Source: Limnohabitans sp. TEGF004
Lineage (GTDB): Bacteria; Pseudomonadota; Gammaproteobacteria; Burkholderiales; Burkholderiaceae_C
Direction of reading: 5' to 3'
DNA: 64,000 bases
Assembly (NCBI RefSeq): GCF_027924965.1
Contig: NZ_AP027056.1
Span: 930,001 to 994,000, forward strand
The notes under the pieces: model-generated
The model's input: only the letters and a program-made list of their open reading frames with translations
Database searches by the model: none
What the model was told of the DNA's origin: nothing
Made by a program: the position numbers and the translations under genes
Part shown: positions 1 to 64,000 of the stretch, in pieces
Layout: each line of letters begins with the position of its first letter
Numbering within the stretch: position 1 is the stretch's first letter

Positions 1-831
1 GCTCTTCAAGTGACGATCGGGGTTCATGGCCACGAAGCCCGTGTGCTGCAAGAAGCCGGGGTAAACGCGACGGCCTGCACCTGGGAAGTTGTCGGGCACG
101 CGGTAGATCACGTTGTTTTCGAACCAGCTGTGGCTCTTGTTCATCGCCAAGTTGTTCACCGCTGTGGGGGATTTGGTGGCATCAATCGGGCCGCCCATCA
201 TGGTCATGGTGATGGGGGTCTTCTCGCCACGGCTGGCCATCAATGACACAGCAGCCAACACGGGCACGGTGGGTTGGCACACGCTCATGATGTGGCAGTT
301 GCCGTATTTGCTTTGCAAATCACGGATGAACTCTTGCACGTAGTTCACGTAGTCGTCGAGGTGGAATTCACCATCGCTCAGTGGGACCAAGCGTGCATTC
401 TTCCAGTCGGTGATGTAGACCTTGTGGTCTTTGAGCATGGTTTTGACGGTGTCGCGCAGCAAGGTGGCGTAGTGGCCAGACAAGGGGGCCACGATCAGCA
501 CCACAGGTTGTGCTTTGAGTTTGGTCAGTGTGGCGGCGGCGTCGGTGAAGCGCTTGAAGCGGCGCAGCTCACAAAACGGTTTGTCCATTTCGATGCGTTC
601 GTGAATGGCAACCTCTGTGCCTTCGACTTCGACAGATTTGATGCCGAATTGTGGCTTTTCGTAGTCTTTGCCTAAGCGGTAGAGCAAGTCATAACCGGCG
701 GATACGCGCTGAGCCATCGGGTTTTGTGCAATGGGGGAGTTGGTTTGGCCGTAAAGTTTGGAGGCGGCTTGCGCAAAGTCTGCGAACGGCTCCATCAGGC
801 TACGTTGCGTCTCGAAGATTTGGTAAAGCAT
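1..831 (-). CDS. phaZ: Intracellular poly(3-hydroxybutyrate) depolymerase (3' end outside window)
   Basis: Cytoplasmic enzyme that hydrolyses stored PHB granules to hydroxybutyrate units. I translated the minus strand from the ATG at 831; 277 residues are open to the window edge and the C-terminus is missing. A lipase-box-like motif SVCQPT carries the putative nucleophile Cys185. Cysteine in place of serine is the hallmark of the Ralstonia-type PhaZ1 family, whose nucleophile lies near residue 183. The stretch VLIVAPLSGHYATLLRDT just upstream is typical of the family. The gene reads away from the dioxygenase gene on the other strand. A palindromic TTGC-AGT-GCAA lies 19 bp upstream of the start and resembles PHB-granule regulator sites. 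The long antisense ORFs in this interval are shadows of this gene. Confidence 0.9.
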   Translation of the reverse strand, partial: MLYQIFETQRSLMEPFADFAQAASKLYGQTNSPIAQNPMAQRVSAGYDLLYRLGKDYEKPQFGIKSVEVEGTEVAIHERIEMDKPFCELRRFKRFTDAAATLTKLKAQPVVLIVAPLSGHYATLLRDTVKTMLKDHKVYITDWKNARLVPLSDGEFHLDDYVNYVQEFIRDLQSKYGNCHIMSVCQPTVPVLAAVSLMASRGEKTPITMTMMGGPIDATKSPTAVNNLAMNKSHSWFENNVIYRVPDNFPGAGRRVYPGFLQHTGFVAMNPDRHLKS

Positions 832-849
832 GGTGTTGTCTCAAAAATG

Positions 850-860
850 TTGCAGTGCAA
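850..860. promoter_or_regulatory. Candidate PhaR-type operator upstream of phaZ
   Basis: The perfect inverted repeat TTGCAGTGCAA lies 19 bp upstream of the phaZ start. A related copy, TTGCGGTGCAG, precedes the phasin gene at 60375-60385, and both follow the same AAAATG context. PhaR-type PHA regulators are known to bind TGC/GCA palindromes. Assignment to PhaR is inference, and no phaR gene is in the window. Confidence 0.45.
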
Positions 861-962
861 TATAGCGCACTTACTTGGTTGAAAATGGAGTTTGTCCTCC
901 AATTGACATAAAGCAGGCACCGACGAAGGCTACTGATGAATTCATACATAAATATTACACGC

Positions 963-1757
963 ATGCCGGTGCTGTTTGTCGGCCACGGCAGCCCTATGAA
1001 TGTGATCGAGGACAGCCCTTATCGCCGCGCATGGCAAGACTTGGGCGCCCAGTTTGGCCTGCGTTGGCCCAAGCCCAAACTGATTTTGTGCATTTCTGCG
1101 CATTGGATCACCGAAGGTTGGTGGATGACGGGTATGGCTCAGCCCAAAACCATTCACGACTTTGGTGGTTTTCCGCAAGAACTGTTTGACCAGCAATATC
1201 CAGCACCCGGTGCGCCTGAGTGGGCTGCGCACACAGCGCAACAGTTGCGTCAGCCAAACAATGGTCAACCCGTGGGCGTGGACATGACCACCTGGGGCTT
1301 AGACCACGGCGCGTGGGGGGTGCTCAAGCCCATGTTTCCTGCTGCAGATATTCCTGTGGTGCAACTTAGCATCGACTACCACCGCCCGCCCACAGAGCAC
1401 TTTGCACTTGGGCAGCAGCTGCGTGCATTTCGTGAACAAGGCGTGCTCATCTTGGCCAGTGGCAACACCGTGCACAACTTGCGCACCATGAACCGTTCAG
1501 CGCCTGATAACCAAGCTTATGAATGGGCCATTGAGTTTGACCAATGGGTGGCAGAGCAAATTACAAACGGTCACCCCGAGGCTTTGGTGGACTTTCAAGC
1601 TCAAGGTGACATAGCGAAGATGTCGCACCCTAGCTACGACCACTTCTTGCCTTTGCTCTACGCCGCAGGCGCGGTAGAGGCGGGTGAGCCGGTTGAGTTT
1701 TTCAACGAGGGGTATCAGTTCGCTTCGATTGCCATGCGCTCTGTGATTTGGGGTTAA
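963..1757 (+). CDS. DODA-type extradiol ring-cleavage dioxygenase (YgiD/LigB superfamily)
   Basis: Single-domain class III extradiol dioxygenase-like protein, 264 residues from the ATG at 963; an alternative ATG at 936 would add nine residues. Metal-site histidines are visible in family positions: GHGSPMN near the N-terminus (His8), SAHWIT (around residue 47), GNTVHNL in the middle, and HPSYDH near the C-terminus. Relatives include E. coli YgiD (4,5-DOPA dioxygenase) and plant DODA, which use a zinc or iron centre. The physiological substrate cannot be read from the sequence. The gene stands alone between divergent phaZ and a shared terminator with the convergent aminotransferase gene. It is distinct from both LigB-like proteins in this window. 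Confidence 0.85.
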   Translation: MPVLFVGHGSPMNVIEDSPYRRAWQDLGAQFGLRWPKPKLILCISAHWITEGWWMTGMAQPKTIHDFGGFPQELFDQQYPAPGAPEWAAHTAQQLRQPNNGQPVGVDMTTWGLDHGAWGVLKPMFPAADIPVVQLSIDYHRPPTEHFALGQQLRAFREQGVLILASGNTVHNLRTMNRSAPDNQAYEWAIEFDQWVAEQITNGHPEALVDFQAQGDIAKMSHPSYDHFLPLLYAAGAVEAGEPVEFFNEGYQFASIAMRSVIWG

Positions 1758-1810
1758 GCAGAGTTTCGTTGAGTGGGCTGCGCTTAGCTAGCGGTGTTTA
1801 AGCCAATGAA

Positions 1811-1834
1811 AAAAGGGCCTGTGAAGGCCCTTTT
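1811..1834. terminator. Bidirectional intrinsic terminator
   Basis: A perfect 10-bp stem (AAAAGGGCCT / AGGCCCTTTT) with a four-base GTGA loop. It carries an A-run on one side and a T-run on the other. It lies between the convergent dioxygenase and aminotransferase genes and can end transcription from both. Confidence 0.85.
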
Positions 1835-1870
1835 TCTTGGCTGCACGCGAGGCGTGCAATCGATGTGCAG

Positions 1871-3067
1871 TTACATCACTTTTGCGATAGCTTGGCACAC
1901 GTAGTCGATGTTTTTGCTGTTCAACGCAGCCACGCACATGCGGCCGGTGTCGGTGCCGTACACACCAAACTCAGAACGCAAGCGAACCATTTGGTCCTTG
2001 CTCAAACCAGAGTAGCTGAACATGCCGATTTGTGTGGTGATGAAGCTCATGTCTTGCTTCACGCCAGCGGCTTTGAGACCGTCGACCAAGGTTTGGCGCA
2101 TGGCTTTGATGCGCACGCGCATTTCGCCCAATTCCTTTTCCCACAAAGCGCGCAGCTCTGGGTTGTTCAACACCGCAGCCACCACAGCACCGCCGTGGAT
2201 AGGTGGGTTGGAGTAGTTGGTGCGAATCACGATTTTGAGTTGTGACAACACGCGGCTGCACTCTTCTTTGTCAGCGCACAAAACGCTCAACGCACCCACG
2301 CGCTCGCCGTACAAGCTGAAGCTCTTAGAGAATGAAGTGGACACAAAGAAGTTCAGGCCAGCGGCCACGAATTTTTGAATCACAGCGCCGTCTTCGGCAA
2401 TGCCGTGGCCAAAGCCTTGGTAGGCCATGTCCAAGAAGGCGGTCAGGTTTTTGGCCTTGACCACTGCCACCACTTGGTCCCATTGAGCAGCAGTGATGTC
2501 GTAGCCGGTTGGGTTGTGGCAGCAAGCGTGCAGCACTACAACAGTGCCAGCAGCAGCAGCGTTCAACGAAGCCAACATGCCTTCAAAGTTCACGCCGCGT
2601 TTTTCTGCGTCGTAGTAAGCGTAGGTGTCGACCTTGAAACCGGCGTTGGTGAACAAAGCGCGGTGGTTTTCCCAGCTGGGGTCAGAAATCAACACGGTGG
2701 CGTTGGGGTTCAGGCGCTTCAAGAAGTCAGCGCCGATTTTCAAGCCGCCGGTGCCGCCAATGCCTTGCACCGTGGCCACACGGCCAGAGGTGACGGGCTC
2801 GGAGTCAGCGCCGAAGACCAAGCCTTTGACGGCGGCGTCGTATGCCACGATGCCATCGATGGGCAAGTAGCCGCGCGCAGTGGGTGTGGCCATCATGGTT
2901 TTTTCTGCGGCTTGCACGCATTGCAGCAAGGGAAGTTTGCCGTTGTCGTCGAAGTACACACCCACGCCGAGGTTGACCTTGTTGGGGTTGGTGTCGGCGT
3001 TGTATTGCTCGTTGAGGCCCAAGATGGGGTCGCGGGGTGCCATTTCGACAGCGGTAAACATTGACAT
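1871..3067 (-). CDS. Class I aromatic/aspartate aminotransferase
   Basis: PLP-dependent transaminase of the AspC/TyrB subgroup, 398 residues, the usual length. The PLP-binding lysine is Lys248 in STSFSKSFSLYGERVGAL. The upstream HACCHNPTGYD motif supplies the cofactor-binding Asn, and LDMAYQGFG supplies the conserved Asp-Tyr pair. These enzymes swap amino groups between aspartate, tyrosine or phenylalanine and 2-oxoglutarate. The subgroup cannot be split into AspC and TyrB from motifs alone; beta-proteobacterial annotations commonly read amino acid aminotransferase. The gene is monocistronic, convergent with the dioxygenase gene, and ends at a shared terminator. The start at 3067 (MSMFTAVEMAPRDPI) matches the family N-terminus. 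Confidence 0.92.
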   Translation of the reverse strand: MSMFTAVEMAPRDPILGLNEQYNADTNPNKVNLGVGVYFDDNGKLPLLQCVQAAEKTMMATPTARGYLPIDGIVAYDAAVKGLVFGADSEPVTSGRVATVQGIGGTGGLKIGADFLKRLNPNATVLISDPSWENHRALFTNAGFKVDTYAYYDAEKRGVNFEGMLASLNAAAAGTVVVLHACCHNPTGYDITAAQWDQVVAVVKAKNLTAFLDMAYQGFGHGIAEDGAVIQKFVAAGLNFFVSTSFSKSFSLYGERVGALSVLCADKEECSRVLSQLKIVIRTNYSNPPIHGGAVVAAVLNNPELRALWEKELGEMRVRIKAMRQTLVDGLKAAGVKQDMSFITTQIGMFSYSGLSKDQMVRLRSEFGVYGTDTGRMCVAALNSKNIDYVCQAIAKVM

Positions 3068-3216
3068 CGTCAGTCCTTGATCACGGATAAAGAGGGGAGG
3101 TTAGGTAAACAAGCGCAGTCTGCGGTAGGCTTGCACGTTCGGCCTGAATTTTAAGGGTCAACCCGTATGGTTTTTCAAATCATGCGTTTTTTTCGAGCCA
3201 TACCGTTTGCATCACC

Positions 3217-5343
3217 ATGTCTGACACCGCAGAAACACTTCCTGACGCATCGCCAGCCGCTAAAGAAGCGCCAGAGCAGCCAAAGGGCACGATGGTCAGC
3301 TACCCAGGCTCGCCGTTTGAGCTGTTTCAGCCTTACCCGCCTGCTGGTGACCAGCCCACGGCCATTGCCCAGCTGGTGGAAGGGGTGAATGACGGCGAGG
3401 TGTTTCAAACCCTGTTGGGTGTGACGGGTTCGGGCAAAACCTTCACCATGGCCAACGTGATTGCCCAGCTGGGGCGGCCCGCCATCATCTTTGCGCCCAA
3501 CAAAACCTTAGCCGCGCAGCTGTACAGCGAGTTCCGTGAGTTTTTCCCCAACAACGCGGTGGAGTATTTCGTCAGCTACTACGACTACTACCAGCCCGAG
3601 GCCTATGTGCCCCAGCGCGATTTGTTCATCGAAAAAGACAGCGCCATCAACGAGCACATCGAGCAAATGCGCTTGAGCTGCACCAAGAGCATCTTGGAGC
3701 GCCGCGATGTGATCGTGGTGGCCACGGTCTCAGCCATCTACGGTATCGGTGAGCCCGAGAGCTACCACCAGATGATCATGACGCTGCGTGCCGGCGACAA
3801 AGTGGGCCAACGCGATGCCATCGCCCAGCTGGTGCGCATGCAGTACGAGCGCAACGACCAAGATTTTTCACGCGGCAAATTCCGCGTGCGTGGCGACACG
3901 ATTGATGTGTTCCCCGCAGAACACTCCGAGCTGGCGATTCGCATTGAGTTGTTTGATGACGAAATTGAAAGCCTGCAACTGTTTGACCCACTCACAGGCC
4001 GCATTCGACAAAAGATTCCACGCTTCACCATTTACCCATCCAGCCACTACGTCACACCGCGTGACCGCGTGTTGGCTGCGGTGGAGACCATCAAGGTGGA
4101 GTTGGCCGACCGTTTGAAAGAACTGGTGGGCATGAACAAGTTGGTCGAAGCACAGCGCTTAGAGCAACGCACACGCTTTGACTTGGAGATGCTCAGCGAA
4201 GTTGGCCACTGCAAAGGCATTGAGAACTACACCCGCCATTTGTCGGGCGCGCCTCCTGGCGCACCGCCCAGCACATTGACCGACTACATGCCCAAAGACT
4301 CCATCATGTTTTTGGACGAGAGCCACGTCATGATTGGCCAGCTTGGCGGCATGTACAACGGTGACCGTGCGCGCAAGACCACGCTGGTGGAATACGGCTT
4401 TCGTTTGCCCAGCGCCTTGGACAACCGCCCCTTGAAGCTCGAAGAGTTTGAAAAGCGCATGCGCCAAGTGGTGTTTGTCTCCGCCACGCCCGCTGACTAC
4501 GAAAAGACCCATGCCAGCAAAGTGGTGGAGCAGTTGGTGCGGCCAACGGGCTTGGTCGACCCCTTGGTGGAAGTGCGCCCAGCCACACACCAAGTGGACG
4601 ACGTGCTGCAAGAAATTCGCATCCGTGTGGATCTAAATGAGCGCGTGCTGATCACCACACTCACCAAGCGCATGGCCGAGCAACTGACCGATTACTTGAC
4701 CGACAACGGCGTGAAAGTGCGCTACATCCACAGCGACGTGGACACGGTGGAACGTGTTGAAATTTTGCGTGACTTACGCCTAGGTACTTTCGATGTGCTG
4801 GTGGGCATCAACTTGCTGCGCGAGGGTATTGACTTGCCCGAGGTGTCGTTGGTGGCCATTCTGGATGCCGACAAAGAGGGCTTTTTGCGCTCAGAGCGCA
4901 GCTTGATTCAAACCATTGGCCGTGCGGCGCGTAACCTGAGCGGCAAAGCCATTTTGTATGCCGACCGCATGACCGAGTCGATGAAGAAAGCGATTGGCGA
5001 AACCGAGCGTCGCCGCACCAAGCAAATCGCGCACAACCTCGAGATGGGTATCACGCCACGCGGTGTGGTCAAGGGCATTCGCGATTTGATCGATGGCGTC
5101 TACAGCGAGAAGGCTGGCAAAGAAGCGCAAGAGCGCGAAATTCAACGCGCCGCTTTCGAAGACATGAGCGAACGCGATGTAGCCAAGGAAATCAAACGCC
5201 TAGAGAAGCTGATGATGGAACACGCCCGCAACCTCGAGTTCGAAAACGCCGCCCGCGTGCGTGACCAACTGGCCACCTTGCGTGAGCAAGCTTTTGGCGG
5301 GGCAGGGCACGACAACGTGGCGGTGCTGGCGCAAAAAGCCTGA
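3217..5343 (+). CDS. uvrB: Excinuclease ABC subunit B
   Basis: DNA-damage recognition and helicase-like subunit of nucleotide excision repair, 708 residues. Walker A is GVTGSGKT at residues 68-75. The beta-hairpin motif [12 protein letters not shown], the DESHV Walker B, the SATP helicase motif and QTIGRAARN (motif VI) are all present. A C-terminal UVR motif ([25 protein letters not shown]) mediates UvrC contact. The first 25 residues form an acidic, Ala/Pro-rich extension before the conserved core, so the start at 3217 is plausible but not certain. I see no canonical LexA box in the 149-bp upstream gap. The gene is transcribed alone, upstream of the isc operon. Confidence 0.97.
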
Positions 5344-5420
5344 CAGCCAACCCTTCGTTCTTGTCATCGACAAGTAGGGTTATTGGCCGAGTACCCGAGC
5401 AAATCCGTGGGGATTAAGCT

Positions 5421-5445
5421 ATACTTGACCTAATTAGTCGACAAA
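5421..5445. promoter_or_regulatory. IscR type 1 binding site and iscR promoter
   Basis: The block beginning ATACTTGACC and ending AGTCGACAAA matches most positions of the known type 1 IscR site (ATASYYGACTRWWWYAGTCRRSTAT). The GAC and AGTC cores are intact; the last bases diverge. A TATACT -10-like hexamer overlaps its left edge at 5420-5425. The iscR start is 24 bp downstream. This placement fits negative autoregulation by [2Fe-2S]-IscR, as known in E. coli. Confidence 0.7.
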
Positions 5446-5468
5446 GCCCAACCATCAAGGAGCTTGCC

Positions 5469-6008
5469 ATGCGTCTCACCACCAAAGGCCGTTTTGCGGT
5501 CACTGCCATGATCGATTTGGCCCTGCGTCAAAACACAGGCCCCGTCACCTTGGCGGCCATCAGCCAGCGCCAACAAATCTCGTTGTCTTACCTCGAGCAG
5601 CTGTTCGGTAAATTGCGCCGCCACGACTTGGTGGAATCCACCCGTGGCCCAGGTGGCGGTTATTCGCTGGGGCGCAAGGCTGCCGACATCACCGTGGCCG
5701 ACATTATTTTGTCGGTAGACGAGCCCATCGACGCCACCCACTGCGGCGGCAAAGAAAACTGTTTGGGCGAAACCGGCCGTTGTATGACGCATGAGCTGTG
5801 GGCATCGCTCAACCAACGCATGGTTGAGTTTTTAGACTCGGTCAATCTACAAAAGCTGGTGGACGAACAAATCGCCAAAGGCGTGGAAATTGAAAACAAG
5901 CCCACGTTGAAGCGCGCTATTCAGCCCATGCCTGTGGTCAAACCCATTCGCGTCAATGCACCCAACTCGGTGTTTGCTTTAGGCAACGCCTTCGCGAAGC
6001 CTCTTTAA
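5469..6008 (+). CDS. iscR: Fe-S cluster-sensing Rrf2-family regulator IscR
   Basis: Transcriptional regulator of iron-sulfur cluster biogenesis, 179 residues. It has an N-terminal winged helix ([19 protein letters not shown], recognition segment around residues 28-50) and the cluster loop [15 protein letters not shown]. Cluster ligands are Cys92, Cys98 and Cys105, with His108 as the likely fourth, one residue longer in spacing than E. coli IscR. Holo-IscR is known to repress its own operon. An IscR-like site lies directly upstream. It is the first gene of the isc operon, 16 bp before iscS. The C-terminal tail of about 40 residues (ending NAFAKPL) extends past the E. coli protein and has no recognised function. 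Confidence 0.95.
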
Positions 6009-6024
6009 TTTTTACGGACCCATC

Positions 6025-7245
6025 ATGGACATGACACCCCATTTCCCCATTTACCTCGACTACGGCGCGACCAACCCGTGTGACCCACGCGTTGTGGACG
6101 CCATGATTCCTTGGCTGCGCGAGCACTTTGGCAATCCCGCATCACGCAGCCACGCATGGGGCTGGGAAGCTGAAGCCGCCGTTGAGAAAGCCCGTGAAGA
6201 CGTGGCAGCACTCATTGGCGCTGACCCGCGCGAAATCGTGTGGACATCAGGCGCGACAGAGTCAAACAACCTCGCCATCAAAGGCGCAGCACATTTCTAC
6301 AAGTCCAAAGGCAAGCACCTCATCACCGTGAAGACCGAGCACAAAGCTGTGCTCGACACCATGCGTGAGTTGGAGCGTCAAGGCTTTGAAGTGACTTACC
6401 TCGACGTGCAAGAAGACGGCATGCTTAGCATGGATGCGCTCAAAGCAGCCATTCGCCCTGACACCATTTTGATCAGCGTGATGTTCGTGAACAACGAAAT
6501 CGGCGTGATTCAAGATATCGCTGGCATTGGCGCGATGTGCCGCGAAAAAGGCATCATCTTCCACGTCGACGCAGCACAAGCCACAGGCAAAGTTGAGATC
6601 GACTTGACCACCTTACCTGTCGACTTGATGAGCTTGGCTTCACACAAAACCTACGGCCCCAAAGGCATTGGTGCTTTGTATGTGCGTCGCAAACCTCGCG
6701 TGCGCTTGGAAGCGCAAATGCACGGCGGCGGTCACGAGCGCGGCATGCGCAGCGGCACTTTGCCAACGCACCAGTGCGTGGGCATGGGCGAAGCGTTTCG
6801 CATTGCCAAAGAAGACATGGCCAAAGACTTGGCCAAAGCCAAAGCTTTGCAACGGCGTTTGCTCGATGGTTTCAAGGACATGGAGCAAGTCTTCATCAAC
6901 GGCAACATGGAACACCGTGTGCCGCACAACTTGAACATCAGTTTCAACTATGTGGAAGGCGAGTCGCTCATCATGGGTATCAAGGGCTTGGCGGTGTCGT
7001 CGGGCTCGGCTTGTACGTCGGCCAGCTTGGAGCCCAGCTATGTGTTGCGTGCCTTGGGCCGCAGCGACGAGTTGGCGCACAGCAGCTTGCGCATGACGAT
7101 TGGTCGCTTCAGCACCGAAGAAGAAATTGACTACGCCATCGAAACCATTCGTCTCAACGTGGCCAAGCTGCGTGAACTGAGCCCCTTGTGGGACATGTAC
7201 AAAGAAGGCATCGACATCAGCACCATCCAATGGGCTGCGCATTAA
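6025..7245 (+). CDS. iscS: Cysteine desulfurase IscS
   Basis: PLP enzyme that takes sulfur from cysteine and passes it as persulfide to IscU and other acceptors. It has 406 residues against 404 in E. coli. The PLP lysine lies in [12 protein letters not shown] and the catalytic Cys330 in [21 protein letters not shown], the mobile loop of group I desulfurases. The [10 protein letters not shown] cofactor motif is near residue 75. The C-terminal tail [12 protein letters not shown] is the IscU-docking end known in IscS. The gene sits second in the isc operon, with 15 bp to iscU that include a good ribosome-binding site (AAGGAG). Confidence 0.98.
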
Positions 7246-7260
7246 TTAAGGAGATTCACC

Positions 7261-7650
7261 ATGGCTTATTCTGAAAAAGTGGTTGACCACTACGAAAACC
7301 CCCGCAACGTGGGCTCCTTTGACAAGGGCGACGACTCTGTGGGCACCGGCATGGTGGGCGCGCCCGCTTGCGGCGACGTGATGAAGTTGCAAATCAAGGT
7401 CAACCCTGTGACGGGCGTGATTGAAGATGCACGTTTCAAAACCTACGGTTGCGGCTCTGCCATCGCTTCTTCTTCACTGGTGACCGAGTGGGTCAAGGGT
7501 AAAACTTTGGACGAAGCGGCAGCTTTGAAAAACAGCGAAATCGCTGAAGAGCTGGCGCTGCCACCTGTGAAAATTCACTGCTCCATCTTGGCGGAAGACG
7601 CCATCAAGGCCGCTGTGGATGATTACAAAAAGAAACACGCAGCGGCCTAA
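7261..7650 (+). CDS. iscU: Fe-S cluster assembly scaffold IscU
   Basis: Scaffold on which [2Fe-2S] clusters form from IscS sulfur and iron, 129 residues. The three ligand cysteines are Cys37 (GAPACGDV), Cys64 (TYGCGSAIASS) and Cys107 (KIHCSIL), with the conserved Asp39 next to the first. LPPVK at 100-104 is the HscA chaperone recognition motif, which agrees with hscB and hscA in the same operon. The length and N-terminus (MAYSEKVVDHYENPRNVG) are those of canonical IscU. An AAGGAG ribosome-binding site lies 7 bp before the ATG. Confidence 0.98.
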   Translation: MAYSEKVVDHYENPRNVGSFDKGDDSVGTGMVGAPACGDVMKLQIKVNPVTGVIEDARFKTYGCGSAIASSSLVTEWVKGKTLDEAAALKNSEIAEELALPPVKIHCSILAEDAIKAAVDDYKKKHAAA

Positions 7651-7665
7651 TCAAAGAAGAACACC

Positions 7666-7989
7666 ATGGCGATCACATTGACTGAAGCCGCGGCACGACA
7701 CGTGACCCGCTACCTTGCCAAACGTGGCAAGGGCGTGGGCGTGCGTTTGGGTGTCAAGACCACAGGCTGTTCGGGTTTGGCTTACAAGCTCGAATACGTG
7801 GACGACCAAGAACCAGAAGACGTGATCTTTGAAGACCACGGCGTGAAGGTGTTGATCGACCCCAAGAGCTTGGCCTACATCGACGGTACGCAACTCGACT
7901 TCGTGCGCGAAGGCCTGAACGAGGGCTTCAAGTTTTTGAATCCGAACGAGCGTGATCGTTGCGGTTGCGGCGAATCGTTCCGTATTTAA
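7666..7989 (+). CDS. iscA: A-type Fe-S carrier IscA
   Basis: Carrier or alternative scaffold of the HesB/IscA family, 107 residues. The three conserved cysteines are Cys35 (TTGCSGLAY), Cys99 and Cys101 (DRCGCGESF). They bind iron or a cluster at the dimer interface in known homologues. It follows iscU by 15 bp and precedes hscB by 28 bp. The position between iscU and hscB is the standard proteobacterial isc order, so operon context and motif agree. Confidence 0.97.
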
Positions 7990-8017
7990 ATTTCGATAGA
8001 TCAAAGCGAGGCGTGAC

Positions 8018-8566
8018 GTGAACGAATCGGCCAAGCCGTTGTCGGCGCAGCTCGCTGTCAGCGACTTTGAACTCTTCGGCGTGCCCGTGCAGTTTGCACA
8101 AGACCGCGCCCAGCTTGATGCACGCTGGAAAGACTTGCAGCGCGAAGCCCACCCTGACAAATTTGCTTCTCAAGGCACAGCCGCACAACGTGTAGCCATG
8201 CAGTGGTCGGTGCGCATCAACGAGGCGTATCAACGCTTGAAAGACCCGATGCGCCGCGCCGCCTATTTGTGTGAACTGGGCGGTGCACCCATTCAAGCCG
8301 AGAACAACACGGCCATGCCCGCTGCATTTTTGATGCAGCACATGGAATGGCGCGAAGCCATGGACGATGCCGCCGATGTGGCCGCGCTCGAAACCTTGTT
8401 TGACGAAGTGCAGCAAGCCCACAAAACAGCCTTGCAGCAATGCGCACAGCTCATCGACACCGCACACGACCTGCCCGCTGCCGCGCAGCAGGTGAGGGGG
8501 CTGATGTTCATCGAGAAGTTTTTGCACGACATCGAAGCCCGAATTGACCAACTAGACGCCTCCTGA
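8018..8566 (+). CDS. hscB: Fe-S assembly J-type co-chaperone HscB
   Basis: DnaJ-like co-chaperone that delivers IscU to HscA and stimulates its ATPase. It has 182 residues from a GTG start at 8018 behind GAGGCGTGAC. The HPD signature is at residues 45-47 (REAHPDKFA). The J-domain occupies roughly 17-88 and is followed by the C-terminal three-helix IscU-binding domain. Family members are about 170 residues, so the length fits. The GTG start is chosen because it gives the family N-terminus directly after the ribosome-binding site. Confidence 0.94.
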   Translation: MNESAKPLSAQLAVSDFELFGVPVQFAQDRAQLDARWKDLQREAHPDKFASQGTAAQRVAMQWSVRINEAYQRLKDPMRRAAYLCELGGAPIQAENNTAMPAAFLMQHMEWREAMDDAADVAALETLFDEVQQAHKTALQQCAQLIDTAHDLPAAAQQVRGLMFIEKFLHDIEARIDQLDAS

Positions 8567-8584
8567 AAGCGACAATACACACCT

Positions 8585-10441
8585 ATGGCGTTGTTACAAA
8601 TTTCCGAACCTGGCCAAGCCCCAGACCCACACCAGCGACGCATCGCGGTGGGCATTGACTTAGGCACCACCCACTCGCTCGTGGCTTCCATGCGCAACGG
8701 TTTTGCCGAGTGCTTGCCCGATGCTGAGGGTCATGTCATCTTGCCGTCGGCAGTGCGCTACCTTGAAAACGATGGCCGCCAAATTGGCCGTGCTGCGTTG
8801 GCTTCGCAAGCCGAAGACCCACAAAACACGCTGGTGTCTGTCAAGCGTTTCATGGGCCGTGGCGTGGCTGACATTGCCAACCGCGATCAGTTGCCCTACG
8901 TGTTTGTCGACAAGCCCGGTATGTTGGCCATTCAAACCCGTGTGGGCGAAAAGTCGCCTGTTGAGGTGAGCGCTGAAATTTTGGCCACCTTGCGCTTTCG
9001 CGCCGAAGATACCTTCAACGACGATTTGTACGGCGCGGTCATCACCGTGCCCGCGTACTTTGACGATGCCCAACGCCAAGCCACCAAAGACGCTGCGCAA
9101 CTCGCAGGCATCAACGTGCTGCGCCTCATCAACGAACCCACCGCTGCGGCCATTGCTTACGGTTTAGACCAAGCCAGCGAAGGCGTGTACGCCGTGTACG
9201 ACCTAGGCGGCGGCACGTTTGATATCTCTGTGTTGCGTTTGACACGCGGCGTGTTTGAAGTGTTGGCCACCGGTGGCGATTCCGCTTTGGGCGGCGACGA
9301 TTACGACCGGGCTTTGGTCGATTGGGTGCAAGCCCAAACCGGCTGTGTCATTGCGACACCTGCTGATAAATCGAAAGTATTGGTGGCGGCGCGTGCTTGC
9401 AAAGAAGCGTTGTCTGCGGCTGATAGCGCTACGTTTGAAGTGGCCTTGTCGAGCGGCGCATTGCGCCACACCGTCACACGTGCCGAGTTTGAGGCCGCCA
9501 CTGCCGCGTTGACCCAGCGCACCTTGTCTGCTGTGCGCAAAGCCTTGCGTGATGCCAAGCTCAGCAAAGACGACATCAAAGGCGTGGTCATGGTGGGCGG
9601 CTCCACCCGCATGCCGCAAGTGCAGCAAGCCGTGGCTGATCTGTTGGGCTGCGCACCCCTGAACAACCTCAACCCTGACGAAGTGGTGGCACTTGGTGCC
9701 TCTATTCAAGCCAACCAACTCGCAGGCAACAACCCCGATGGTGAGTTGCTGTTGCTTGACGTGATTCCTTTGTCGCTGGGTATTGAAACCATGGGCGGTT
9801 TGGTGGAGCGCATCGTGCCGCGCAACCAAACCATTCCCACTGCGATGGCGCAAGACTTCACCACCTACCAAGACGGCCAAACCGCCTTGGCTTTGCATGT
9901 GGTGCAGGGCGAGCGTGACATGGTGGCCGACTGCCGCAGCTTGGCGCGCTTTGAGTTGCGTGGCATTCCTCCTATGGCCGCAGGCGCTGCGCGCATTCGC
10001 GTGACCTTCACGGTGGACGCCGATGGCATGGTGAGCGTGAGCGCGTTAGAGCAGCTCAGCGGCGTCACGGCCAACATCACGGTCAAACCGTCCTACGGTT
10101 TGTCGGACGACCAAATTGCCGCCATGTTGCAAGACAGCTTCAAGACCGCCGAGCAAGACATCAAAGCGCGTGCTTTGGTCGAAGCCCGCGTGGATGCCGA
10201 CCGCATGTGGCTGGCCACACAAAGCGCCTTGCAAGCTGATGGTGATTTGCTGTCTGTCGAAGATCGGACACGTATCGACACACTCATGACTGCAACGCTT
10301 GACGCTAAAAAGCTGGAAGATGCAGCCACCATTGAAGCCATTACAGAAGCGCTGGCCAAAGGTACAGAAGCTTTCGCAGCACAACGCATGAACCGAGGCA
10401 TTCAACACGCCTTGGCCGGACAAAACATCGAGAACATCTAA
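8585..10441 (+). CDS. hscA: Hsp70-class Fe-S chaperone HscA
   Basis: Specialised Hsp70 that acts on IscU during cluster transfer, 618 residues against 616 in E. coli. The ATPase domain contains [12 protein letters not shown] (phosphate 1), [11 protein letters not shown], the [14 protein letters not shown] phosphate 2 loop and [13 protein letters not shown] (adenosine). The substrate domain begins after [15 protein letters not shown]. The stop codon TAA abuts the ATG of fdx with no gap, which suggests translational coupling. It is preceded by hscB at 18 bp. Confidence 0.97.
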
Positions 10442-10780
10442 ATGCCTGTCATCAAAATTTTGCCTCACGCCGAACTCTGCCCACAAGGTGCAGAGTTGCA
10501 AGCCATCGCCGGTAGCACCATCTGCGAAGTGCTGTTGGAAAATCACATCAACATCGAACACGCTTGCGACATGAGCTGCGCTTGCACCACTTGCCACGTC
10601 ATCGTGCGCGAAGGTTTCAAGTCGCTCAATGAGGCCGATGAAAACGAAGATGACTTGCTCGACCGTGCTTGGGGCTTGGAGCCCAATTCACGCTTGAGCT
10701 GCCAAGCCATCGTGGCCCAGCAAAACTTGGTGGTGGAAATTCCAAAGTACACCATCAACCACGCCAAAGAAAACCACTGA
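10442..10780 (+). CDS. fdx: ISC-type [2Fe-2S] ferredoxin
   Basis: Adrenodoxin-type ferredoxin that supplies electrons to the ISC machinery, 112 residues. Cluster ligands are Cys42, Cys48 and Cys51 in HACDMSCACTTCHV, plus Cys87 in LSCQAI, the same spacing as E. coli Fdx. The acidic patch NEADENEDDLLDRAWGL (about 63-79) is the partner-docking helix of this family. It is the last gene of the isc operon. Its start directly abuts the hscA stop, and dnaQ begins 2 bp after its own stop. Confidence 0.97.
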   Translation: MPVIKILPHAELCPQGAELQAIAGSTICEVLLENHINIEHACDMSCACTTCHVIVREGFKSLNEADENEDDLLDRAWGLEPNSRLSCQAIVAQQNLVVEIPKYTINHAKENH

Positions 10781-10782
10781 CC

Positions 10783-11496
10783 ATGCGCCAGATTTTTCTA
10801 GACACCGAAACCACAGGCCTCTCGGCCGAGAACGGCGACCGCGTCATTGAGATTGGTTGCGTCGAGCTGCTGCATCGCAAGCTCACGGGCAACAACCTGC
10901 ATTTCTATTTGAATCCTGAGCGTGACAGTCATGAAGACGCCTTGCGCGTTCACGGCATCACCAATGAGTTTTTGAAAGACAAGCCCAAGTTTGCTGAGGT
11001 GGTCGATCAGTTTCTGGAATACATCGAAGGCGCAGAAGTCATCATTCACAACGCCCCGTTTGACGTGGGCTTTTTGAACAAAGAGCTAGAGCTGCAAGGC
11101 CGTCCGCGTTTCACCACGTTTGTGGATGGCATCACCGACACCTTGGTGATGGCCAAAGAAATGTTCCCGGGCAAGCGCAACTCGCTCGACTCTTTGTGCG
11201 ACCGCTTAGAGGTCGACAACTCTGGCCGCACATTGCACGGCGCGTTGCTCGATGCCGAGTTGTTGGCCGATGTGTACATCAACATGACGCGTGGCCAAGA
11301 TGCCTTGCTCATGGAGGTGGAAAGCAACGACGAACAAACCCGCACCACCGAACGCGTGGACCTCAGCAGCTACCAGCTGCCCGTGATTGCTGCTACAGAG
11401 CAAGAGATGACGCAGCACACCGATGTGTTGGCGCAGCTTGATAAATCGAGCGGTGGAAATACAGTTTGGCGAAAACTGGAAAATTCTGTGGCATAA
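10783..11496 (+). CDS. dnaQ: DNA polymerase III epsilon (proofreading 3'-5' exonuclease)
   Basis: Replicative proofreading subunit, 237 residues from the ATG at 10783 (MRQIFLDTETTGLS). DEDDh exonuclease motifs are present: ExoI LDTETTG (Asp7, Glu9), ExoII HNAPFDVGF, and ExoIII HGALLDAELLADVY with the catalytic His and Asp. A longer frame opens at 10669 inside fdx, but only the 10783 start gives the family N-terminus. The start lies 2 bp after the fdx stop, so it may be read through from the isc operon. The C-terminal 50 residues bind the alpha subunit in homologues. The stop codon overlaps a CATAAT -10-like box for the downstream tRNA. Confidence 0.95.
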   Translation: MRQIFLDTETTGLSAENGDRVIEIGCVELLHRKLTGNNLHFYLNPERDSHEDALRVHGITNEFLKDKPKFAEVVDQFLEYIEGAEVIIHNAPFDVGFLNKELELQGRPRFTTFVDGITDTLVMAKEMFPGKRNSLDSLCDRLEVDNSGRTLHGALLDAELLADVYINMTRGQDALLMEVESNDEQTRTTERVDLSSYQLPVIAATEQEMTQHTDVLAQLDKSSGGNTVWRKLENSVA

Positions 11497-11531
11497 TTGC
11501 GGTCTTTCCAGAAATGGAAAACGGTAAAGAT

Positions 11532-11606
11532 GGGCGATTAGCTCAGGGGTAGAGCACCACATTCACACTGTGGGGGTCGCAAGTTCGAAACTTGCATCGC
11601 CCACCA
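11532..11606 (+). tRNA. tRNA-Val (anticodon CAC)
   Basis: A 75-nt cloverleaf with acceptor stem GGGCGAT/ATCGCCC, anticodon loop TTCACAC (CAC, valine GTG codons), T-arm GCAAG-TTCGAAA-CTTGC and encoded CCA at 11604-11606. D-arm GCTC...GAGC is intact. Its 3' half is repeated at 14477-14526, where it marks the right edge of an inserted segment. A CATAAT -10-like box lies at 11492-11497. Confidence 0.96.
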
Positions 11607-11615
11607 TTTTTACCA
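11565..11615 (+). repeat. Left direct repeat (attL-like, tRNA-Val 3' half)
   Basis: Fifty-one bases covering the anticodon arm 3' side, T-arm, acceptor 3' strand, CCA and nine further bases (TTTTTACCA). They match 14477-14526 except for one G missing there in the GGGGG run. Confidence 0.85.
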
Positions 11616-11676
11616 AATCTAAACTCCATCAACCACTTAGGTTGTTTTCAGAATTTACTTTTTAAGAGTTAGATAC

Positions 11677-11701
11677 ATGCTTCCCTTGGGAGCATTTTTT
11701 T
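11677..11701 (+). terminator. Intrinsic terminator downstream of tRNA-Val
   Basis: The hairpin ATGCTTCC/GGGAGCAT is followed by a run of seven Ts, 71 bp past the tRNA. It lies on the island side of the left repeat. The stretch 11702-11820 holds no gene that I can support. Confidence 0.7.
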
Positions 11702-11820
11702 CGTCTAACGAAAGCTGCACCCTCTTGTTTGATACATCTCGCTAAAACTGATTGAATTAGATTACAAAACTCCATATGCCCGCGCGACGTGAGCAAAGTT
11801 TTGAGCAGAAAAATTGCAAA

Positions 11821-12708
11821 TTACATGCGAGCGCACAAGATTCGAATAAATTCTTGAACAACTAGATTGGGTTTGTCTGAGCTGGTAATTGCAAAAATTT
11901 CAGACTCCAATTGCGCGCCTTTAACGGGAACGAAAACAACATCCGTCCGATTGTTCTGTGCAACAGTTTTACCAACCAAAGTAGCGCCTAGGCCAGCAGC
12001 AACAAGACCCAGAGCTGTCTGAATTTCTCTCGCCTCATAACCAACGCTTGGAGTTCCTCCATGCTCTTGGAGATAGCTCAGTGATTGGCTTGAAAATTTA
12101 CTGAATGGATCTTTGGGGAACGAGATGAATGGCAAGCAATCCAACTCACTGGGTTTCACTGCTTTTTTCTTTGCGAGAGCGTGATTGATCGGGATGGCTG
12201 CAACCATTGGGTCTTGAATAAGAGGGATGTAGCGCATGTCCTTCTCTTTTTCATACTGACCGATCTGCCTTGAAATGCCGATATGTATGACTCCCTTGCG
12301 GATGTTTTCCGCCTGATGCTCGCTCAACATCTCATCAAGATCAATGCGAATCTTGGGGGACTGTTCTCGCATCGCACGTACTGACTCCGGAATCAGCGAG
12401 TGCAGGGTAGATCTCACAAAGCCAATACTTAGCCAACCGTAGTCACCTGAGGCTATTCCCTTGGCCTCGTTCTCCATCTGTCTGGCATTGGAGAGCAATT
12501 CCTTAGCTTTTGGGTAGATGTACTGGCCTAGCGTTGTCAGGCTCATGGGGCGAGTTGATCTATCAAAAAGCTTCCCCCCTAAGGACTCCTCAAGGTTTGA
12601 CATTTGCATGCTTACTGCCGTTGCTGCGATATGGAGCTTTTCCGCGGCAAGGTTGGCGCTTCCGGAATCAACGATCTGACAAAAGACTTTTAGGTGTTTT
12701 AGGTTCAT
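11821..12708 (-). CDS. LysR-family transcriptional regulator (island)
   Basis: LysR-type activator/repressor, 295 residues. The N-terminal winged helix is MNLKHLKVFCQIVDSGSANLAAEKLHIAATAVSMQMSNLEESLG (residues 1-45), followed by a periplasmic-binding-like effector domain. The start at 12708 gives the usual LysR N-terminus. It is divergent from the RraA-like gene across a 92-bp gap containing TTGAA-N6-TTCAA, a likely operator. Divergence implies that it controls the aldolase and tctC pair next door. Its codons use more A/T than the host genes around the island. The effector is unknown; a dicarboxylate or hydroxy-oxo-acid handled by the adjacent aldolase is a reasonable guess. Confidence 0.9.
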   Translation of the reverse strand: MNLKHLKVFCQIVDSGSANLAAEKLHIAATAVSMQMSNLEESLGGKLFDRSTRPMSLTTLGQYIYPKAKELLSNARQMENEAKGIASGDYGWLSIGFVRSTLHSLIPESVRAMREQSPKIRIDLDEMLSEHQAENIRKGVIHIGISRQIGQYEKEKDMRYIPLIQDPMVAAIPINHALAKKKAVKPSELDCLPFISFPKDPFSKFSSQSLSYLQEHGGTPSVGYEAREIQTALGLVAAGLGATLVGKTVAQNNRTDVVFVPVKGAQLESEIFAITSSDKPNLVVQEFIRILCARM

Positions 12709-12714
12709 AAAAAA

Positions 12715-12730
12715 TTGAACATATATTCAA
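12715..12730. promoter_or_regulatory. Candidate LysR operator in island divergent promoter
   Basis: The inverted repeat TTGAA-CATATA-TTCAA contains the T-N11-A pattern of LysR boxes. It lies between the divergent LysR gene (starts 12708) and the RraA-like gene (starts 12801). A second TTGATTTCAA lies at 12741-12750. Confidence 0.5.
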
Positions 12731-12800
12731 AATAAAGACATTGATTTCAAATTATATGTATCTAAGAATTCTCCCAATTAGAAAAACAGGAGAAGTTGTT

Positions 12801-13463
12801 ATGAGTAATGGGATATCAATACACCCTAGCGCTCCAAGAAACGATGCAGCTGTCGCTGCTTTATCAGGATTACCGTCATCTGTCGTCAGCGATGTGATGG
12901 GGCGCTTGCTTGGTACAACAGGCCTGAGCCTTGTCAACCGAACCAAACTCACTGTGTGCGGCGTTGCTGTGACTGTCAAGGTAAGAGCGGGGGACAACCT
13001 GCTCATTCATAAAGCTTTGGATATGTTGCGTCCAGGGGATGTCTTAGTTGTCGATGGTGAAGGCGACGTATCACGTGCCTTGGTAGGAGAAATCATGATG
13101 ACTTCCGCCATCGTTCATAACGCTATTGGCTTTGTCATTGATGGAGCCATTCGTGATTCTGAAGCATTTGAAGAACACAAGTTTCCTTGTTGGGCGCGGG
13201 GCGTGAATTTGCGCGGCCCCTACAAAGATGGCCCAGGCTCGATCAATTCAACCGTCACTGTGGGCGGAATGCTGGTCAATCCCGGGGACATCATCGTTGG
13301 CGATGCTGATGGTGTCGTCGCTGTACCTGCTGTTGAAGCGTTGTTGGTTGGAAAGAAGGCTCACGACAAAGTGTTGGATGAGCAAAAAATGATTGCTGAC
13401 ATTAAGTCCGGCTCTTACAGCTCGGCTTGGGTAGATGCACAAATTAAACAAAAAGGAGACTGA
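12801..13463 (+). CDS. RraA-like 4-hydroxy-4-methyl/carboxy-2-oxoglutarate-type aldolase (island copy)
   Basis: RraA/demethylmenaquinone-methyltransferase-like fold protein, 220 residues from the ATG at 12801, with AGGAG 7 bp upstream. Class II pyruvate aldolases of this family use a D-X20-R-D motif. Here the corresponding segment runs from GEIMMTSAIVHN to DGAIRD, giving E-X20-R-D, with Glu replacing the first Asp. GDADGVVAVPA near the C-terminus is also conserved. The host LigK at 18461 keeps Asp. It is followed 1 bp later by tctC, so the two form an operon. Likely role: cleavage of a hydroxy-oxo-diacid to pyruvate and a second oxo acid. Paralogy to LigK is clear; the substrate is not. Confidence 0.8.
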   Translation: MSNGISIHPSAPRNDAAVAALSGLPSSVVSDVMGRLLGTTGLSLVNRTKLTVCGVAVTVKVRAGDNLLIHKALDMLRPGDVLVVDGEGDVSRALVGEIMMTSAIVHNAIGFVIDGAIRDSEAFEEHKFPCWARGVNLRGPYKDGPGSINSTVTVGGMLVNPGDIIVGDADGVVAVPAVEALLVGKKAHDKVLDEQKMIADIKSGSYSSAWVDAQIKQKGD

Positions 13464-13464
13464 G

Positions 13465-14448
13465 ATGACATTGAAATTTATTTCCCAAATCGTTAACAAG
13501 CAAGCGCGTTCTATTTTTTCTTTAGGACTCTCTTGCTTAGCCCTAAGCGCTTGGGCTGCTTATCCCGAGAAGCCGATCAAAATCATTGTTCCTTGGGCAC
13601 CAGGTGGTGCGACTGATCAGGTTGGACGTATGCTCGCTCAGCCCCTATCGCAGGCGCTGGGCGTTCCTGTTGTCGTTGAAAACAAAGCCGGTGCTGGTGG
13701 TGTTATCGGTACACAGTTGTTTGTGAAAGAAAAAGCTGATGGCTATACGGTGTTGCTTGCGACCAGCTCGACAAATGCCGCAGCTCCGTATCTCTACTCA
13801 AAACTTGGTTTTGATCCAGTGAATGATTTCACACCTGTGGTTTCACTATGTTCTATTCCAAACGTGATGGTGGTACCAACGAAGTCACCTTGGAATTCAC
13901 TCAAAGACATCGTTGATGCGTCTACCAAATCACCCGGTAACTTCACCTATGGTTCCGCTGGGATCGGCGGATCACAACACTTGGCGGGCGCTCAATTTAA
14001 AACAACGGCCAACATCGACATACGTCATGTGCCATACAAGGGGAGTGGGCCAGCTGCTCAGGACTTGGTCGCTGGTCACATCGACATGATGATTGATACT
14101 GGATCACTGGGAAGTATCAAAGGTGGTTTATTGCGACCTATCGCTGTAGCTTCATCTAAGCGACTTTCTGTGCTGCCTCATGTGCCAACATTCAATGAGG
14201 CTGGTGTCCCGATGGTTGCGTCTGCATGGTACGGATTGGTTCTTCCAGCAGGAGCCCCCGAAGATGTTGTCAATCGCCTCAACACCGAAATCAACAAAAT
14301 CTTGAAATCTAAAGAAGTTAATATTCGGTTGGTTGAAATGGGGGCTGAGGTGATGGGGGGAACATCTGCTGAGTTTGCAAAATTCACCACTTCAGAGTTG
14401 AAACGTTACGAAGCTATCGTCAAGAACTCTGGTGCTCCTAAGGAGTAA
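13465..14448 (+). CDS. Bug/TctC-family periplasmic solute-binding protein (island)
   Basis: Tripartite-tricarboxylate-transporter receptor of the Bug family, 327 residues from the ATG at 13465 behind AAAAGGAGAC. A signal peptide covers about residues 1-32 (hydrophobic IFSLGLSCLALSAWA-A). YPEKPIKIIVPWAPGGATDQVGRMLAQPL is the family's first strand and ligand loop, and YKGSGPAAQDLVAGHIDMM the second. No TctA or TctB membrane partner is nearby, which is common for Bug proteins in Burkholderiales. It is coupled to the RraA-like gene. It probably captures a carboxylate related to the aldolase substrate, but this is inference from position only. Confidence 0.88.
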   Translation: MTLKFISQIVNKQARSIFSLGLSCLALSAWAAYPEKPIKIIVPWAPGGATDQVGRMLAQPLSQALGVPVVVENKAGAGGVIGTQLFVKEKADGYTVLLATSSTNAAAPYLYSKLGFDPVNDFTPVVSLCSIPNVMVVPTKSPWNSLKDIVDASTKSPGNFTYGSAGIGGSQHLAGAQFKTTANIDIRHVPYKGSGPAAQDLVAGHIDMMIDTGSLGSIKGGLLRPIAVASSKRLSVLPHVPTFNEAGVPMVASAWYGLVLPAGAPEDVVNRLNTEINKILKSKEVNIRLVEMGAEVMGGTSAEFAKFTTSELKRYEAIVKNSGAPKE

Positions 14449-14476
14449 CTGAAAAGGACAAGCGTAAAGAGTCTTT

Positions 14477-14526
14477 ACACTGTGGGGTCGCAAGTTCGAA
14501 ACTTGCATCGCCCACCATTTTTACCA
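14477..14526 (+). repeat. Right direct repeat (attR-like truncated tRNA-Val)
   Basis: Fifty bases repeat 11565-11615 with one G deleted. The acceptor 5' strand and D-arm are missing, so it cannot fold as a tRNA. Just before it, GTAAAGA-G-TCTTTAC (14464-14478) is a short inverted repeat. The left half of that repeat also precedes the intact tRNA at 11524-11530. Confidence 0.8.
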
Positions 14527-14555
14527 GTCCCATCGCTTCTTCAAAAGCAAAAGTC

Positions 14556-14580
14556 AAAGGTTCCGCAAGGAGCCTTTTTC
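14556..14580 (+). terminator. Intrinsic terminator after the right repeat
   Basis: Stem AAAGGTTCC/GGAGCCTTT with a GCAA loop and a T-run. It lies about 30 bp beyond the tRNA fragment and was probably the original tRNA-Val terminator before insertion. Between here and 14716 I see no gene. Confidence 0.65.
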
Positions 14581-14715
14581 GTTTCTGCTTTACTTTTCTA
14601 TCCCCCTTGTATTTCAGTAGGCCGCGCTCATCTAAGTGCCATGTGAACCGTCACATCGGTGCTGCACAATGCAACGCCGCTGAAGTGTTCAGTTTGGATG
14701 GAAAGGTGTTAAACC

Positions 14716-15624
14716 ATGTTGTCTCGTTTGTTGAAATCTGTTGTGGCCGGTGCCTTGGTGCTGAGCGCCACGCTCGCTTTGGCGCTGCCTACGCCGAAAG
14801 ACATTGAGGCCGCCGTGGCCGCTGGCCAGTACACGCAAGCCGAAAGCATGCTGCGCGAGGTGTTGCAAGACAAACCGCAAAGTGCCAAAGCCCATTACGA
14901 GTTGGGCCAAGTGTTGGCGCATGAGCACCGTTACAAAGAAGCACAAACCGAATTGCAAAAAGCCAAAGACATTGACCCGTCTTTGAAGTTCGCCACCAGC
15001 CCAGACAAGTTCAACACGGTGTTGACCAAGGTGAACGACCTGGCTGCGGCGCCCACGTCTTCCGTGGTGATGGAACCCTCGGTGGCCCCTGGTACGCATG
15101 CAGCAGCCAAGGTTGCACCAGAGTCTGCCGCGAGTGGCGGCAGTTCGCCCTTGACCTACGTTTGGCTGGCCATTGCCGGTTTGGTGGTGTTGGGTCTGTG
15201 GCTGCGTCGCTCGGCGGCCAATGCCACTAACAACGCCAGCCAAACCGCCTATGCACCTGTTGCAACGCCTATGGGGACACCTCCTGCACCGCGTGGTTTC
15301 GGTGCGCAATTCACGCCCAATGCCGCGCCTGCTGGCTATGCCCCTCAGGGCTACGCACAACCCAACAGCGGCGGCTCCACCATGACGGGGGCTGTGGTTG
15401 GTGGCTTGGCGGGTGTGGCGGCTGGTTACGCTTTGTCTAAAGCCTTTGAAGGCGACCATCAGACTGCAGCGCCAACGTCAGCGGGTGCATCGTCTTCTGC
15501 TGGCAACGGTGGCTATGTGCCGTTTGACACGCCAGCTCAGCCCGACTTGGGCGCCTTCGATGCAGGCTCTGGCAGTGATTGGGACAGCGCCGACTCAGGC
15601 GGTGGCAGCGACGACAGCTGGTAA
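14716..15624 (+). CDS. Exported TPR protein with a transmembrane segment and acidic Ser/Gly tail
   Basis: I do not recognise a named family for the 302-residue protein. Visible parts in order: a signal peptide (residues 1-23, ending ATLALA); one or two TPR-like helical repeats (about 33-90, QYTQAESMLREVLQDKPQSAKAHYELGQVL); a linker; a transmembrane helix (146-164); a Gln/Pro/Ala-rich region; a glycine-zipper segment GAVVGGLAGVAAGYALSKAF (about 226-245); and a tail rich in Asp, Ser and Gly ending DDSW. The organisation suggests an envelope protein that binds a partner through the TPRs. The tail resembles those of small DUF-type membrane proteins with SGGGSDDSW ends. It stands alone between the island and the LysR gene. 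Confidence 0.75.
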   Translation: MLSRLLKSVVAGALVLSATLALALPTPKDIEAAVAAGQYTQAESMLREVLQDKPQSAKAHYELGQVLAHEHRYKEAQTELQKAKDIDPSLKFATSPDKFNTVLTKVNDLAAAPTSSVVMEPSVAPGTHAAAKVAPESAASGGSSPLTYVWLAIAGLVVLGLWLRRSAANATNNASQTAYAPVATPMGTPPAPRGFGAQFTPNAAPAGYAPQGYAQPNSGGSTMTGAVVGGLAGVAAGYALSKAFEGDHQTAAPTSAGASSSAGNGGYVPFDTPAQPDLGAFDAGSGSDWDSADSGGGSDDSW

Positions 15625-15629
15625 ACGGC

Positions 15630-16550
15630 TTAGCTGTTGGCCTGCAGCGCTTGAGACACCACGTCTTGGGTGAGCTGCATGGCTGCTTTGTGCGTCGCCG
15701 TCATCGGGCGGCGCGCTGACCACACCAGCATGAGCTGGCTCATCAGTTTGGGTTTCTCCACGCGATGCGTGGTGAAGTCTTCGGGCTTGGCAAAGTTGCT
15801 CAGGGTGTAGGCGGGCAGCACGGCGTAGCCCATGCCTTCTTTGACCAATTCCAAAATCGCGTTCAAACCATCAATCTCCAGCACGATGTTGGGCTTGCAG
15901 TTCAGACGCAGCATCTCAGTGTCAATCAGCAAACGAAACGCATTCGGGCGGCTGGGTGCGATGAGTGGCAGTTTGGCCAAGTCTGCCAGTTGCACCACAT
16001 TTTTCAGCGGGGTGTTGCCTGCAATTGGCTTACTTTTTTTGCCTGCAATCAGCACCAAGGTGTCTTCATGTAACAAAGACATTTCCAAATCGGGTGAAGG
16101 TGCTGGGTTGTAGAGCACAGCCATGTCTAGGCGACCTGCACGCAAACTCTCGACCATCAATACCGAGAAGCCTTCGGTCAGCGACAGCTGTGCATGGGGC
16201 AGGGCCTGACGAAACGCCATGGTCAGTGGCACGGTCACCAATTTGGACAAACTGGGTGGCAAACCAATCGACACACGCCCAGCCAGTGCACCTCGCACCG
16301 AGCCCAGTTCTTCTTGGGCCACAGCTACTTGGTGCAGAATGCCGCGTCCGTGTTCGAGCATGACCAAACCTGCTTCGGTCACGGTCACGCCACGGCCATT
16401 GCGCATCAGCAAGTTTTGGTGCAACTCCACTTCTAACTGGCGCACATGGCGGCTCAGCAGAGGTTGGGGGATGCTTAAAGCCAGTGCCGCTTTGGTGAAA
16501 CTGCCCAGCTCTGCGACGCGTACAAATGATTCGATTTGTTTGAGTTCCAT
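15630..16550 (-). CDS. LysR-family regulator, probable lig operon activator
   Basis: LysR-type regulator, 306 residues. The helix-turn-helix lies in SFTKAALALSIPQPLLSRHVRQLEVEL (about residues 17-45), followed by an effector domain. It is transcribed divergently from the ModA-like gene that opens the protocatechuate 4,5-cleavage operon. AATAAC-N9-GTTATT lies in the gap. Known LysR regulators LigR and PmdR control this pathway in Sphingobium and Comamonas, so the same role is likely here. The start at 16550 gives the canonical LysR N-terminus MELKQIESFVRVAELGSFTKAA. Effector assignment (an intermediate such as PCA or PDC) is inference. Confidence 0.88.
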   Translation of the reverse strand: MELKQIESFVRVAELGSFTKAALALSIPQPLLSRHVRQLEVELHQNLLMRNGRGVTVTEAGLVMLEHGRGILHQVAVAQEELGSVRGALAGRVSIGLPPSLSKLVTVPLTMAFRQALPHAQLSLTEGFSVLMVESLRAGRLDMAVLYNPAPSPDLEMSLLHEDTLVLIAGKKSKPIAGNTPLKNVVQLADLAKLPLIAPSRPNAFRLLIDTEMLRLNCKPNIVLEIDGLNAILELVKEGMGYAVLPAYTLSNFAKPEDFTTHRVEKPKLMSQLMLVWSARRPMTATHKAAMQLTQDVVSQALQANS

Positions 16551-16566
16551 GGCGTTCTCTATTTTG

Positions 16567-16587
16567 AATAACCAATTGTCCGTTATT
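16567..16587. promoter_or_regulatory. Candidate LysR operator of the lig divergent promoter
   Basis: The inverted repeat AATAAC-CAATTGTCC-GTTATT is centred 26 bp from the LysR start and about 80 bp before the ModA-like gene. The dyad symmetry and T-N11-A content fit a LysR recognition site. Confidence 0.55.
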
Positions 16588-16656
16588 TAAAAACGTTATA
16601 GCAGCTAGTTCCTCATTTGAGGCCTATTTCTGGGGTAAATCTCTAGAATCACGCCC

Positions 16657-17373
16657 ATGCAAACCCCATCTTCCTCTCTTGTGCTGCGCGGTATTTCATC
16701 CATGGCCACCAAGGCTTTGTTGGCTGATTTGACGCAGGCTTACTTTGCGCAAACTGGTGTGTCTGTGCAAATCGAGTCAGTGGGCGGTGTGGATGCCGCC
16801 AAACGCGTGCAAGCGGGTGAGGCCTTTGACATGGTGCTCTTGGCTTCCGATGCGATTGACAAGTTGATGGCCTCGGGCCATGTGCAAACCGGCTCACGCT
16901 GCGACTGGGTGCGTTCACCTGTAGCGGTGGCCGTTCAAGCAGGTGCTGTGCGTCCTGACTTGAGCAACGAAGCCGCGCTGAAAGCGGCGGTGTTGGCCAG
17001 CCCCACACTGAGCTACTCCACAGGCCCAAGCGGCGTGTACCTTGAAAAATTGTTCGCACGTTGGGGCATCGCCGACGAGGTGAAACCACGCATCGTGGTG
17101 CCACCACCCGGCACGCCTGTGGGCGCATTGGTGGCGAGCGGCAAAGCCGCATTGGGCTTTCAGCAATTGAGCGAACTCATTGCCTTGCCCGGCATCGATG
17201 TGTTGGGCACTTTGCCTGCGGATGTGGCGTTCATCACCACGTTTTCATCGGGCATTCCTGCAGTCATTGCCAACGACGCGGCTCGCGTGGCGGCAGTGCA
17301 ATCGTTTTTACAGTTCTTGGCTTCGGCTGGCGTGGAAGACGTCAAGCGCAAGCAAGGCATGAACTGGCTTTAA
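16657..17373 (+). CDS. ModA-like substrate-binding domain protein lacking a signal peptide
   Basis: Type 2 periplasmic-binding fold related to molybdate-binding ModA, 238 residues. Family signatures: a ligand-loop region GISSMATKALLADLTQAYFAQTG, the VDAAKRVQAGEAFDMVLLASDAI segment, and GFQQLSELIALPGIDVLGTLPAD near the end. There is no hydrophobic signal peptide: the protein begins MQTPSSSLVLRGISSM. It is therefore probably cytoplasmic and may act as a sensor or ligand carrier rather than a transporter component. It is the first gene of the lig operon, 30 bp before ligJ. No ABC permease or ATPase is near. The ligand could be an aromatic acid or ring-cleavage product, which is inference. Confidence 0.75.
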   Translation: MQTPSSSLVLRGISSMATKALLADLTQAYFAQTGVSVQIESVGGVDAAKRVQAGEAFDMVLLASDAIDKLMASGHVQTGSRCDWVRSPVAVAVQAGAVRPDLSNEAALKAAVLASPTLSYSTGPSGVYLEKLFARWGIADEVKPRIVVPPPGTPVGALVASGKAALGFQQLSELIALPGIDVLGTLPADVAFITTFSSGIPAVIANDAARVAAVQSFLQFLASAGVEDVKRKQGMNWL

Positions 17374-17403
17374 TTTTTAAATTTCATTTTGTAAGGGGTA
17401 TTC

Positions 17404-18438
17404 ATGTCTCTCATCATCGACGTCCACGGTCACTACACCACAGCGCCTAAGGCTTTGGAAGAGTGGCGCAACAAACAAATCGCTGGCATCAAAGACCCAG
17501 CGTCTATGCCCAAAGTGTCTGATTTGAAAATCAGCGACGACGAGTTGCGCGAAACCATCGAGACCAACCAACTCGCCAAGATGAAAGAGCGCGGCTCTGA
17601 CATCACCATCTTCAGCCCACGTGCGAGCTTCATGGCCCATCACATTGGTGATTTCCAAGTGTCATCCACTTGGGCCGCCATTTGTAACGAGCTGTGCTTT
17701 CGCGTGTCTGAGCTGTTCCCCAACAACTTCGTGCCTGCGGCCATGTTGCCCCAGTCGCCCGGTGTGGACCCCGCCACTTGCATTCCTGAATTGGTCAAGT
17801 GCGTCGAGCAATACGGCAACGTCGGCATCAACCTCAACCCCGATCCATCGGGCGGCCATTGGACATCGCCATCGTTGGCCGACAAGTCTTGGTATCCCAT
17901 TTACGAGAAGATGGTCGAGTACGACATCCCCGCCATGATTCACGTGTCGACCAGCTGCAATGGCTGCTTCCACACCACTGGCGCGCATTACTTGAACGCA
18001 GACACCACTGCCTTCATGCAGTGTTTGACCTCTGACTTGTTCAAAGACTTCCCCACCTTGAAGTTCTTGATTCCGCATGGCGGCGGCGCTGTGCCTTACC
18101 ACTGGGGCCGTTTCCGTGGCTTGGCGCAAGAGCTGAAAAAGCCTTTGCTCACAGAGCACTTGATGAACAACATTTACTTCGACACCTGCGTGTACCACCA
18201 GCCCGGTATCGACTTGTTGACCAAAGTGATTCCCGTCAAGAACATCATGTTCGCGTCAGAAATGATTGGCGCCGTGCGTGGCATCGACCCAGAAACTGGC
18301 CATTACTACGACGACACCAAGCGCTACATCGAGTCCACGCTCAATCTCAATGCCGACGAGCGCCATCAGGTGTACGAGGGCAACGCACGCCGCGTGTTCT
18401 CGCGCTTGGACACCAAGCTCAAGTCGCAAGGCCGTTAA
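17404..18438 (+). CDS. ligJ: 4-oxalomesaconate hydratase LigJ
   Basis: Adds water to 4-oxalomesaconate to give 4-carboxy-4-hydroxy-2-oxoadipate in the PCA 4,5-cleavage pathway. The protein is an amidohydrolase-superfamily member of 344 residues. The metal motif DVHGHY (Asp6, His8, His10) opens the barrel; IHVSTS, the [13 protein letters not shown] loop and FASEMIG follow at conserved barrel positions. Sphingobium LigJ is about the same length. A ribosome-binding site AAGGGG lies 6 bp before the ATG. It is followed by ligK at 22 bp and preceded by the ModA-like gene. Confidence 0.93.
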
Positions 18439-18460
18439 TTCAATTCTCAGGAGATTTCTT

Positions 18461-19144
18461 ATGTACGAACTCGGCGTTGTGTATCGCAACATCAAACGCG
18501 CAGACCGCGCAGCAGCAGACGGCTTGGCCGCTTTGGGCTCGGCCACTGTGCACGAAGCCATGGGCCGTGTGGGCTTGCTCAAGCCTTATATGCGTCCCAT
18601 CTTCCCAGGTGCGCAAGTGTCAGGCACCGCAGTGACCGTGCTCTTGCACCCCGGCGACAACTGGATGATGCACGTGGCCGCTGAACAAATTCAGCCCGGT
18701 GACATCGTGGTGGCAGCCATCACGGCAGAGTGCACCGACGGTTACTTTGGCGATTTGTTGGCCACCTCTTTCCAAGCACGCGGCGCACGTGCCCTCATCA
18801 TCGACGCCGGTGTGCGCGATGTGAAAGAGCTGCAAAAGATGAACTTCCCCGTGTGGAGCAAAGCCATTAGCAGCAAAGGCACGATCAAGGCTACGCTTGG
18901 CTCGGTCAATATTCCTATCGTTTGCGCTGGCATGTTGGTCACGCCTGGTGACGTGATCGTGGCGGACGACGACGGTGTGGTGTGTGTGCCCGCTGCACGC
19001 GCTGCCGAGACTTTGTCCGCTGCACAAAAGCGCGAAAGCTTTGAAGGCGAGAAGCGCGATAAATTGGCTTCAGGCGTCTTGGGCCTCGATATGTACAAAA
19101 TGCGCGAGCCTTTGGCTGCTGCGGGCTTAAAGTACATCGATTGA
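18461..19144 (+). CDS. ligK: 4-carboxy-4-hydroxy-2-oxoadipate aldolase LigK
   Basis: Class II aldolase that splits 4-carboxy-4-hydroxy-2-oxoadipate to pyruvate and oxaloacetate, the last step of the pathway. It has the RraA-like fold and 227 residues from the ATG at 18461 (AGGAG upstream). The catalytic D-X20-R-D pattern runs from GDLLATSF to DAGVRD, and [10 protein letters not shown] is the conserved C-terminal loop. Homologues are called LigK, GalC, ProA or PmdF. It lies between ligJ and tctC in the lig operon. A divergent paralogue sits on the tRNA-Val island at 12801. Confidence 0.93.
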
Positions 19145-19170
19145 TATCGATGACTTTGAAAGCTTGTTCC

Positions 19171-20166
19171 ATGACACACACCTCTAAACGTCAACTGTTT
19201 ACAGCTTTGGCGTTGGGTACCTTGGGTGCTTTAGCGCTGTGCGGACCGTCTGCGCACGCCCAAGACTTTCCCACCAAACCCGTGCGCATCCTCACGCCAT
19301 TTCCCGTGGGCAGTGGCCCTGAGGGCGTGTTGCGTTTGGTGGCGGACAAGTTGTCACGCACCTGGGGCAAGCCTGTGGTGGTCGAGAACAAGCCTGGTGG
19401 CAATGGCTTCATCGCCATTGACACCTTCAAACGCGGTGCTACCGATGGCCATGATTTGATTCAGCTCGACAGCGTGCATTTGTCAGCTTACCCGCATCTG
19501 TTCAAAAAGCTGCCCTACGACATCAAGGCCGATTTCGAGCCTTTGGCACCTTTGTTCAAAACCTACTTTTTTGTCACCGTCGCCACCGACAGCAAATACA
19601 AAAAAGTGTCTGACCTGATTGCCGATGCCAAAGCGCATCCTGGCAAGCTGAACTACGGCTCTTGGTCTGTGGGCAACCCCGTGCATTTGGGTTCGGCTTT
19701 GTTTGAGTCGGTCACGGGCACCGACATGCAACATGTGATTTACAAAGAAACCAGCATGCTTTACAGCAGTGTGGCCACGGGCGAATTGGCCTTTGCCTTG
19801 GGTTCTAACGCCACGGCAGGTGCGATGTACCGCGCCGGCAAAGTGCAGTATTTGGCCGTGGCTGCACCCAAGCGTGTGAGCGCATTTCCCAATGTGCCCA
19901 CCATCGGTGAGTCGGGTGGCCCCGCCGGTTTTGAAGTGAGTGGCTGGACCACCATTGCTGCACCACGCGGATTGCCCAAGGCCATCACTGACAAGATTCA
20001 ACGCGACATCGAAAAAGCCTTGGCCGAACCCGATGTGCGCGAAAAGTTTGCATCGTTTGCCTACGAGCCGTTCACTTTGAACCGCGAACAGTTGAACGCC
20101 TACATCCAGGCGGAATCAACCCGCTTTGGCGGCATCATCAAAAAAGCACAAGTTTCATTGGATTGA
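19171..20166 (+). CDS. Bug/TctC-family periplasmic binding protein in lig operon
   Basis: Solute-binding protein of the tripartite tricarboxylate transporter receptor family, 331 residues from the ATG at 19171. A TTG at 19141 and an ATG at 19150 are alternatives. A signal peptide covers about 1-30 (RQLFTALALGTLGALALCGPSAHA). The mature start QDFPTKPVRILTPFPVGSGPEGVLR is the family ligand loop. No TctAB permease is encoded here. Its position inside the lig operon suggests a periplasmic receptor for protocatechuate or a related carboxylate; Comamonas pmd clusters carry a similar gene. The RraA-TctC pairing is repeated on the island. Confidence 0.9.
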   Translation: MTHTSKRQLFTALALGTLGALALCGPSAHAQDFPTKPVRILTPFPVGSGPEGVLRLVADKLSRTWGKPVVVENKPGGNGFIAIDTFKRGATDGHDLIQLDSVHLSAYPHLFKKLPYDIKADFEPLAPLFKTYFFVTVATDSKYKKVSDLIADAKAHPGKLNYGSWSVGNPVHLGSALFESVTGTDMQHVIYKETSMLYSSVATGELAFALGSNATAGAMYRAGKVQYLAVAAPKRVSAFPNVPTIGESGGPAGFEVSGWTTIAAPRGLPKAITDKIQRDIEKALAEPDVREKFASFAYEPFTLNREQLNAYIQAESTRFGGIIKKAQVSLD

Positions 20167-20188
20167 TTGAAGACACAAGAGGAGCAAC

Positions 20189-21117
20189 ATGGAATTTCAA
20201 AAAACCCCTGGCTGGATGGACTGGTACACCGGCCCCAGCAAACCCAAATTCAAATTGCCCGCAGGTGCGGTGGACGCCCACTGCCACGTGTTTGGCCCTG
20301 GCCACGAGTTCCCTTACGCCCCTGAGCGCAAGTACACACCGTGTGATGCATCCAAGGCTCAGTTGTATGCCTTGCGCGACCACCTCGGCTTTGCCCGCAA
20401 CGTGGTGGTGCAAGCCACTTGCCACGGTGCCGACAACCGCGCGATGGTGGATGCCTTGGTCAACTCAGGCGGCAAAGCACGTGGCGTGGCCACCGTCAAA
20501 CGCAGCGTGACCGACGACGAGTTGCAAGCCATGCACGACGCAGGCGTGCGCGGCGTACGCTTTAACTTTGTGAAGCGCTTGGTCGACTTCACACCGAAAG
20601 ACGAATTGCTTGAAATCGCCAAGCGCATCCAGTTGTACGGCTGGCATGTGGTGATTTATTTTGAAGCCGTCGACTTGCCCGAATTGTGGGACTTCTTCAC
20701 TGCATTGCCTACCAACGTGGTGGTGGACCACATGGGCCGCCCCGATGTGACCAAGCCTGTGGATGGCCCTGAGTTTGAGTTGTTTGTGAAGTTCATGCGC
20801 GAGCACAAGAACGTGTGGAGCAAGGTGACTTGCCCCGAGCGTTTGTCGGTCTCTGGCCCCAAGGCTTTGAATGGCGAAAAAGATTTGGAATCAGGCGCCT
20901 ACAAAGACGTGATTCCCTTTGCCAAGCGCATCGTGGACGAGTTCCCCGACCGCGTGATCTGGGGCACCGATTGGCCGCACCCCAACCTCAAAGACCACAT
21001 GCCCGATGACGGCTTGCTGGTGGACTTCATCCCGCACATCGCCACCACCGAAGAACAACAACGCAAGTTGTTGGTGGACAACCCGATGCGCTTGTACTGG
21101 CCTGAGGAGACTTTTTA

Positions 21118-21118
<1 letters not shown>
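20189..21118 (+). CDS. ligI: 2-pyrone-4,6-dicarboxylate hydrolase LigI
   Basis: Opens the PDC lactone to 4-oxalomesaconate/4-carboxy-2-hydroxymuconate. The protein is an amidohydrolase-superfamily enzyme of 309 residues that is metal-independent in the characterised LigI. Active-site motifs: VDAHCHVFGPG (His31, His33), VVDHMGRPD, and WGTDWPHPN with the catalytic Asp. The N-terminal GWMDWYTGPSKPKFKLPAGAVDAHCH is typical of LigI. An AGAGGAGC ribosome-binding site precedes the ATG. The stop TAA overlaps the ligA ATG by one base (TAATG), implying translational coupling. Confidence 0.95.
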
Positions 21119-22436
<1,318 letters not shown>

Positions 22437-22448
22437 GAGGTAAATCAC

Positions 22449-23405
22449 ATGAGCAAAACCATCAAAGTCGCCTTGGCTGGCGCAGGTGCTTTCGGCATCA
22501 AACACTTGGACGGCATCAAAAACATCGACGGCGTCGAAGTCGTTTCATTGATTAGCCGTGATTTGGAAAAAACAAAAGAAGTCGCCGACAAATACGGCAT
22601 CAAGCACGTGACCACCGACTTGGCCGACAGCTTGGCCTTACCCGAAGTGGACGCTGTGATTTTGTGTACGCCTACACAAATGCACGCTGCACAAAGCTTG
22701 GCTTGCTTGAAAGCTGGCAAACACGTGCAAGTGGAAATTCCCTTGGCCGACAGCTGGAAAGATGCGGAAGAGGTCGCACGCGTGGCCAAAGAAAAAGGCT
22801 TGGTCGCGATGTGCGGTCACACCCGTCGCTTCAACCCCAGCCACCAATGGGTGCACAACAAAGTCAAAGCAGGCGAATTCAACATCCAACAAATGGATGT
22901 GCAAACCTACTTCTTCCGCCGTACCAACATGAACGCGCTGGGTCAAGCCCGTAGCTGGACCGACCACTTGCTGTGGCACCACGCTGCACACACCGTGGAT
23001 TTGTTTGCTTACCAAGCTGGCAGCCCCATCGTCAAAGCCAATGCGGTGCAAGGCCCCATCCACCCAACCTTGGGCATTGCGATGGACATGAGCATCCAGC
23101 TGCAAGCGGCCAACGGTGCGATCTGCACCTTGAGTTTGTCGTTCAACAACGACGGCCCCTTGGGCACGTACTTCCGCTATATCGGCGACACCGGCACTTA
23201 CCTGGCCCGTTATGACGACCTGTACACCGGCAAGGAAGAGCAAATCGATGTGTCCAAAGTGGCGGTGTCCATGAACGGCATCGAGCTGCAAGACCGTGAG
23301 TTCTTCGCTGCCATCAAAGAAGGCCGTGAACCAAATTCCAGCGTCGCTCAAGTGTTGCCTTGCTACAAGGTGTTGCACGACTTGGAGTTGCAACTCAACG
23401 CTTGA
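22449..23405 (+). CDS. ligC: 4-carboxy-2-hydroxymuconate-6-semialdehyde dehydrogenase LigC
   Basis: NADP-dependent Gfo/Idh/MocA-type dehydrogenase that oxidises the ring-cleavage hemiacetal to 2-pyrone-4,6-dicarboxylate, 318 residues. It has a Rossmann GAGAFGIKH near residue 11, and VQVEIPLADSW replaces the EKP motif of sugar dehydrogenases, which is typical of LigC. HHAAHTVDLFAYQAG in the C-terminal domain matches the family. It is the last gene of the lig operon, followed by a strong terminator. Unlike the two other Gfo/Idh proteins in the window, it belongs to the LigC subgroup. Confidence 0.94.
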   Translation: MSKTIKVALAGAGAFGIKHLDGIKNIDGVEVVSLISRDLEKTKEVADKYGIKHVTTDLADSLALPEVDAVILCTPTQMHAAQSLACLKAGKHVQVEIPLADSWKDAEEVARVAKEKGLVAMCGHTRRFNPSHQWVHNKVKAGEFNIQQMDVQTYFFRRTNMNALGQARSWTDHLLWHHAAHTVDLFAYQAGSPIVKANAVQGPIHPTLGIAMDMSIQLQAANGAICTLSLSFNNDGPLGTYFRYIGDTGTYLARYDDLYTGKEEQIDVSKVAVSMNGIELQDREFFAAIKEGREPNSSVAQVLPCYKVLHDLELQLNA

Positions 23406-23419
23406 GTTTCTCGTCCATC

Positions 23420-23450
23420 AAAAAAGGGAGCCATCTGGCTCCCTTTTTTT
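23420..23450. terminator. Strong bidirectional terminator after ligC
   Basis: A perfect 14-bp stem (AAAAAAGGGAGCCA / TGGCTCCCTTTTTT) with a two-base loop and flanking A/T tracts. It lies between convergent ligC and the TRAP binding-protein gene. Confidence 0.92.
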
Positions 23451-23463
23451 GTTGGTGCGTTGT

Positions 23464-24480
23464 TTATTTCGCTTTGCGCGCCTTGTCCACGGCCGCGTAC
23501 ATCTCACTCACGATGGGGCCGAGTTCAGTGGTGTACTTTTCGATCACTGGCTTAGAGCGCTCGCGCAGTTTTGCGATTTCTTCGGGTGACAGCTCAAACA
23601 CGGTCATGCCTTTGCGCTTGATTTCAACCAGCACTTTGGCGGCTTCATCGCGTGCAATTTTGCGTTGGTACACGGCTGTTTCTTGTGCGCTTTCACGCAT
23701 CAGTTTTTGCTCGGTAGGTGTGAGCTTGTCCCAGAACTTCTTGCTGACCACCACAGCTTGTGGGGTGTACATGTGGTTGGTGATGGTGAGGTACTTGGAC
23801 ACTTCATCAAACTTGCTGTCCAAAATGTTCAACAAGGGGTTGGTCATGCCGTCAATTGCACCTTGTTCCAGCGCGGTGTAGGTTTCGGTGAAGGCCATAG
23901 GCACAGGCGACGCACCCAAAGATTTCATGAAGTCCACATAGATGGGCGTAGGAATGACGCGCATCTTCATGCCTTTGAAGTCATCGGCTTTGGCAATGGG
24001 CTTTTTGCCGGTGTGCACTTGGCGATAGCCCAAGTCCCAATAAGCCAAACCGACCAAGCCTTTGTCTTGCAGCTTGTCCAACAGCTTTTGGCCGACGGGG
24101 CCATCAGACACAGCGTCCGCTTCTTTGGTGTTGTTAAACAGGAATGGGAAATCAAAGATGGCCATTTCTTTGGCCACGCCCGCCAACAAGCTGGCGTTCA
24201 TCACGGTCATCTCCACTGTGCCGCCTTGCATGGCTGACACGGTTTGCAAATCTGGGCCCAAGGCGCCGCCTGGGAAAGCTTGCACTTTGAATTTGCCATT
24301 GGTTTTCTTGGCCATCAATTCAGCAAACTTTTCCACACCTTGCACTTGAGGGTGGCCTTTGTTGCTGGCCGATGGGAATTTGACGGTACGCGCTTCAAAG
24401 TCCGCAGCGTGAGTCAAACCTGTGGATGCGAGAGCAGCGGTCAAGAGTGACAGCGAGAGGACGCGACGTAATGAGTTCAT
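23464..24480 (-). CDS. Orphan TRAP-transporter solute-binding protein (DctP family)
   Basis: Periplasmic C4-dicarboxylate-type TRAP receptor, 338 residues, with a signal peptide (LSLSLLTAALASTGLTHA, residues 8-25). The ligand-carboxylate Arg lies in MKMRVIPTPIYVDF, and KEADAVSDGPVGQKLLDKLQ is another family segment. There are no dctQ or dctM genes beside it. The only TRAP permease in the window is at 41661-43490, whose own receptor (43576) is clearly homologous (KEADAV, RVIP, YTALEQGA). It may share that permease. It is divergent from an IclR gene with a perfect 16-bp palindrome between them. An aromatic or hydroaromatic acid ligand is inferred from the neighbours. Confidence 0.9.
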   Translation of the reverse strand: MNSLRRVLSLSLLTAALASTGLTHAADFEARTVKFPSASNKGHPQVQGVEKFAELMAKKTNGKFKVQAFPGGALGPDLQTVSAMQGGTVEMTVMNASLLAGVAKEMAIFDFPFLFNNTKEADAVSDGPVGQKLLDKLQDKGLVGLAYWDLGYRQVHTGKKPIAKADDFKGMKMRVIPTPIYVDFMKSLGASPVPMAFTETYTALEQGAIDGMTNPLLNILDSKFDEVSKYLTITNHMYTPQAVVVSKKFWDKLTPTEQKLMRESAQETAVYQRKIARDEAAKVLVEIKRKGMTVFELSPEEIAKLRERSKPVIEKYTTELGPIVSEMYAAVDKARKAK

Positions 24481-24572
24481 GGGGTTTCTCTGTGTGAGTT
24501 AAAGATCAGAGCTGGACTGTATTTGGGTGTCGCCTAATTTCAACTTCAACCGAGCGTAGCCTGACCGAATGG

Positions 24573-24588
24573 CGGACAATATTGTCCG
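24573..24588. promoter_or_regulatory. Perfect 16-bp palindrome, likely IclR operator
   Basis: CGGACAATATTGTCCG is a perfect palindrome between the TRAP receptor gene (start 24480) and the iclR gene. It overlaps the upstream ATG at 24569, which argues that translation starts at 24605. It is probably bound by the adjacent IclR protein. Confidence 0.65.
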
Positions 24589-24604
24589 AAAGGCGGTGAA
24601 AACC

Positions 24605-25414
24605 ATGGTTTCTCCTAATGCGTCTGCGTTGGTCTCAAAATCATCCAGCAAAGAATTCCCCATCGACTCTGGCGACTTGATTGCGGGGGTAGGGCGTGCG
24701 TTGGCCGTCATCGAAGCCTTCAACGATGAATATGGTCGCATGACGGTGTCGCAAGTGGCTGAACGCACAGGCATTCCGCGGACCGCTGCGCGACGCTATT
24801 TACTCAACCTCTGCCACTTTGGCTATGGCGACACCGATGGCAAGTTTTATTGGCTCACGCCGCGTGTGCTCCGATTGGGTCAAGGCTATTTGGATGGCGC
24901 ACGTTTGCCGCGTTTGGTGCAACCGTTTATCCAGCGCTTGGCGATGTCGTCGGGCGAGACGGTCAATGTGTCTGTGTTAGATGGTCATGAGCTTGTGTAT
25001 GTCGCACGTAGCAATAGCCCAAGAGTCGTGTCGATTGGGTTCTATGCCGGTGCTCGTGTGCCTGCGCATGTGGTGGGGCCGGGGCCTGCTATTTTGTCGA
25101 CGTTGAGTGATGTCGAGTTGAAAACATGGATTGCCGCCCATGAGTTTTCTACTTTCAACAGTAATGCCGTGCTCACGCCCAAGAAGTTTGAAAAGATGGT
25201 GCTCCATGCGCGCAAAGCCAATTACTGCATTTCGGTCGGCAACTTGGATCAGGGCCTCACCGGTGTAGCAGTTCCGCTGAGAGACCGCCATGGTGAATGC
25301 AAGGCCGCATTGAGCATGACCTTGCAATCCACCATTTGGAACGACGCGTTGATTGTGGACAAACTACTGCCACTGATCATTGAGACATCTCAAGTGCTCA
25401 GGGCCGTGATTTGA
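24605..25414 (+). CDS. IclR-family regulator (PcaU/PobR-like)
   Basis: IclR-type regulator, about 269 residues from the ATG at 24605. The longer start at 24569 runs through the operator palindrome. The winged helix covers the stretch MTVSQVAERTGIPRTAARRYLLNLCHFGY, and WLTPRVLRLGQGYLDGARLPRLVQPFIQRLA is the linker and the start of the effector domain. RTAARRYLLTL-type recognition helices are typical of the PcaU/PobR/PcaR branch, whose effectors are aromatic or hydroaromatic acids. The third IclR protein (32329-33111) shares this recognition helix almost exactly, so these two are close paralogues. It probably controls the divergent TRAP receptor and itself. Confidence 0.88.
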   Translation: MVSPNASALVSKSSSKEFPIDSGDLIAGVGRALAVIEAFNDEYGRMTVSQVAERTGIPRTAARRYLLNLCHFGYGDTDGKFYWLTPRVLRLGQGYLDGARLPRLVQPFIQRLAMSSGETVNVSVLDGHELVYVARSNSPRVVSIGFYAGARVPAHVVGPGPAILSTLSDVELKTWIAAHEFSTFNSNAVLTPKKFEKMVLHARKANYCISVGNLDQGLTGVAVPLRDRHGECKAALSMTLQSTIWNDALIVDKLLPLIIETSQVLRAVI

Positions 25415-25418
25415 TGTT

Positions 25419-27188
25419 TCACAGCTGGCGTGCGCGTGCCACGGCGTGCTTGGCCGCCAAGTAACCAAAGGTCACGCCAGGCCCAATGGTGATCCCCGGC
25501 GCTGGGTAAATGCCACCCATGATGGAGTGCATGTCGTTACCCGCCGCGTAAAGGCCGTCAATCGCCACGCCTTGTGTGTTGAGCACACGTGCATCGCCAT
25601 CGGTGACCAAGCCTGTGGCTGCACCAATGTCACCGGGGTAGAGCGCCACTGCGTAGAACGGGCCTTCGCGCAACGCGCCCAAGCACGGGTTGGGGCCGTG
25701 CCATGTGGCATCGCCATTGGCGCGTTGGTAGTCGGTGGTGCCGCGTTGGAAATCTTCATCCACACCTTTGTCGGCAAACACATTGAAGCGTTCGACGGTG
25801 GCTTGCAGTTTGTCTGCGGGCACATTCAGTTGTTGCGCCAACTCGGCCAAGGTGTTGCCTTGTTTCAAATAGCCATCGGCCAAGAATGGGGCTAAGCCTT
25901 TGCCGCCCGGGCGAACCATGCCGATGCCGTAGCGCTTCAAGGCGCCTGCATCACACACCAACCACGACGGCACACTGGGCGTGGTTGCGTGGTGGGCTTG
26001 CATGGCAATGCCAAACAAGTGGTACGAGGTGGATTCGTTCAGGTAGCGTTGGCCTTGGCTGTCTACGGTGAGCATGCCGGGCTTGCCGCGGTCCATCACA
26101 AAGTGTGGGAAGACGGCGGTGCTGCCATCGGCGCGTTGACGTGTGGACACAGGCGCCCAAAATGCGTGGCTCAAACCACCGCTGCCCAGTTGACCACCCG
26201 CTTGCAAAGCCAAGTCTTGCGCCTTGCCTGTGTGGCCGGGGCCTGCGGGGCACCATGCTTCTTTGGCGCCGGGCAACATGTCTGCACGGCGTGTGGCGTG
26301 ACGGTTGAAACCCCCGCTGGCCATGACCACGCCGCCTTTGCTGCGCACCGTGCGTTTGACCACGCTGCCATCGGGCAAGGTTTGTTGCAGAGCGACGCCT
26401 TGAATGGCGTTGCCGTCTTGCAGCAGTTGTGTGGCTTCGGTGTTTGTCACCAACAGGCCTTGGCGTTGGATGTAGCTGTAGAGCATGCGCGCAATCATGG
26501 CGTTGCCCATGACCAAGCGCGTGCTGCGTGGGTGCAGTAGTTTGTCGAGGAAATGACGCACGATGATGCGAACGCTGTAGCTGAACGATTTCCACGTCTC
26601 TGTCAAACGCAGCAAATGGAAGATGTCATCGCGGTCCACCATCATGCCGCCGAGCACGGTGAACTCAGGGATGGGGTTGCGCACGAGCGGCAAGTTGGGG
26701 CCGAGCAATTTGCCATCAAAGGGTTGCGGCTCAATCGCGCGACCGCGCAGCACTGAGCCTTCGAGTTCAGACAAATAGTCGGGATGCAACATGCGCACTT
26801 GGAATTGCAGCGCACTGTTGGCTTCGAGTTTGGCAATGGCGTGTGGGCCGTTGTCGATGAAGGCTTGGCGCAACTTGGGGTCGGAGCGTTCGCCGACGGC
26901 GAGGTTCAAAAACGTGGCCACGCGTTCAGGTGTGTCGTCTGGGTTGACTTCCAAGCCACGCTTGGTACCGGGCACCCACGTGGTGGCTGCCGACAACGCG
27001 GTGGTACCACCCACATGGGCCATGCGTTCGACCAACAACACGCGTGCGCCATCAATCGCAGCATTGAGTGCTGCTGAGAAACCTGCGCCGCCAGAACCAA
27101 TCACCACCAAATCCACGGTGTCGTGGTCTTTGAGTTGCGAGAGGTCAGTGCTGATGCGTTGATGAATGGGATACAAAGCGTCGCTCAT
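25419..27188 (-). CDS. 3-ketosteroid-delta1-dehydrogenase-like FAD oxidoreductase
   Basis: FAD-dependent flavoprotein, 589 residues. The dinucleotide fold is VVIGSGGAGFSAALNAA (GxGxxG at 31-36), and ERMAHVGGTTALSAATTWVPG follows. The C-terminal signature GNDMHSIMGGIYPAPGITIGPGVTFGYLAAKHA matches ketosteroid dehydrogenases, including the catalytic Tyr and Gly around IYPAPG. The family also includes 4-oxocyclohexanecarboxylate desaturases that aromatise ring ketones. The stop lies 5 bp from the convergent iclR stop. The aroE-like gene ends 4 bp upstream, so both are one transcript. The steroid substrate is unlikely given the context; a cyclic keto acid is my inference. Confidence 0.85.
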   Translation of the reverse strand: MSDALYPIHQRISTDLSQLKDHDTVDLVVIGSGGAGFSAALNAAIDGARVLLVERMAHVGGTTALSAATTWVPGTKRGLEVNPDDTPERVATFLNLAVGERSDPKLRQAFIDNGPHAIAKLEANSALQFQVRMLHPDYLSELEGSVLRGRAIEPQPFDGKLLGPNLPLVRNPIPEFTVLGGMMVDRDDIFHLLRLTETWKSFSYSVRIIVRHFLDKLLHPRSTRLVMGNAMIARMLYSYIQRQGLLVTNTEATQLLQDGNAIQGVALQQTLPDGSVVKRTVRSKGGVVMASGGFNRHATRRADMLPGAKEAWCPAGPGHTGKAQDLALQAGGQLGSGGLSHAFWAPVSTRQRADGSTAVFPHFVMDRGKPGMLTVDSQGQRYLNESTSYHLFGIAMQAHHATTPSVPSWLVCDAGALKRYGIGMVRPGGKGLAPFLADGYLKQGNTLAELAQQLNVPADKLQATVERFNVFADKGVDEDFQRGTTDYQRANGDATWHGPNPCLGALREGPFYAVALYPGDIGAATGLVTDGDARVLNTQGVAIDGLYAAGNDMHSIMGGIYPAPGITIGPGVTFGYLAAKHAVARARQL

Positions 27189-27191
27189 GGC

Positions 27192-28004
27192 TCACACCTC
27201 CAACAAGAAGTTGACCATCAACTCACGCACTTGCGCGAACATGTCGGCGCCTGTCACGGTCTTGCAACCCTTGGCACGCGCTGCCGCAATCAAGGGCGTG
27301 ATGGCGGGCGCGGTGATGACGCAGCCGACAAACATGTCGCCATGAATTTTGGTGATGTCAATCGGTGTGGGGTCGGCTTCTTTCATGCCGATGGGCGTGG
27401 CGTTGACGGCGACATCAAAGCCTGTGGGGTCGGGGCTACCAAGTGTGAACTTTTCAAGATGGGTGACTTTGCCGAGCTTCAAGCTGTTGAGGCGATCAAT
27501 CAGTGACTGACGACGTTGGTCATCTGGGTCGTGAATGGCCAACTCACTCACGCCCGCCAACACCAAGCTGTGCGCGATGGCGGAGCCTGCGCCGCCTGCG
27601 CCCACCAGCAAAGCACGTTTGTTTTTCAGCACGCAGCCGTTTTTCTCCATGGCGCGCACATAGCCCAAACCGTCGAACATGTCCCCGTGCCAGCGGCCTT
27701 GTGTGTCGCGACGCACGGTGTTGACCGTGCCCAAAAAGGCGGCGCGTTCAGACAGCACATCGCAAAACGCAGTGCACGCAAATTTGTGCGGCACGGTGAC
27801 GATGAGGCCGTCGATGTTTTGCGCGCGTTGGGTGCCGGCCCACCAGTCGGTCAAGTCAGCGGGGGCAACGTGGGCGGGGACGCAGATGGCGTCGCGGCCA
27901 TGCGACTCAAAAGCTTGGGTCACGCCAAAAGGTGATTTCACTTGGGCAATGGGGTCGCCCACAATGACGTGAACGCGTGTGGCGCCGCTGTAGTTTTCAA
28001 GCAT
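27192..28004 (-). CDS. Shikimate/quinate dehydrogenase-like protein (AroE family, catabolic type)
   Basis: AroE-fold dehydrogenase, 270 residues. The catalytic Lys is in DGLIVTVPHKFA and the Asp in GDMFDG, which replaces the biosynthetic NTDG. The N-terminal binding motif reads VKSP where biosynthetic AroE has SKSP. The nucleotide loop is GAGGAGSA, and the next strand ends in an acidic residue (IHDPDDQ) where NADP-dependent AroE has an NRT motif, so NAD is likely preferred. These features favour a catabolic dehydrogenase of a hydroaromatic acid over aromatic biosynthesis. It is the first gene of a two-gene operon with the KstD-like flavoprotein and is divergent from the second iclR. Confidence 0.82.
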   Translation of the reverse strand: MLENYSGATRVHVIVGDPIAQVKSPFGVTQAFESHGRDAICVPAHVAPADLTDWWAGTQRAQNIDGLIVTVPHKFACTAFCDVLSERAAFLGTVNTVRRDTQGRWHGDMFDGLGYVRAMEKNGCVLKNKRALLVGAGGAGSAIAHSLVLAGVSELAIHDPDDQRRQSLIDRLNSLKLGKVTHLEKFTLGSPDPTGFDVAVNATPIGMKEADPTPIDITKIHGDMFVGCVITAPAITPLIAAARAKGCKTVTGADMFAQVRELMVNFLLEV

Positions 28005-28061
28005 GGTGATTCAAAGTGAAGTGGATGAATGTGGCGCAGTTTATCCAAAAATGGAATTACG

Positions 28062-28074
28062 TTCAACTTTTGAA
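28062..28074. promoter_or_regulatory. Candidate IclR operator (TTCAA-N3-TTGAA)
   Basis: The inverted repeat TTCAA-CTT-TTGAA lies between divergent aroE-like (start 28004) and iclR (start 28129). A near repeat, TCAAATTCA, follows at once. The position between divergent promoters suits a shared operator. Confidence 0.4.
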
Positions 28075-28128
28075 TCAAATTCATTTTCCGTGATAAAGTT
28101 CGGCCAACATCCATTTCCACACAGCACT

Positions 28129-28944
28129 ATGAGCGGCGTACTTGAAAGAACTTTGGGCATCTTGGAGCTCTTGTCTGAACAAGGGCAGGGCGTCGAGCTG
28201 GCTGTGTTGGCCGACAAGCTCAACATGCCCAAGAGCGCCGCGCACCGCCTGTTGGTCGACCTGGTGCGCTTTGGTTATGTGCGCCAAACACGCGACATGG
28301 GCGAGTATGTGTTGACCACCAAGCTCGTCTCGTTGGGTTTGAGCTACCTCAGCAAAACAGGCGTCATTGATGTGGCCCAGCCGCTGCTCGACCGCCTGGC
28401 CGAACAAACCGGTGAGCTGGTGCGTTTGTCGGTGGTCGATGGTGACCGCTTGACATGGGTTGCCCGCGCCCAAGGCGCTCGCCAAGGCCTGCGCTACGAC
28501 CCCGACATGGGCAGCATTGCCCGCTTGAGCTGTTCGTCGTCTGGCTTGGCTTGGTTGTCCACCATGAAGGATGACGATGCTTTGGCTTTGGTGTCACAAC
28601 AAGGCTTGGGTTCACCGCAAGATTTCGGCCCCAACGCACCCAAGAGTTTGAAAGCTTTCCTGAAGGTCTTGCAAGACACCCGCAAACAAGGCTTTAGCTT
28701 GACCGAAGAAACCTACACCGCAGGGCTCAACGCCATTGCCGCACCTGTGGGGTTGGCAGGGCAGTTGCCCATGGGCACCATCAGTGTGGCGGGCCCTTCG
28801 GCGCGTTTGACGCGTGAGCGCATGTTGGCATTGGCACCTGATTTGTTGTCATGTGCGGCGCAATTGGCAGCGGCCAGCGGCGCATCGCCCATGTTGGCGC
28901 GTGGCACCAGCCATGTGCGTTTGCAACCCATTTACGCCGCTTGA
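28129..28944 (+). CDS. IclR-family regulator
   Basis: IclR-type regulator, 271 residues from the ATG at 28129; a longer frame from 28003 runs through the divergent promoter and is rejected. The DNA-binding domain spans about residues 1-65 (RTLGILELLSEQGQGVELAVLADKLNMPKSAAHRLLVDLVRFGYV). The GAF-like effector domain contains LVRLSVVDGDRLTWVARAQGARQGLRYDP. It is less similar to the other two IclR proteins here. The FAD-NIPSNAP gene starts 19 bp downstream, so they may be cotranscribed. It probably regulates both that gene and the divergent aroE/flavoprotein pair. Confidence 0.88.
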   Translation: MSGVLERTLGILELLSEQGQGVELAVLADKLNMPKSAAHRLLVDLVRFGYVRQTRDMGEYVLTTKLVSLGLSYLSKTGVIDVAQPLLDRLAEQTGELVRLSVVDGDRLTWVARAQGARQGLRYDPDMGSIARLSCSSSGLAWLSTMKDDDALALVSQQGLGSPQDFGPNAPKSLKAFLKVLQDTRKQGFSLTEETYTAGLNAIAAPVGLAGQLPMGTISVAGPSARLTRERMLALAPDLLSCAAQLAAASGASPMLARGTSHVRLQPIYAA

Positions 28945-28963
28945 TTGCGTTGGATACGTCACG

Positions 28964-31366
28964 ATGACTACCCCATCACTTGACACTGCTCAACCCAAAG
29001 CGTGGGATTGCGATTTGCTGGTGGTGGGCTCCGGTGCCGGTGCGTTATCTACCGCCGTGACGGCGGCACACCTTGGCCTCAAAGTCATCGTGGTGGAAAA
29101 AGATGCGCACTACGGCGGCACCACCGCATGGTCGGGGGGCTGGATGTGGATTCCACGCAATCCACTGGCTATTCAAGCGGGCATCACCGAGCCGATTGAA
29201 AAACCACTGTTGTATTTGCGTCATGAGTTGGGCGAGCAGTTTGATGAAGCACGTGCGCGCACGTTCCTCACGCACGGCCCACGTATGGTGCGCTTCTTTC
29301 AAGAACACACCGCCTTGCAGTTCATCGATGGCAACTTGATTCCAGATTTCCATGGCAAGACTGAGGACGCCGCATTAGGTGGCCGGTCGGTCTGCGCCGC
29401 GCCGTTCAATGGTCGCTTGTTGGGCAAGCATGTGAAGCAGCTCAAAACGCCGTTGTATGAGATGACCTTCCTCGGCATGGGCATTGCCTCGGGGGCTGAC
29501 ATTCGTCACTTCTTCCATGCTTTGCGTTCATGGGGCTCGTTCTTCCATGTGGCCAAGCGCGTCACGCGTCATGTGTTTGATTTGGCGATGTATGGACGTG
29601 GCATGCAGTTGGTCAACGGCAATGCTTTGGTGGCCGCTTTGGCCAAGTCGGCATTCGATGCGGGCGTGGACATTCGCGTGAACAGCCCTGCCGTGCGTTT
29701 GATCACTGAAGGTGACAACGGTTCGCAAAAAGTGCGTGGCGCCGTGGTGATGCACAACGGCGTTGAGCAAACCATTCGCGCCAAGCGCGGTGTGATGTTG
29801 GCCACGGGGGGCTTTCCACACGACCCACAGCGCAAGAGCCAACTGCTGCCACACGATCCCACGGGCGAACAACATTTCTCTGCCGCCTCGCGCGGCAACA
29901 CGGGCGATGGTTTGCGCTTGGGCGAATCGGTGGGTGCGGTGGTGGCGAACGATTTGAAACATGCGGCAGCGATGGCGCCTGTGTCTTTGGTGCCACGTGC
30001 CGATGGAACAATTGCACACTTCCCTCATTTGATTGAACGCGGCAAGCCTGGCCTCATTGCCGTCACGCGCTTTGGCAAACGCTTTGTGAACGAGGCCGAC
30101 TCGTACCACGACTTCATGCAAGGTTTGATTCAAGCGCTTCCTGAAGGTGAGCCTGTGCAAGCCTGGTTGGTGGTGGACCACTGCTTCATCCGTCGTTGGG
30201 GTTTGGGCGCCGTCAAACCTGCACCCGTTCCCATGCACAGCATGTTGGCCAATGGTTACTTGAAACGTGGCAACACCTTGGCTGAGTTGGCGGAGGTGTG
30301 TGGCATCAACGCCGTGTCGTTGCAAAACACCGTGGCGCGCTACAACACCCAAGCAGACATCGGTTACGACGGTGAATTTGGCAAAGGCCAAACCGCTTAC
30401 AACCGCGTGCAAGGCGATGCCACACACGAAGGCCGCAACCCCAACATGGCGCCCATTCAAGACGGCCCGTTTTACGCGGTGCGCATCGTGGCTGGCAGCT
30501 TGGGCACGTTTGCCGGTTTGCGCTGCAACGAACACGCGCAAGTGCTCAACGCGCAAGGCCAGCCCATCGACGGTTTGTACGCCGGTGGCAACGACCTCTC
30601 TAGTGTGATGGGCGGCAACTACCCGAGTGGCGGCATCACCCTTGGCCCCGCCATGACCTTTGGTTATTTGGCCGCGCATCACGCGGCTCGCTTGTCACCT
30701 GACTTTGCATCTTCTGAACATCCATTTTTGAAAAGGACTTCCCCCATGTATTACGAACTCGCCACCATGACGCTGCCTTTTGGCACCGCTGCTCAAGCCG
30801 CAGCTAACGTGCAAACTTTCGCTGCGCAAGGCCAAGGTGAATTGCTGGGCTGCTGGTTCACCGACATCGGTGTGCTCAACCAAATGATTGTGTTGCGTGG
30901 CTTTGATGACTTGGCCACTTTGCAAGCCGAACGCAACCGCACACAACACAACGCTAGCCCGTTTGGTTGTGGCGACATCTTTCAAAGCTTGGAGCAACAC
31001 AGCTACCAAGGCTTCCCTTGGATGAAGCCTGTGCGCCCGAGCGCTGAGAGTGGCATCAACGGACCCGTGTATGAAATCCGCACCTACGGGATCAAACCCG
31101 GTGGCGTGCAACCCACGATTGATTTGTGGGAGCAAGCCATTCCCGCGCGCGACAAAATTTCGCCCTGCGTGGTGGCGATGGTCGCTTTGGATGGTCCGCT
31201 GCGCTTCACCAACATTTGGGCTTACCCCACACTCGACGCACGAAGCAAAGCGCGCGCGGATGCTGTGGCCCAAGGCATCTGGCCACCCAAAGGCGGCCCT
31301 GCCAACTTGACCACCAACATGGTGTCCACCATCGCCATGCCCACTGCGGTTTCGCCATTGAAATAA
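28964..31366 (+). CDS. KstD-like FAD oxidoreductase fused to a NIPSNAP domain
   Basis: An in-frame fusion of 800 residues from the ATG at 28964. Residues 1-585 are a ketosteroid-dehydrogenase-like flavoprotein: LLVVGSGAGALSTAV FAD motif, YGGTTAWSGGWMWIP, and C-terminal GGNDLSSVMGGNYPSGGITLGPAMTFGY with the catalytic Tyr. Residues 595-800 form a NIPSNAP-family domain, two ferredoxin-like repeats beginning MYYELATMTLPFG and EIRTYGIKPGG. The join (SSEHPFLKRTSPM) reads through what looks like an old spacer with AAAAGGAC and an ATG at 30746. Either the stop between two genes was lost, or NIPSNAP is also made from an internal start. Substrate unknown; a paralogue of the flavoprotein at 25419. Confidence 0.82.
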   Translation: MTTPSLDTAQPKAWDCDLLVVGSGAGALSTAVTAAHLGLKVIVVEKDAHYGGTTAWSGGWMWIPRNPLAIQAGITEPIEKPLLYLRHELGEQFDEARARTFLTHGPRMVRFFQEHTALQFIDGNLIPDFHGKTEDAALGGRSVCAAPFNGRLLGKHVKQLKTPLYEMTFLGMGIASGADIRHFFHALRSWGSFFHVAKRVTRHVFDLAMYGRGMQLVNGNALVAALAKSAFDAGVDIRVNSPAVRLITEGDNGSQKVRGAVVMHNGVEQTIRAKRGVMLATGGFPHDPQRKSQLLPHDPTGEQHFSAASRGNTGDGLRLGESVGAVVANDLKHAAAMAPVSLVPRADGTIAHFPHLIERGKPGLIAVTRFGKRFVNEADSYHDFMQGLIQALPEGEPVQAWLVVDHCFIRRWGLGAVKPAPVPMHSMLANGYLKRGNTLAELAEVCGINAVSLQNTVARYNTQADIGYDGEFGKGQTAYNRVQGDATHEGRNPNMAPIQDGPFYAVRIVAGSLGTFAGLRCNEHAQVLNAQGQPIDGLYAGGNDLSSVMGGNYPSGGITLGPAMTFGYLAAHHAARLSPDFASSEHPFLKRTSPMYYELATMTLPFGTAAQAAANVQTFAAQGQGELLGCWFTDIGVLNQMIVLRGFDDLATLQAERNRTQHNASPFGCGDIFQSLEQHSYQGFPWMKPVRPSAESGINGPVYEIRTYGIKPGGVQPTIDLWEQAIPARDKISPCVVAMVALDGPLRFTNIWAYPTLDARSKARADAVAQGIWPPKGGPANLTTNMVSTIAMPTAVSPLK

Positions 31367-31385
31367 ATTGTCAAGGCGGCATACC

Positions 31386-32195
31386 ATGCGTACTTATTCG
31401 CTCGCATACCTCACGGCCAATGCGTCGACCGTGCCGCAAGCCATTGGCATTGCGGCGAAGTTGGGCTATGCCTATGTGGGTTTGCGTGTGCAACCCAACG
31501 GACCCGGTGCACCCTTTCAAACCTTGATTGGCGATGTTGCTGTGTTGCGCGAAACCCAAGCGGTAATGCGTGACACCGGCGTGGGGGTGTATGACTTAGA
31601 AATCATCCGCATTGGTGAACAGTTCAAAGTGGCAGACCATGCCGCGTTGATGGACATCGGCCAAACCTTAGGCGCCAAAGCGGTGTTGATTGCCGCAGAC
31701 GACGCCAATGAATCACGTTTGGCCGACAACTACGCTGCGCTTTGTGATGCCATGCGCCCCTACGGCTTGACCGCCGATTTGGAGTTCATGCCATGGACCG
31801 CCGTGAAAGACGCCAAGTCCGCCATGCGCGTGGTTGAGTTGGCAGGACGCCCTAACAACGCCGGCATTCTGGTAGACGCTTTGCACTTTGGTCGTTCCAC
31901 CACAAGCTTGCAAGACATCGCAGCCATTCCACGCGAGTGGTTGCACTATGCGCAGATGTGCGATGCACAAGCAGGTTTGAACTTCACGACAGAAGAGCTG
32001 ATTCACACCGCAAGACAAGAACGCCTCTTGCCAGGTGAGGGCAATATTGACGTGACAGGTTTGTTTGCCACTTTGCCCCAAGACCTCCCCGTGAGCGTAG
32101 AGATCGTGAACCTAGAACGATCAAAACCCATGGGCGACAAAGCATGGGCCGAACTGTGCCTCAATGCAACTAAGAAGGCTTTAGGCGATGCCTGA
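31386..32195 (+). CDS. Sugar phosphate isomerase/epimerase-like TIM barrel (DSD-like metal site)
   Basis: Xylose-isomerase-like TIM barrel, 269 residues from the ATG at 31386 (a TTG at 31368 is an alternative). Candidate metal ligands are Glu133 (DLEFMPW), Asp164 and His167 (ILVDALHFG), Gln190 and Glu239 (SVEIVN). They are spaced closely like those of the dehydroshikimate dehydratase at 46910 (Glu138, Asp169, His172, Gln195, Glu249). This family covers many isomerases, epimerases and dehydratases, so the reaction is not certain. It lies 19 bp after the FAD-NIPSNAP gene, in the same direction. A dehydratase or isomerase acting on a hydroaromatic ring is my inference from context. Confidence 0.8.
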   Translation: MRTYSLAYLTANASTVPQAIGIAAKLGYAYVGLRVQPNGPGAPFQTLIGDVAVLRETQAVMRDTGVGVYDLEIIRIGEQFKVADHAALMDIGQTLGAKAVLIAADDANESRLADNYAALCDAMRPYGLTADLEFMPWTAVKDAKSAMRVVELAGRPNNAGILVDALHFGRSTTSLQDIAAIPREWLHYAQMCDAQAGLNFTTEELIHTARQERLLPGEGNIDVTGLFATLPQDLPVSVEIVNLERSKPMGDKAWAELCLNATKKALGDA

Positions 32196-32222
32196 ATCAG
32201 CACGCCACGTTCACAACAGTCG

Positions 32223-32308
32223 CCAAGTTGGGCTGCCTGTGCGCGCAGCAAGCGACATTCTGAGCGAAGCGAAGAGGAGCTGCTGTGCGCACAGGCAGCC
32301 CAACTTGG
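32223..32308. repeat. 28-bp inverted repeat forming a long hairpin
   Basis: Arms 32223-32250 and 32281-32308 are inverse complements with a single mismatch; the outer 22 bp are perfect. The left arm starts CCAAGTTGGGCTGCCTGTGC. The 30-base loop is purine-rich and contains repeated GCGAAG. It lies between convergent genes and has no T-run, so it is not a standard terminator. No second copy is obvious in the window. Confidence 0.9.
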
Positions 32309-32328
32309 TCATCACCAAAACCGTAACG

Positions 32329-33111
32329 TCAAATCAACGGGCGCAAACTCTGCGCCACTTCACGCAATACAGGCAACACGCGGTTCACGGCTTCCTTGGA
32401 GGTCTCATGCTGAATGGGCATGCTCACCGTCAAAGCGCCTTGCACATTCCCTTTGTGGTCACGCAAGGGCACGGCCACACCGCGGTACGCCAAGTCGAGT
32501 TGCTGCTCGGACAAGGCCCAGTCTTGCGCGCGAATGCGGGCCAGCTCGGTGCGCATGCGTTTGGGGTCGGTGATGGTGTGCGAGGTGAAGGCTTTGAGTT
32601 CGTGGTTGGCCAACCACGCATCCGACTCTTCCTCACCCAAGAGTGCGAGCAACAACACACCCGCGCTAGTCAAGTGACACGGCACACGCGCACCCAGCGC
32701 GAAGCTGGTGTTCATGCTGCGGTTTTGACCGTTGCGCGCGATGTAGACCAAGTCGTAGCCGTCGAGGACGGCGACAAACGAAATTTCTTGTGTGCCCATC
32801 GCCAAGCGTTGCAACGAGGGTTGCACGATGCGCGGCAAGCGGGCCGACTCCAGGTACGACTGACCCAGTCGCATCACCTTTGGGGTGAGCCAAAACAGCT
32901 TGCCGTCGGTGGTGACAAAACCCAAATGCAAGAGCGTCAGCAAATACCGACGTGCCGCTGTGCGGGTCAGGCCGCAGCGTTGGGCAGCTTGGGTGGCGGT
33001 CAAGCGCGGGTTGTGTTCGTCAAAGGTTTGGAGCATGGCGAGGCCTTTGTCCAGACCGGCGATCCAGTCCTTCTTGTCCATGCCCGCGGCGTGCGTCAAA
33101 AGTGTGTTCAT
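32329..33111 (-). CDS. IclR-family regulator (PcaU/PobR-like)
   Basis: IclR-type regulator, 260 residues from the ATG at 33111 (MNTLLTHAAGMDKKDW); a frame running up to 33516 crosses the livK promoter and start and is rejected. The winged helix contains LTATQAAQRCGLTRTAARRYLLTLLHLGFVTTDGKLFWLTPKVMRLGQSYLESARLPRIV, nearly the same as in the regulator at 24605. Effectors of this branch are commonly aromatic or hydroaromatic acids. It is divergent from livK, and a 15-bp direct repeat pair lies in the gap. It therefore probably governs the Liv-type transporter operon. Confidence 0.9.
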   Translation of the reverse strand: MNTLLTHAAGMDKKDWIAGLDKGLAMLQTFDEHNPRLTATQAAQRCGLTRTAARRYLLTLLHLGFVTTDGKLFWLTPKVMRLGQSYLESARLPRIVQPSLQRLAMGTQEISFVAVLDGYDLVYIARNGQNRSMNTSFALGARVPCHLTSAGVLLLALLGEEESDAWLANHELKAFTSHTITDPKRMRTELARIRAQDWALSEQQLDLAYRGVAVPLRDHKGNVQGALTVSMPIQHETSKEAVNRVLPVLREVAQSLRPLI

Positions 33112-33139
33112 AGGGGGTGCAGGGGGAAACCCGTGATGC

Positions 33140-33175
33140 GTTCGATGATCGCACAAAAACGTTCGTTTATCGCTC
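33140..33175. promoter_or_regulatory. Candidate IclR operator: tandem 15-bp direct repeats
   Basis: GTTCGATGATCGCAC (33140-33154) and GTTCGTTTATCGCTC (33161-33175) share 12 of 15 bases with 21-bp periodicity, about two helix turns. AAACG-TT-CGTTT at 33157-33168 adds an inverted repeat. PcaU and PobR are known to bind mixed palindrome plus direct-repeat arrays like this. Confidence 0.55.
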
Positions 33176-33316
33176 AATCTTGGGCAAATGTTCCGACAGA
33201 TCAAGCTTTTCCAATTAAATTGCACACATCTAAAACCAATCGATGGTGTGCCTTCGATTTCATCACCCCGAGCCGCCAGACATTGGCTCAATTTCAAACC
33301 CAAAGAGGAGACATCC

Positions 33317-34462
33317 ATGAATAAACGTTCCACCTTGAAAGCTGTTGCCGCTGCCGCAATTTTTGCGTTGGCTGGCGTCGCGCATGCCCAGCAAACTGTG
33401 AAGATTGCCAACATCGTTGAGCTGTCTGGCCCAGGCACCACAGCTGGCACGGTGTTTAAGAATGGCGTGGAGTTGGCGGTCAAAGAGATCAACGACAACG
33501 GCGGCATCTTGGGCAAAAAGATTGAGAGCTACACCGTTGACACGCAAACCAATCCTGGCGTGGCCAAGGGTTTGACTCAAAAGGCAGTGGATGACGGCGT
33601 GTTTGCCATTTTTGGCCCCGTCTACTCAGGCTCCATCATGGTGTCCATGGCTGAATCTAAACGTGGCGAAGTGCCTAACTTCACAGGCGGCGAAGCTGCT
33701 TCGATCACTGCGCAAGGCAACCCTTATGTGTTCCGCACTGCGTTCGGCCAAAGCACCTCATTCCCCAAGCTGGCCAAGTTCATCAACACCAAAGCCAAAA
33801 CATTGGCTGTGATTTATGTGAACAACGACTTCGGCAAAGGCGGTCGTGACACACTGAGCAAGTTGCTGGCAGATGGCCCTACCAAAATCGTGGCCGACAT
33901 TTCAACAGACGCAGGTCAAGTTGACTTTTCTGCCGCCGTGTTGAAAGCCAAGCAAACCAACGCTGACGCGATCTTTGCCTACACCAACGAAGAAGAGTCT
34001 GCACGTTTGTTGCGCGAATTGAAGAAGCAAGGCTGGACCAAGCCCGTGATCGGTGAGACCACATTAACAGGTCAAAAAGTGATCGAGTTGGCAGGCGATG
34101 CCGCCAACGGTGCGATGGCCCACGTGGGTTTGACCGTGGATGCACCGAACCCAGAAATGTTGAAGTTCAAAGCCAAGTACTACCAAGCCTACGGCAGCAT
34201 CTCTGACCACAACGGCATCAAGGGTTACACCGGCGTGTACGTGCTCAAAGCTGCGATCGAAAAAGTGGGCAAGCTCGACCGCAAGGCTGTGGCACAAGCA
34301 CTGCACGGCATCAGCATCAGCGCCAAGAAGCACCCAGGCGTGATCATGGATGTGAGCTTTGATGACAAGGGTGACCTTGACCGCGAAAGCTTCTTGATCG
34401 AAGTGAAAAATGGCCGTCAAGTGGTGACAGCCACTTTGCCCGCTTTGAACGCCAAGAAGTAA
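33317..34462 (+). CDS. Liv-type ABC transporter substrate-binding protein
   Basis: Periplasmic receptor of the branched-chain amino acid/amide family (LivK-like), 381 residues from the ATG at 33317 with AGAGGAG upstream. A signal peptide covers 1-24 (LKAVAAAAIFALAGVAHA). The mature protein starts QQTVKIANIVELSGPGTTAG, the type I binding fold. VYSGSIMVSMAE and YTNEEESARLL are family segments. A terminator-like hairpin follows, then livHMGF, so the binding protein is likely made in excess. In related bacteria such transporters often import aromatic acids, and the IclR and catabolic neighbours suggest the same here. Ligand not determined. Confidence 0.9.
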   Translation: MNKRSTLKAVAAAAIFALAGVAHAQQTVKIANIVELSGPGTTAGTVFKNGVELAVKEINDNGGILGKKIESYTVDTQTNPGVAKGLTQKAVDDGVFAIFGPVYSGSIMVSMAESKRGEVPNFTGGEAASITAQGNPYVFRTAFGQSTSFPKLAKFINTKAKTLAVIYVNNDFGKGGRDTLSKLLADGPTKIVADISTDAGQVDFSAAVLKAKQTNADAIFAYTNEEESARLLRELKKQGWTKPVIGETTLTGQKVIELAGDAANGAMAHVGLTVDAPNPEMLKFKAKYYQAYGSISDHNGIKGYTGVYVLKAAIEKVGKLDRKAVAQALHGISISAKKHPGVIMDVSFDDKGDLDRESFLIEVKNGRQVVTATLPALNAKK

Positions 34463-34472
34463 TTAGAGAAAC

Positions 34473-34504
34473 AAGGCACGCCTGCGGGCGTGCCTTTCTT
34501 TTTT
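34473..34504 (+). terminator. Attenuating terminator between livK-like gene and livH
   Basis: The perfect stem AAGGCACGCC/GGCGTGCCTT with a TGCG loop is followed by TTCTTTTTTC. It lies only 14 bp before livH, so partial read-through would set the receptor-to-permease ratio. Confidence 0.8.
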
Positions 34505-34517
34505 CAAGCGAATTGAC

Positions 34518-35393
34518 ATGACCGACTTCCTACAACTCTTTTTCAGTGGCCTCGCCACCGGCAGCATTTATGCGCTGGCGGCCTTGGGCTTTACCTTGCT
34601 TTGGCAAGCTTCGGGCACCATCAACTTCGCACAAGGCGAGTTTGTGATGCTGCCGGCTTTCATGATGCTGGGCTTCATGGCCGCAGGCTTCCCTTTGATG
34701 TTGAGCTTTGCCGCGAGTTGTGTGCTGTCGGTCTTTGTGCTGGGCTGGTTGTTCAAGCGCGGCGTGGTGGACCCACTCTTCAAGTTCGGCATGATGCCCA
34801 TCGTGGTGGCGACCATTGGTCTGTCCATCGCCATGCGCAATGCGGTGCGCGCAGGTTACAGCGCTGAGCCGCATCCATTTCCCAATCTATTTCCAGATGA
34901 GGTGTACAACATTGCCGGTGTGACCATTTCGGCCACCGACATTGGCACCTTTGTGTTTGCCATTGCACTCGTGTTGATCACACAAGCTTTCTTGGCCAAG
35001 ACCGTCACCGGTCGTGCCATGCAAGCGGTGGCACAAAACACCGAGAGCGCTTCGGTGTTGGGCATCAACGTGCCCCGCATGATTTTTTACACCTTCGCCA
35101 TCAACGCGGTGCTGGCAGCAGCCGCTGCGATTTTGGTGACGCCGACGTATCTGGCCAAGTTCGACATGGGCGCAGCTTTGGGTACGAAGGCTTTCTTCGC
35201 TGCCATCATTGGTGGCTTCAACAACTCACGCGGTGCGTTGTTGGGGGGTGTGATTGTGGGCGTGTGCGAAAACTTGGCTGCAGCCTACATTTCGCCGGCC
35301 TACAAAGACGCGGTGGCGTTGATCATTTTCATGGTCGTGATTTTGTTCAAGCCACAAGGCTTGCTCGGTAAAAAAGTGGAGCGCAAAGTATGA
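34518..35393 (+). CDS. livH: ABC transporter permease LivH
   Basis: Inner-membrane permease of the Liv/HAAT family, 291 residues with about eight hydrophobic segments. The start MTDFLQLFFSGLATGSIYALAALGFTLLW is the typical LivH N-terminus. The conserved EAA-like loop TVTGRAMQAVAQNTESASVLGINV contacts the ATPases. GTKAFFAAIIGGFNNSRGALLGG is another family hallmark. Its stop overlaps livM by four bases (ATGA). It is part of livK-H-M-G-F under the divergent IclR regulator. Confidence 0.94.
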   Translation: MTDFLQLFFSGLATGSIYALAALGFTLLWQASGTINFAQGEFVMLPAFMMLGFMAAGFPLMLSFAASCVLSVFVLGWLFKRGVVDPLFKFGMMPIVVATIGLSIAMRNAVRAGYSAEPHPFPNLFPDEVYNIAGVTISATDIGTFVFAIALVLITQAFLAKTVTGRAMQAVAQNTESASVLGINVPRMIFYTFAINAVLAAAAAILVTPTYLAKFDMGAALGTKAFFAAIIGGFNNSRGALLGGVIVGVCENLAAAYISPAYKDAVALIIFMVVILFKPQGLLGKKVERKV

Positions 35394-36373
35394 AGAAGCT
35401 CGCAATTCTTGCCGGCCTCTTGGGGCTGTTGGCCTGTATTTTTGTGCCCACGCTGCTCAAAAATCACGGCATTTATTTGTTCACCTACTGGCTGATTTAC
35501 GTCATCGCCACCATGGGCTTGAACCTCACCATCGGTTATGCCGGTCAAAAGTCACTCGGCCATGCCGCGTTCTTTGGCATTGGTGCCTACACCGTGGCGG
35601 TGATGATGCAAGCGGGTTACAGCTTTTGGCTCGGTATGCCACTCGCAGCCTTGGGCTGCTTTGTGGTGGGCTTGGCGCTGGGCTTTCCTGCGCTGCGCGT
35701 GCAAACCATTTACTTGGCGTTTGCCACGCTTGGCTTCAACACCGCGGTGTGGTTGGTGATGCGCAACGAAGAGTGGCTCACGGGCGGCACGTTTGGCATC
35801 AACAACATTGCACGTCCTGAAGTTTTTGGCATCAGCTTTGATGGCAACTTGGCTTACTACTACTTGGTGTTGGCGTTTGCCGTGGTGTTGGGTTTGCTTT
35901 TGTGGGGCTTGCTGCATTCGCCATGGGGCAAAGCATTCACCGCCTTGCGTGACAACCCCATCCGTGCGGAAAGCTTGGGCGTGGACATTCGTGGCTACAC
36001 CTTGTTGAGCTTTGCGATTGGCGCGGCCTATGCAGGTATTGCCGGTGGTTTGTTTGGCTCATTGGTGCAGTTCATTGACCCCGCGCCATTCACGGTGGAA
36101 GCGTCCATCATGATGTACCTCATGGTGGTGGTGGGTGGCCCCGGTTATTTCTTGGGCCCCTTGCTGGGTGCTGCAGTGGGTGTGATCTTGCCGGAGTGGT
36201 TGCGCTTTGCGCAGGCCTGGTATTTGTTCGTGTTCGGCACGGCCGTGGTGATGTTGATGATTTGGCTGCCCGACGGTTTGCTGAGCATTCCAGACCGCAT
36301 CCGTGCGAAACGTCAGTCGCGTGAAGCCTCAGCGGCACGTGCGGCTGCAGGCCAATCAGGAGTGAAGGCATGA
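35390..36373 (+). CDS. livM: ABC transporter permease LivM
   Basis: Second permease of the Liv-type transporter, 327 residues with about nine to ten membrane spans. Hallmarks: GLNLTIGYAGQKSLGHAAFFGIGAY, and the coupling loop SPWGKAFTALRDNPIRAESLGVDI. A cytoplasmic Arg/Ala-rich tail ends the protein. It overlaps livH and livG by four bases at each end, so the three are translationally coupled. It works as a heterodimer with LivH. Confidence 0.94.
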   Translation: MKKLAILAGLLGLLACIFVPTLLKNHGIYLFTYWLIYVIATMGLNLTIGYAGQKSLGHAAFFGIGAYTVAVMMQAGYSFWLGMPLAALGCFVVGLALGFPALRVQTIYLAFATLGFNTAVWLVMRNEEWLTGGTFGINNIARPEVFGISFDGNLAYYYLVLAFAVVLGLLLWGLLHSPWGKAFTALRDNPIRAESLGVDIRGYTLLSFAIGAAYAGIAGGLFGSLVQFIDPAPFTVEASIMMYLMVVVGGPGYFLGPLLGAAVGVILPEWLRFAQAWYLFVFGTAVVMLMIWLPDGLLSIPDRIRAKRQSREASAARAAAGQSGVKA

Positions 36374-37128
36374 CGAATTCAAACATTCAACCCGTTCTCA
36401 AAGTCACCGACTTGAAGAAAGCCTATGGCGCGATTCAAGCGGTGGGTGGCGTGTCGTTTGAAGTGCGCCCTGGTGAAATCTTTGGCGTCATTGGCCCCAA
36501 CGGTTCGGGCAAAACCACCTTGTTCAACAGCATGTTGGGTCAAATCACACCGGACACCGGCAAGATCGAACTCAATGGCCAAGACGTGACGCAGTTGGGT
36601 CCTTTGGAGCTCAACCGCTTGGGCGTGGGGCGCACCTTCCAAACCCTGCAAGTGTTTGGCAAGATGACCGTGCGCGACAACTTGATCGTGGCCGCGCAAG
36701 AGCACCAAGGCACCATGTTCAGCCGCATGTTCGCACCCAGCGATTCAGATTTAGGTGCCAAGGCAGATGCCTTGATTGACCAGTTCCATATCAAGCACGT
36801 GGCCGATAAAAAAGCGGGTGAGTTGAGCTACGGTCAACAAAAGCTGGTCGACATTGCCATGGCCTTCATGAGTGAACCCGACTTGGTCTTGCTTGACGAA
36901 CCTTGCGCGGGCGTGAACCCTTCGCTGGTGGGTGGCATCAGCACCTTGCTGAAAGACCTGAACAAAACCCGCAAGGGTAGTTTCGTGGTGATCGAACACA
37001 ACATGGATTTTGTGATGGACCTGTGCCACCGCATCATGGTGATGGTCGAAGGCAAGGTGATGGCCATTGGTACACCGGCCGAGATTCGTGCCAATAAACA
37101 AGTGCTCGACGCCTACTTGGGAAGCTGA
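36370..37128 (+). CDS. livG: ABC transporter ATP-binding protein LivG
   Basis: Cytoplasmic ATPase of the Liv transporter, 252 residues. Walker A is GPNGSGKTT (about 41-49), the signature is LSYGQQKLV (in place of LSGGQQ, usual for LivG), and Walker B is LVLLDEPCAGVNP. The C-terminal VMVEGKVMAIGTPAEI is conserved. Four-base overlap with livM; livF starts 2 bp after its stop. Confidence 0.95.
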   Translation: MTNSNIQPVLKVTDLKKAYGAIQAVGGVSFEVRPGEIFGVIGPNGSGKTTLFNSMLGQITPDTGKIELNGQDVTQLGPLELNRLGVGRTFQTLQVFGKMTVRDNLIVAAQEHQGTMFSRMFAPSDSDLGAKADALIDQFHIKHVADKKAGELSYGQQKLVDIAMAFMSEPDLVLLDEPCAGVNPSLVGGISTLLKDLNKTRKGSFVVIEHNMDFVMDLCHRIMVMVEGKVMAIGTPAEIRANKQVLDAYLGS

Positions 37129-37130
37129 TC

Positions 37131-37892
37131 ATGACAACACATAACAACACAACACCGTGCATCGAATTTGACGATGTGGTGGCAGGCTACAAAGATTTCA
37201 TGATCTTGAACAACCTGTCGTTTTCTGTGCCCAAGGGCTCCATCACCTTGTTGATTGGACCCAACGGCGCTGGCAAGTCGACCGTGCTCAAAACCTTGTT
37301 TGGTTTGCTCACGCCGCGCCAAGGCAAGATTCGTTTGAATGGCGATGACATCACTGGCGCCACACAAAAAGACTTGCTCGCGCGTGGCATTGCCTTTGTG
37401 CCGCAAGGTCGCAATTTGTTTGGTCAACTCTCGGTCTACGAAAACCTAGAGTTGGGCGGCATCACGCTGGGCATGAAGACCACGCACGAGCGCATTCCTG
37501 AAGTGCTGGAATTTTTCCCGCGCGTGAAAGAGCGCATGAACTCCTTGGCATCTTCTCTCTCGGGTGGTGAACAAAAGCAACTTGAAATTGGTCGCGCTTT
37601 GTTGCTGCGTCCCAAAGTTTTGTTGATTGATGAACCCTCGATCGGTTTGTCGCCCATGGTGGTGCAAGACGTGTTCAAGCTCTTGCGCAAGTTGGCTGAC
37701 CAAGGCACCACGGTGCTGATGGTGGAGCAAAACGTGAAGAGTGCGCTCAAGTACTCAGACAACGCGATTGCTTTGGAGTCTGGTCGTTTGGTGCTGTACA
37801 AATCAGCCGCTGAAATTTTGGCTGATCCACAAATGGAACGTTTGTTCTTGGGTGGTGCACACACCACCACGGCAGCAGCAGCGACCGTTTAA
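37131..37892 (+). CDS. livF: ABC transporter ATP-binding protein LivF
   Basis: Second ATPase of the Liv transporter, 253 residues. Walker A is GPNGAGKST, the signature LSGGEQKQLEIGRAL, and Walker B VLLIDEPSIGLSP. GIAFVPQGRNLFGQLSVYENLELGG is the LivF Q-loop region. It pairs with LivG on LivHM. The next gene, a Gfo/Idh oxidoreductase, starts 2 bp after its stop and is probably in the same transcript. Confidence 0.95.
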   Translation: MTTHNNTTPCIEFDDVVAGYKDFMILNNLSFSVPKGSITLLIGPNGAGKSTVLKTLFGLLTPRQGKIRLNGDDITGATQKDLLARGIAFVPQGRNLFGQLSVYENLELGGITLGMKTTHERIPEVLEFFPRVKERMNSLASSLSGGEQKQLEIGRALLLRPKVLLIDEPSIGLSPMVVQDVFKLLRKLADQGTTVLMVEQNVKSALKYSDNAIALESGRLVLYKSAAEILADPQMERLFLGGAHTTTAAAATV

Positions 37893-37894
37893 GC

Positions 37895-38947
37895 ATGCCC
37901 CCAGTGAACATCGCGGTCGCTGGTGCGGGCGTGATTGGTCGCGCTCACATCGCCGTCATTGCGCAATCTTCGCAGTGCCGATTGAGCGCCATTGCCGATC
38001 CGTCTGAGGCTGCGCAAGCCTTGGCTCAAGAGCATGGCGTGCCTTGGTTTGCCACCTTGGACCAACTGCTGGCTGCTGTCTCGCCAGACGGCGTGATTCT
38101 GGCAACACCCAATGCCATGCATGTGCCGCAAGCCCTGCAGTGCATTGCCGCAGGTGTGCCGGTGTTGGTGGAGAAGCCGATCGCACACACCGTGGCCGAT
38201 GCACAAAAGCTGGTGCAAGCCACGCAAGCGCATCAAGCCAAGGTGTTGATCGGTCACCACCGAGCCCACAGCCCCATCATGCGTCAAGCCCAAGCGGTGA
38301 TTGACGAGGGGCGTTTGGGGCAGTTGGTGAGCGTGGTTGGCAGTGCCATGTTTTACAAGCCCGATGACTACTTCACGCAAGCGCCTTGGCGGTGTGAGGT
38401 GGGCGGTGGCCCAATTCTGATCAACCTCATTCACGAGATTCACAACTTGCGCATGTTGTGCGGTGAGATCGCGCAAGTGCAGGCCATGACCTCGAATGCG
38501 GTGCGTGGCTTTGCGGTGGAAGACACGGCATCCATCACGTTCCGTTTTGCATCGGGTGTGTTGGCGTCATTCATGCTCTCCGACACAGCGGCATCGGCGC
38601 AGAGTTGGGAGCAAACCAGCCAAGAGAACAAAGCCTACGCCAGCTATGACGATGAAGACTGTTACGTCATTGCAGGAACGATGGGCAGTTTGTCTGTGCC
38701 CACCATGCGCTTGAAAACCTACGGCAAAGCTGAAGACCGTTCGTGGTTCAAGCCTTACCAAAGTAGCACTGTGGCGTTAGAGCGAGAAGATCCCTTGCGT
38801 TTGCAGATGGACCACTTCATCCGTGTGATCCAAGGTGCGGAAGAACCTCTGGTGAGCGCGCACGACGGCTTGCAAAACTTACGGGTCGTCGAAGCCATTG
38901 CGCAGGCGGCGGCAAATCAGCAAACCGTTCGCTTAAGCGAAACTTGA
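37895..38947 (+). CDS. Gfo/Idh/MocA-family oxidoreductase
   Basis: NAD(P)-dependent dehydrogenase, 350 residues. The Rossmann motif GAGVIGRAHIAVI lies near residue 10, the EKP motif in VPVLVEKPIAHT, and the catalytic-domain HxxxH in INLIHEIHNLRML. Family members oxidise sugars, inositols or related cyclic polyols. It starts 2 bp after livF, so the transporter and enzyme are coexpressed; the imported solute may be its substrate. That would suit a cyclic polyol or hydroaromatic acid, but this is inference. It ends 36 bp before a convergent second Gfo/Idh gene. Confidence 0.85.
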   Translation: MPPVNIAVAGAGVIGRAHIAVIAQSSQCRLSAIADPSEAAQALAQEHGVPWFATLDQLLAAVSPDGVILATPNAMHVPQALQCIAAGVPVLVEKPIAHTVADAQKLVQATQAHQAKVLIGHHRAHSPIMRQAQAVIDEGRLGQLVSVVGSAMFYKPDDYFTQAPWRCEVGGGPILINLIHEIHNLRMLCGEIAQVQAMTSNAVRGFAVEDTASITFRFASGVLASFMLSDTAASAQSWEQTSQENKAYASYDDEDCYVIAGTMGSLSVPTMRLKTYGKAEDRSWFKPYQSSTVALEREDPLRLQMDHFIRVIQGAEEPLVSAHDGLQNLRVVEAIAQAAANQQTVRLSET

Positions 38948-38982
38948 ACTTGGCGCGCAGGGCGTGTTGCGCCGGCTGGCAC

Positions 38983-40044
38983 TCAGCGGCTCAATCGCAC
39001 CATGTGTCCCGTTTTCGCGCTGGCTTGAATCGCATCCAAGGTGGCGGCAATGTCGTGGCTCGCCATTGCTGTGCGTTCGATGGCGGCCATGTCACCCGCG
39101 CGCACCACCTGGGCAAAGGCTTCTGCGGCAAAGCGGAAACCACTGCCTGACGCTGAATGCACGTCTTCAAACGGAATGCTGTTGGCAACGCCTTGGCGCA
39201 CGCGCATTTGGCTGGGCAAGTAGCCCCAAGGGTGCGTGTGCGAGTCGCTGGTGTGGTTGAGGTATTCGGTCTCGACCGTGCCGTGTGAGCCCACGATGGT
39301 GGCGCGTCGGTGGTTGGCGGTGTCCATGGCGCAAGACATCTGCGCACGTCGGCCATCAGCGTAAAACAAGGTGGCCATCAGGCTGATGTCCACGCCCGTG
39401 TCAGCCCACGTGGCATGGGCCATCACACGTTCGGGGGCGCAGCCCATGACCAAACGAATCAAGCTCAGTGGATAGCAGCCTGCGTCCAGCAGGGCACCGC
39501 CGCCGAGGTCAGGCTTCATGCGGATGTTGGTGTCGGTGTTACCCACGGTGAAGCCAAAGCTGGCTTGCATGCTGCGCACCTCGCCAATCTTGTCGTGGCT
39601 CAAACACGCCAACAAGTCGCGGGTTTGGGGTTGGAACCAATAGGGATAAGCCTCTAACAACATCACGCCTTGTTGGCGCGCGACTTCAAACATGCGTGTG
39701 ATTTCGCCCAAGTTGAGTGCCAGCGGTTTTTCGCACAACACATGTTTGCCCGCTTGCATGGCGCGAATGGCCCACTCGGCATGCAGGCTGTTGGGCAGCG
39801 GGAGGTAGATGGCGTCTAGCGCAGCATCAGTTAGCAGCGCCTCGTAGCTGCCGTGAGCGCGTGCGATGTCAAAGCTCTGCGCGAAGGCTTGCGCTTTGGT
39901 TAAGTCGCGGCTGGCCACGGCTTGGATGGACACCTGCTTGCTGCCGTGCACATCGCGTGTAAATTGTTTGGCAATGTTGGCGCAACCCAGGATGCCCAAG
40001 CGCAATGGGGCAGTGCGTAAAGAGGTGTGATGTGAGGTGGTCAT
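38983..40044 (-). CDS. Gfo/Idh/MocA-family oxidoreductase
   Basis: NAD(P)-dependent dehydrogenase, 353 residues from the ATG at 40044; the open frame continues upstream to 40236 but overlaps the exporter gene. The Rossmann motif is LGILGCANIAKQFTRDV, and HVLCEKPLALNLGE is the EKP motif. GGALLDAGCYPLSLIRLVMG is the conserved substrate-domain segment of the D-xylose/trans-1,2-dihydrobenzenediol dehydrogenase branch. Its start overlaps the TauE-like gene's stop by four bases. A dihydrodiol or pyranose substrate is possible; the context does not decide. Confidence 0.85.
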   Translation of the reverse strand: MTTSHHTSLRTAPLRLGILGCANIAKQFTRDVHGSKQVSIQAVASRDLTKAQAFAQSFDIARAHGSYEALLTDAALDAIYLPLPNSLHAEWAIRAMQAGKHVLCEKPLALNLGEITRMFEVARQQGVMLLEAYPYWFQPQTRDLLACLSHDKIGEVRSMQASFGFTVGNTDTNIRMKPDLGGGALLDAGCYPLSLIRLVMGCAPERVMAHATWADTGVDISLMATLFYADGRRAQMSCAMDTANHRRATIVGSHGTVETEYLNHTSDSHTHPWGYLPSQMRVRQGVANSIPFEDVHSASGSGFRFAAEAFAQVVRAGDMAAIERTAMASHDIAATLDAIQASAKTGHMVRLSR

Positions 40045-40778
40045 AGAACAACATCTGCAATGAGTTTGAGGGATACCGCAAACAGGCCCGCTTGCACCAA
40101 GCGGTAAAACCAAACGTCGGCAATCTTTCGGGTGATGTACGCGCCCAGCACCGTGCCCACCAAGGCGAACGGGATCAGGTCTGCGGCGCGCATCAAGTCG
40201 TCGTAAGAGTAAGGCTGCAAAAGTTGGTAGGGCCAAATCTTGGCCGCGTTGATCACAGCAAACAACAACGTGGCGGTGCCTGCAAATTGAACCTTAGGCA
40301 GTCGCTGTGGCAACACATAAATTTGAAACGGCGGCCCTCCCGCGTGCGAGATGAAGCTGGTAAATCCCGCTACCGTGCCCCAGAACCAACCCTTCTTGGC
40401 ATTGACTGGTTGTTTGTCTTGTGGCGTTTTGCGCAGCCATGTGTTGAGGCAAAAACCGATGCCCATACAGCCAATGATCAGTTTCACGGCGCTGTCCGAA
40501 GTCACCGAGGCCGTGAGCCACCCAATGAACACACCCAACACACCGGCAGGAATGAGGATTTTTAAATTCGGTGCGCTGAAATTTTTGCGATACAGCCACA
40601 CACTCACCACATCCGAGATGATGTAAATGGGCAGCAACAACACCGCCGCTTTCACCGGTGACATGAACAGTGAGAGCAGGGGGACGGCCAGCATTCCCAC
40701 CGTGGGCAATCCGCCTTTGGACAAGCCCACCAAGAGCGAGGCGAGACCAGCTAAGACGAAGTAAGAATCAAATGACAT
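40041..40778 (-). CDS. TauE/SafE-family membrane permease
   Basis: Sulfite/organic-anion exporter family protein, 245 residues from the ATG at 40778, with about seven to eight hydrophobic segments. The start MSFDSYFVLAGLASLLVGLSKGGLPTVGMLAVPLLSLFM is the family's first repeat, and GFTSFISHAGGPPFQIYVLPQRL the second-half signature. Characterised members export sulfite, sulfoacetate or other small anions. Cotranscribed with the downstream Gfo/Idh gene (four-base overlap). It is divergent from the TetR gene at 110 bp, so TetR may control both sides. Substrate unknown. Confidence 0.85.
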   Translation of the reverse strand: MSFDSYFVLAGLASLLVGLSKGGLPTVGMLAVPLLSLFMSPVKAAVLLLPIYIISDVVSVWLYRKNFSAPNLKILIPAGVLGVFIGWLTASVTSDSAVKLIIGCMGIGFCLNTWLRKTPQDKQPVNAKKGWFWGTVAGFTSFISHAGGPPFQIYVLPQRLPKVQFAGTATLLFAVINAAKIWPYQLLQPYSYDDLMRAADLIPFALVGTVLGAYITRKIADVWFYRLVQAGLFAVSLKLIADVVL

Positions 40779-40851
40779 GTGTGGTTTTGTGTGTGCGTCG
40801 CTTGAGTTTACGCACGCGATGACACCTGGCTGTGTACTAGGGTTCTTCTGG

Positions 40852-40882
40852 AGACAGATGTCTGCTCTGTGCACTCTATACT
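40852..40882. promoter_or_regulatory. Candidate TetR operator and -10 box
   Basis: The inverted repeat AGACA-GA-TGTCT (40852-40863) lies between divergent tauE-like and tetR genes. A TATACT -10-like hexamer at 40877-40882 ends 6 bp before the tetR ATG, so a leaderless or very short leader transcript is possible. Confidence 0.35.
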
Positions 40883-40888
40883 TTGATA

Positions 40889-41554
40889 ATGAACGAAACG
40901 GTACATTCTTCTCGCAAAGCGCCCAAGCGCACCAACGATCCTGAGCGGACGATGGCGGGGATCTTGGCCGTGGCGACCCAAGAGTTTGCAGCCAAGGGCT
41001 TGGCGGGCGCACGCATCGACGCGATTGCAGCGGCCACGCACACCAGCAAACGCATGATCTATTACTACTACGGCAGCAAAGAGGGCTTGTATTTGGCTGT
41101 GCTAGAAGACGCCTATCGCCGCATTCGCGCCACCGAGTCCGAGCTGCACTTGTCCGATCTGTCGCCTGTCGACGCCCTCAAAGCATTGGTGGGCTTCACT
41201 TTTGATCACCACCACAGCAACCAAGATTTCATTCGTTTGGTGATGAACGAAAACATCCAACACGGTAGCTATTTGGCACAAAGCAAGCTCATCCAAGAGT
41301 TGAATGTGTCGGCCATTCAGTCCATCGAAGAGTTGTACAAGCGTGGCGTCAAGGCGGGTGTATTCCGCAAGGGGCTGGATCCTATTGATATCCACGCGTC
41401 TATCTCGGCGTTGACTTTTTTCAATGTCTCCAACCGCTACACCTTCGATTTGATTTTCAAACGCAACGGCCAAACAGCCAAAGCTCTGTCGGCACGACGC
41501 CAAAGCGTGGTGGACATGGTTCTGCGTTTTGTTAGCTATTCAAATTTGGCATAG
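40889..41554 (+). CDS. TetR-family transcriptional regulator
   Basis: TetR/AcrR-type repressor, 221 residues from the ATG at 40889. The helix-turn-helix lies in ILAVATQEFAAKGLAGARIDAIAAATHTSKRMIYYYYGSKEGLYLAVLEDAYRRI (about 28-82). A C-terminal ligand and dimerisation domain follows, with NRYTFDLIFKR near the end. It lies upstream of, and in the same direction as, the TRAP-aroQ-aroE cluster with a 106-bp gap. It is divergent from the TauE-like gene. It probably controls the quinate/shikimate-type operon. Confidence 0.88.
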   Translation: MNETVHSSRKAPKRTNDPERTMAGILAVATQEFAAKGLAGARIDAIAAATHTSKRMIYYYYGSKEGLYLAVLEDAYRRIRATESELHLSDLSPVDALKALVGFTFDHHHSNQDFIRLVMNENIQHGSYLAQSKLIQELNVSAIQSIEELYKRGVKAGVFRKGLDPIDIHASISALTFFNVSNRYTFDLIFKRNGQTAKALSARRQSVVDMVLRFVSYSNLA

Positions 41555-41660
41555 CAGGTAGTTGGCTATGCGTGATTTAAATGCGGGTTTTCACTAACAT
41601 GTCACAAAGTAACTGTTTTGTACATTTTGTTTCAACCCATATTCTTTAAGGATCATCCTC

Positions 41661-42191
41661 ATGTTCAACCTCATTTTGGATCGCTGCTGCAAAGTGCTTG
41701 AAGCAGCGATCGCCTTTTGCCTCGCCCTGATGGTGGTCCTGGTGTTCGGTAATGTGTTTCTGCGTTACGCCATGAACTCAGGCATCACCTTGTCTGAAGA
41801 GCTGTCGCGTTGGGCTTTCGTGTGGATGACCTTCCTCGGCGCCATCGTGGCCCTGAAAGAGCACGGCCATTTGGGGACAGACATGTTGGTGAGCCGCTTG
41901 GGCCCATTCGGCAAGAAGGTGTGCTTGGGTGCGTCATACATTTTGATGTTGTTTGCTTGCTGGCTTTTGCTCAAGGGCGCTTATGAGCAAGCCGTCATCA
42001 ATTTGGACAGCACCAGCGCCGTGATGGAGGCTTCGATGGCTTGGGTTTACTTGCCCGGCATTTTGTTTGCTGTGATGGGCGGTTTGATTTTGAGTGCAGA
42101 GTTCATTCGCTTGTTGACTGGGCACGTGCGCGACGAAGATTTGGTGATGATTCAAGAGTCTGAAGAAGCCCCACACGGCGACAACCACTAA
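41661..42191 (+). CDS. dctQ: TRAP transporter small permease DctQ
   Basis: Small membrane subunit of a tripartite ATP-independent transporter, 176 residues with four hydrophobic helices. The segment NSGITLSEELSRWAFVWMTFLGAIVALKEHGHLGTDML is diagnostic for DctQ. It ends in a short acidic tail. It is the first gene of dctQMP and is followed by dctM at 21 bp. TRAP systems use a sodium gradient to import carboxylates. Downstream aroQ and aroE paralogues suggest quinate, shikimate or a related acid. Confidence 0.92.
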   Translation: MFNLILDRCCKVLEAAIAFCLALMVVLVFGNVFLRYAMNSGITLSEELSRWAFVWMTFLGAIVALKEHGHLGTDMLVSRLGPFGKKVCLGASYILMLFACWLLLKGAYEQAVINLDSTSAVMEASMAWVYLPGILFAVMGGLILSAEFIRLLTGHVRDEDLVMIQESEEAPHGDNH

Positions 42192-42212
42192 ACCCATCCA
42201 AGGAACAAGACC

Positions 42213-43490
42213 ATGACGATCGCTGTATTTCTCTTTTCCCTGATGGGTTCCATGGCGTTGGGTATCCCCATCGCCTTCTCTTTGCTGTTGTGCGGTGCTG
42301 CGCTGATGTGGCACATGAACATGTTTGACGCGCAAATCTTGGCGCAAAACTTGATCGAAGGCTCCAACAGTTTCCCGTTGTTGGCTGTGCCATTCTTCAT
42401 GTTGGCTGGCGAGATCATGAATGCGGGTGGTTTGTCACGCCGCATCGTGAACTTCGCCATGGCGTGTGTGGGCCATATCAAAGGTGGCCTGGGCTACGTG
42501 ACCATCATGGCTGCGGTCATCATGGCTGCATTGTCTGGTTCTGCCGTGGCCGATGCCGCTGCTTTGGCCTCTTTGCTCTTGCCCATGATGGTGGCGGCTA
42601 GCCATGACCGCGCCCGCTCGGCGGGCTTGATTGCCTCTGCCGGCATCATCGCGCCCGTGATTCCACCGAGCATTGGCTTTGTGATTTTTGGTGTGGCCGG
42701 CAACGTGTCGATTTCCAAATTGTTCATGGCCGGCATCGTGCCCGGCATTTTGTTGGGTGCGTCTTTGTGGATCACGTGGTGGTGGTTGGCCCGTCAAGAA
42801 GTGGTGACCGTGCCCCCACGTAAATCGTTTGGCGAAATTCGTGAAGCGCTGCGCGAGGCAACTTGGGCTTTGGTATTGCCTGTGATCGTGGTGTTTGGTT
42901 TGAAGTTCGGTGTGTTCACACCGACAGAAGCTGCGGTGGTGGCTGCTGTGTACGCCTTGCTCATCTCGACCTTTGTGTACAAAGAGCTGAATTTGAAGAG
43001 CTTGTATCCCTTGTTTGTTTCGTCTGCCAAGACCAGCGCGATTGTGATGTTCTTGGTGGCAGCGGCCATGGTGTCTGCTTGGTTGATCACGGTGGCTAAC
43101 TTGCCTGCTGAATTGGTCGCTTTGCTTCAACCCTTGTTGGACAGCCCACGTTTGTTGATGCTGACCATCATGGTCATCACCATGTTGGTAGGCACCGCCT
43201 TGGACATGACACCAACGATTTTGTTGCTCACACCTGTGCTGATGCCTGTGGTGAAAGCTGCTGGCATTGACCCTGTGTACTTCGGCGTCTTGTTCATCAT
43301 CAACAATGCGATTGGTTTGATCACACCACCTGTGGGCACAGTGCTCAATGCTGTGGCCGGTGTTGGTAAAGTGAGCATGGATGAAGTCACGCGCGGTGTG
43401 ATGCCATTCATGGTGGCGCAGTTCATCATCATGTTTGCGATGGTGGCCTTCCCACAATTGGTGATGGTGCCCGCACGCTGGTTCTATTGA
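42213..43490 (+). CDS. dctM: TRAP transporter large permease DctM
   Basis: Large TRAP membrane subunit that forms the transport channel, 425 residues, about 12 spans. Family signatures are NSFPLLAVPFFMLAGEIMNAGGLSRRIV, MAALSGSAVADAAAL, GIIAPVIPPSIGFVIFG and DMTPTILLLTPVLMPVVKAAGIDPVYFG. It lies between dctQ and the receptor gene. Alone in the window, it may also serve the orphan receptor at 23464. Confidence 0.94.
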   Translation: MTIAVFLFSLMGSMALGIPIAFSLLLCGAALMWHMNMFDAQILAQNLIEGSNSFPLLAVPFFMLAGEIMNAGGLSRRIVNFAMACVGHIKGGLGYVTIMAAVIMAALSGSAVADAAALASLLLPMMVAASHDRARSAGLIASAGIIAPVIPPSIGFVIFGVAGNVSISKLFMAGIVPGILLGASLWITWWWLARQEVVTVPPRKSFGEIREALREATWALVLPVIVVFGLKFGVFTPTEAAVVAAVYALLISTFVYKELNLKSLYPLFVSSAKTSAIVMFLVAAAMVSAWLITVANLPAELVALLQPLLDSPRLLMLTIMVITMLVGTALDMTPTILLLTPVLMPVVKAAGIDPVYFGVLFIINNAIGLITPPVGTVLNAVAGVGKVSMDEVTRGVMPFMVAQFIIMFAMVAFPQLVMVPARWFY

Positions 43491-43575
43491 TTCTTTTCCA
43501 CTGTCAGCCCGGGTACGCCTGGCAGTGGTTCCCTTGATTCGCGTACGACCGCAAAGTTCTTCAGGAGACACTGAC

Positions 43576-44598
43576 ATGAAACGTGTATTTATCAAGACCG
43601 TGATCGCCACTGTGGCCATGGCCGCCATGGGCATCGCTTCGGCGCAAGTGAAAACCATCAAGTTCGCCAACCAGAACAATGCGGGTCACCCCATTGTTCA
43701 GGGCATGGAGAAGTTCAAAGAAATCGTCGAGAAGAACTCCGGCGGCAAACTCAAAGTCAACATCTTCCCAGGTGGCACTTTGGGCAGCGACCAAGCCAAC
43801 GTGTCTGCCATCCAAGGCGGCTCTCTTGAAATGGCTTCCATGAACTCTGGCATCTTCGCAAGCCAAGTCAAAGAATTCGCCGTGTTCGATTTCCCCTTCA
43901 TGTTTGCGACCACCAAAGAAGCGGATGCTGTGGTCGACGGCGCCTTCGGTAAGAAGATGCACGCCAAGTTGGAAGAAAAAGGTTTGATCGGTTTGGCTTA
44001 TTACGAACTGGGCTTCCGTCACTTGACCAACGGCAAGCGCGCCATCAACAAAGTGTCTGACATCGAAGGCCTGAAGTTGCGCGTGATTCCTAACCCCATC
44101 AACGTGGATTGGGTGAAAGCTTTGGGTGCCAACCCTACACCACTGCCATGGCCAGAGGTGTATGCCGCTTTGGAGCAAGGTGCCGTGGACGGTCAAGAGA
44201 ACCCCATTCCCACCATCAACAGCGCCAAGTTGTACGAAGTGCAAAAGCACATGGCTTTGACAGCACACCAATACAACCCACAGTCTGTGATCATCAGCAA
44301 AAAATTCTGGGATGGCTTGAGCGCTGCTGAGAAGAAAGTGGTGGCTGATGCGGCGACTGAGTCTGCCAAATTCCAACGCGAAACTGCACGTAACTTGGAA
44401 GCCAGCTTGTTGGCCAATCTCAAGAAAAACGGCATGCAAGTCACTCAGTTGCCTGAGTCTGAAATGGCGATCTTGCGCGACAAGATGCGTCCTGTGACCG
44501 CCAAGCATGGCGTGAACGTGGGCCAAGACGTGGTGAAAGAGTTGCAAGCTGAAATCGACAAAGTGCGTTCAGCTGCGCCTGCCAAGAAGTCCAAGTAA
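43576..44598 (+). CDS. dctP: TRAP transporter solute-binding protein DctP
   Basis: Periplasmic receptor of the TRAP system, 340 residues from the ATG at 43576 (AGGAGACA upstream). A signal peptide covers 1-23 (IKTVIATVAMAAMGIASA). The ligand-binding Arg is in LKLRVIPNPINVDW, and YAALEQGAVDGQENPIPTI follows. It forms a unit with dctQ and dctM, and a strong terminator lies after its stop. The receptor is homologous to the orphan at 23464, but with PEVYAAL in place of TETYTAL, so ligands may differ. Confidence 0.93.
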   Translation: MKRVFIKTVIATVAMAAMGIASAQVKTIKFANQNNAGHPIVQGMEKFKEIVEKNSGGKLKVNIFPGGTLGSDQANVSAIQGGSLEMASMNSGIFASQVKEFAVFDFPFMFATTKEADAVVDGAFGKKMHAKLEEKGLIGLAYYELGFRHLTNGKRAINKVSDIEGLKLRVIPNPINVDWVKALGANPTPLPWPEVYAALEQGAVDGQENPIPTINSAKLYEVQKHMALTAHQYNPQSVIISKKFWDGLSAAEKKVVADAATESAKFQRETARNLEASLLANLKKNGMQVTQLPESEMAILRDKMRPVTAKHGVNVGQDVVKELQAEIDKVRSAAPAKKSK

Positions 44599-44611
44599 TT
44601 GACTTCGTGAT

Positions 44612-44645
44612 GCTTCGCCGCTTGCATGCGGCGAAGCTTTTTTTG
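44612..44645 (+). terminator. Intrinsic terminator after dctP
   Basis: The perfect stem GCTTCGCCGC/GCGGCGAAGC with a seven-base loop is followed by a run of seven or more Ts. It separates the TRAP genes from aroQ, which starts 37 bp later and may depend on read-through. Confidence 0.88.
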
Positions 44646-44681
44646 TTGAACGAATATAAAAACTCTCAAGGGAAGTTGCAT

Positions 44682-45125
44682 ATGAAAGTCTTGATGCTCC
44701 ACGGCGTGAACCACAACATGTTTGGTAAACGCGACCCTAAGCAATACGGCACCATCACACTCGATGAGATCAATGCCAATTTGCACAAGTTGGGCAAAGA
44801 GCTCGGCGCTGAGGTTGAGTGCTATCAGACCAACCACGAAGGCGACATGTGCGAGCGCATTCATCAAGGCTACTTTGACAACGTGGACGCCGTGCTCATC
44901 AACGCCGGCGCCTGGACCCATTACAGCTACGCCATACGCGATGCCTTGGCCGTGTTGACTTGCCCTGTGGTCGAGTTGCACATGTCCAACATCCATGCGC
45001 GTGAAGAATTCCGTCACAAATCAGTCTTCGCTGAAATTGTGAAAGGCCAAATTTGCGGCTTTGGTGCTGACAGCTACGAGCTGGCTTTGCGTGCCGCGGT
45101 GTCTGCTGTTCAATCTTCTAAATAA
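44682..45125 (+). CDS. aroQ: Type II 3-dehydroquinate dehydratase
   Basis: Converts 3-dehydroquinate to 3-dehydroshikimate; type II dehydroquinase, 147 residues from the ATG at 44682. Active-site features: RDPKQYGTITLDEIN with the catalytic Tyr, INAGAWTHYSYAIRDAL (Asn), and ELHMSNIHAREEFRHKS (catalytic His). The N-terminal motif is HGVNHNMFG rather than the usual NGPNLNLLG, so this paralogue is diverged. Position beside an aroE paralogue, DSD and TRAP genes points to catabolism of quinate rather than biosynthesis. The next gene starts 6 bp after its stop. Confidence 0.92.
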   Translation: MKVLMLHGVNHNMFGKRDPKQYGTITLDEINANLHKLGKELGAEVECYQTNHEGDMCERIHQGYFDNVDAVLINAGAWTHYSYAIRDALAVLTCPVVELHMSNIHAREEFRHKSVFAEIVKGQICGFGADSYELALRAAVSAVQSSK

Positions 45126-45131
45126 AACACC

Positions 45132-45983
45132 ATGAGCAAGCACGGCATTTCTATCAATGGCAACACGCAGCTGATTGCCCACATTGGTTTTCCTACGCAT
45201 TCCTTCAAGTCGCCCATGATTTACAACCCGTACTTCGCCAGTGCGGGCATCAATGCAGTGGTGGTGCCCATGGGTTGCCAAACGCCTGACTATCAGGTGT
45301 TCTTGAAGTCGGTGTTCAGCCTCACCAACATTTGTGGTGCGTTGATCACCATGCCGCACAAGGTGGTGACGGTGGGCTTGCTCGACGAAGTAACCGCCAC
45401 CGTGCGCGTGGCCGGTGCTTGCAATGCCGTGAAAAAACTCGCGGATGGCCGTTTGGTCGGCGACATGTTTGATGGCGCTGGCTTTGTGCGCGGCGTGCAA
45501 CGCAAGGGCTTTGACCTCACGGGTAAGCGCGTGTTGGTGGTCGGTTCTGGCGGTGTGGGGTGCGCCATTGCGGCGTCGCTCGCGGGTGCAGGCATTGCCG
45601 CCATCAGCTTGTTTGATGTGAACACCGCATCTGCCGAGGCCTTGGGCCAACGCTTGAAACAAAACTACCCTCAGATCGATGTGCGCACAGGCTCGAACGA
45701 TCCTGCGGACCACGACTTGGTGGTCAACGCCACGCCCATGGGTATGAACGAAGGCGATGCCTTGCCCATGGATGTATCGCGCATTTCGCCCGACGCCTTT
45801 GTGGGTGAGGTGGTGATGAAGACCGAAATGACTGCATTCTTGCAAGCCGCCAAAAACCGAGGCTGCCGCGTGCAGGTGGGCTCGGACATGTTGTTTGAGC
45901 AAATTCCTGCCTACTTGGAATACTTCGGCTTGCCCACCACCACCGCTGACGTGCTGCGCGATGTGGCGCAGCTGAGCTATTGA
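45132..45983 (+). CDS. Quinate/shikimate dehydrogenase-like protein (AroE family)
   Basis: AroE-fold dehydrogenase, 283 residues. The catalytic Lys is in LITMPHKVVT and the Asp in GDMFDGAG (biosynthetic enzymes read NTDG). The binding motif HSFKSP replaces SKSP. After GSGGVGCA the second strand ends LFDVNTASA; Asp at this site favours NAD over NADP, as in catabolic quinate dehydrogenases. It belongs to the same subgroup as the gene at 27192. Probable role: oxidation of quinate or shikimate to the 3-dehydro acid. It sits between aroQ (6 bp) and the VOC protein (33 bp). Confidence 0.85.
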   Translation: MSKHGISINGNTQLIAHIGFPTHSFKSPMIYNPYFASAGINAVVVPMGCQTPDYQVFLKSVFSLTNICGALITMPHKVVTVGLLDEVTATVRVAGACNAVKKLADGRLVGDMFDGAGFVRGVQRKGFDLTGKRVLVVGSGGVGCAIAASLAGAGIAAISLFDVNTASAEALGQRLKQNYPQIDVRTGSNDPADHDLVVNATPMGMNEGDALPMDVSRISPDAFVGEVVMKTEMTAFLQAAKNRGCRVQVGSDMLFEQIPAYLEYFGLPTTTADVLRDVAQLSY

Positions 45984-46016
45984 GTTTTGAGCTATTAATT
46001 TTTCTTGGAGTATTTG

Positions 46017-46898
46017 ATGACATTGACATCTCAACATCGCGAGTCCGTGCCCGATATGCCCAATCGTTTGGGCTTGGATGGGATCGAGTTCATCGAATAC
46101 GCCACCAGCCGCCCACAGGCGCTGGGCCAAGTGTTAGAAAACATGGGCTTTCGCCCCGTTGCACGCCACCGCTCGCGTGAGGTGACCTTGTACCGCCAAG
46201 GCGGTATGAACTTGGTGGTCAACGCCAGCCCCGATGATGCGCGTGTGAGCGCCACCACCGATGGCCAACCTGTCATCTCTGCTGTGGCTTTCCGCGTGCG
46301 CGATGCGCTGCAAGCGCACACCCGCTGCATGGAGTTGGGTGCATGGAATGTGACCAGCCAAGCGCAAGCGATGGAGTTGCACATTCCGGCCATCCACGGC
46401 CCAGGTGGCAGCCGCTTTTACTTTGTGGACCGTTGGCAAGAGTTCTCGATTTACGACATCGATTTCAAACCTATTCCTACTGTGGACCAACACCCAGAAG
46501 CCACCGCTGGCATGAGCTACTTTGGTGTGGTGCAGTACATCGGCGCAGGCCGCAGTGCCGACTGGTTGGCCTACTTTGAACACATGTTTGATTTCAGCTT
46601 TGTGCCCGACGAGCAACGCTTTGGCATCTTGCCCAAAGGTAAGTTGATGAAAAGCCCCTGCGGCAACTTCTTGTGGCAACTCATCGAACCCGATCCTTGG
46701 ATGGACACCGATGAGTCGCCCGAGTGCTTGCAACGCATTGGTTTGGGCGCGGTCGATGTGGGCGCCGCGGTGACGGCACTCAAAGCGCGTGGCGTGGAGT
46801 TTGTCGAGTCCACCCAGTTGCACCCCGAAGACCGTGGCGCGCTCACACGCAGCGCCTTGGGCTCAGTGTCGTTTGAGCTGGTTCACAAAGACCAATGA
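46017..46898 (+). CDS. 4-hydroxyphenylpyruvate dioxygenase-like VOC protein with degenerate metal site
   Basis: Two-domain vicinal-oxygen-chelate protein of the HPPD family, 293 residues from the ATG at 46017 (GGAG 7 bp before). Aligning GRSADWLAYFEHMFDF with the HPPD GRMVYWANFYEKLFNF region puts Gly170 where the first iron His belongs. The second His (GVQHIA in HPPD) is Arg240 in LQRIGLG. Only Glu287 (SFELVH) is kept. True HPPD activity is therefore unlikely. In fused QuiC-type dehydroshikimate dehydratases an HPPD-like domain follows the TIM barrel. Here it is a separate gene placed before the barrel gene (46910). A partner or regulatory subunit role is my inference. Confidence 0.8.
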   Translation: MTLTSQHRESVPDMPNRLGLDGIEFIEYATSRPQALGQVLENMGFRPVARHRSREVTLYRQGGMNLVVNASPDDARVSATTDGQPVISAVAFRVRDALQAHTRCMELGAWNVTSQAQAMELHIPAIHGPGGSRFYFVDRWQEFSIYDIDFKPIPTVDQHPEATAGMSYFGVVQYIGAGRSADWLAYFEHMFDFSFVPDEQRFGILPKGKLMKSPCGNFLWQLIEPDPWMDTDESPECLQRIGLGAVDVGAAVTALKARGVEFVESTQLHPEDRGALTRSALGSVSFELVHKDQ

Positions 46899-46909
46899 AG
46901 GGGCATGCC

Positions 46910-47797
46910 ATGAACTTGCTCGATGGTTTCGGTATGGACACCATCACGATGGCGGGCTCTTTAGAAGCCAAGCTGTCGGCGATGAAAGACGCAGGCTTTT
47001 CACAAGTCATGCTCATGGCGCGTGACTTGGTCACGCACCCTGGCGGCGTGCCTGCTGCTGTGGCTGCAGTGCAGGCCAGTGGCTTGCGCCCCACAGGTTT
47101 TCAGGTGCTGCGCGACTTTGAAGGTTTGTCTGGTCACTTGCATGGCTACAAAGTTGACATCGCCAAGTCGATGCTGGAGATGTGCGCGGCCACGGGCAGC
47201 AAAGTGTTGTTGGCGTGTTCGTCCACCTCACGCCACGCGACAGATGATTTAGACCACATCGCTCGCGATTTGAAAAAGCTCGCCATGATGGCCTTACCCT
47301 TAGGCATCAAAGTGGCTTACGAAGGTTTGTCTTGGGGCCGTACGGTCAACGAGTTCACCACCTCGTGGGATGTGGTGTGCCGCGCCGATTGCCCCAACCT
47401 TGGCATTGGCATTGACTCGTTCCACATCTTCGCGGCCAACACGCCGCTGGACGCAATTGAAGACCTTGACCCCGAGAAAATTTTCTTGGTGCAACTGTCT
47501 GACTTCATGTGGCACGAAACGCCCACCTTTGAAGACCGCATGACCACCGCACGTACCTTCCGCGTGTTCCCGGGCGAAGGCGTGCACAGCGAGGCTTTGG
47601 CCGATTTGGTGCTGCGCCTTGACCGCATTGGTTACCGTGGCGACTACAGCTTTGAAGTCTTCAACGACGACTACCAACAACTGCCCTTGGCCACTGTGGC
47701 CGAGCGTGCGCGCAAGAGCGCCACATGGTTGCATGACAACGTGCTGCACCGCTCAGCCCCATTGCCTGCTTGGACACGCACACACGCTTCCGTATGA
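46910..47797 (+). CDS. 3-dehydroshikimate dehydratase (TIM-barrel, QuiC/AsbF type)
   Basis: Probable dehydratase that forms protocatechuate from 3-dehydroshikimate. It is a xylose-isomerase-like barrel of 295 residues from the ATG at 46910 (AAGGGG upstream); an ATG at 46895 that overlaps the previous stop is an alternative. Metal ligands in place: Glu138 (VAYEGLSWGR), Asp169 and His172 (IGIDSFHIFA), Gln195 (FLVQLSDF) and Glu249 (YSFEVFND). The segment GRTVNEFTTSWDVV is typical of the bacterial DSD barrel. It is preceded by the HPPD-like gene and followed by an aldo-keto reductase with a four-base overlap. Context of aroQ, aroE and LigAB genes supports the assignment. Confidence 0.85.
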   Translation: MNLLDGFGMDTITMAGSLEAKLSAMKDAGFSQVMLMARDLVTHPGGVPAAVAAVQASGLRPTGFQVLRDFEGLSGHLHGYKVDIAKSMLEMCAATGSKVLLACSSTSRHATDDLDHIARDLKKLAMMALPLGIKVAYEGLSWGRTVNEFTTSWDVVCRADCPNLGIGIDSFHIFAANTPLDAIEDLDPEKIFLVQLSDFMWHETPTFEDRMTTARTFRVFPGEGVHSEALADLVLRLDRIGYRGDYSFEVFNDDYQQLPLATVAERARKSATWLHDNVLHRSAPLPAWTRTHASV

Positions 47798-48795
47798 AAC
47801 AACGTCAACTCGGCCCCTACCAAGTTTCAGCCATTGGCCTAGGCTGCATGAACCTCAGCCACGCTTATGGCGCACCACCTGCGCCGGAAGCGGGCGAGGC
47901 TCTCATTCAACGCGCCCTAGACCTCGGCGTGACGATGTTTGATACGGCGGCTTTGTATGGCTTTGGCACCAACGAGTTGTTGGTCGGTCGCGCGCTCAAA
48001 GCGCATCGCAATCAGATCACCTTGTGCAGCAAAGGTGGCATGGCGGGAGTGTCCTTCCCTGACGGTGTGAAGCGCGTGATTGATGGCCGCCCCGAGACCT
48101 TGCGTAAAAACTGTGATGACAGCTTGTCGCGCTTGGGCACCGATGTGATTGACCTGTACTACTTGCACCGCTGGGACAAACAAGTGCCCATCGAAGACAG
48201 CGTAGGCGCGCTGAGCGACCTGGTACGTGCAGGCAAGATTCGTGAGATTGGTTTGAGCGAAGTCTCTGCCACCACCTTGCGCAAAGCGCATGCCGTGCAC
48301 CCCATTGCGGCAGTGCAAACCGAATACTCGCTGTGGACACGCAACCCCGAAATTGCCGTGCTCAAAGCCTGCGAAGAGTTGGGCACGACCTTTGTCGCGT
48401 TCAGTCCTGTCGCACGTGGTTTCTTGTGTGGTGATTTGCGTGATGTGAGTACTTTGGCGGCCAATGACATTCGCCGCGCCATGCCACGTTTTAACGCAGA
48501 CACTTATGCTGCCAATTTGCCTTTGCTCGATGCCTACCAATCCATTGCACGCGAAGCAGGCTGTACACCTGCGCAATTGGCCTTGGCTTGGTTGCTGCAC
48601 AAAAGCAGCTTGCTCATTCCGATTCCCGGCACACAAAATATCCATCACCTCGAAGACAACATCGCTGCCGCTGATGTGGTGCTGTCGGCTGAGCAGATGC
48701 AGCGCTTAGAAGCGCTCATCAACCCGCAGACTGTGAAGGGGCCGCGTTACAACGCGGTGAATGCTTCCGAGGTGGATACCGAAGAGTTTGCTTAA
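47794..48795 (+). CDS. Aldo/keto reductase
   Basis: NADPH-dependent oxidoreductase of the AKR superfamily, 333 residues from the ATG at 47794. The catalytic tetrad is visible: Asp and Tyr in MFDTAALYGFGTNE, Lys in TLCSKGG, and His in YYLHRWDK. GTQNIHHLEDNIAAADVVLS binds the cofactor. Its start overlaps the DSD stop (ATGA), so it belongs to the same operon. It closes the aroQ operon and ends 5 bp from the convergent lysR gene. The substrate could be a keto group on a hydroaromatic acid; the family is broad. Confidence 0.88.
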   Translation: MKQRQLGPYQVSAIGLGCMNLSHAYGAPPAPEAGEALIQRALDLGVTMFDTAALYGFGTNELLVGRALKAHRNQITLCSKGGMAGVSFPDGVKRVIDGRPETLRKNCDDSLSRLGTDVIDLYYLHRWDKQVPIEDSVGALSDLVRAGKIREIGLSEVSATTLRKAHAVHPIAAVQTEYSLWTRNPEIAVLKACEELGTTFVAFSPVARGFLCGDLRDVSTLAANDIRRAMPRFNADTYAANLPLLDAYQSIAREAGCTPAQLALAWLLHKSSLLIPIPGTQNIHHLEDNIAAADVVLSAEQMQRLEALINPQTVKGPRYNAVNASEVDTEEFA

Positions 48796-48800
48796 GCGTA

Positions 48801-49685
48801 TCAACTAGCAAACAAGTGTTCGCGCAGCCAAATATGCACTGGGTCTTGCTGGTGCCGCACATGCCAGATGGCGTACATGGGCATGTCTGGCGTGTCAAAG
48901 GGTACGGGCGCATCTGCCAAACCGCGCAGCAAACCTTGACGCAGCAAGCCGGGCAGGGTGGCCAAGCGCTCCGTGCCAGCCACGAACGCCGCCACGCCTG
49001 CAAAGCTGCTCAGGGTGGCCGCAAAACGGCGTTGCACGCCTTTTTTAAGCAGTAATTCGTCAATGTCTAAGCTGCGACGCGGTTGGTGTACCACGGTGAT
49101 GTGCTCAGCCGCTTCATAGGCTTTCAGCGAGCGCGGGGCTTTGCGCATCTGCGGGTCATAAAACACACGGTAGTTGTCGGCGAACAGGCGCTTGTGTTTG
49201 ATGTCGGTGGCATCTGGCGGGCGCGGGCTGATGACCAGCTGGCAGTCTTGAGCGCGCAGCATGTCGGCACTGGGCACATCGGATGGCTCCACGCGCAGCG
49301 TGACACCTGGCGCTTGGGCTTGCAAGCGGTTCAACAAGCCCGGTAGCAGCAAGTCGCGTTGCAAATCGTTGGCGGCGATGGTGAAACATTGGGTCAGGCG
49401 CGCAGGCTCAAACGCACCACTGTGTACAAATCCTTGCAGCTGAGTCAGCAGCCCTTGCGCTTGCAAGGCCAAAGCTTCAGCTCGCGCCGTGGGCACAATG
49501 CCGCGCCCCGATTTGACAAACAAGGCGTCGCCCACGATGGCGCGCAAGCGGTCGAGCTGGTGGCTCACCGCGGACTGCGTGATGCCTAGTGCGTTGGCGG
49601 CTGCGGTGACAGAACCTTGCTCAATCACGGTGCTGAGCAAATGCAGCAGATGACCGTCCAAATCCAAATGATTAAATTTTTTCAT
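48801..49685 (-). CDS. LysR-family regulator divergent from second ligAB-like pair
   Basis: LysR-type regulator, 294 residues from the ATG at 49685; a frame extending to 49745 would enter the divergent promoter. The HTH is VTAAANALGITQSAVSHQLDRLRAIVGDALFV (about 25-58), followed by the effector domain beginning LTQCFTIAANDLQRDLL. Recognition-helix features are those of the NodD/PcaQ-like branch. It is divergent from a ligA-like gene at 49773 across 87 bp, so it probably controls the ring-cleavage pair. Convergent with the aldo-keto reductase gene. Confidence 0.88.
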   Translation of the reverse strand: MKKFNHLDLDGHLLHLLSTVIEQGSVTAAANALGITQSAVSHQLDRLRAIVGDALFVKSGRGIVPTARAEALALQAQGLLTQLQGFVHSGAFEPARLTQCFTIAANDLQRDLLLPGLLNRLQAQAPGVTLRVEPSDVPSADMLRAQDCQLVISPRPPDATDIKHKRLFADNYRVFYDPQMRKAPRSLKAYEAAEHITVVHQPRRSLDIDELLLKKGVQRRFAATLSSFAGVAAFVAGTERLATLPGLLRQGLLRGLADAPVPFDTPDMPMYAIWHVRHQQDPVHIWLREHLFAS

Positions 49686-49772
49686 GGAATAAATGAGTAT
49701 TGCCTTGTTTATTTTATGGGTTGAAACGCCCACACTCCGTTCCATTGAAAAACTTCAATCACGGAGACACAC

Positions 49773-50123
49773 ATGAGCCATAACCCTGAACCCATTTTTG
49801 GAACCACTTTGTTTGACGGTGACCAAGCCCAAAAAGGCTATGCCCTCAACAAGATGTGCTACTCGTTCAACAGCGCCGATAGCCGCGCTACCTTTAAAGC
49901 GGATGAAGAGGCGTACATGCTGCAGTACGGCTTGAACGCACAACAAGCCGATGCCATTCGCACGCGCAACGTCTTGGGCCTGATTGCCGCTGGTGGCAAT
50001 GTGTACTACCTCGCGAAATTCGCCGGCATTTTGGGTTTGGACGTGCAAGACCTGGGTGCTGCCCAAACCGGCATGACCAAAGAAGAATTCAAAGCCAAGC
50101 TGCGCGCTGCGGCCCACCAATAA
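49773..50123 (+). CDS. LigA-like extradiol dioxygenase alpha subunit (second copy)
   Basis: Small LigA-domain subunit, 116 residues, shorter than LigA at 21118 (145) and lacking its C-terminal tail. Shared core: QKGYALNKMCYSFNSADSRATFKADEEAYM, AAGGNVYYLAKFAGILGLDV and TGMTKEEF. It is a divergent paralogue. AGAGACACAC precedes the ATG, which is weak as a ribosome-binding site. The gene is followed by the LigB-like gene at 18 bp. It works with that gene product as a two-subunit class III dioxygenase. Substrate may be protocatechuate or an analogue such as gallate or a methoxylated relative. Confidence 0.88.
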   Translation: MSHNPEPIFGTTLFDGDQAQKGYALNKMCYSFNSADSRATFKADEEAYMLQYGLNAQQADAIRTRNVLGLIAAGGNVYYLAKFAGILGLDVQDLGAAQTGMTKEEFKAKLRAAAHQ

Positions 50124-50141
50124 ACATCTAGGAGACACACC

Positions 50142-50978
50142 ATGGCACACATCGTTGGCGGCCTCGCCTCATCACACATCCCTTCTATTGGTGGCGCGAT
50201 TGCCAAAGGCATTCAGCAAGACCCGTACTGGAAACCATTCTTCGATGGCTTCCCACCTATTCACGAGTGGTTGGGCAAGGTCAAGCCCGATGTGGCTGTG
50301 GTGTTCTACAACGACCACGGGTTGAACTTCTTCCTCGACAAAATGCCCACCTTTGCCGTGGGTGCTGCAGCGCAGTACAACAACGCCGATGAAGGTTGGG
50401 GCATTCCCACCTTGCCACCGTTTAAAGGTGCGCCTGATTTGTCATGGCACATCATCAACGAGCTGGTGGAGAAAGAATTTGATGTGGTGACGTGTCAAGA
50501 AATGTTGGTCGACCATGCGTTCACCTTGCCGCTCAAATTGTTCTGGCCTGGCGACACATGCCCTGTGCTGACCGTGCCGATTTGTATCAATACCGTGCAG
50601 TTCCCCTTGCCATCGGCCAAGCGTTGCTACAACCTGGGCAAAGCCGTGGGCGACGCCATTCGCAGCTGGGACAGCGACTTGAACGTGGCCATTTTGGGCA
50701 CCGGTGGTTTGAGCCATCAACTCGACGGCGAGCGGGCAGGCCACATCAACAAGGCGTTTGATTTGGAATTCATGGACAGTCTGCAAAAGAACCCCGAGTG
50801 GGCCACGCAGTTCAGCATCCACGAGTTGGTCGAAAAGACTGGCACGCAAGGCGTGGAGCTGGTCATGTGGTTGGCCATGCGCGGCGCCTTGGGCGACCAT
50901 GTGAAGCCTGTGCACCAGAACTATCACATCCCAATTTCCAACACAGCCACTGGCGTGATGGCGTTGGCGACCGAATAA
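50142..50978 (+). CDS. LigB-like extradiol dioxygenase beta subunit (second copy)
   Basis: Catalytic class III extradiol subunit, 278 residues. Iron ligands: His12 (ASSHIPSIGGAI), His59 (VFYNDHGLNFF) and the Glu of QGVELVMW. GGLSHQLDGERAGHIN carries the acid/base His. It shares the layout of LigB at 21558 but has clear differences, for example CPVLTVPICINTVQFPLP against [17 protein letters not shown] strong terminator follows. No ligC, ligI or ligJ copies are beside it, so its product must enter the main lig operon or another route. Substrate unassigned. Confidence 0.9.
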   Translation: MAHIVGGLASSHIPSIGGAIAKGIQQDPYWKPFFDGFPPIHEWLGKVKPDVAVVFYNDHGLNFFLDKMPTFAVGAAAQYNNADEGWGIPTLPPFKGAPDLSWHIINELVEKEFDVVTCQEMLVDHAFTLPLKLFWPGDTCPVLTVPICINTVQFPLPSAKRCYNLGKAVGDAIRSWDSDLNVAILGTGGLSHQLDGERAGHINKAFDLEFMDSLQKNPEWATQFSIHELVEKTGTQGVELVMWLAMRGALGDHVKPVHQNYHIPISNTATGVMALATE

Positions 50979-50994
50979 AAAAAAGCCGCAAAAG

Positions 50995-51029
50995 AAAAAC
51001 CCCGCCGGTGCAAACAGGCGGGGTTTTTT
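50995..51029. terminator. Bidirectional terminator between ligB-like gene and rpoD
   Basis: Stem AAAAACCCCGCC/GGCGGGGTTTTT with a ten-base loop and flanking A/T tracts. A second hairpin, GCCCCGC-AAAA-GCGGGGC, follows at 51033-51050, just past the rpoD stop. Confidence 0.88.
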
Positions 51030-51057
51030 GTTGCCCCGCAAAAGCGGGGCAGGGGCA

Positions 51058-53427
51058 TTACATCGTGTCGATGAAGCTGCGCAGTTTGTCGCTGCGACTG
51101 GGGTGCTTCAACTTGCGCAAAGCCTTGGCTTCGATTTGACGGATGCGCTCGCGCGTGACGTCAAACTGTTTGCCTACCTCTTCCAAGGTGTGGTCCATTG
51201 CCATTTCGATACCAAAGCGCATGCGCAGCACTTTGGCTTCGCGTGGGGTGAGGCCATCCAAGATGTCTTTGACCACATCACGCAAGCCTGCTTGCATGGC
51301 GGCTTCGATAGGCGCTGTGTTGACGCCATCTTCGATGAAATCGCCCAAGTGGCTGTCGTCATCATCACCGATCGGTGTTTCCATAGAGATCGGCTCTTTG
51401 GCGATCTTCATGATCTTGCGGATCTTGTCTTCTGGAATTTCCATCTTCTCGGCCAAGACGCTGGCATCGGGCTCGAAACCAAACTCTTGCAAGTGTTGGC
51501 GGCTGATGCGGTTCATCTTGTTGATGGTCTCGATCATGTGCACAGGAATACGGATGGTGCGTGCCTGATCGGCGATAGAACGCGTGATCGCTTGGCGAAT
51601 CCACCATGTGGCGTAGGTCGAGAACTTGTAGCCGCGACGGTATTCAAACTTGTCCACGGCCTTCATCAAACCGATGTTGCCTTCTTGGATCAAGTCGAGG
51701 AATTGCAAACCACGGTTGGTGTATTTCTTGGCGATGGAAATGACCAAGCGCAAGTTGGCTTCGATCATTTCTTTCTTCGCGCCGCGTGAGCTGCGCTCGC
51801 CGGCATTCATGCGTTTGTTGATGTCTTTGAGTTGCTCCAAAGGCACGACCACTCGGGACTGCAAGTCCATCAATTTTTGCTGCAAGTCTTGAACCGGTGG
51901 GATGTAACGGCCCATGGTGGTCGACCATGGTTTGCCAGCAGCAGCTTGCTTTTCAACCCACTTGAGGTTGAGCAAGTTCGGTGGAAAGTCTTTGATGAAC
52001 GTGGCTTGCGGCATGCCGCACTTGTCCACGATGATGCGGCGCAGTTCGCGTTCGTTCTTGCGCACATCGTCGACTTGGCCGCGCACAGATTCGCACAATT
52101 TCTCAATGGTCTTGGCGGTGAAGCGAATGCCCATCAACTCTGCGGTCAATGCGGTTTGTGCCTTCATGTAAGCAGGGGTGCCATAGCCTTCTTTGTCGTA
52201 GGTCTTGCGCAGTTTTTCGAACAACACAATCATGCGGTCGAAGCGCTCAAGGGCTGCATTCTTCAACTCTTCCAATTTCTTGGTCAGCGCTTTAGAGCCG
52301 CCTTTGCCGTCGTCATCGTCTTCTTCGTCAAATTCGTCGAAGTCTTCTTCGGCCACATAGTCATCGGCTTCGTTGAGGTTGTTGAAACCGTCCACGATGG
52401 TGGAGATGACCACTTTGTTTTCACGAATGTCTTCAGCCATGGCCAACACCGCAGCGATGGTGGCAGGTGAGCCGCTGATCGCGGCCATCATGTCCATCAA
52501 GCCGCCTTCGATGCGCTTGGCAATCTCAATCTCGCCTTCACGTGTCAGCAACTCAACCGTGCCCATTTCGCGCATGTACATGCGCACGGGATCGGTCGTG
52601 CGGCCAAACTCGCTGTCCACCGTTGACAAAGCCGCTTCGGCTTCTTCTTCGGCTTCTTCTTCGGTGGCGGCGGTGGGCGTGTTGTTGTTGAGCAGCAGCG
52701 TTTCTGCGTCAGGCGTGTGTTCGTAAACAGCGACGCCCATGTCGTTCAACATGCTGATCACCACTTCGAGGGTTTCAGCATCGACCAACTTGTCGGGCAA
52801 GTGGTCAGAAATTTCACCGTGGGTCAGGTAGCCACGTGTCTTACCGAGTTTGATCAGGGTTTTCAGGCGTGAGCGACGCTTTTGCATGTCTTCTTCAGAC
52901 AGCACGGTTTCGTCCAAACCGAATTCTTTCATCAAGGCACGTTCTTTGGCCTTGCTGATCTTCATGCGCAGGGGCTTGACCTTTTCTGCACCTGGTTCGA
53001 TGACGGGCTCGCCTTCGAGGTCGGCTTCGATGTCGCCGAGGTCTTCGTCGTCACCGCCGGCTTTTTTACCTTTGGCCTTGGTTGCTTTTTTTGCGGGGGC
53101 TTTTTTGGCAGCTGCTTTAGGGGCGTGGGCTTCTACGGCCGAAGCTTTTTTCTTCGTGTCCTCGGCTTTGGGGATTGATTTCACGACGGGTTTGGTGACT
53201 GGCTTTTCAGCAGCTTTTGTTTTCGATGCGGGCACTGACTTGGCTTTCGTTGCGGGCTTGGCTGCTGGTTTAGCAGCGGTTTTGACTACCGGTTTGGTAG
53301 CCGTTTTTGCAACGGGTTTTGCGACTGGCTTCGTAACTGCTTTGGTTGTGGCTTTGACGGTAGGTTTGGGAACCACCTTCTTGGCTACAGGCTTGGCAGG
53401 CTTCTTGGAATTGCGGTCAACAGGCAT
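51058..53427 (-). CDS. rpoD: RNA polymerase primary sigma factor RpoD
   Basis: Housekeeping sigma-70, 789 residues, longer than E. coli RpoD (613). The first 150 residues are a low-complexity Lys/Ala/Pro/Thr extension with repeated PVAKPVAK and KPAAKPATK motifs. Region 1.1 follows (about residues 160-250), then an acidic non-conserved region. The core is complete: region 2 [65 protein letters not shown], region 3 [15 protein letters not shown], and region 4 [35 protein letters not shown] lies 8 bp before the ATG. The gene lies downstream of dnaG, with its own -10 box. Confidence 0.97.
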
Positions 53428-53637
53428 GAAAACTCCTAGACATCAAAGAAACGAATACACAGCGCCACAAAAACCCGGCGCGGGAAAAGAGAAAAGGGGG
53501 GTGAAGTGTGAACCTCTAGAAGCAAGCGGATTGGGCGAACATTTGGTGTGCAGTCCTTGCGGTGAAGTGGCGAGTCGTGCGCTTGTGTCACGGTTGGCCG
53601 GGCCCGGAGGTGCTGCTGTCGCACTTGCTAAGTTTGG

Positions 53638-53643
53638 ATTATA
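53638..53643 (-). promoter_or_regulatory. Putative rpoD promoter -10 box
   Basis: A perfect TATAAT on the minus strand sits 210 bp upstream of rpoD, in the 251-bp gap after dnaG. I see no good TTGACA at normal spacing. The rest of the gap (53428-53637) holds no gene that I can support. Confidence 0.45.
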
Positions 53644-53678
53644 CCCAAAACGGTGGCCTTAGATTGGCCGCAGGCGCA

Positions 53679-55580
53679 TCAATCTTGGCTTTCGACCAGT
53701 TTTTGCGGAATCAGGCCCAGCTGCTTGCGCCGCTCAAACAGGGCTTTGTAGCGCAGCATGGCCGTTGGGTCGGCGGCGGCTTCGGCGATGGCCTCTTTCA
53801 TTTGCGCGTCCAGGCTTTCAAACAAAATTTTGTTCAAGATACCGCGCAGCTCTAGGCCAGCTTCTTTGTGTTGTTGCTCGGGCGTCAGGCTCTCGGGCAT
53901 GGGCTTGCCTTCGTCGTCCATGAGTGGGGTGAAGGCGGTGGCCATGACGCGCAGGGCGAGGTCTTCTGATTCATGCTCGCGCAGGCCTTCGCGCAATGCG
54001 CCCCAAGCTTGGTTGCCGTGTTCGTGGTGTTGGTGGTCCAGCCACACAAACAGCGGGCCGTGGGGTGGGGCGAGTTCGCACAAGAGGTTGTGGTCTTCTG
54101 TGGAGAGGTCGTCCCACAAGTCCATGTGCGAAAGCAGCACCCGTGCAGCGTGGTCGGCGCGGCCTTGTGGAATCAGGCGTGTGCCACGCTTGTAGGTTTT
54201 GGGCGCGTAGGGTTCACGGGGTTTGAACTTGGATGATTTTTTAAATTCACCGGTGCGTGCGGGCGCAGCTGCGGGGGCTGGCATCCACAGGTCTTGCAGC
54301 TCGTGGTTGCCTAAGTCGGCCAGCTCGGCGATTTCGCTGAGCAACTGGCGCTTCAACGCACCATCAGGCAAGGCCATCCACATCGGCTTGGCGTTGCTGG
54401 CCATGTGGGCGCGGCCTTCAGCCGTGTGCAGGTCGCAGCCTTCGCGGGCCACTTCGATGAGAAAGCGGCTCAAGGGCATGGCTTCGGTCACGCAGTGGGC
54501 AAAGGCTTCTTTGCCAAATTCTCGGATGTAGCTGTCGGGGTCGTGCTCAGCAGGCAAGAACAAAAACTTCACACTGCGCACGTCGGTGGCGTAGGGCAAT
54601 GCGCCATCCAGCGCCTTGCGTGCAGCGCGGCGGCCTGCGCCATCGCCGTCAAAGCTGAACACCACGTTGTCGGTGAAGCGAAACAGTTTTTGCACATGGT
54701 CTGTTGTGCACGCTGTGCCCAGTGTGGCCACGGCATTGGGAAAGCCCAGCTGCGCCAAGGCCACCACGTCCATGTAGCCCTCGGTCACCAGCACATAGCC
54801 GGCGTCTCGCAGCCCGTTGCGGGCTTCAAACAGGCCGTACAACTCGCGGCCTTTGCTGAACACAGGGGTTTCGGGGGAATTCAAATATTTGGGCGTGCCC
54901 TCAAACAACACGCGGCCACCAAAGCCAATGCATTCGCCCTTGACGTTGCGGATGGGGAACATCACGCGGTCGCGGAAACGGTCGTAGCGTTTCTCTTCTT
55001 CACCGTCTTCTTGGTTCACGATGACCAAGCCGCTCTCTGCCAGAAGCGGGTCTTGGTAATCGGGGAACACGCTGGCCAAGCTTCGCCAACCTTCGGGGGC
55101 GTAGCCCAGGCCAAACTGTTTGGCAATTTCGCCGCTCAGGCCGCGGCCTTTGAAATACTCAATCGCTTTCGGTGAGTTGCGCAAATGTTTGCGGAACGAT
55201 TCGCCTGCTTTTTCCAGCACGTCGGTGAGGGTGGCTTGCTTTTGGCGTTGCTCGGCAGCGCGGGCGCGGTCTTGCGGCGACGCATCGTCTTCTGGCACTT
55301 GCATGCCGATGTTTTGCGCCAAGTCCTTCACCGCTTCGACGAAGGTCATGCCCGCATGCTCCATCAAGAAGCCAATGGCATTGCCGTTTTTGCCGCAGCC
55401 GAAGCAATGGAAAAACTGCTTGGCGGGGCTCACCGAAAACGACGGCGACTTCTCGCCGTGAAACGGGCACAGCCCCATGAAGTTGGCCCCGCCTTTTTTG
55501 AGCTGCACATAGCGGCCGACCACCTCGACCACATCGACGCGTGCTAGAAGCTCTTGAATGAAGGACTGGGGGATGGCCAT
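53679..55580 (-). CDS. dnaG: DNA primase DnaG
   Basis: Synthesises RNA primers at the replication fork, 633 residues. Zinc-binding domain: Cys38, His41, Cys59 and Cys62 (LCPFHGEKSPSF and FFHCFGCGKNGNAIG). The TOPRIM domain follows, with VTEGYMDVVAL (Glu), FSFDGDGAGRRAA (Asp-x-Asp) and EHDPDSYIREFG. The C-terminal DnaB-binding part is rich in Ala and charged residues. The order dnaG-rpoD is the conserved macromolecular-synthesis arrangement, but rpsU is not upstream. The OsmC-YcaO gene ends 24 bp upstream in the same direction. Confidence 0.97.
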   Translation of the reverse strand: MAIPQSFIQELLARVDVVEVVGRYVQLKKGGANFMGLCPFHGEKSPSFSVSPAKQFFHCFGCGKNGNAIGFLMEHAGMTFVEAVKDLAQNIGMQVPEDDASPQDRARAAEQRQKQATLTDVLEKAGESFRKHLRNSPKAIEYFKGRGLSGEIAKQFGLGYAPEGWRSLASVFPDYQDPLLAESGLVIVNQEDGEEEKRYDRFRDRVMFPIRNVKGECIGFGGRVLFEGTPKYLNSPETPVFSKGRELYGLFEARNGLRDAGYVLVTEGYMDVVALAQLGFPNAVATLGTACTTDHVQKLFRFTDNVVFSFDGDGAGRRAARKALDGALPYATDVRSVKFLFLPAEHDPDSYIREFGKEAFAHCVTEAMPLSRFLIEVAREGCDLHTAEGRAHMASNAKPMWMALPDGALKRQLLSEIAELADLGNHELQDLWMPAPAAAPARTGEFKKSSKFKPREPYAPKTYKRGTRLIPQGRADHAARVLLSHMDLWDDLSTEDHNLLCELAPPHGPLFVWLDHQHHEHGNQAWGALREGLREHESEDLALRVMATAFTPLMDDEGKPMPESLTPEQQHKEAGLELRGILNKILFESLDAQMKEAIAEAAADPTAMLRYKALFERRKQLGLIPQKLVESQD

Positions 55581-55604
55581 AAGTGAAAAGGGTGTCGCCT
55601 GATT

Positions 55605-57803
55605 TTAGGCGTCGCCCTTTGCGGCGCGCGCTTGGTGCAGTTTCTTGTAGCTGTCGATGAGGCGGTGGTGTCTATCCAGACCTTCGAGTTTCATGCTTGT
55701 GGGGGTGAGCCCGTAGAAACGCAGGCTGCCATCGACAGAGCCCATGACAGCGTTCATTCGTTCGTTGCCAAACATCCGGCGGAAATTCACGTCGTAGTCT
55801 TCCAGTTCTAGGTCTGGATCGAGCATCACTTCCAGCACCACGTTCAAGGCTTGGTAAAACAAACCGCGATCGACCGTGTTGTCGTTGTATTGAAGAAAAG
55901 CGCTCACAAGTTCTTGGGCTTCTTCATGGTGCTTCAAGGCAAGTTGAATCAAGAGCTTGAGCTCCAGCACTGTCAGTTGTCCCCAGACGGTGTTTTCATC
56001 AAATTCGATGCCAATCAACGTGGCAATGTCAGAGTAGTCGTCCAACTCGTTGTTCTCTAAGCGTTCCAGTAGCTCAGACAAGCGGGCGTCGTCCAAGCGA
56101 TGCAAGTTGAGGATGTCTTCGCGAAATAGCAGCGCTTTGTTGGTGTTGTCCCAAATCAAATCTTCAACGGGGTACACCTCTGAGTAGCCAGGCACCAAAA
56201 TGCGGCAGGCGATGGCGCCTAGCTGGTCATGCACCGCGGTGTAGACCTCTTTGCCTAGGTCTTTGAGAATGCCAAACAAAGTCGAGGCTTCTTGCGCGTT
56301 GGAGTTTTCACCTTGGCTAGAGAAGTCCCATTCCACAAATTCGTAGTCAGCTTTGGCTCTGAAAAAGCGCCACGACACGATACCGCTGGAGTCAATGAAA
56401 TGCTCTACAAAGTTGTTGGGTTCGGTGACGGCGTTGCTTTCGAATGTGGGCGCAGGCAAGTCGTTCAGGCCTTCAAAGCTGCGGCCTTGCAGCAGTTCGG
56501 TGAGGCTGCGCTCTAACGCCACTTCAAAACTGGGGTGCGCGCCGAACGAGGCGAACACACCGCCAGTGCGCGGGTTCATCAACGTCACGCACATCACAGG
56601 ATAGGTGCCACCCAATGACGCGTCTTTCACCAGTACTGGAAAGCCTTGTTCTTCCAAACCTTGAATGCCCGCCAGGATGCTGGGGTATTTGGCCAACACG
56701 TCTTTAGGCACGTCGGGTAAACAGATTTCGCCTTCGATGATGTCGCGTTTGACGGCGCGTTCGAAAATTTCAGACAGGCATTGCACTTGCGCTTCGGCCA
56801 GTGTGTTGCCGGCGCTCATGCCGTTGCTGACGAACAGGTTTTCGATCAGGTTGGTGGGGAAGTACACCACCTCGCCATCCGATTCGCGTACATAAGGCAG
56901 TGCGCAGATGCCACGCTGCGCATTGCCAGAGTTGGTGTCGATGAGGTGCGAGCCACGCAACTCACCATCGGGGTTGTAGATGTTGAGGCAGTACGCATCC
57001 AAAATTTCCTTGGGCAGCGCATCTTTCTTGCCAGGCTTGAACCAACGCTCATTTGGGTAGTGCACAAACGCCGCGTTGGCGATGTCTTCGCCCCAAAAAG
57101 CACCGGCGTAGAAATGGTTGTTGCTCAAACGCTCGATGTATTCGCCCAAGGCTGAGGCTAGCGCGCTTTCTTTGGTTGAGCCCTTGCCATTGGTGAAACA
57201 CATGGGCGAATGGGCGTCGCGGATGTGGAGCGACCACACATGGGGAATGATGTTGCGCCACGAGGCAATTTCAATCTTGATGCCTAGATTAGCCAAGAGG
57301 CTCGACATGTTGGCGATGGTTTGCTCTAGCGGTAAATCCTTGCCCACGATGTAGGTGCGGGTGTCTGCGCTGGGTTGGAGGGTGAGCAGCGACTGGGCAT
57401 CGGCATCTAAGTTCTCAACTTCTTCGATGACAAACTCGGGGCCTGCTTGCACCACTTTTTTGACAGTGCAGCGCTCAATCGAATTCAAAATACCGCGGCG
57501 GTCGACCTCCTGAATATCGGATGGCAACTCCACCTGAATTTTGAAAATCTGTTGGTAGCGGTTCTCTGGGTCAACGATGTTGTTTTGCGAGAGACGGATG
57601 TTTTCGGTGGGGATGTTGCGTGTGACGCAATACAGCTTCACAAAGTATGCCGCACACAAAGCCGACGAGGCTAGAAAATAATCGAAAGGGCCAGGGGCTG
57701 AGCCATCGCCTTTGTAACGGATGGGCTGGTCAGCGACGACGGTGAAATCATCGAACTTGGCTTCTAGGCGAAGCTTGTCGAGAAAGTTGACCTTGATTTC
57801 CAT
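55605..57803 (-). CDS. OsmC-YcaO fusion protein
   Basis: Two-domain protein, 732 residues. The N-terminal OsmC/Ohr-like domain spans about 1-140 (YKGDGSAPGPFDYFLASSALCAAYFVKLYC; Cys50 and Cys59 may be the peroxidatic pair). The YcaO domain follows from about 160, with the ATP-binding Glu motifs ALASALGEYIERL and QCLSEIFERAVK. E. coli YcaO (586 residues) lacks OsmC and assists RimO in methylthiolation of ribosomal protein S12; many YcaO proteins activate amide backbones. The fusion is known in several proteobacteria. It precedes dnaG by 24 bp. Its role in this genus is not shown; no RimO or RiPP precursor gene is adjacent. Confidence 0.85.
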   Translation of the reverse strand: MEIKVNFLDKLRLEAKFDDFTVVADQPIRYKGDGSAPGPFDYFLASSALCAAYFVKLYCVTRNIPTENIRLSQNNIVDPENRYQQIFKIQVELPSDIQEVDRRGILNSIERCTVKKVVQAGPEFVIEEVENLDADAQSLLTLQPSADTRTYIVGKDLPLEQTIANMSSLLANLGIKIEIASWRNIIPHVWSLHIRDAHSPMCFTNGKGSTKESALASALGEYIERLSNNHFYAGAFWGEDIANAAFVHYPNERWFKPGKKDALPKEILDAYCLNIYNPDGELRGSHLIDTNSGNAQRGICALPYVRESDGEVVYFPTNLIENLFVSNGMSAGNTLAEAQVQCLSEIFERAVKRDIIEGEICLPDVPKDVLAKYPSILAGIQGLEEQGFPVLVKDASLGGTYPVMCVTLMNPRTGGVFASFGAHPSFEVALERSLTELLQGRSFEGLNDLPAPTFESNAVTEPNNFVEHFIDSSGIVSWRFFRAKADYEFVEWDFSSQGENSNAQEASTLFGILKDLGKEVYTAVHDQLGAIACRILVPGYSEVYPVEDLIWDNTNKALLFREDILNLHRLDDARLSELLERLENNELDDYSDIATLIGIEFDENTVWGQLTVLELKLLIQLALKHHEEAQELVSAFLQYNDNTVDRGLFYQALNVVLEVMLDPDLELEDYDVNFRRMFGNERMNAVMGSVDGSLRFYGLTPTSMKLEGLDRHHRLIDSYKKLHQARAAKGDA

Positions 57804-57891
57804 GGGCGATATTTAAAAACAGGACTCAAAACAAAGTGGTCGCCAGGGTGGCGACCACGTGAGTACCCAGTATATAAAGCCCAGTTCGCGC

Positions 57892-58650
57892 TTATTTCGG
57901 TGCCAAACGAATCGCACCATCCAAACGAATCACTTCGCCGTTGAGCAAATCATTTTCAAAAATGTGCAAAGCGAGCTTGGCGTAGTCTTGCGGGGTGCCC
58001 AAGCGCGAAGGGAAGGGCACGCCAGCGGCCAGTGCGTCTTGCACTTCTTGGGGCATGCCAAACAGCATGGGCGTGCCCATGATGCCGGGGGCGATGGTCA
58101 TGTTGCGAATGCCGTTGCGGGCCAGGTCGCGGGCGATGGGCAAGGTCATGCCCACGATGCCGCCTTTGGAGGCGCTGTAAGCGGCTTGGCCAATTTGGCC
58201 GTCATACGCTGCCACAGACGCGGTAGAGATCAACACACCACGCTCGCCTGTGGCTTCGGGTTCGTTGCGGCACATGGCTTCAGAGGCCAAGCGGATCATG
58301 TTGAAGCTGCCAATAAGGTTGATGGTGATGGTTTTGCTGAACGAGGCCAGAGCATGCGCGCCGTTTTTGCCCACGGTTTTTTCGGCTGGAGCAATGCCCG
58401 CGCAGTTAACCAAGCCCATGAGCTTGCCCAATGACACGGCTTTGGCCACCACGGCTTGGCCGTCGGCCTCGTTGCTCACATCACATTTCACAAAGGCACC
58501 ACCAATGTCTTTGGCCACGGCTTCGCCTTTCTCGGCTTGCATGTCGGCGATGACCACGATGCCGCCTTTCGCAGCGAGTGCACGTGCCGTGCCTTCGCCC
58601 AAGCCAGAGGCTGCGCCGGTGACGATGAAAACTTTGCCTTTGATGTCCAT
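57892..58650 (-). CDS. SDR-family 3-hydroxyacyl-CoA dehydrogenase-like protein
   Basis: Short-chain dehydrogenase, 252 residues from the ATG at 58650 (GGAG 7 bp before). The cofactor motif is [10 protein letters not shown] (11-20), followed by NCAGIAP, catalytic Ser in [12 protein letters not shown], and Tyr-x-x-x-Lys in YSASKGG. The segment [37 protein letters not shown] is the C-terminus of the HSD17B10-like branch, which oxidises 3-hydroxyacyl-CoA in branched-chain or fatty-acid degradation. A perfect 16-bp palindrome lies 31 bp upstream. Monocistronic as seen here. Confidence 0.88.
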
Positions 58651-58680
58651 GAGGGTCTCCAAAATTTAGATGGTTGCTTT

Positions 58681-58696
58681 ACGTTTACGTAAACGT
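58681..58696. promoter_or_regulatory. Perfect 16-bp palindrome upstream of SDR gene
   Basis: ACGTTTACGTAAACGT is a perfect palindrome between the divergent SDR and patatin genes. ACGTNNACGT-type sites are typical of MerR- or TetR-type regulators of acyl-CoA catabolism (for example LiuR). The regulator is not in the window; assignment is tentative. Confidence 0.5.
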
Positions 58697-58777
58697 CAAT
58701 TATGCGGGATGCCAAAGGCTTCTGGCTGCTATCTAGGACAATCCCTAGTAGAGAAATCGACTGTTGAAAGTTTTTGC

Positions 58778-59695
58778 ATGAATTTGCGTTTGTTAATGGC
58801 GGCGTCCAGTGCGCGTGTGTGGGTGTTGGCTTTGATTCTGGCTGTATTGGCCGGCTGTTCTTCGCGTGGGCCTTTGGCGCCCATCGAAACTGGTCCGTCA
58901 GAAACGTCCGTGACCAAGCGCGTGCCCAAGTTGGGCTTGGCCTTGGGCGGGGGTGCGGCGCGTGGCTTTGCACACGTGGGTGTAATTCAGGTGCTTGAAG
59001 AGGCCGGCATCAAGCCCGACTTGGTGGTGGGCACCTCGGCCGGCAGCGTGGTGGCGGCGTTTTATGCCAGTGGTAAAGACGGTGCGCAGCTGCAAAAAGC
59101 AGCAGAGACCATGGAAGAAGCCACCATCACCGACTGGACTGTGCCACTGCTTGGGCGCGGCATGATGCGTGGCGATGGCTTGGCCCGCTACATCAGCAAG
59201 CAAACGGGTGGCCGTCGCATTGAGGAGATGAAGATTCCACTGGGCATCGTGGCCACTGATTTGAAAACGGGCGAGGGCGTTTTGTTTCAGCGTGGCGATG
59301 TGGGCACGGCGGTGCGCGCGTCGAGTGCGGTGCCTTCGGTGTTTGAGCCGGTGCGCATTGGCAATCGAGAGTTTGTGGACGGTGGCTTGGTGTCACCTGT
59401 GCCTGTGCGTTATGCACGTCAGATGGGGGCCGAGTATGTGTTGGCCATCGACATTTCCAGTCCGCCTGAGTCCGGCAAAACGGGTGACATGTTTGACATC
59501 TTGATGCAGACCTTCACCATCATGGGCAAGAGCATCAACACCCTTGAGTTGCGCGATGCCGACCTCGTGGTGCGCCCTGCCTTGCACGATGTAGGCAGCG
59601 CTGACTTCAAGGCGCGTCGTCGTTCGATTGAAGCAGGTCGTGCGGCCATGCTGCAAGCCTTGCCCAAACTCAAGGCCGCTCTAGCAACGCCATAA
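58778..59695 (+). CDS. Patatin-like phospholipase lipoprotein (RssA family)
   Basis: Serine hydrolase, 305 residues from the ATG at 58778. Lipoprotein signal: hydrophobic stretch VLALILAVLAGCSS, with Cys27 as the likely lipidated residue. The oxyanion motif GGGAARGFAHVG (57-68) and nucleophile GTSAGS (Ser87) are followed by the Asp of FVDGGLVSPVP, giving the Ser-Asp dyad. The domain closely matches bacterial RssA/NTE-type patatins. The protein is probably anchored in the inner or outer membrane. Divergent from the SDR gene. Substrate (phospholipid or lysophospholipid) is not determined. Confidence 0.9.
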   Translation: MNLRLLMAASSARVWVLALILAVLAGCSSRGPLAPIETGPSETSVTKRVPKLGLALGGGAARGFAHVGVIQVLEEAGIKPDLVVGTSAGSVVAAFYASGKDGAQLQKAAETMEEATITDWTVPLLGRGMMRGDGLARYISKQTGGRRIEEMKIPLGIVATDLKTGEGVLFQRGDVGTAVRASSAVPSVFEPVRIGNREFVDGGLVSPVPVRYARQMGAEYVLAIDISSPPESGKTGDMFDILMQTFTIMGKSINTLELRDADLVVRPALHDVGSADFKARRRSIEAGRAAMLQALPKLKAALATP

Positions 59696-59704
59696 CGACA
59701 GGCG

Positions 59705-59736
59705 AAAAAAAGGGGCCCGCCTTGCGGCGAGCCCTT
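59705..59736 (-). terminator. Intrinsic terminator of the phasin gene
   Basis: On the minus strand, the stem AGGGCTCGCC/GGCGGGCCCC (one mismatch) is followed by a T-run. It lies between the convergent patatin and phasin genes. Confidence 0.75.
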
Positions 59737-59792
59737 GAAGGGATTCCTGCACCCAGAGGTGACGAAGAATCCGAGGAGACAATCGTTACAAA

Positions 59793-60335
59793 TTAACGCT
59801 TCTTAGCAGCGCTTTTTGAAGCTTTCACAGCTGTTTCAGTGGCGGTTTGGATGTGTGACTCGGCCATGTCAGCAGCTTGCTTGACGGCTTTTTGCACAGA
59901 TTCCACAGCGGTGTTGCTGGCAGTCACAGCTTGTTTGAAGAAAGCCACAGCTTGCTCAGAGCCAGCAGGTGCATTTTTCAAAGCAGATTCGATGTAAGCC
60001 TGAACAGCGTGTTGGCCTTCAGCAGCTTTGCCTTCGAGGCCTTTGGTGAATTCAGCGCCAGTGCCTTGAGCGATGTCATAGATGTGGCGGCTGTAAGCAG
60101 CAGACTTCTCAGCCAAAGGTTGCAAGAAGCTAGTTTGTAAAGCGATCAGTTCTTGTGCGTCTTTCACGCCCATCACAGCTTGTGCGTGAGCAGCAGACTC
60201 AGCCAAAGCGGCGCGGCCAGCAGTGAGGTTGAGTTCAACCATTTTTTCAACGCCAGCGAAGGCCTTGTTTGACAAACCAAACAGGTTGTCCAGGTTGGCT
60301 TTGTTGGTGGCGGCGATTTGTTCGACGTTGATCAT
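59793..60335 (-). CDS. phaP: Phasin, PHA granule-associated protein
   Basis: Amphipathic helical protein that coats PHB granules, 180 residues from the ATG at 60335. Family hallmarks: [62 protein letters not shown]. The C-terminus is Ala/Lys-rich ([12 protein letters not shown]). The protein has no signal peptide and no cysteines, as expected. A candidate PhaR-type site lies 40 bp upstream. With phaZ at the opposite end of the window, it shows that the organism stores PHB. Confidence 0.94.
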
Positions 60336-60374
60336 GTGAATACTCCAGAAAGTTAAGTGAGCTTGCAAAAAATG

Positions 60375-60385
60375 TTGCGGTGCAG
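60375..60385. promoter_or_regulatory. Candidate PhaR-type operator upstream of phasin gene
   Basis: TTGCGGTGCAG matches the palindrome upstream of phaZ (TTGCAGTGCAA) at 9 of 11 bases in a shared AAAATG context. It lies 40 bp upstream of the phaP ATG. Confidence 0.45.
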
Positions 60386-60529
60386 CATTGGGTTGAAGTT
60401 TAGGGTTATCCCGCAGCTTTGCAAGAGGGTTTGGGGCTTGGAAGGGCTGATTAGAGGTGAGGTTCTAAAACTGAAGGTTTTTGCAAATTGGTGACAATGC
60501 ATCCCTGTTTCATGCGGTTTTCAAGGGTT

Positions 60530-61495
60530 ATGCGCGCTTTCTATTCGGACCAATTCGTGTTGCCCTTGCCGCCTGGCCACCGTTTTCCCATGGCCAAGTA
60601 CCGCTTGCTGCGCGAGCGTTTGGGCGCAGAACTACCCGAAGTCGAGTTGGCCGCAGCCGAGCCCGCGAGTGACGGCGAGCTGGCTTTGGTGCATGCACCC
60701 AGCTACATCCAGTCCGTGGTGCAAGGCACATTGAGCGAGGCTCAGCAAAAAGAAATTGGTTTTCCATGGACGCCCGCCATGGTTGAGCGCTCACGTCGCT
60801 CGGCAGGTGCCACGGTGATGGCTGCACGCACGGCCTTGTTTGGCGGGCAGGGGGTGTCGGCCAACTTGGCAGGGGGCACGCACCACGCGTATGCGGACAA
60901 GGGCAGTGGTTTTTGTGTGTTCAACGATGCAGCCGTGGCCACGCGCCTGATGCAAGCCGAGTGGGGTCGTGTGCACAAGCAGCCCTTGAAGGTGGCCATC
61001 ATTGATTTGGATGTGCACCAAGGCAACGGCACAGCGCGCATCTTTGCGCGAGACGAGCAGGTGTTCACCCTGTCCATGCACGGAGCGCGCAACTTTCCGT
61101 TTGCCAAAGAAACCAGTGATTTAGACATTGAACTGCCCGATGGCTGTGCTGATGCGGCTTATTTAGAGGCGTTAGAACACGCTTTGGCCGAGCTAGAAGC
61201 CCGCTTCACACCAGGTTTGGTGATTTATCTGGCGGGCGCTGACCCGCACGAGGGCGACCGTTTGGGGCGCTTGAGCCTGAGCTTTGATGGCCTAGAGGCC
61301 CGTGACCGCCGGGTGTTTGACTGGGCATGGTCCAAACGCATTCCCTTGGCTTTCTCGATGGCGGGGGGCTACGGCAAAGAAATGGCTGACACAGTGCAGG
61401 CGCAAGTCAACACCTACCGTGTCGCCTATGCGTACTGGCGACGCTGGCAAAATCTACACAAAGATTCAAACAAACCTATGGAGACTCACCAATGA
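60530..61495 (+). CDS. Histone deacetylase-like (AcuC/AphA family) deacetylase
   Basis: Zinc hydrolase of the arginase-deacetylase fold, 321 residues from the ATG at 60530 (MRAFYSDQF). Catalytic His-His in GGTHHAYADKGSGFCVFND, zinc ligands Asp and His in IDLDVHQGNGT, and the third Asp in GADPHEGDRLGRLSLS; GGYG carries the transition-state Tyr. Family members deacetylate acetylated lysine or small acetylated amines; AcuC acts on acetyl-CoA synthetase. Substrate here is not decided. Its stop overlaps the nitroreductase start by four bases. Confidence 0.9.
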   Translation: MRAFYSDQFVLPLPPGHRFPMAKYRLLRERLGAELPEVELAAAEPASDGELALVHAPSYIQSVVQGTLSEAQQKEIGFPWTPAMVERSRRSAGATVMAARTALFGGQGVSANLAGGTHHAYADKGSGFCVFNDAAVATRLMQAEWGRVHKQPLKVAIIDLDVHQGNGTARIFARDEQVFTLSMHGARNFPFAKETSDLDIELPDGCADAAYLEALEHALAELEARFTPGLVIYLAGADPHEGDRLGRLSLSFDGLEARDRRVFDWAWSKRIPLAFSMAGGYGKEMADTVQAQVNTYRVAYAYWRRWQNLHKDSNKPMETHQ

Positions 61496-62199
61496 CGCAT
61501 TCAGCTTCGGTGTCCGCTGTGGACCACGCCATCACTTCACGCATGTCTGCACGCGCGTTCACACAGCAAGCCGTGTCACGCGAACTCATCACCGAAATTT
61601 TGCAAGTCGCGAGCCGCGCGCCCTCGGGTACCAACACCCAGCCTTGGAAGGTCTATGTGTTGCAAGGTGCCACGCGTGATGCTTTGGCTGACAAAGTGTG
61701 TGCCGCACACGAAGCCATTCGCGCCAACCCCGAAGTGGCCCAGCAGTACCAAGAGCAATACGACTATTACCCTGAAAAATGGGTCAGCCCCTACATCGAC
61801 CGCCGCCGTGAAAACGGCTGGAGCTTGTACGGCTTGTTGGGCATTGGCAAAGCTGACAAAGACCGTATGCACGAGCAACAGCAACGCAACTTCAAGTTTT
61901 TCGATGCACCCGTGGGCTTGATGTTCACCATCGACCCCATCATGGGCCGTGGTTCGTTGCTCGACTACGGCATGTTCATTCAAAACATCATGCTCGCAGC
62001 GCGTGCGCGTGGTTTGCACACGTGCCCCCAAGCGGCGTGGAATGGTTTTCACAGCATCATCCTGCCGCACATCGGTGCAGGCGAGGGTGAGATGATGGTG
62101 TGCGGTATGTCACTGGGCTTTGCCGACGAGAGCGACAAGGTCAATACCTTGGTCACGCCGCGCGTGCCTGTGAATGAGTTCACCCACTGGGTGGCCTGA
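61492..62199 (+). CDS. Nitroreductase-family flavoprotein
   Basis: FMN-dependent NAD(P)H oxidoreductase, 235 residues. N-terminal FMN-binding region SRMSARAFTQQAVSRELITEILQVASRAPSGTNTQPWKVYVL; the C-terminal half contains GRGSLLDYGMFIQNIMLAARARGLHTCPQAAW and EMMVCGMSLGFAD, both characteristic. Family members reduce nitroaromatics, quinones or related acceptors. Coupled to the HDAC-like gene by a four-base overlap; pncB follows after 20 bp. Confidence 0.9.
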   Translation: MTHSASVSAVDHAITSRMSARAFTQQAVSRELITEILQVASRAPSGTNTQPWKVYVLQGATRDALADKVCAAHEAIRANPEVAQQYQEQYDYYPEKWVSPYIDRRRENGWSLYGLLGIGKADKDRMHEQQQRNFKFFDAPVGLMFTIDPIMGRGSLLDYGMFIQNIMLAARARGLHTCPQAAWNGFHSIILPHIGAGEGEMMVCGMSLGFADESDKVNTLVTPRVPVNEFTHWVA

Positions 62200-62219
62200 G
62201 TTTATTAAGTTAGTTTGCG

Positions 62220-63404
62220 ATGATCATCACCAGCCTGCTCGACACCGACCTTTACAAATTCACCATGATGCAGGCCGTGCTGCATCAGTTCCCGAGTGCG
62301 CAGGTGTCGTACAAATTCAAGTGCCGCAACCCCGGCGTGGCACTGGCACCGTACGTGCAGGAAATTCGTGACGAAATTCGCTCGCTGTGCAGCTTGCAGT
62401 TCCAAGACGCCGAGTTGACTTGGCTGCGCAGCTTGCGTTTCATCAAGAGTGACTTTGTCGACTTCTTGGGGCTGTTTCGCCTGAATGAAAAATACATCCA
62501 GGTGAATGCACTCCCAAACGGTGAGATTGACATCAGCATTCAAGGCCCTTGGTTGCACACCATTCTGTTTGAGATTCCTGTGTTGGCCATCGTCAATGAG
62601 GTGTACTTTCGCAACACACAAACCGTGCCTGACTTCTTGGAGGGTCGCAAGCGCCTGGATCAAAAGATTGATGCCTTGCACGCCGAGCGTTTGAGCGATT
62701 TGAAAATTGCCGACTACGGCACACGTCGACGCTTTTCAAGGGCTTGGCACGAAGAGTTGCTGCGTGTATTGACCTCTAAGCTGGGTACGGGCCCCTCTGG
62801 GCAGTTGGCGGGTACCAGCAATGCCTTGTTTGCGATGAAGCTTGGCCTCACGCCTTTGGGCACCATGGCGCATGAGTACTTGCAAGCCTGCCAAGCTTTG
62901 GGGCCACGCTTGCGTGACAGCCAAGTGTTTGGGTTTGAGACCTGGGCGCGTGAATACCGTGGTGACTTGGGCATTGCCCTGAGCGATGTGTATGGCATTG
63001 AGCCGTTCTTGCGCGACTTCGACATGTACTTTTGCAAACTGTTCGATGGCGCACGCCATGACAGTGGCGACCCCTTCACGTGGGGTGAACGCATGATTGC
63101 GCACTACCGCAACAACCGTGTGGATCCGCTGACCAAGACCTTGATTTTTTCTGACGGATTGACGGTTGAAAAAATCATTGCTCTGTACCAACAGTTCCGT
63201 GGCCGTTGCCAATTGGCATTTGGTATCGGCACCAATTTGACCAATGACTTGGGCTACGAGCCATTGCAAATCGTCATCAAGATGACGCAGTGCAATGGCC
63301 AGCCTGTGGCCAAACTGTCAGACACACCTGGCAAAGGGATGTGTGACGATGAAAATTATTTGGCGTATTTGCGTCAAGTGTTTGACATCGCACAACCTGC
63401 TTAA
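62220..63404 (+). CDS. pncB: Nicotinate phosphoribosyltransferase PncB
   Basis: Salvages nicotinate to nicotinate mononucleotide in NAD synthesis, 394 residues, the usual length. Motifs: [21 protein letters not shown] at the N-terminus, [51 protein letters not shown] loop [25 protein letters not shown] and [10 protein letters not shown]. The phosphorylated His of the family would lie in GTMAHEYLQ. It follows the nitroreductase by 20 bp and precedes nhaD by 13 bp. Confidence 0.96.
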
Positions 63405-63417
63405 TTTTGGAGCTTGT

Positions 63418-64000
63418 ATGTTGACTGCTTTGGTTGTTATTTTTGTCTTGGCCTATGCTGCCATCGCGTTTGAGCATCCGCTCAAAATTAACAAATCTGC
63501 ATCGGCTTTGGTGGGGGCAGGTTTGTTGTGGACCATCTACGCTGTGAACACAGGGGATGCCCATGTGGTGAGTGAGCACCTGAGCGAGTCGCTCATCAGT
63601 ACGGCGCAGATCGTGTTCTTTTTGATGGGGGCCATGGCCATCGTTGAAGTGGTGGATGCGCACAATGGTTTTGAAGTCATCACCTCACGCATCAAAACCA
63701 CGAAGCTCTCAAGCCTGATGTGGTTGGTGGGTTTTGTGACGTTTTTTCTGAGCGCTATTTTGGACAACCTCACAACGACCATCGTCATGGTGTCGTTGAT
63801 GAAGAAGCTACTCGACAAACGTGAAGACCGTTTGTTCTTTGCCGGCATCATCATCATCGCGGCCAATGCAGGCGGTGCTTGGTCACCCATTGGTGATGTG
63901 ACCACCACCATGCTTTGGATTGGCGGGCAAATCACCGCTTTGGAAATCATCAAAGGCTTGTTCTTACCGTCATTGGTGAACTTGTTGGTGCCGTTGTTTG
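63418..64000 (+). CDS. nhaD: NhaD-type sodium:proton antiporter (3' end outside window)
   Basis: Inner-membrane Na+/H+ antiporter of the ion transporter superfamily. The first 194 residues are in the window, starting at the ATG at 63418 behind TTTGGAGC. Visible signatures: VIFVLAYAAIAFEHPLKINKSASAL, FFLMGAMAIVEVVDAHNGFEVI, FFLSAILDNLTTTIVMVSL and ANAGGAWSPIGDVTTTMLWIGG, with several membrane spans. NhaD supports sodium and pH homeostasis in many aquatic bacteria. The C-terminus is cut by the window edge. Confidence 0.92.
   Translation, partial: MLTALVVIFVLAYAAIAFEHPLKINKSASALVGAGLLWTIYAVNTGDAHVVSEHLSESLISTAQIVFFLMGAMAIVEVVDAHNGFEVITSRIKTTKLSSLMWLVGFVTFFLSAILDNLTTTIVMVSLMKKLLDKREDRLFFAGIIIIAANAGGAWSPIGDVTTTMLWIGGQITALEIIKGLFLPSLVNLLVPLF

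Follow-up and report, generated by a model that had tools for sequence, protein, structure and literature searches.

A conserved gene set in Limnohabitans with a possible role in the aromatisation of hydroxylated cyclohexanecarboxylic acids

We analysed a stretch of 64,000 nucleotides from Limnohabitans sp. TEGF004 (contig NZ_AP027056.1, positions 930,001 to 994,000; hereafter the window, in whose numbering all positions are given). Positions 25419 to 32195 hold a core gene set with AroE1 and FlavoA on the reverse strand and IclR2, FlavoB/NIPSNAP and TIM1 on the forward strand. FlavoA (25419-27188, reverse strand, 589 amino acids) is a KstD-like FAD desaturase (PF00890) of the NCBIfam PRK12843 group, scoring 827 bits on NF009477 against a cut-off of 758. 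AroE1 (27192-28004, reverse strand, 270 amino acids) is a shikimate-dehydrogenase-family protein (PF08501) whose nearest solved relative is 4k28; its gap to FlavoA is 3 bases and the two form one unit. The regulator IclR2 (28129-28944, forward strand; PF01614/PF09339) is divergent from AroE1. Its open reading frame opens at 28003, the match to relatives begins near 28129, and the ATG at 28129 is the probable start rather than the opening of the frame. The AroE1-IclR2 intergenic region contained no inverted repeats at the settings used. FlavoB (28964-31366, forward strand, with its ATG at 28964) is an 800-residue fusion of a KstD-like FAD desaturase of the PRK06134 group (NF004789, 856 bits against 747) with a C-terminal NIPSNAP part, in which PF07978 was matched in two stretches. 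The last core gene encodes TIM1 (31386-32195, forward strand, 269 amino acids), an AP_endonuc_2 TIM barrel in which alignment to 5hmq reveals DSD-like metal ligands.

The core is flanked on one side by the regulator IclR3 (32329-33516, reverse strand; PF01614/PF09339), which probably starts downstream of the called start, near 33090, by a LivJHMGF-type ABC transporter (33320-37892, forward strand; LivG and LivF were named from sequence and gene order, with no family search) and by the Gfo/Idh/MocA dehydrogenase Gfo1 (37895-38947, forward strand; PF01408). On the other side, a PcaR/PcaU/PobR-like IclR gene (24569-25414, forward strand; TIGR02431, 229 bits, below the cut-off of 285) is convergent with FlavoA. 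It is preceded by genes for protocatechuate 4,5-cleavage, encoding LigK, an amidohydrolase, LigA, LigB and a LigC-like protein (18266-23405, forward strand; TIGR02798, TIGR02792 and NF009903 above cut-off; PF02900, PF07746 and PF19858), the presumed sink for the product of the core. A quinate/shikimate-type module (40883-48795, forward strand) encodes a TetR regulator, a TRAP transporter, AroQ, AroE2, an HPPD-N-like protein, TIM2 and an aldo/keto reductase (TIGR01088, 185.6 bits against 169.85); one half of the QuiC model is matched by the HPPD-N-like protein and the other by TIM2. A second LigB-type dioxygenase gene lies at 50142-50978 (NF009901, 522 bits, cut-off 290).

A first-pass annotation had read this region as a pathway with two KstD-like flavoproteins, an AroE-like enzyme, a TIM barrel and a Liv transporter under three IclR regulators. 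Every one of these genes is present in the window, and the interpretation built on them is partly supported. The annotation had described both flavoproteins and overlooked the NIPSNAP part fused to the C-terminus of FlavoB. It had also held that this is not a standard quinate cluster, and we found no 3-dehydroquinate dehydratase among the core genes (25419-32195); that enzyme is encoded at 44607-45125, within the quinate/shikimate-type module. This module is separate from the core and the region is not one system.

AroE1 matched 4k28, a RifI2-type shikimate dehydrogenase homologue of Pseudomonas putida, best among PDB entries (E 6.9e-44), although only about a third of the residues are identical. 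All AroE equivalog cut-offs were missed (best score 143.8 bits against 252; TIGR00507, 138.2 against 200.2). K74 and D111 are kept in 80/80 loci, and the position of Ser14 of AroE, where the serine binds carboxylate, is occupied by valine in 79/80 loci. At this place both AroE1 and 4k28 have the motif QVKSP. The nearest structure and the shared motif, taken without a tree, are a lead towards membership of AroE1 in the RifI2 class. An aspartate close to where the second Rossmann strand ends generally points to NAD; AroE1 has Asp159 there, which suggests that it uses NAD. In work by Peek in 2013, RifI2 was reportedly weak on shikimate, had trace activity on quinate and used NAD.

FlavoA and FlavoB are the only two mutual matches in the genome at E 1e-90. 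They share the FAD_binding_2 fold family with KstD, whose catalytic residues are Tyr119, Tyr318, Tyr487 and Gly491 (KstD1 numbering; PMC5348764). FlavoA keeps all four, as Y138, Y389, Y561 and G565, while FlavoB keeps three (Y381, Y553 and G557) and has phenylalanine at the Tyr119 position, as in 51/51 relatives. Among FlavoA relatives, Y138 is kept in 56/57, Y389 in 57/57 and Y561 and G565 in 55/57, and among FlavoB relatives Y381 is kept in 50/51 and Y553 and G557 in 49/51, all exceptions being alignment gaps. A His/Arg/Lys patch, His362/Arg367/Lys369 in FlavoA, is present in 57/57 FlavoA and 50/51 FlavoB sequences; the steroid enzyme 7p18 retains only the arginine. The flavoproteins belong to other subfamilies than KstD (PRK12843 and PRK06134) and have a non-steroid gene context. 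Steroid-dehydrogenase cut-offs were not reached by FlavoA or FlavoB on NF009478 (424 and 427 bits, respectively, against 789) or NF005882 (386 and 396 against 788). The two proteins also stayed below the cut-offs of the ChcC2 equivalog NF053677 (427 and 493 bits against 900) and the ChcC1 equivalog NF053676 (292 and 302 bits against 1000). A NIPSNAP match was present in 47 related loci, sharing an open frame with FlavoB in 18 of them and lying outside it in 29. A model of the NIPSNAP part resembled monooxygenase-like double ferredoxin folds; its mean pLDDT was 60.6 and we therefore gave these fold matches no weight.

The first-pass annotation had ascribed DSD-like metal ligands to the TIM barrel, and indeed, in an alignment with 5hmq (QuiC1), E133, D164, Q190 and E239 of TIM1 stand at the positions that we take to be the metal ligands of that enzyme. 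H167 is also kept. The relatives retain E133 in 49/49, D164, H167 and Q190 in 48/49 and E239 in 47/49 sequences, with alignment gaps as the exceptions. TIM1 lacks the HPPD-like half of two-domain QuiC and scored 34.5 bits on that equivalog against a cut-off of 1200, which leaves DSD activity possible because single-domain DSDs exist. Since the window already encodes AroE2 and the QuiC-like TIM2, which is 22% identical to TIM1, TIM1 may have a function other than the dehydration of 3-dehydroshikimate. The fold nearest to TIM1 is that of Lmo2234, presumably the Listeria QuiC2 dehydratase of Xue 2020, and TIM1 is equally close to QuiC1 and to IolI, which we take to be an inosose isomerase.

A search for the gene set in other genomes, suggested with the first-pass annotation as a check, found the neighbourhood conserved across several orders. 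Relatives of AroE1 with at least 53% identity are present in 13 of 150 family genomes, and the identical 13 have FlavoA relatives with at least 57%; the two genes are at most 112 bases apart in 11 of them, and their co-occurrence is more than chance. Other Burkholderiales, Rhizobiales, Rhodobacterales and Azospirillum have the set as well. The unit conserved in relatives is FlavoA-AroE1-IclR2-FlavoB-NIPSNAP-TIM1. Across 80 loci, IclR2 relatives with at least 45% identity were found in 56, TIM1 in 51 and Gfo1 relatives with at least 38% in 28. IclR3, which adjoins the Liv genes in relatives, as well as the Liv and Gfo/Idh genes also belong to quinate/shikimate operons of relatives, and one family of Liv transporters serves both core operons and quinate/shikimate-type loci. 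Among the transporters encoded in core operons are carboxylate-type ones (Tct, TRAP) and Liv systems. QuiC-type dehydratases (11/13 core genomes versus 36/137 others) and close LigB proteins (12/13 versus 72/137) are enriched in genomes with the core, in tests that ignore relatedness. Read by hand, 10 of 13 core genomes also have the second LigB-type gene, an observation to which we gave no weight.

An acyl-CoA dehydrogenase and a CoA transferase adjoin TIM1 in 18/80 loci. In Hydrogenophaga IBVHS1 they accompany AroE1, IclR2 and TIM1, with no FlavoA or FlavoB orthologue, and their chemistry could yield the same C1=C2 bond as flavin desaturation. For Limnohabitans we rejected a role of either enzyme (best own-genome matches to the acyl-CoA dehydrogenase 34-40% identical among 16 hits, and to the CoA transferase 28%).

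The nearest known kinds of pathway are the aromatisation of cyclohexanecarboxylate (Chc) and the quinate route, and the core would be a variant on these. Like quinate/shikimate catabolism, it combines an SDH-family dehydrogenase, a metal-binding TIM barrel and a presumed protocatechuate product; unlike it, the core has two flavin desaturases and no dehydroquinase. Cyclohexanecarboxylate is converted to 4-hydroxybenzoate by hydroxylation, dehydrogenation and two desaturases, and in the Sinomonas chc cluster (ChcC1/ChcC2) the ketone formed from a ring alcohol is desaturated by KstD-like flavoproteins on the way to a phenolic acid (PMC9795900). The core differs from chc in its SDH-family dehydrogenase, its dehydratase-like TIM barrel and its NIPSNAP partner; it misses the ChcC1/ChcC2 cut-offs and has no visible hydroxylase. 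Searches of open-licence papers in PubMed Central gave no description of the core gene set.

We tentatively propose, at a little less than even confidence, that the core is a catabolic unit for the aromatisation of a hydroxylated cyclohexanecarboxylic acid with a partly or fully saturated ring, and that it supplies protocatechuate to the lig pathway. AroE1, probably using NAD, would turn a ring hydroxyl into a ketone. FlavoA, judging from its catalytic residues, would then remove two hydrogens beside the ketone to give a C1=C2 enone of the 3-dehydroshikimate type, and the metal-dependent barrel TIM1 would eliminate water to form protocatechuate for the neighbouring LigAB pathway. With substrates that have no third hydroxyl, FlavoB with its NIPSNAP partner might instead introduce a double bond on the opposite side of the ketone, and tautomerisation would then give the phenol. 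The sequence of oxidation, desaturation and dehydration in the first-pass annotation fits the retained catalytic residues; its reading of the region as one system does not hold, as IclR3, Liv and Gfo/Idh genes are common to quinate/shikimate operons. Our guess at the best candidate substrates is dihydroshikimate (3,4,5-trihydroxycyclohexanecarboxylate) and 3,4-dihydroxycyclohexanecarboxylate, both of which arise from quinate and shikimate by anaerobic reduction. It is conceivable, though rather doubtful, that a widespread aerobic pathway reclaims reduced hydroaromatic acids, for instance those formed from quinate and shikimate by fermentation, by means of an SDH-family dehydrogenase, two ketone-dependent flavin desaturases partnered by NIPSNAP and a dehydratase resembling DSD, and that in some lineages a branch through CoA thioesters can take the place of the flavin desaturation. 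If so, RifI2-type dehydrogenases would gain a physiological role. The proposed pathway would join the dehydration of the quinate route and the desaturation of the cyclohexanecarboxylate route, for alicyclic acids that originate from plants and fermentation. Family libraries label these proteins merely as shikimate dehydrogenase-like or FAD-dependent oxidoreductases, and the proposal gives a testable substrate class for one SDH class and two FAD-enzyme families.

Other readings have to be weighed against this proposal. Sinorhizobium clusters combine a FlavoA relative with hydroxyquinol-type genes: on pRM41A of S. meliloti Rm41 the relative (51%) lies beside a TIM barrel, NIPSNAP, a type II dehydroquinase, a maleylacetate reductase and an intradiol dioxygenase, and S. 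americanum has a similar gene set. These clusters, the frequent neighbourhood of Gfo/Idh proteins resembling inositol dehydrogenases and the closeness of the TIM1 fold to IolI would suit a carboxyl-free substrate, either a cyclitol-like polyol or an amino polyol, that is converted to a trihydroxybenzene for a hydroxyquinol-type pathway, the adjacency to lig being accidental. We consider this unlikely, as core operons carry carboxylate-type and Liv transporters, core genomes are enriched for QuiC-type dehydratases, and no AroE1-type gene is annotated in the two Sinorhizobium stretches, whose gene tables are incomplete. Alternatively, the route may be a plain Chc-like one: after oxidation of a mono- or dihydroxycyclohexanecarboxylate, FlavoA and FlavoB would carry out two desaturations to give a hydroxybenzoate or protocatechuate, and TIM1 would have a function other than dehydration. 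In its favour, there are two desaturases, always of distinct types, as in the published route (PMC9795900), and the flavoproteins have the ChcC2 model among their best family matches. The missed cut-offs, the invariant metal ligands of a TIM1 present in most loci and the lack of a P450 or other hydroxylase in the core make it quite improbable.

There is a slim chance that FlavoB or FlavoA desaturates 3-dehydroshikimate, on chemical grounds an enone like the 3-keto-4-ene steroids of KstD, to gallate, with ring opening by a LigB-type dioxygenase. The second LigB-type dioxygenase would be at hand, but it scored 283.5 bits against the gallate dioxygenase cut-off of 412, and TIM1 and AroE1 would have no clear part. 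Action on steroids or other polycyclic ketones is very improbable: the best solved relatives of the flavoproteins are 3-oxosteroid dehydrogenases (7p18, 4c3x and others), but the equivalog cut-offs were missed by hundreds of bits, the genome has only these two matches at E 1e-90, and AroE1, TIM1 and carboxylate transporters make up the conserved neighbourhood. We set this reading aside on cut-offs, gene content and neighbourhood.

Several observations also count against the aromatisation of a ring acid by the core. Besides the fold of TIM1, as near IolI as QuiC1, and the hydroxyquinol-type Sinorhizobium clusters, lig genes do not adjoin the core in most relatives. Neither FlavoA nor FlavoB was found in the fetched flanks of 18/80 AroE1 loci, eight of them Bradyrhizobium loci with another gene context (L109, L111, L113, L116, L118, L119, L122 and L126). 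One genome (G110) has no FlavoB orthologue, and two (G068 and G069) have a FlavoB relative (54-55%) without AroE1 and FlavoA orthologues. Four genomes were checked after their loci had seemed free of flavoproteins; orthologues are missing from two of these genomes, whose completeness is not stated: Thauera phenylacetica gave no flavoprotein match at E 1e-60, and the best matches in Hydrogenophaga IBVHS1 were 42% and 51%. Xenophilus L33 (L092) has 53% genome matches to each flavoprotein, and Hydrogenophaga TGS_PRO26 (L095), which had at first seemed free of flavoproteins, encodes both elsewhere in its genome (62% and 65%).

The core is compact and consists of two units that diverge at 28005-28128. 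The minus-strand unit starts with the shikimate dehydrogenase family gene AroE1 (27192-28004), followed after a 3-base gap by FlavoA (25419-27188), one of two KstD-like FAD desaturases. The plus-strand unit comprises IclR2 (ending at 28944), FlavoB-NIPSNAP (28964-31366), and the TIM barrel gene TIM1 (31386-32195), with gaps of 19 bases after IclR2 and again after FlavoB-NIPSNAP. Every gene that the first-pass annotation had listed for the region was found in the window. AroE1 is 96% identical to its counterpart in Limnohabitans sp. B9-3, the nearest named relative among the matches listed. The genome containing the window (2.77 Mb, two contigs) has 16 matches to PF00890, three of them strong; FlavoA and FlavoB are two of these, and the third is a 599-aa open frame, possibly that of succinate dehydrogenase. 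In searches of their own genome at E 1e-90, FlavoA and FlavoB each matched only itself and the other one.

Within the set of 150 family genomes, AroE1 relatives with at least 53% identity (next ones at most 43%) and FlavoA relatives with at least 57% identity (next ones at most 46%) are both present in 13, and these are the same 13 genomes. The chance of identical sets is about 1 in 2 x 10^18 if genomes are assumed to be independent, which they are not. The two genes are at most 112 bases apart in 11 of the 13 core genomes; in the remaining two they are separated by 1.8 and 6.3 kb. FlavoB relatives with at least 58% identity are present in 12 of the 13, G110 alone lacking one, and lie on a different contig in G131 and G044. 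The gap at this cut-off is small, the next relatives having 55% (G069) and 54% (G068) identity in genomes without AroE1 and FlavoA orthologues.

Beyond the family, when one genome per species was scanned with the AroE1 alignment, at least 182 relatives were confirmed, of which the best 80 were kept as a selected set; locus counts refer to these and cover the fetched flanks, several loci ending at contig ends. FlavoA and FlavoB with at least 50% identity were present at 54 and 53 loci, respectively (either at 62, both at 45), NIPSNAP at 47, TIM1 (≥38% identity) at 51, IclR2 (≥45%) at 56, and Gfo/Idh (≥38%) at 28. The hosts include Limnohabitans, Hydrogenophaga, Malikia, Rhodoferax, Cupriavidus, Paraburkholderia, Bosea, Rhizobium, and Azospirillum. 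A Limimaricola variabilis plasmid carries a self-contained set (TctC, AroE1, FlavoA, IclR, FlavoB, NIPSNAP, TIM1, TctB, TctA, and Gfo/Idh), and Paracoccus plasmids carry similar ones. The search in other genomes suggested by the first-pass annotation recovered the gene set in several genera and on plasmids. FlavoB and NIPSNAP share one open frame at 18 of the 47 NIPSNAP-bearing loci, all 18 in Limnohabitans or incompletely named Burkholderiales-type genomes, and a protein search with the fused part gave 165 matches, with PF07978 and PF00890 in all 120 listed. Hence, the fusion is lineage-specific and NIPSNAP is a genuine partner.

No flavoprotein with at least 38% identity was found in the fetched flanks of 18 of the 80 loci. 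In Hydrogenophaga IBVHS1, an acyl-CoA dehydrogenase/CoA transferase pair stands with AroE1, TIM1, and IclR2, and the genome has no FlavoA or FlavoB orthologue (best matches 42% and 51%). A flavoprotein search at E 1e-60 gave no match in Thauera phenylacetica, which carries AroE1, TIM1, IclR2, and Tct genes. AroE1 and TIM1 are therefore what remains in common, and gene content suggests that the desaturation step may be interchangeable. Acyl-CoA dehydrogenases act on C1-C2, the bond adjoining the carboxyl thioester, and FlavoA, if it works next to a C3 ketone, would introduce its double bond at the same place. For this acyl-CoA dehydrogenase/CoA transferase pair, the genome containing the window lacks a clear orthologue. 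Eight Bradyrhizobium loci (L109, L111, L113, L116, L118, L119, L122, and L126) have AroE1 relatives without flavoproteins; their context is conserved, the AroE1 relative adjoining a lytic transglycosylase and a flavin-type oxidoreductase gene.

The first-pass annotation had proposed a pathway aromatising hydroaromatic acids, a reading that is partly supported. A conserved aromatisation unit is likely, and its substrate is hypothetical. In its working, the core resembles a hybrid of the aerobic cyclohexanecarboxylate (Chc) and quinate routes, and it fell outside both in the membership tests made. Three lines of gene content point to hydroaromatic acids as the substrate class. Transporters of one Liv family are common to both kinds of operon: LivJ is 78-80% identical in the core operons of L064, L077, L081, L086, and L088 and 73-76% identical beside FlavoA or AroE1 in L034, L036, and L043, and the family also occurs in the quinate/shikimate-type loci L047 and L048, with L057 having both. 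A QuiC-type (3-dehydroshikimate) dehydratase is enriched (11 of 13 core genomes versus 36 of 137 others, p 5e-5), as is LigB with at least 73% identity (12 of 13 versus 72 of 137, p 0.007), both uncorrected for relatedness. Finally, acyl-CoA dehydrogenase and CoA transferase genes lie close to TIM1 at 18 of the best 80 loci.

Against this reading stand the eight Bradyrhizobium loci that have AroE1 relatives but no flavoproteins. AroE2 and TIM2 are already present in the window, and the core should therefore have a different task from plain quinate/shikimate use. A QuiC-type dehydratase is split here over two genes (46005-47797), HPPD-N-like and TIM2, each of which matches a different part of the two-domain model. 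IclR3, Liv, and Gfo/Idh cannot be attributed to the core alone, because the Liv genes of L057 continue into AroQ, AroE2, HPPD-N, and TIM2. The substrate could alternatively be a cyclitol-like compound, consistent with Sinorhizobium clusters that pair a FlavoA relative with hydroxyquinol-type genes, or the core could belong to a gallate branch, consistent with a second LigB-type class III extradiol dioxygenase in the window (50142-50978; NF009901, 522 bits versus 290; no LigA domain).

Plasmid clusters of S. meliloti Rm41 (pRM41A, L129) and S. americanum (L131) encode a FlavoA relative, a TIM barrel, NIPSNAP, type II dehydroquinase, and maleylacetate reductase, and that of Rm41 also an intradiol dioxygenase. 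In Klebsiella pneumoniae strain 176 (L145), whose record is labelled plasmid though 5.4 Mb long, an AroE-like gene, NIPSNAP, Gfo/Idh, and an MFS transporter adjoin cyo genes; the flavoprotein matches are broken into several pieces without an annotated gene at that place. The window also encodes a YcaO protein that carries an OsmC-like domain at its N-terminus (55605-57803).
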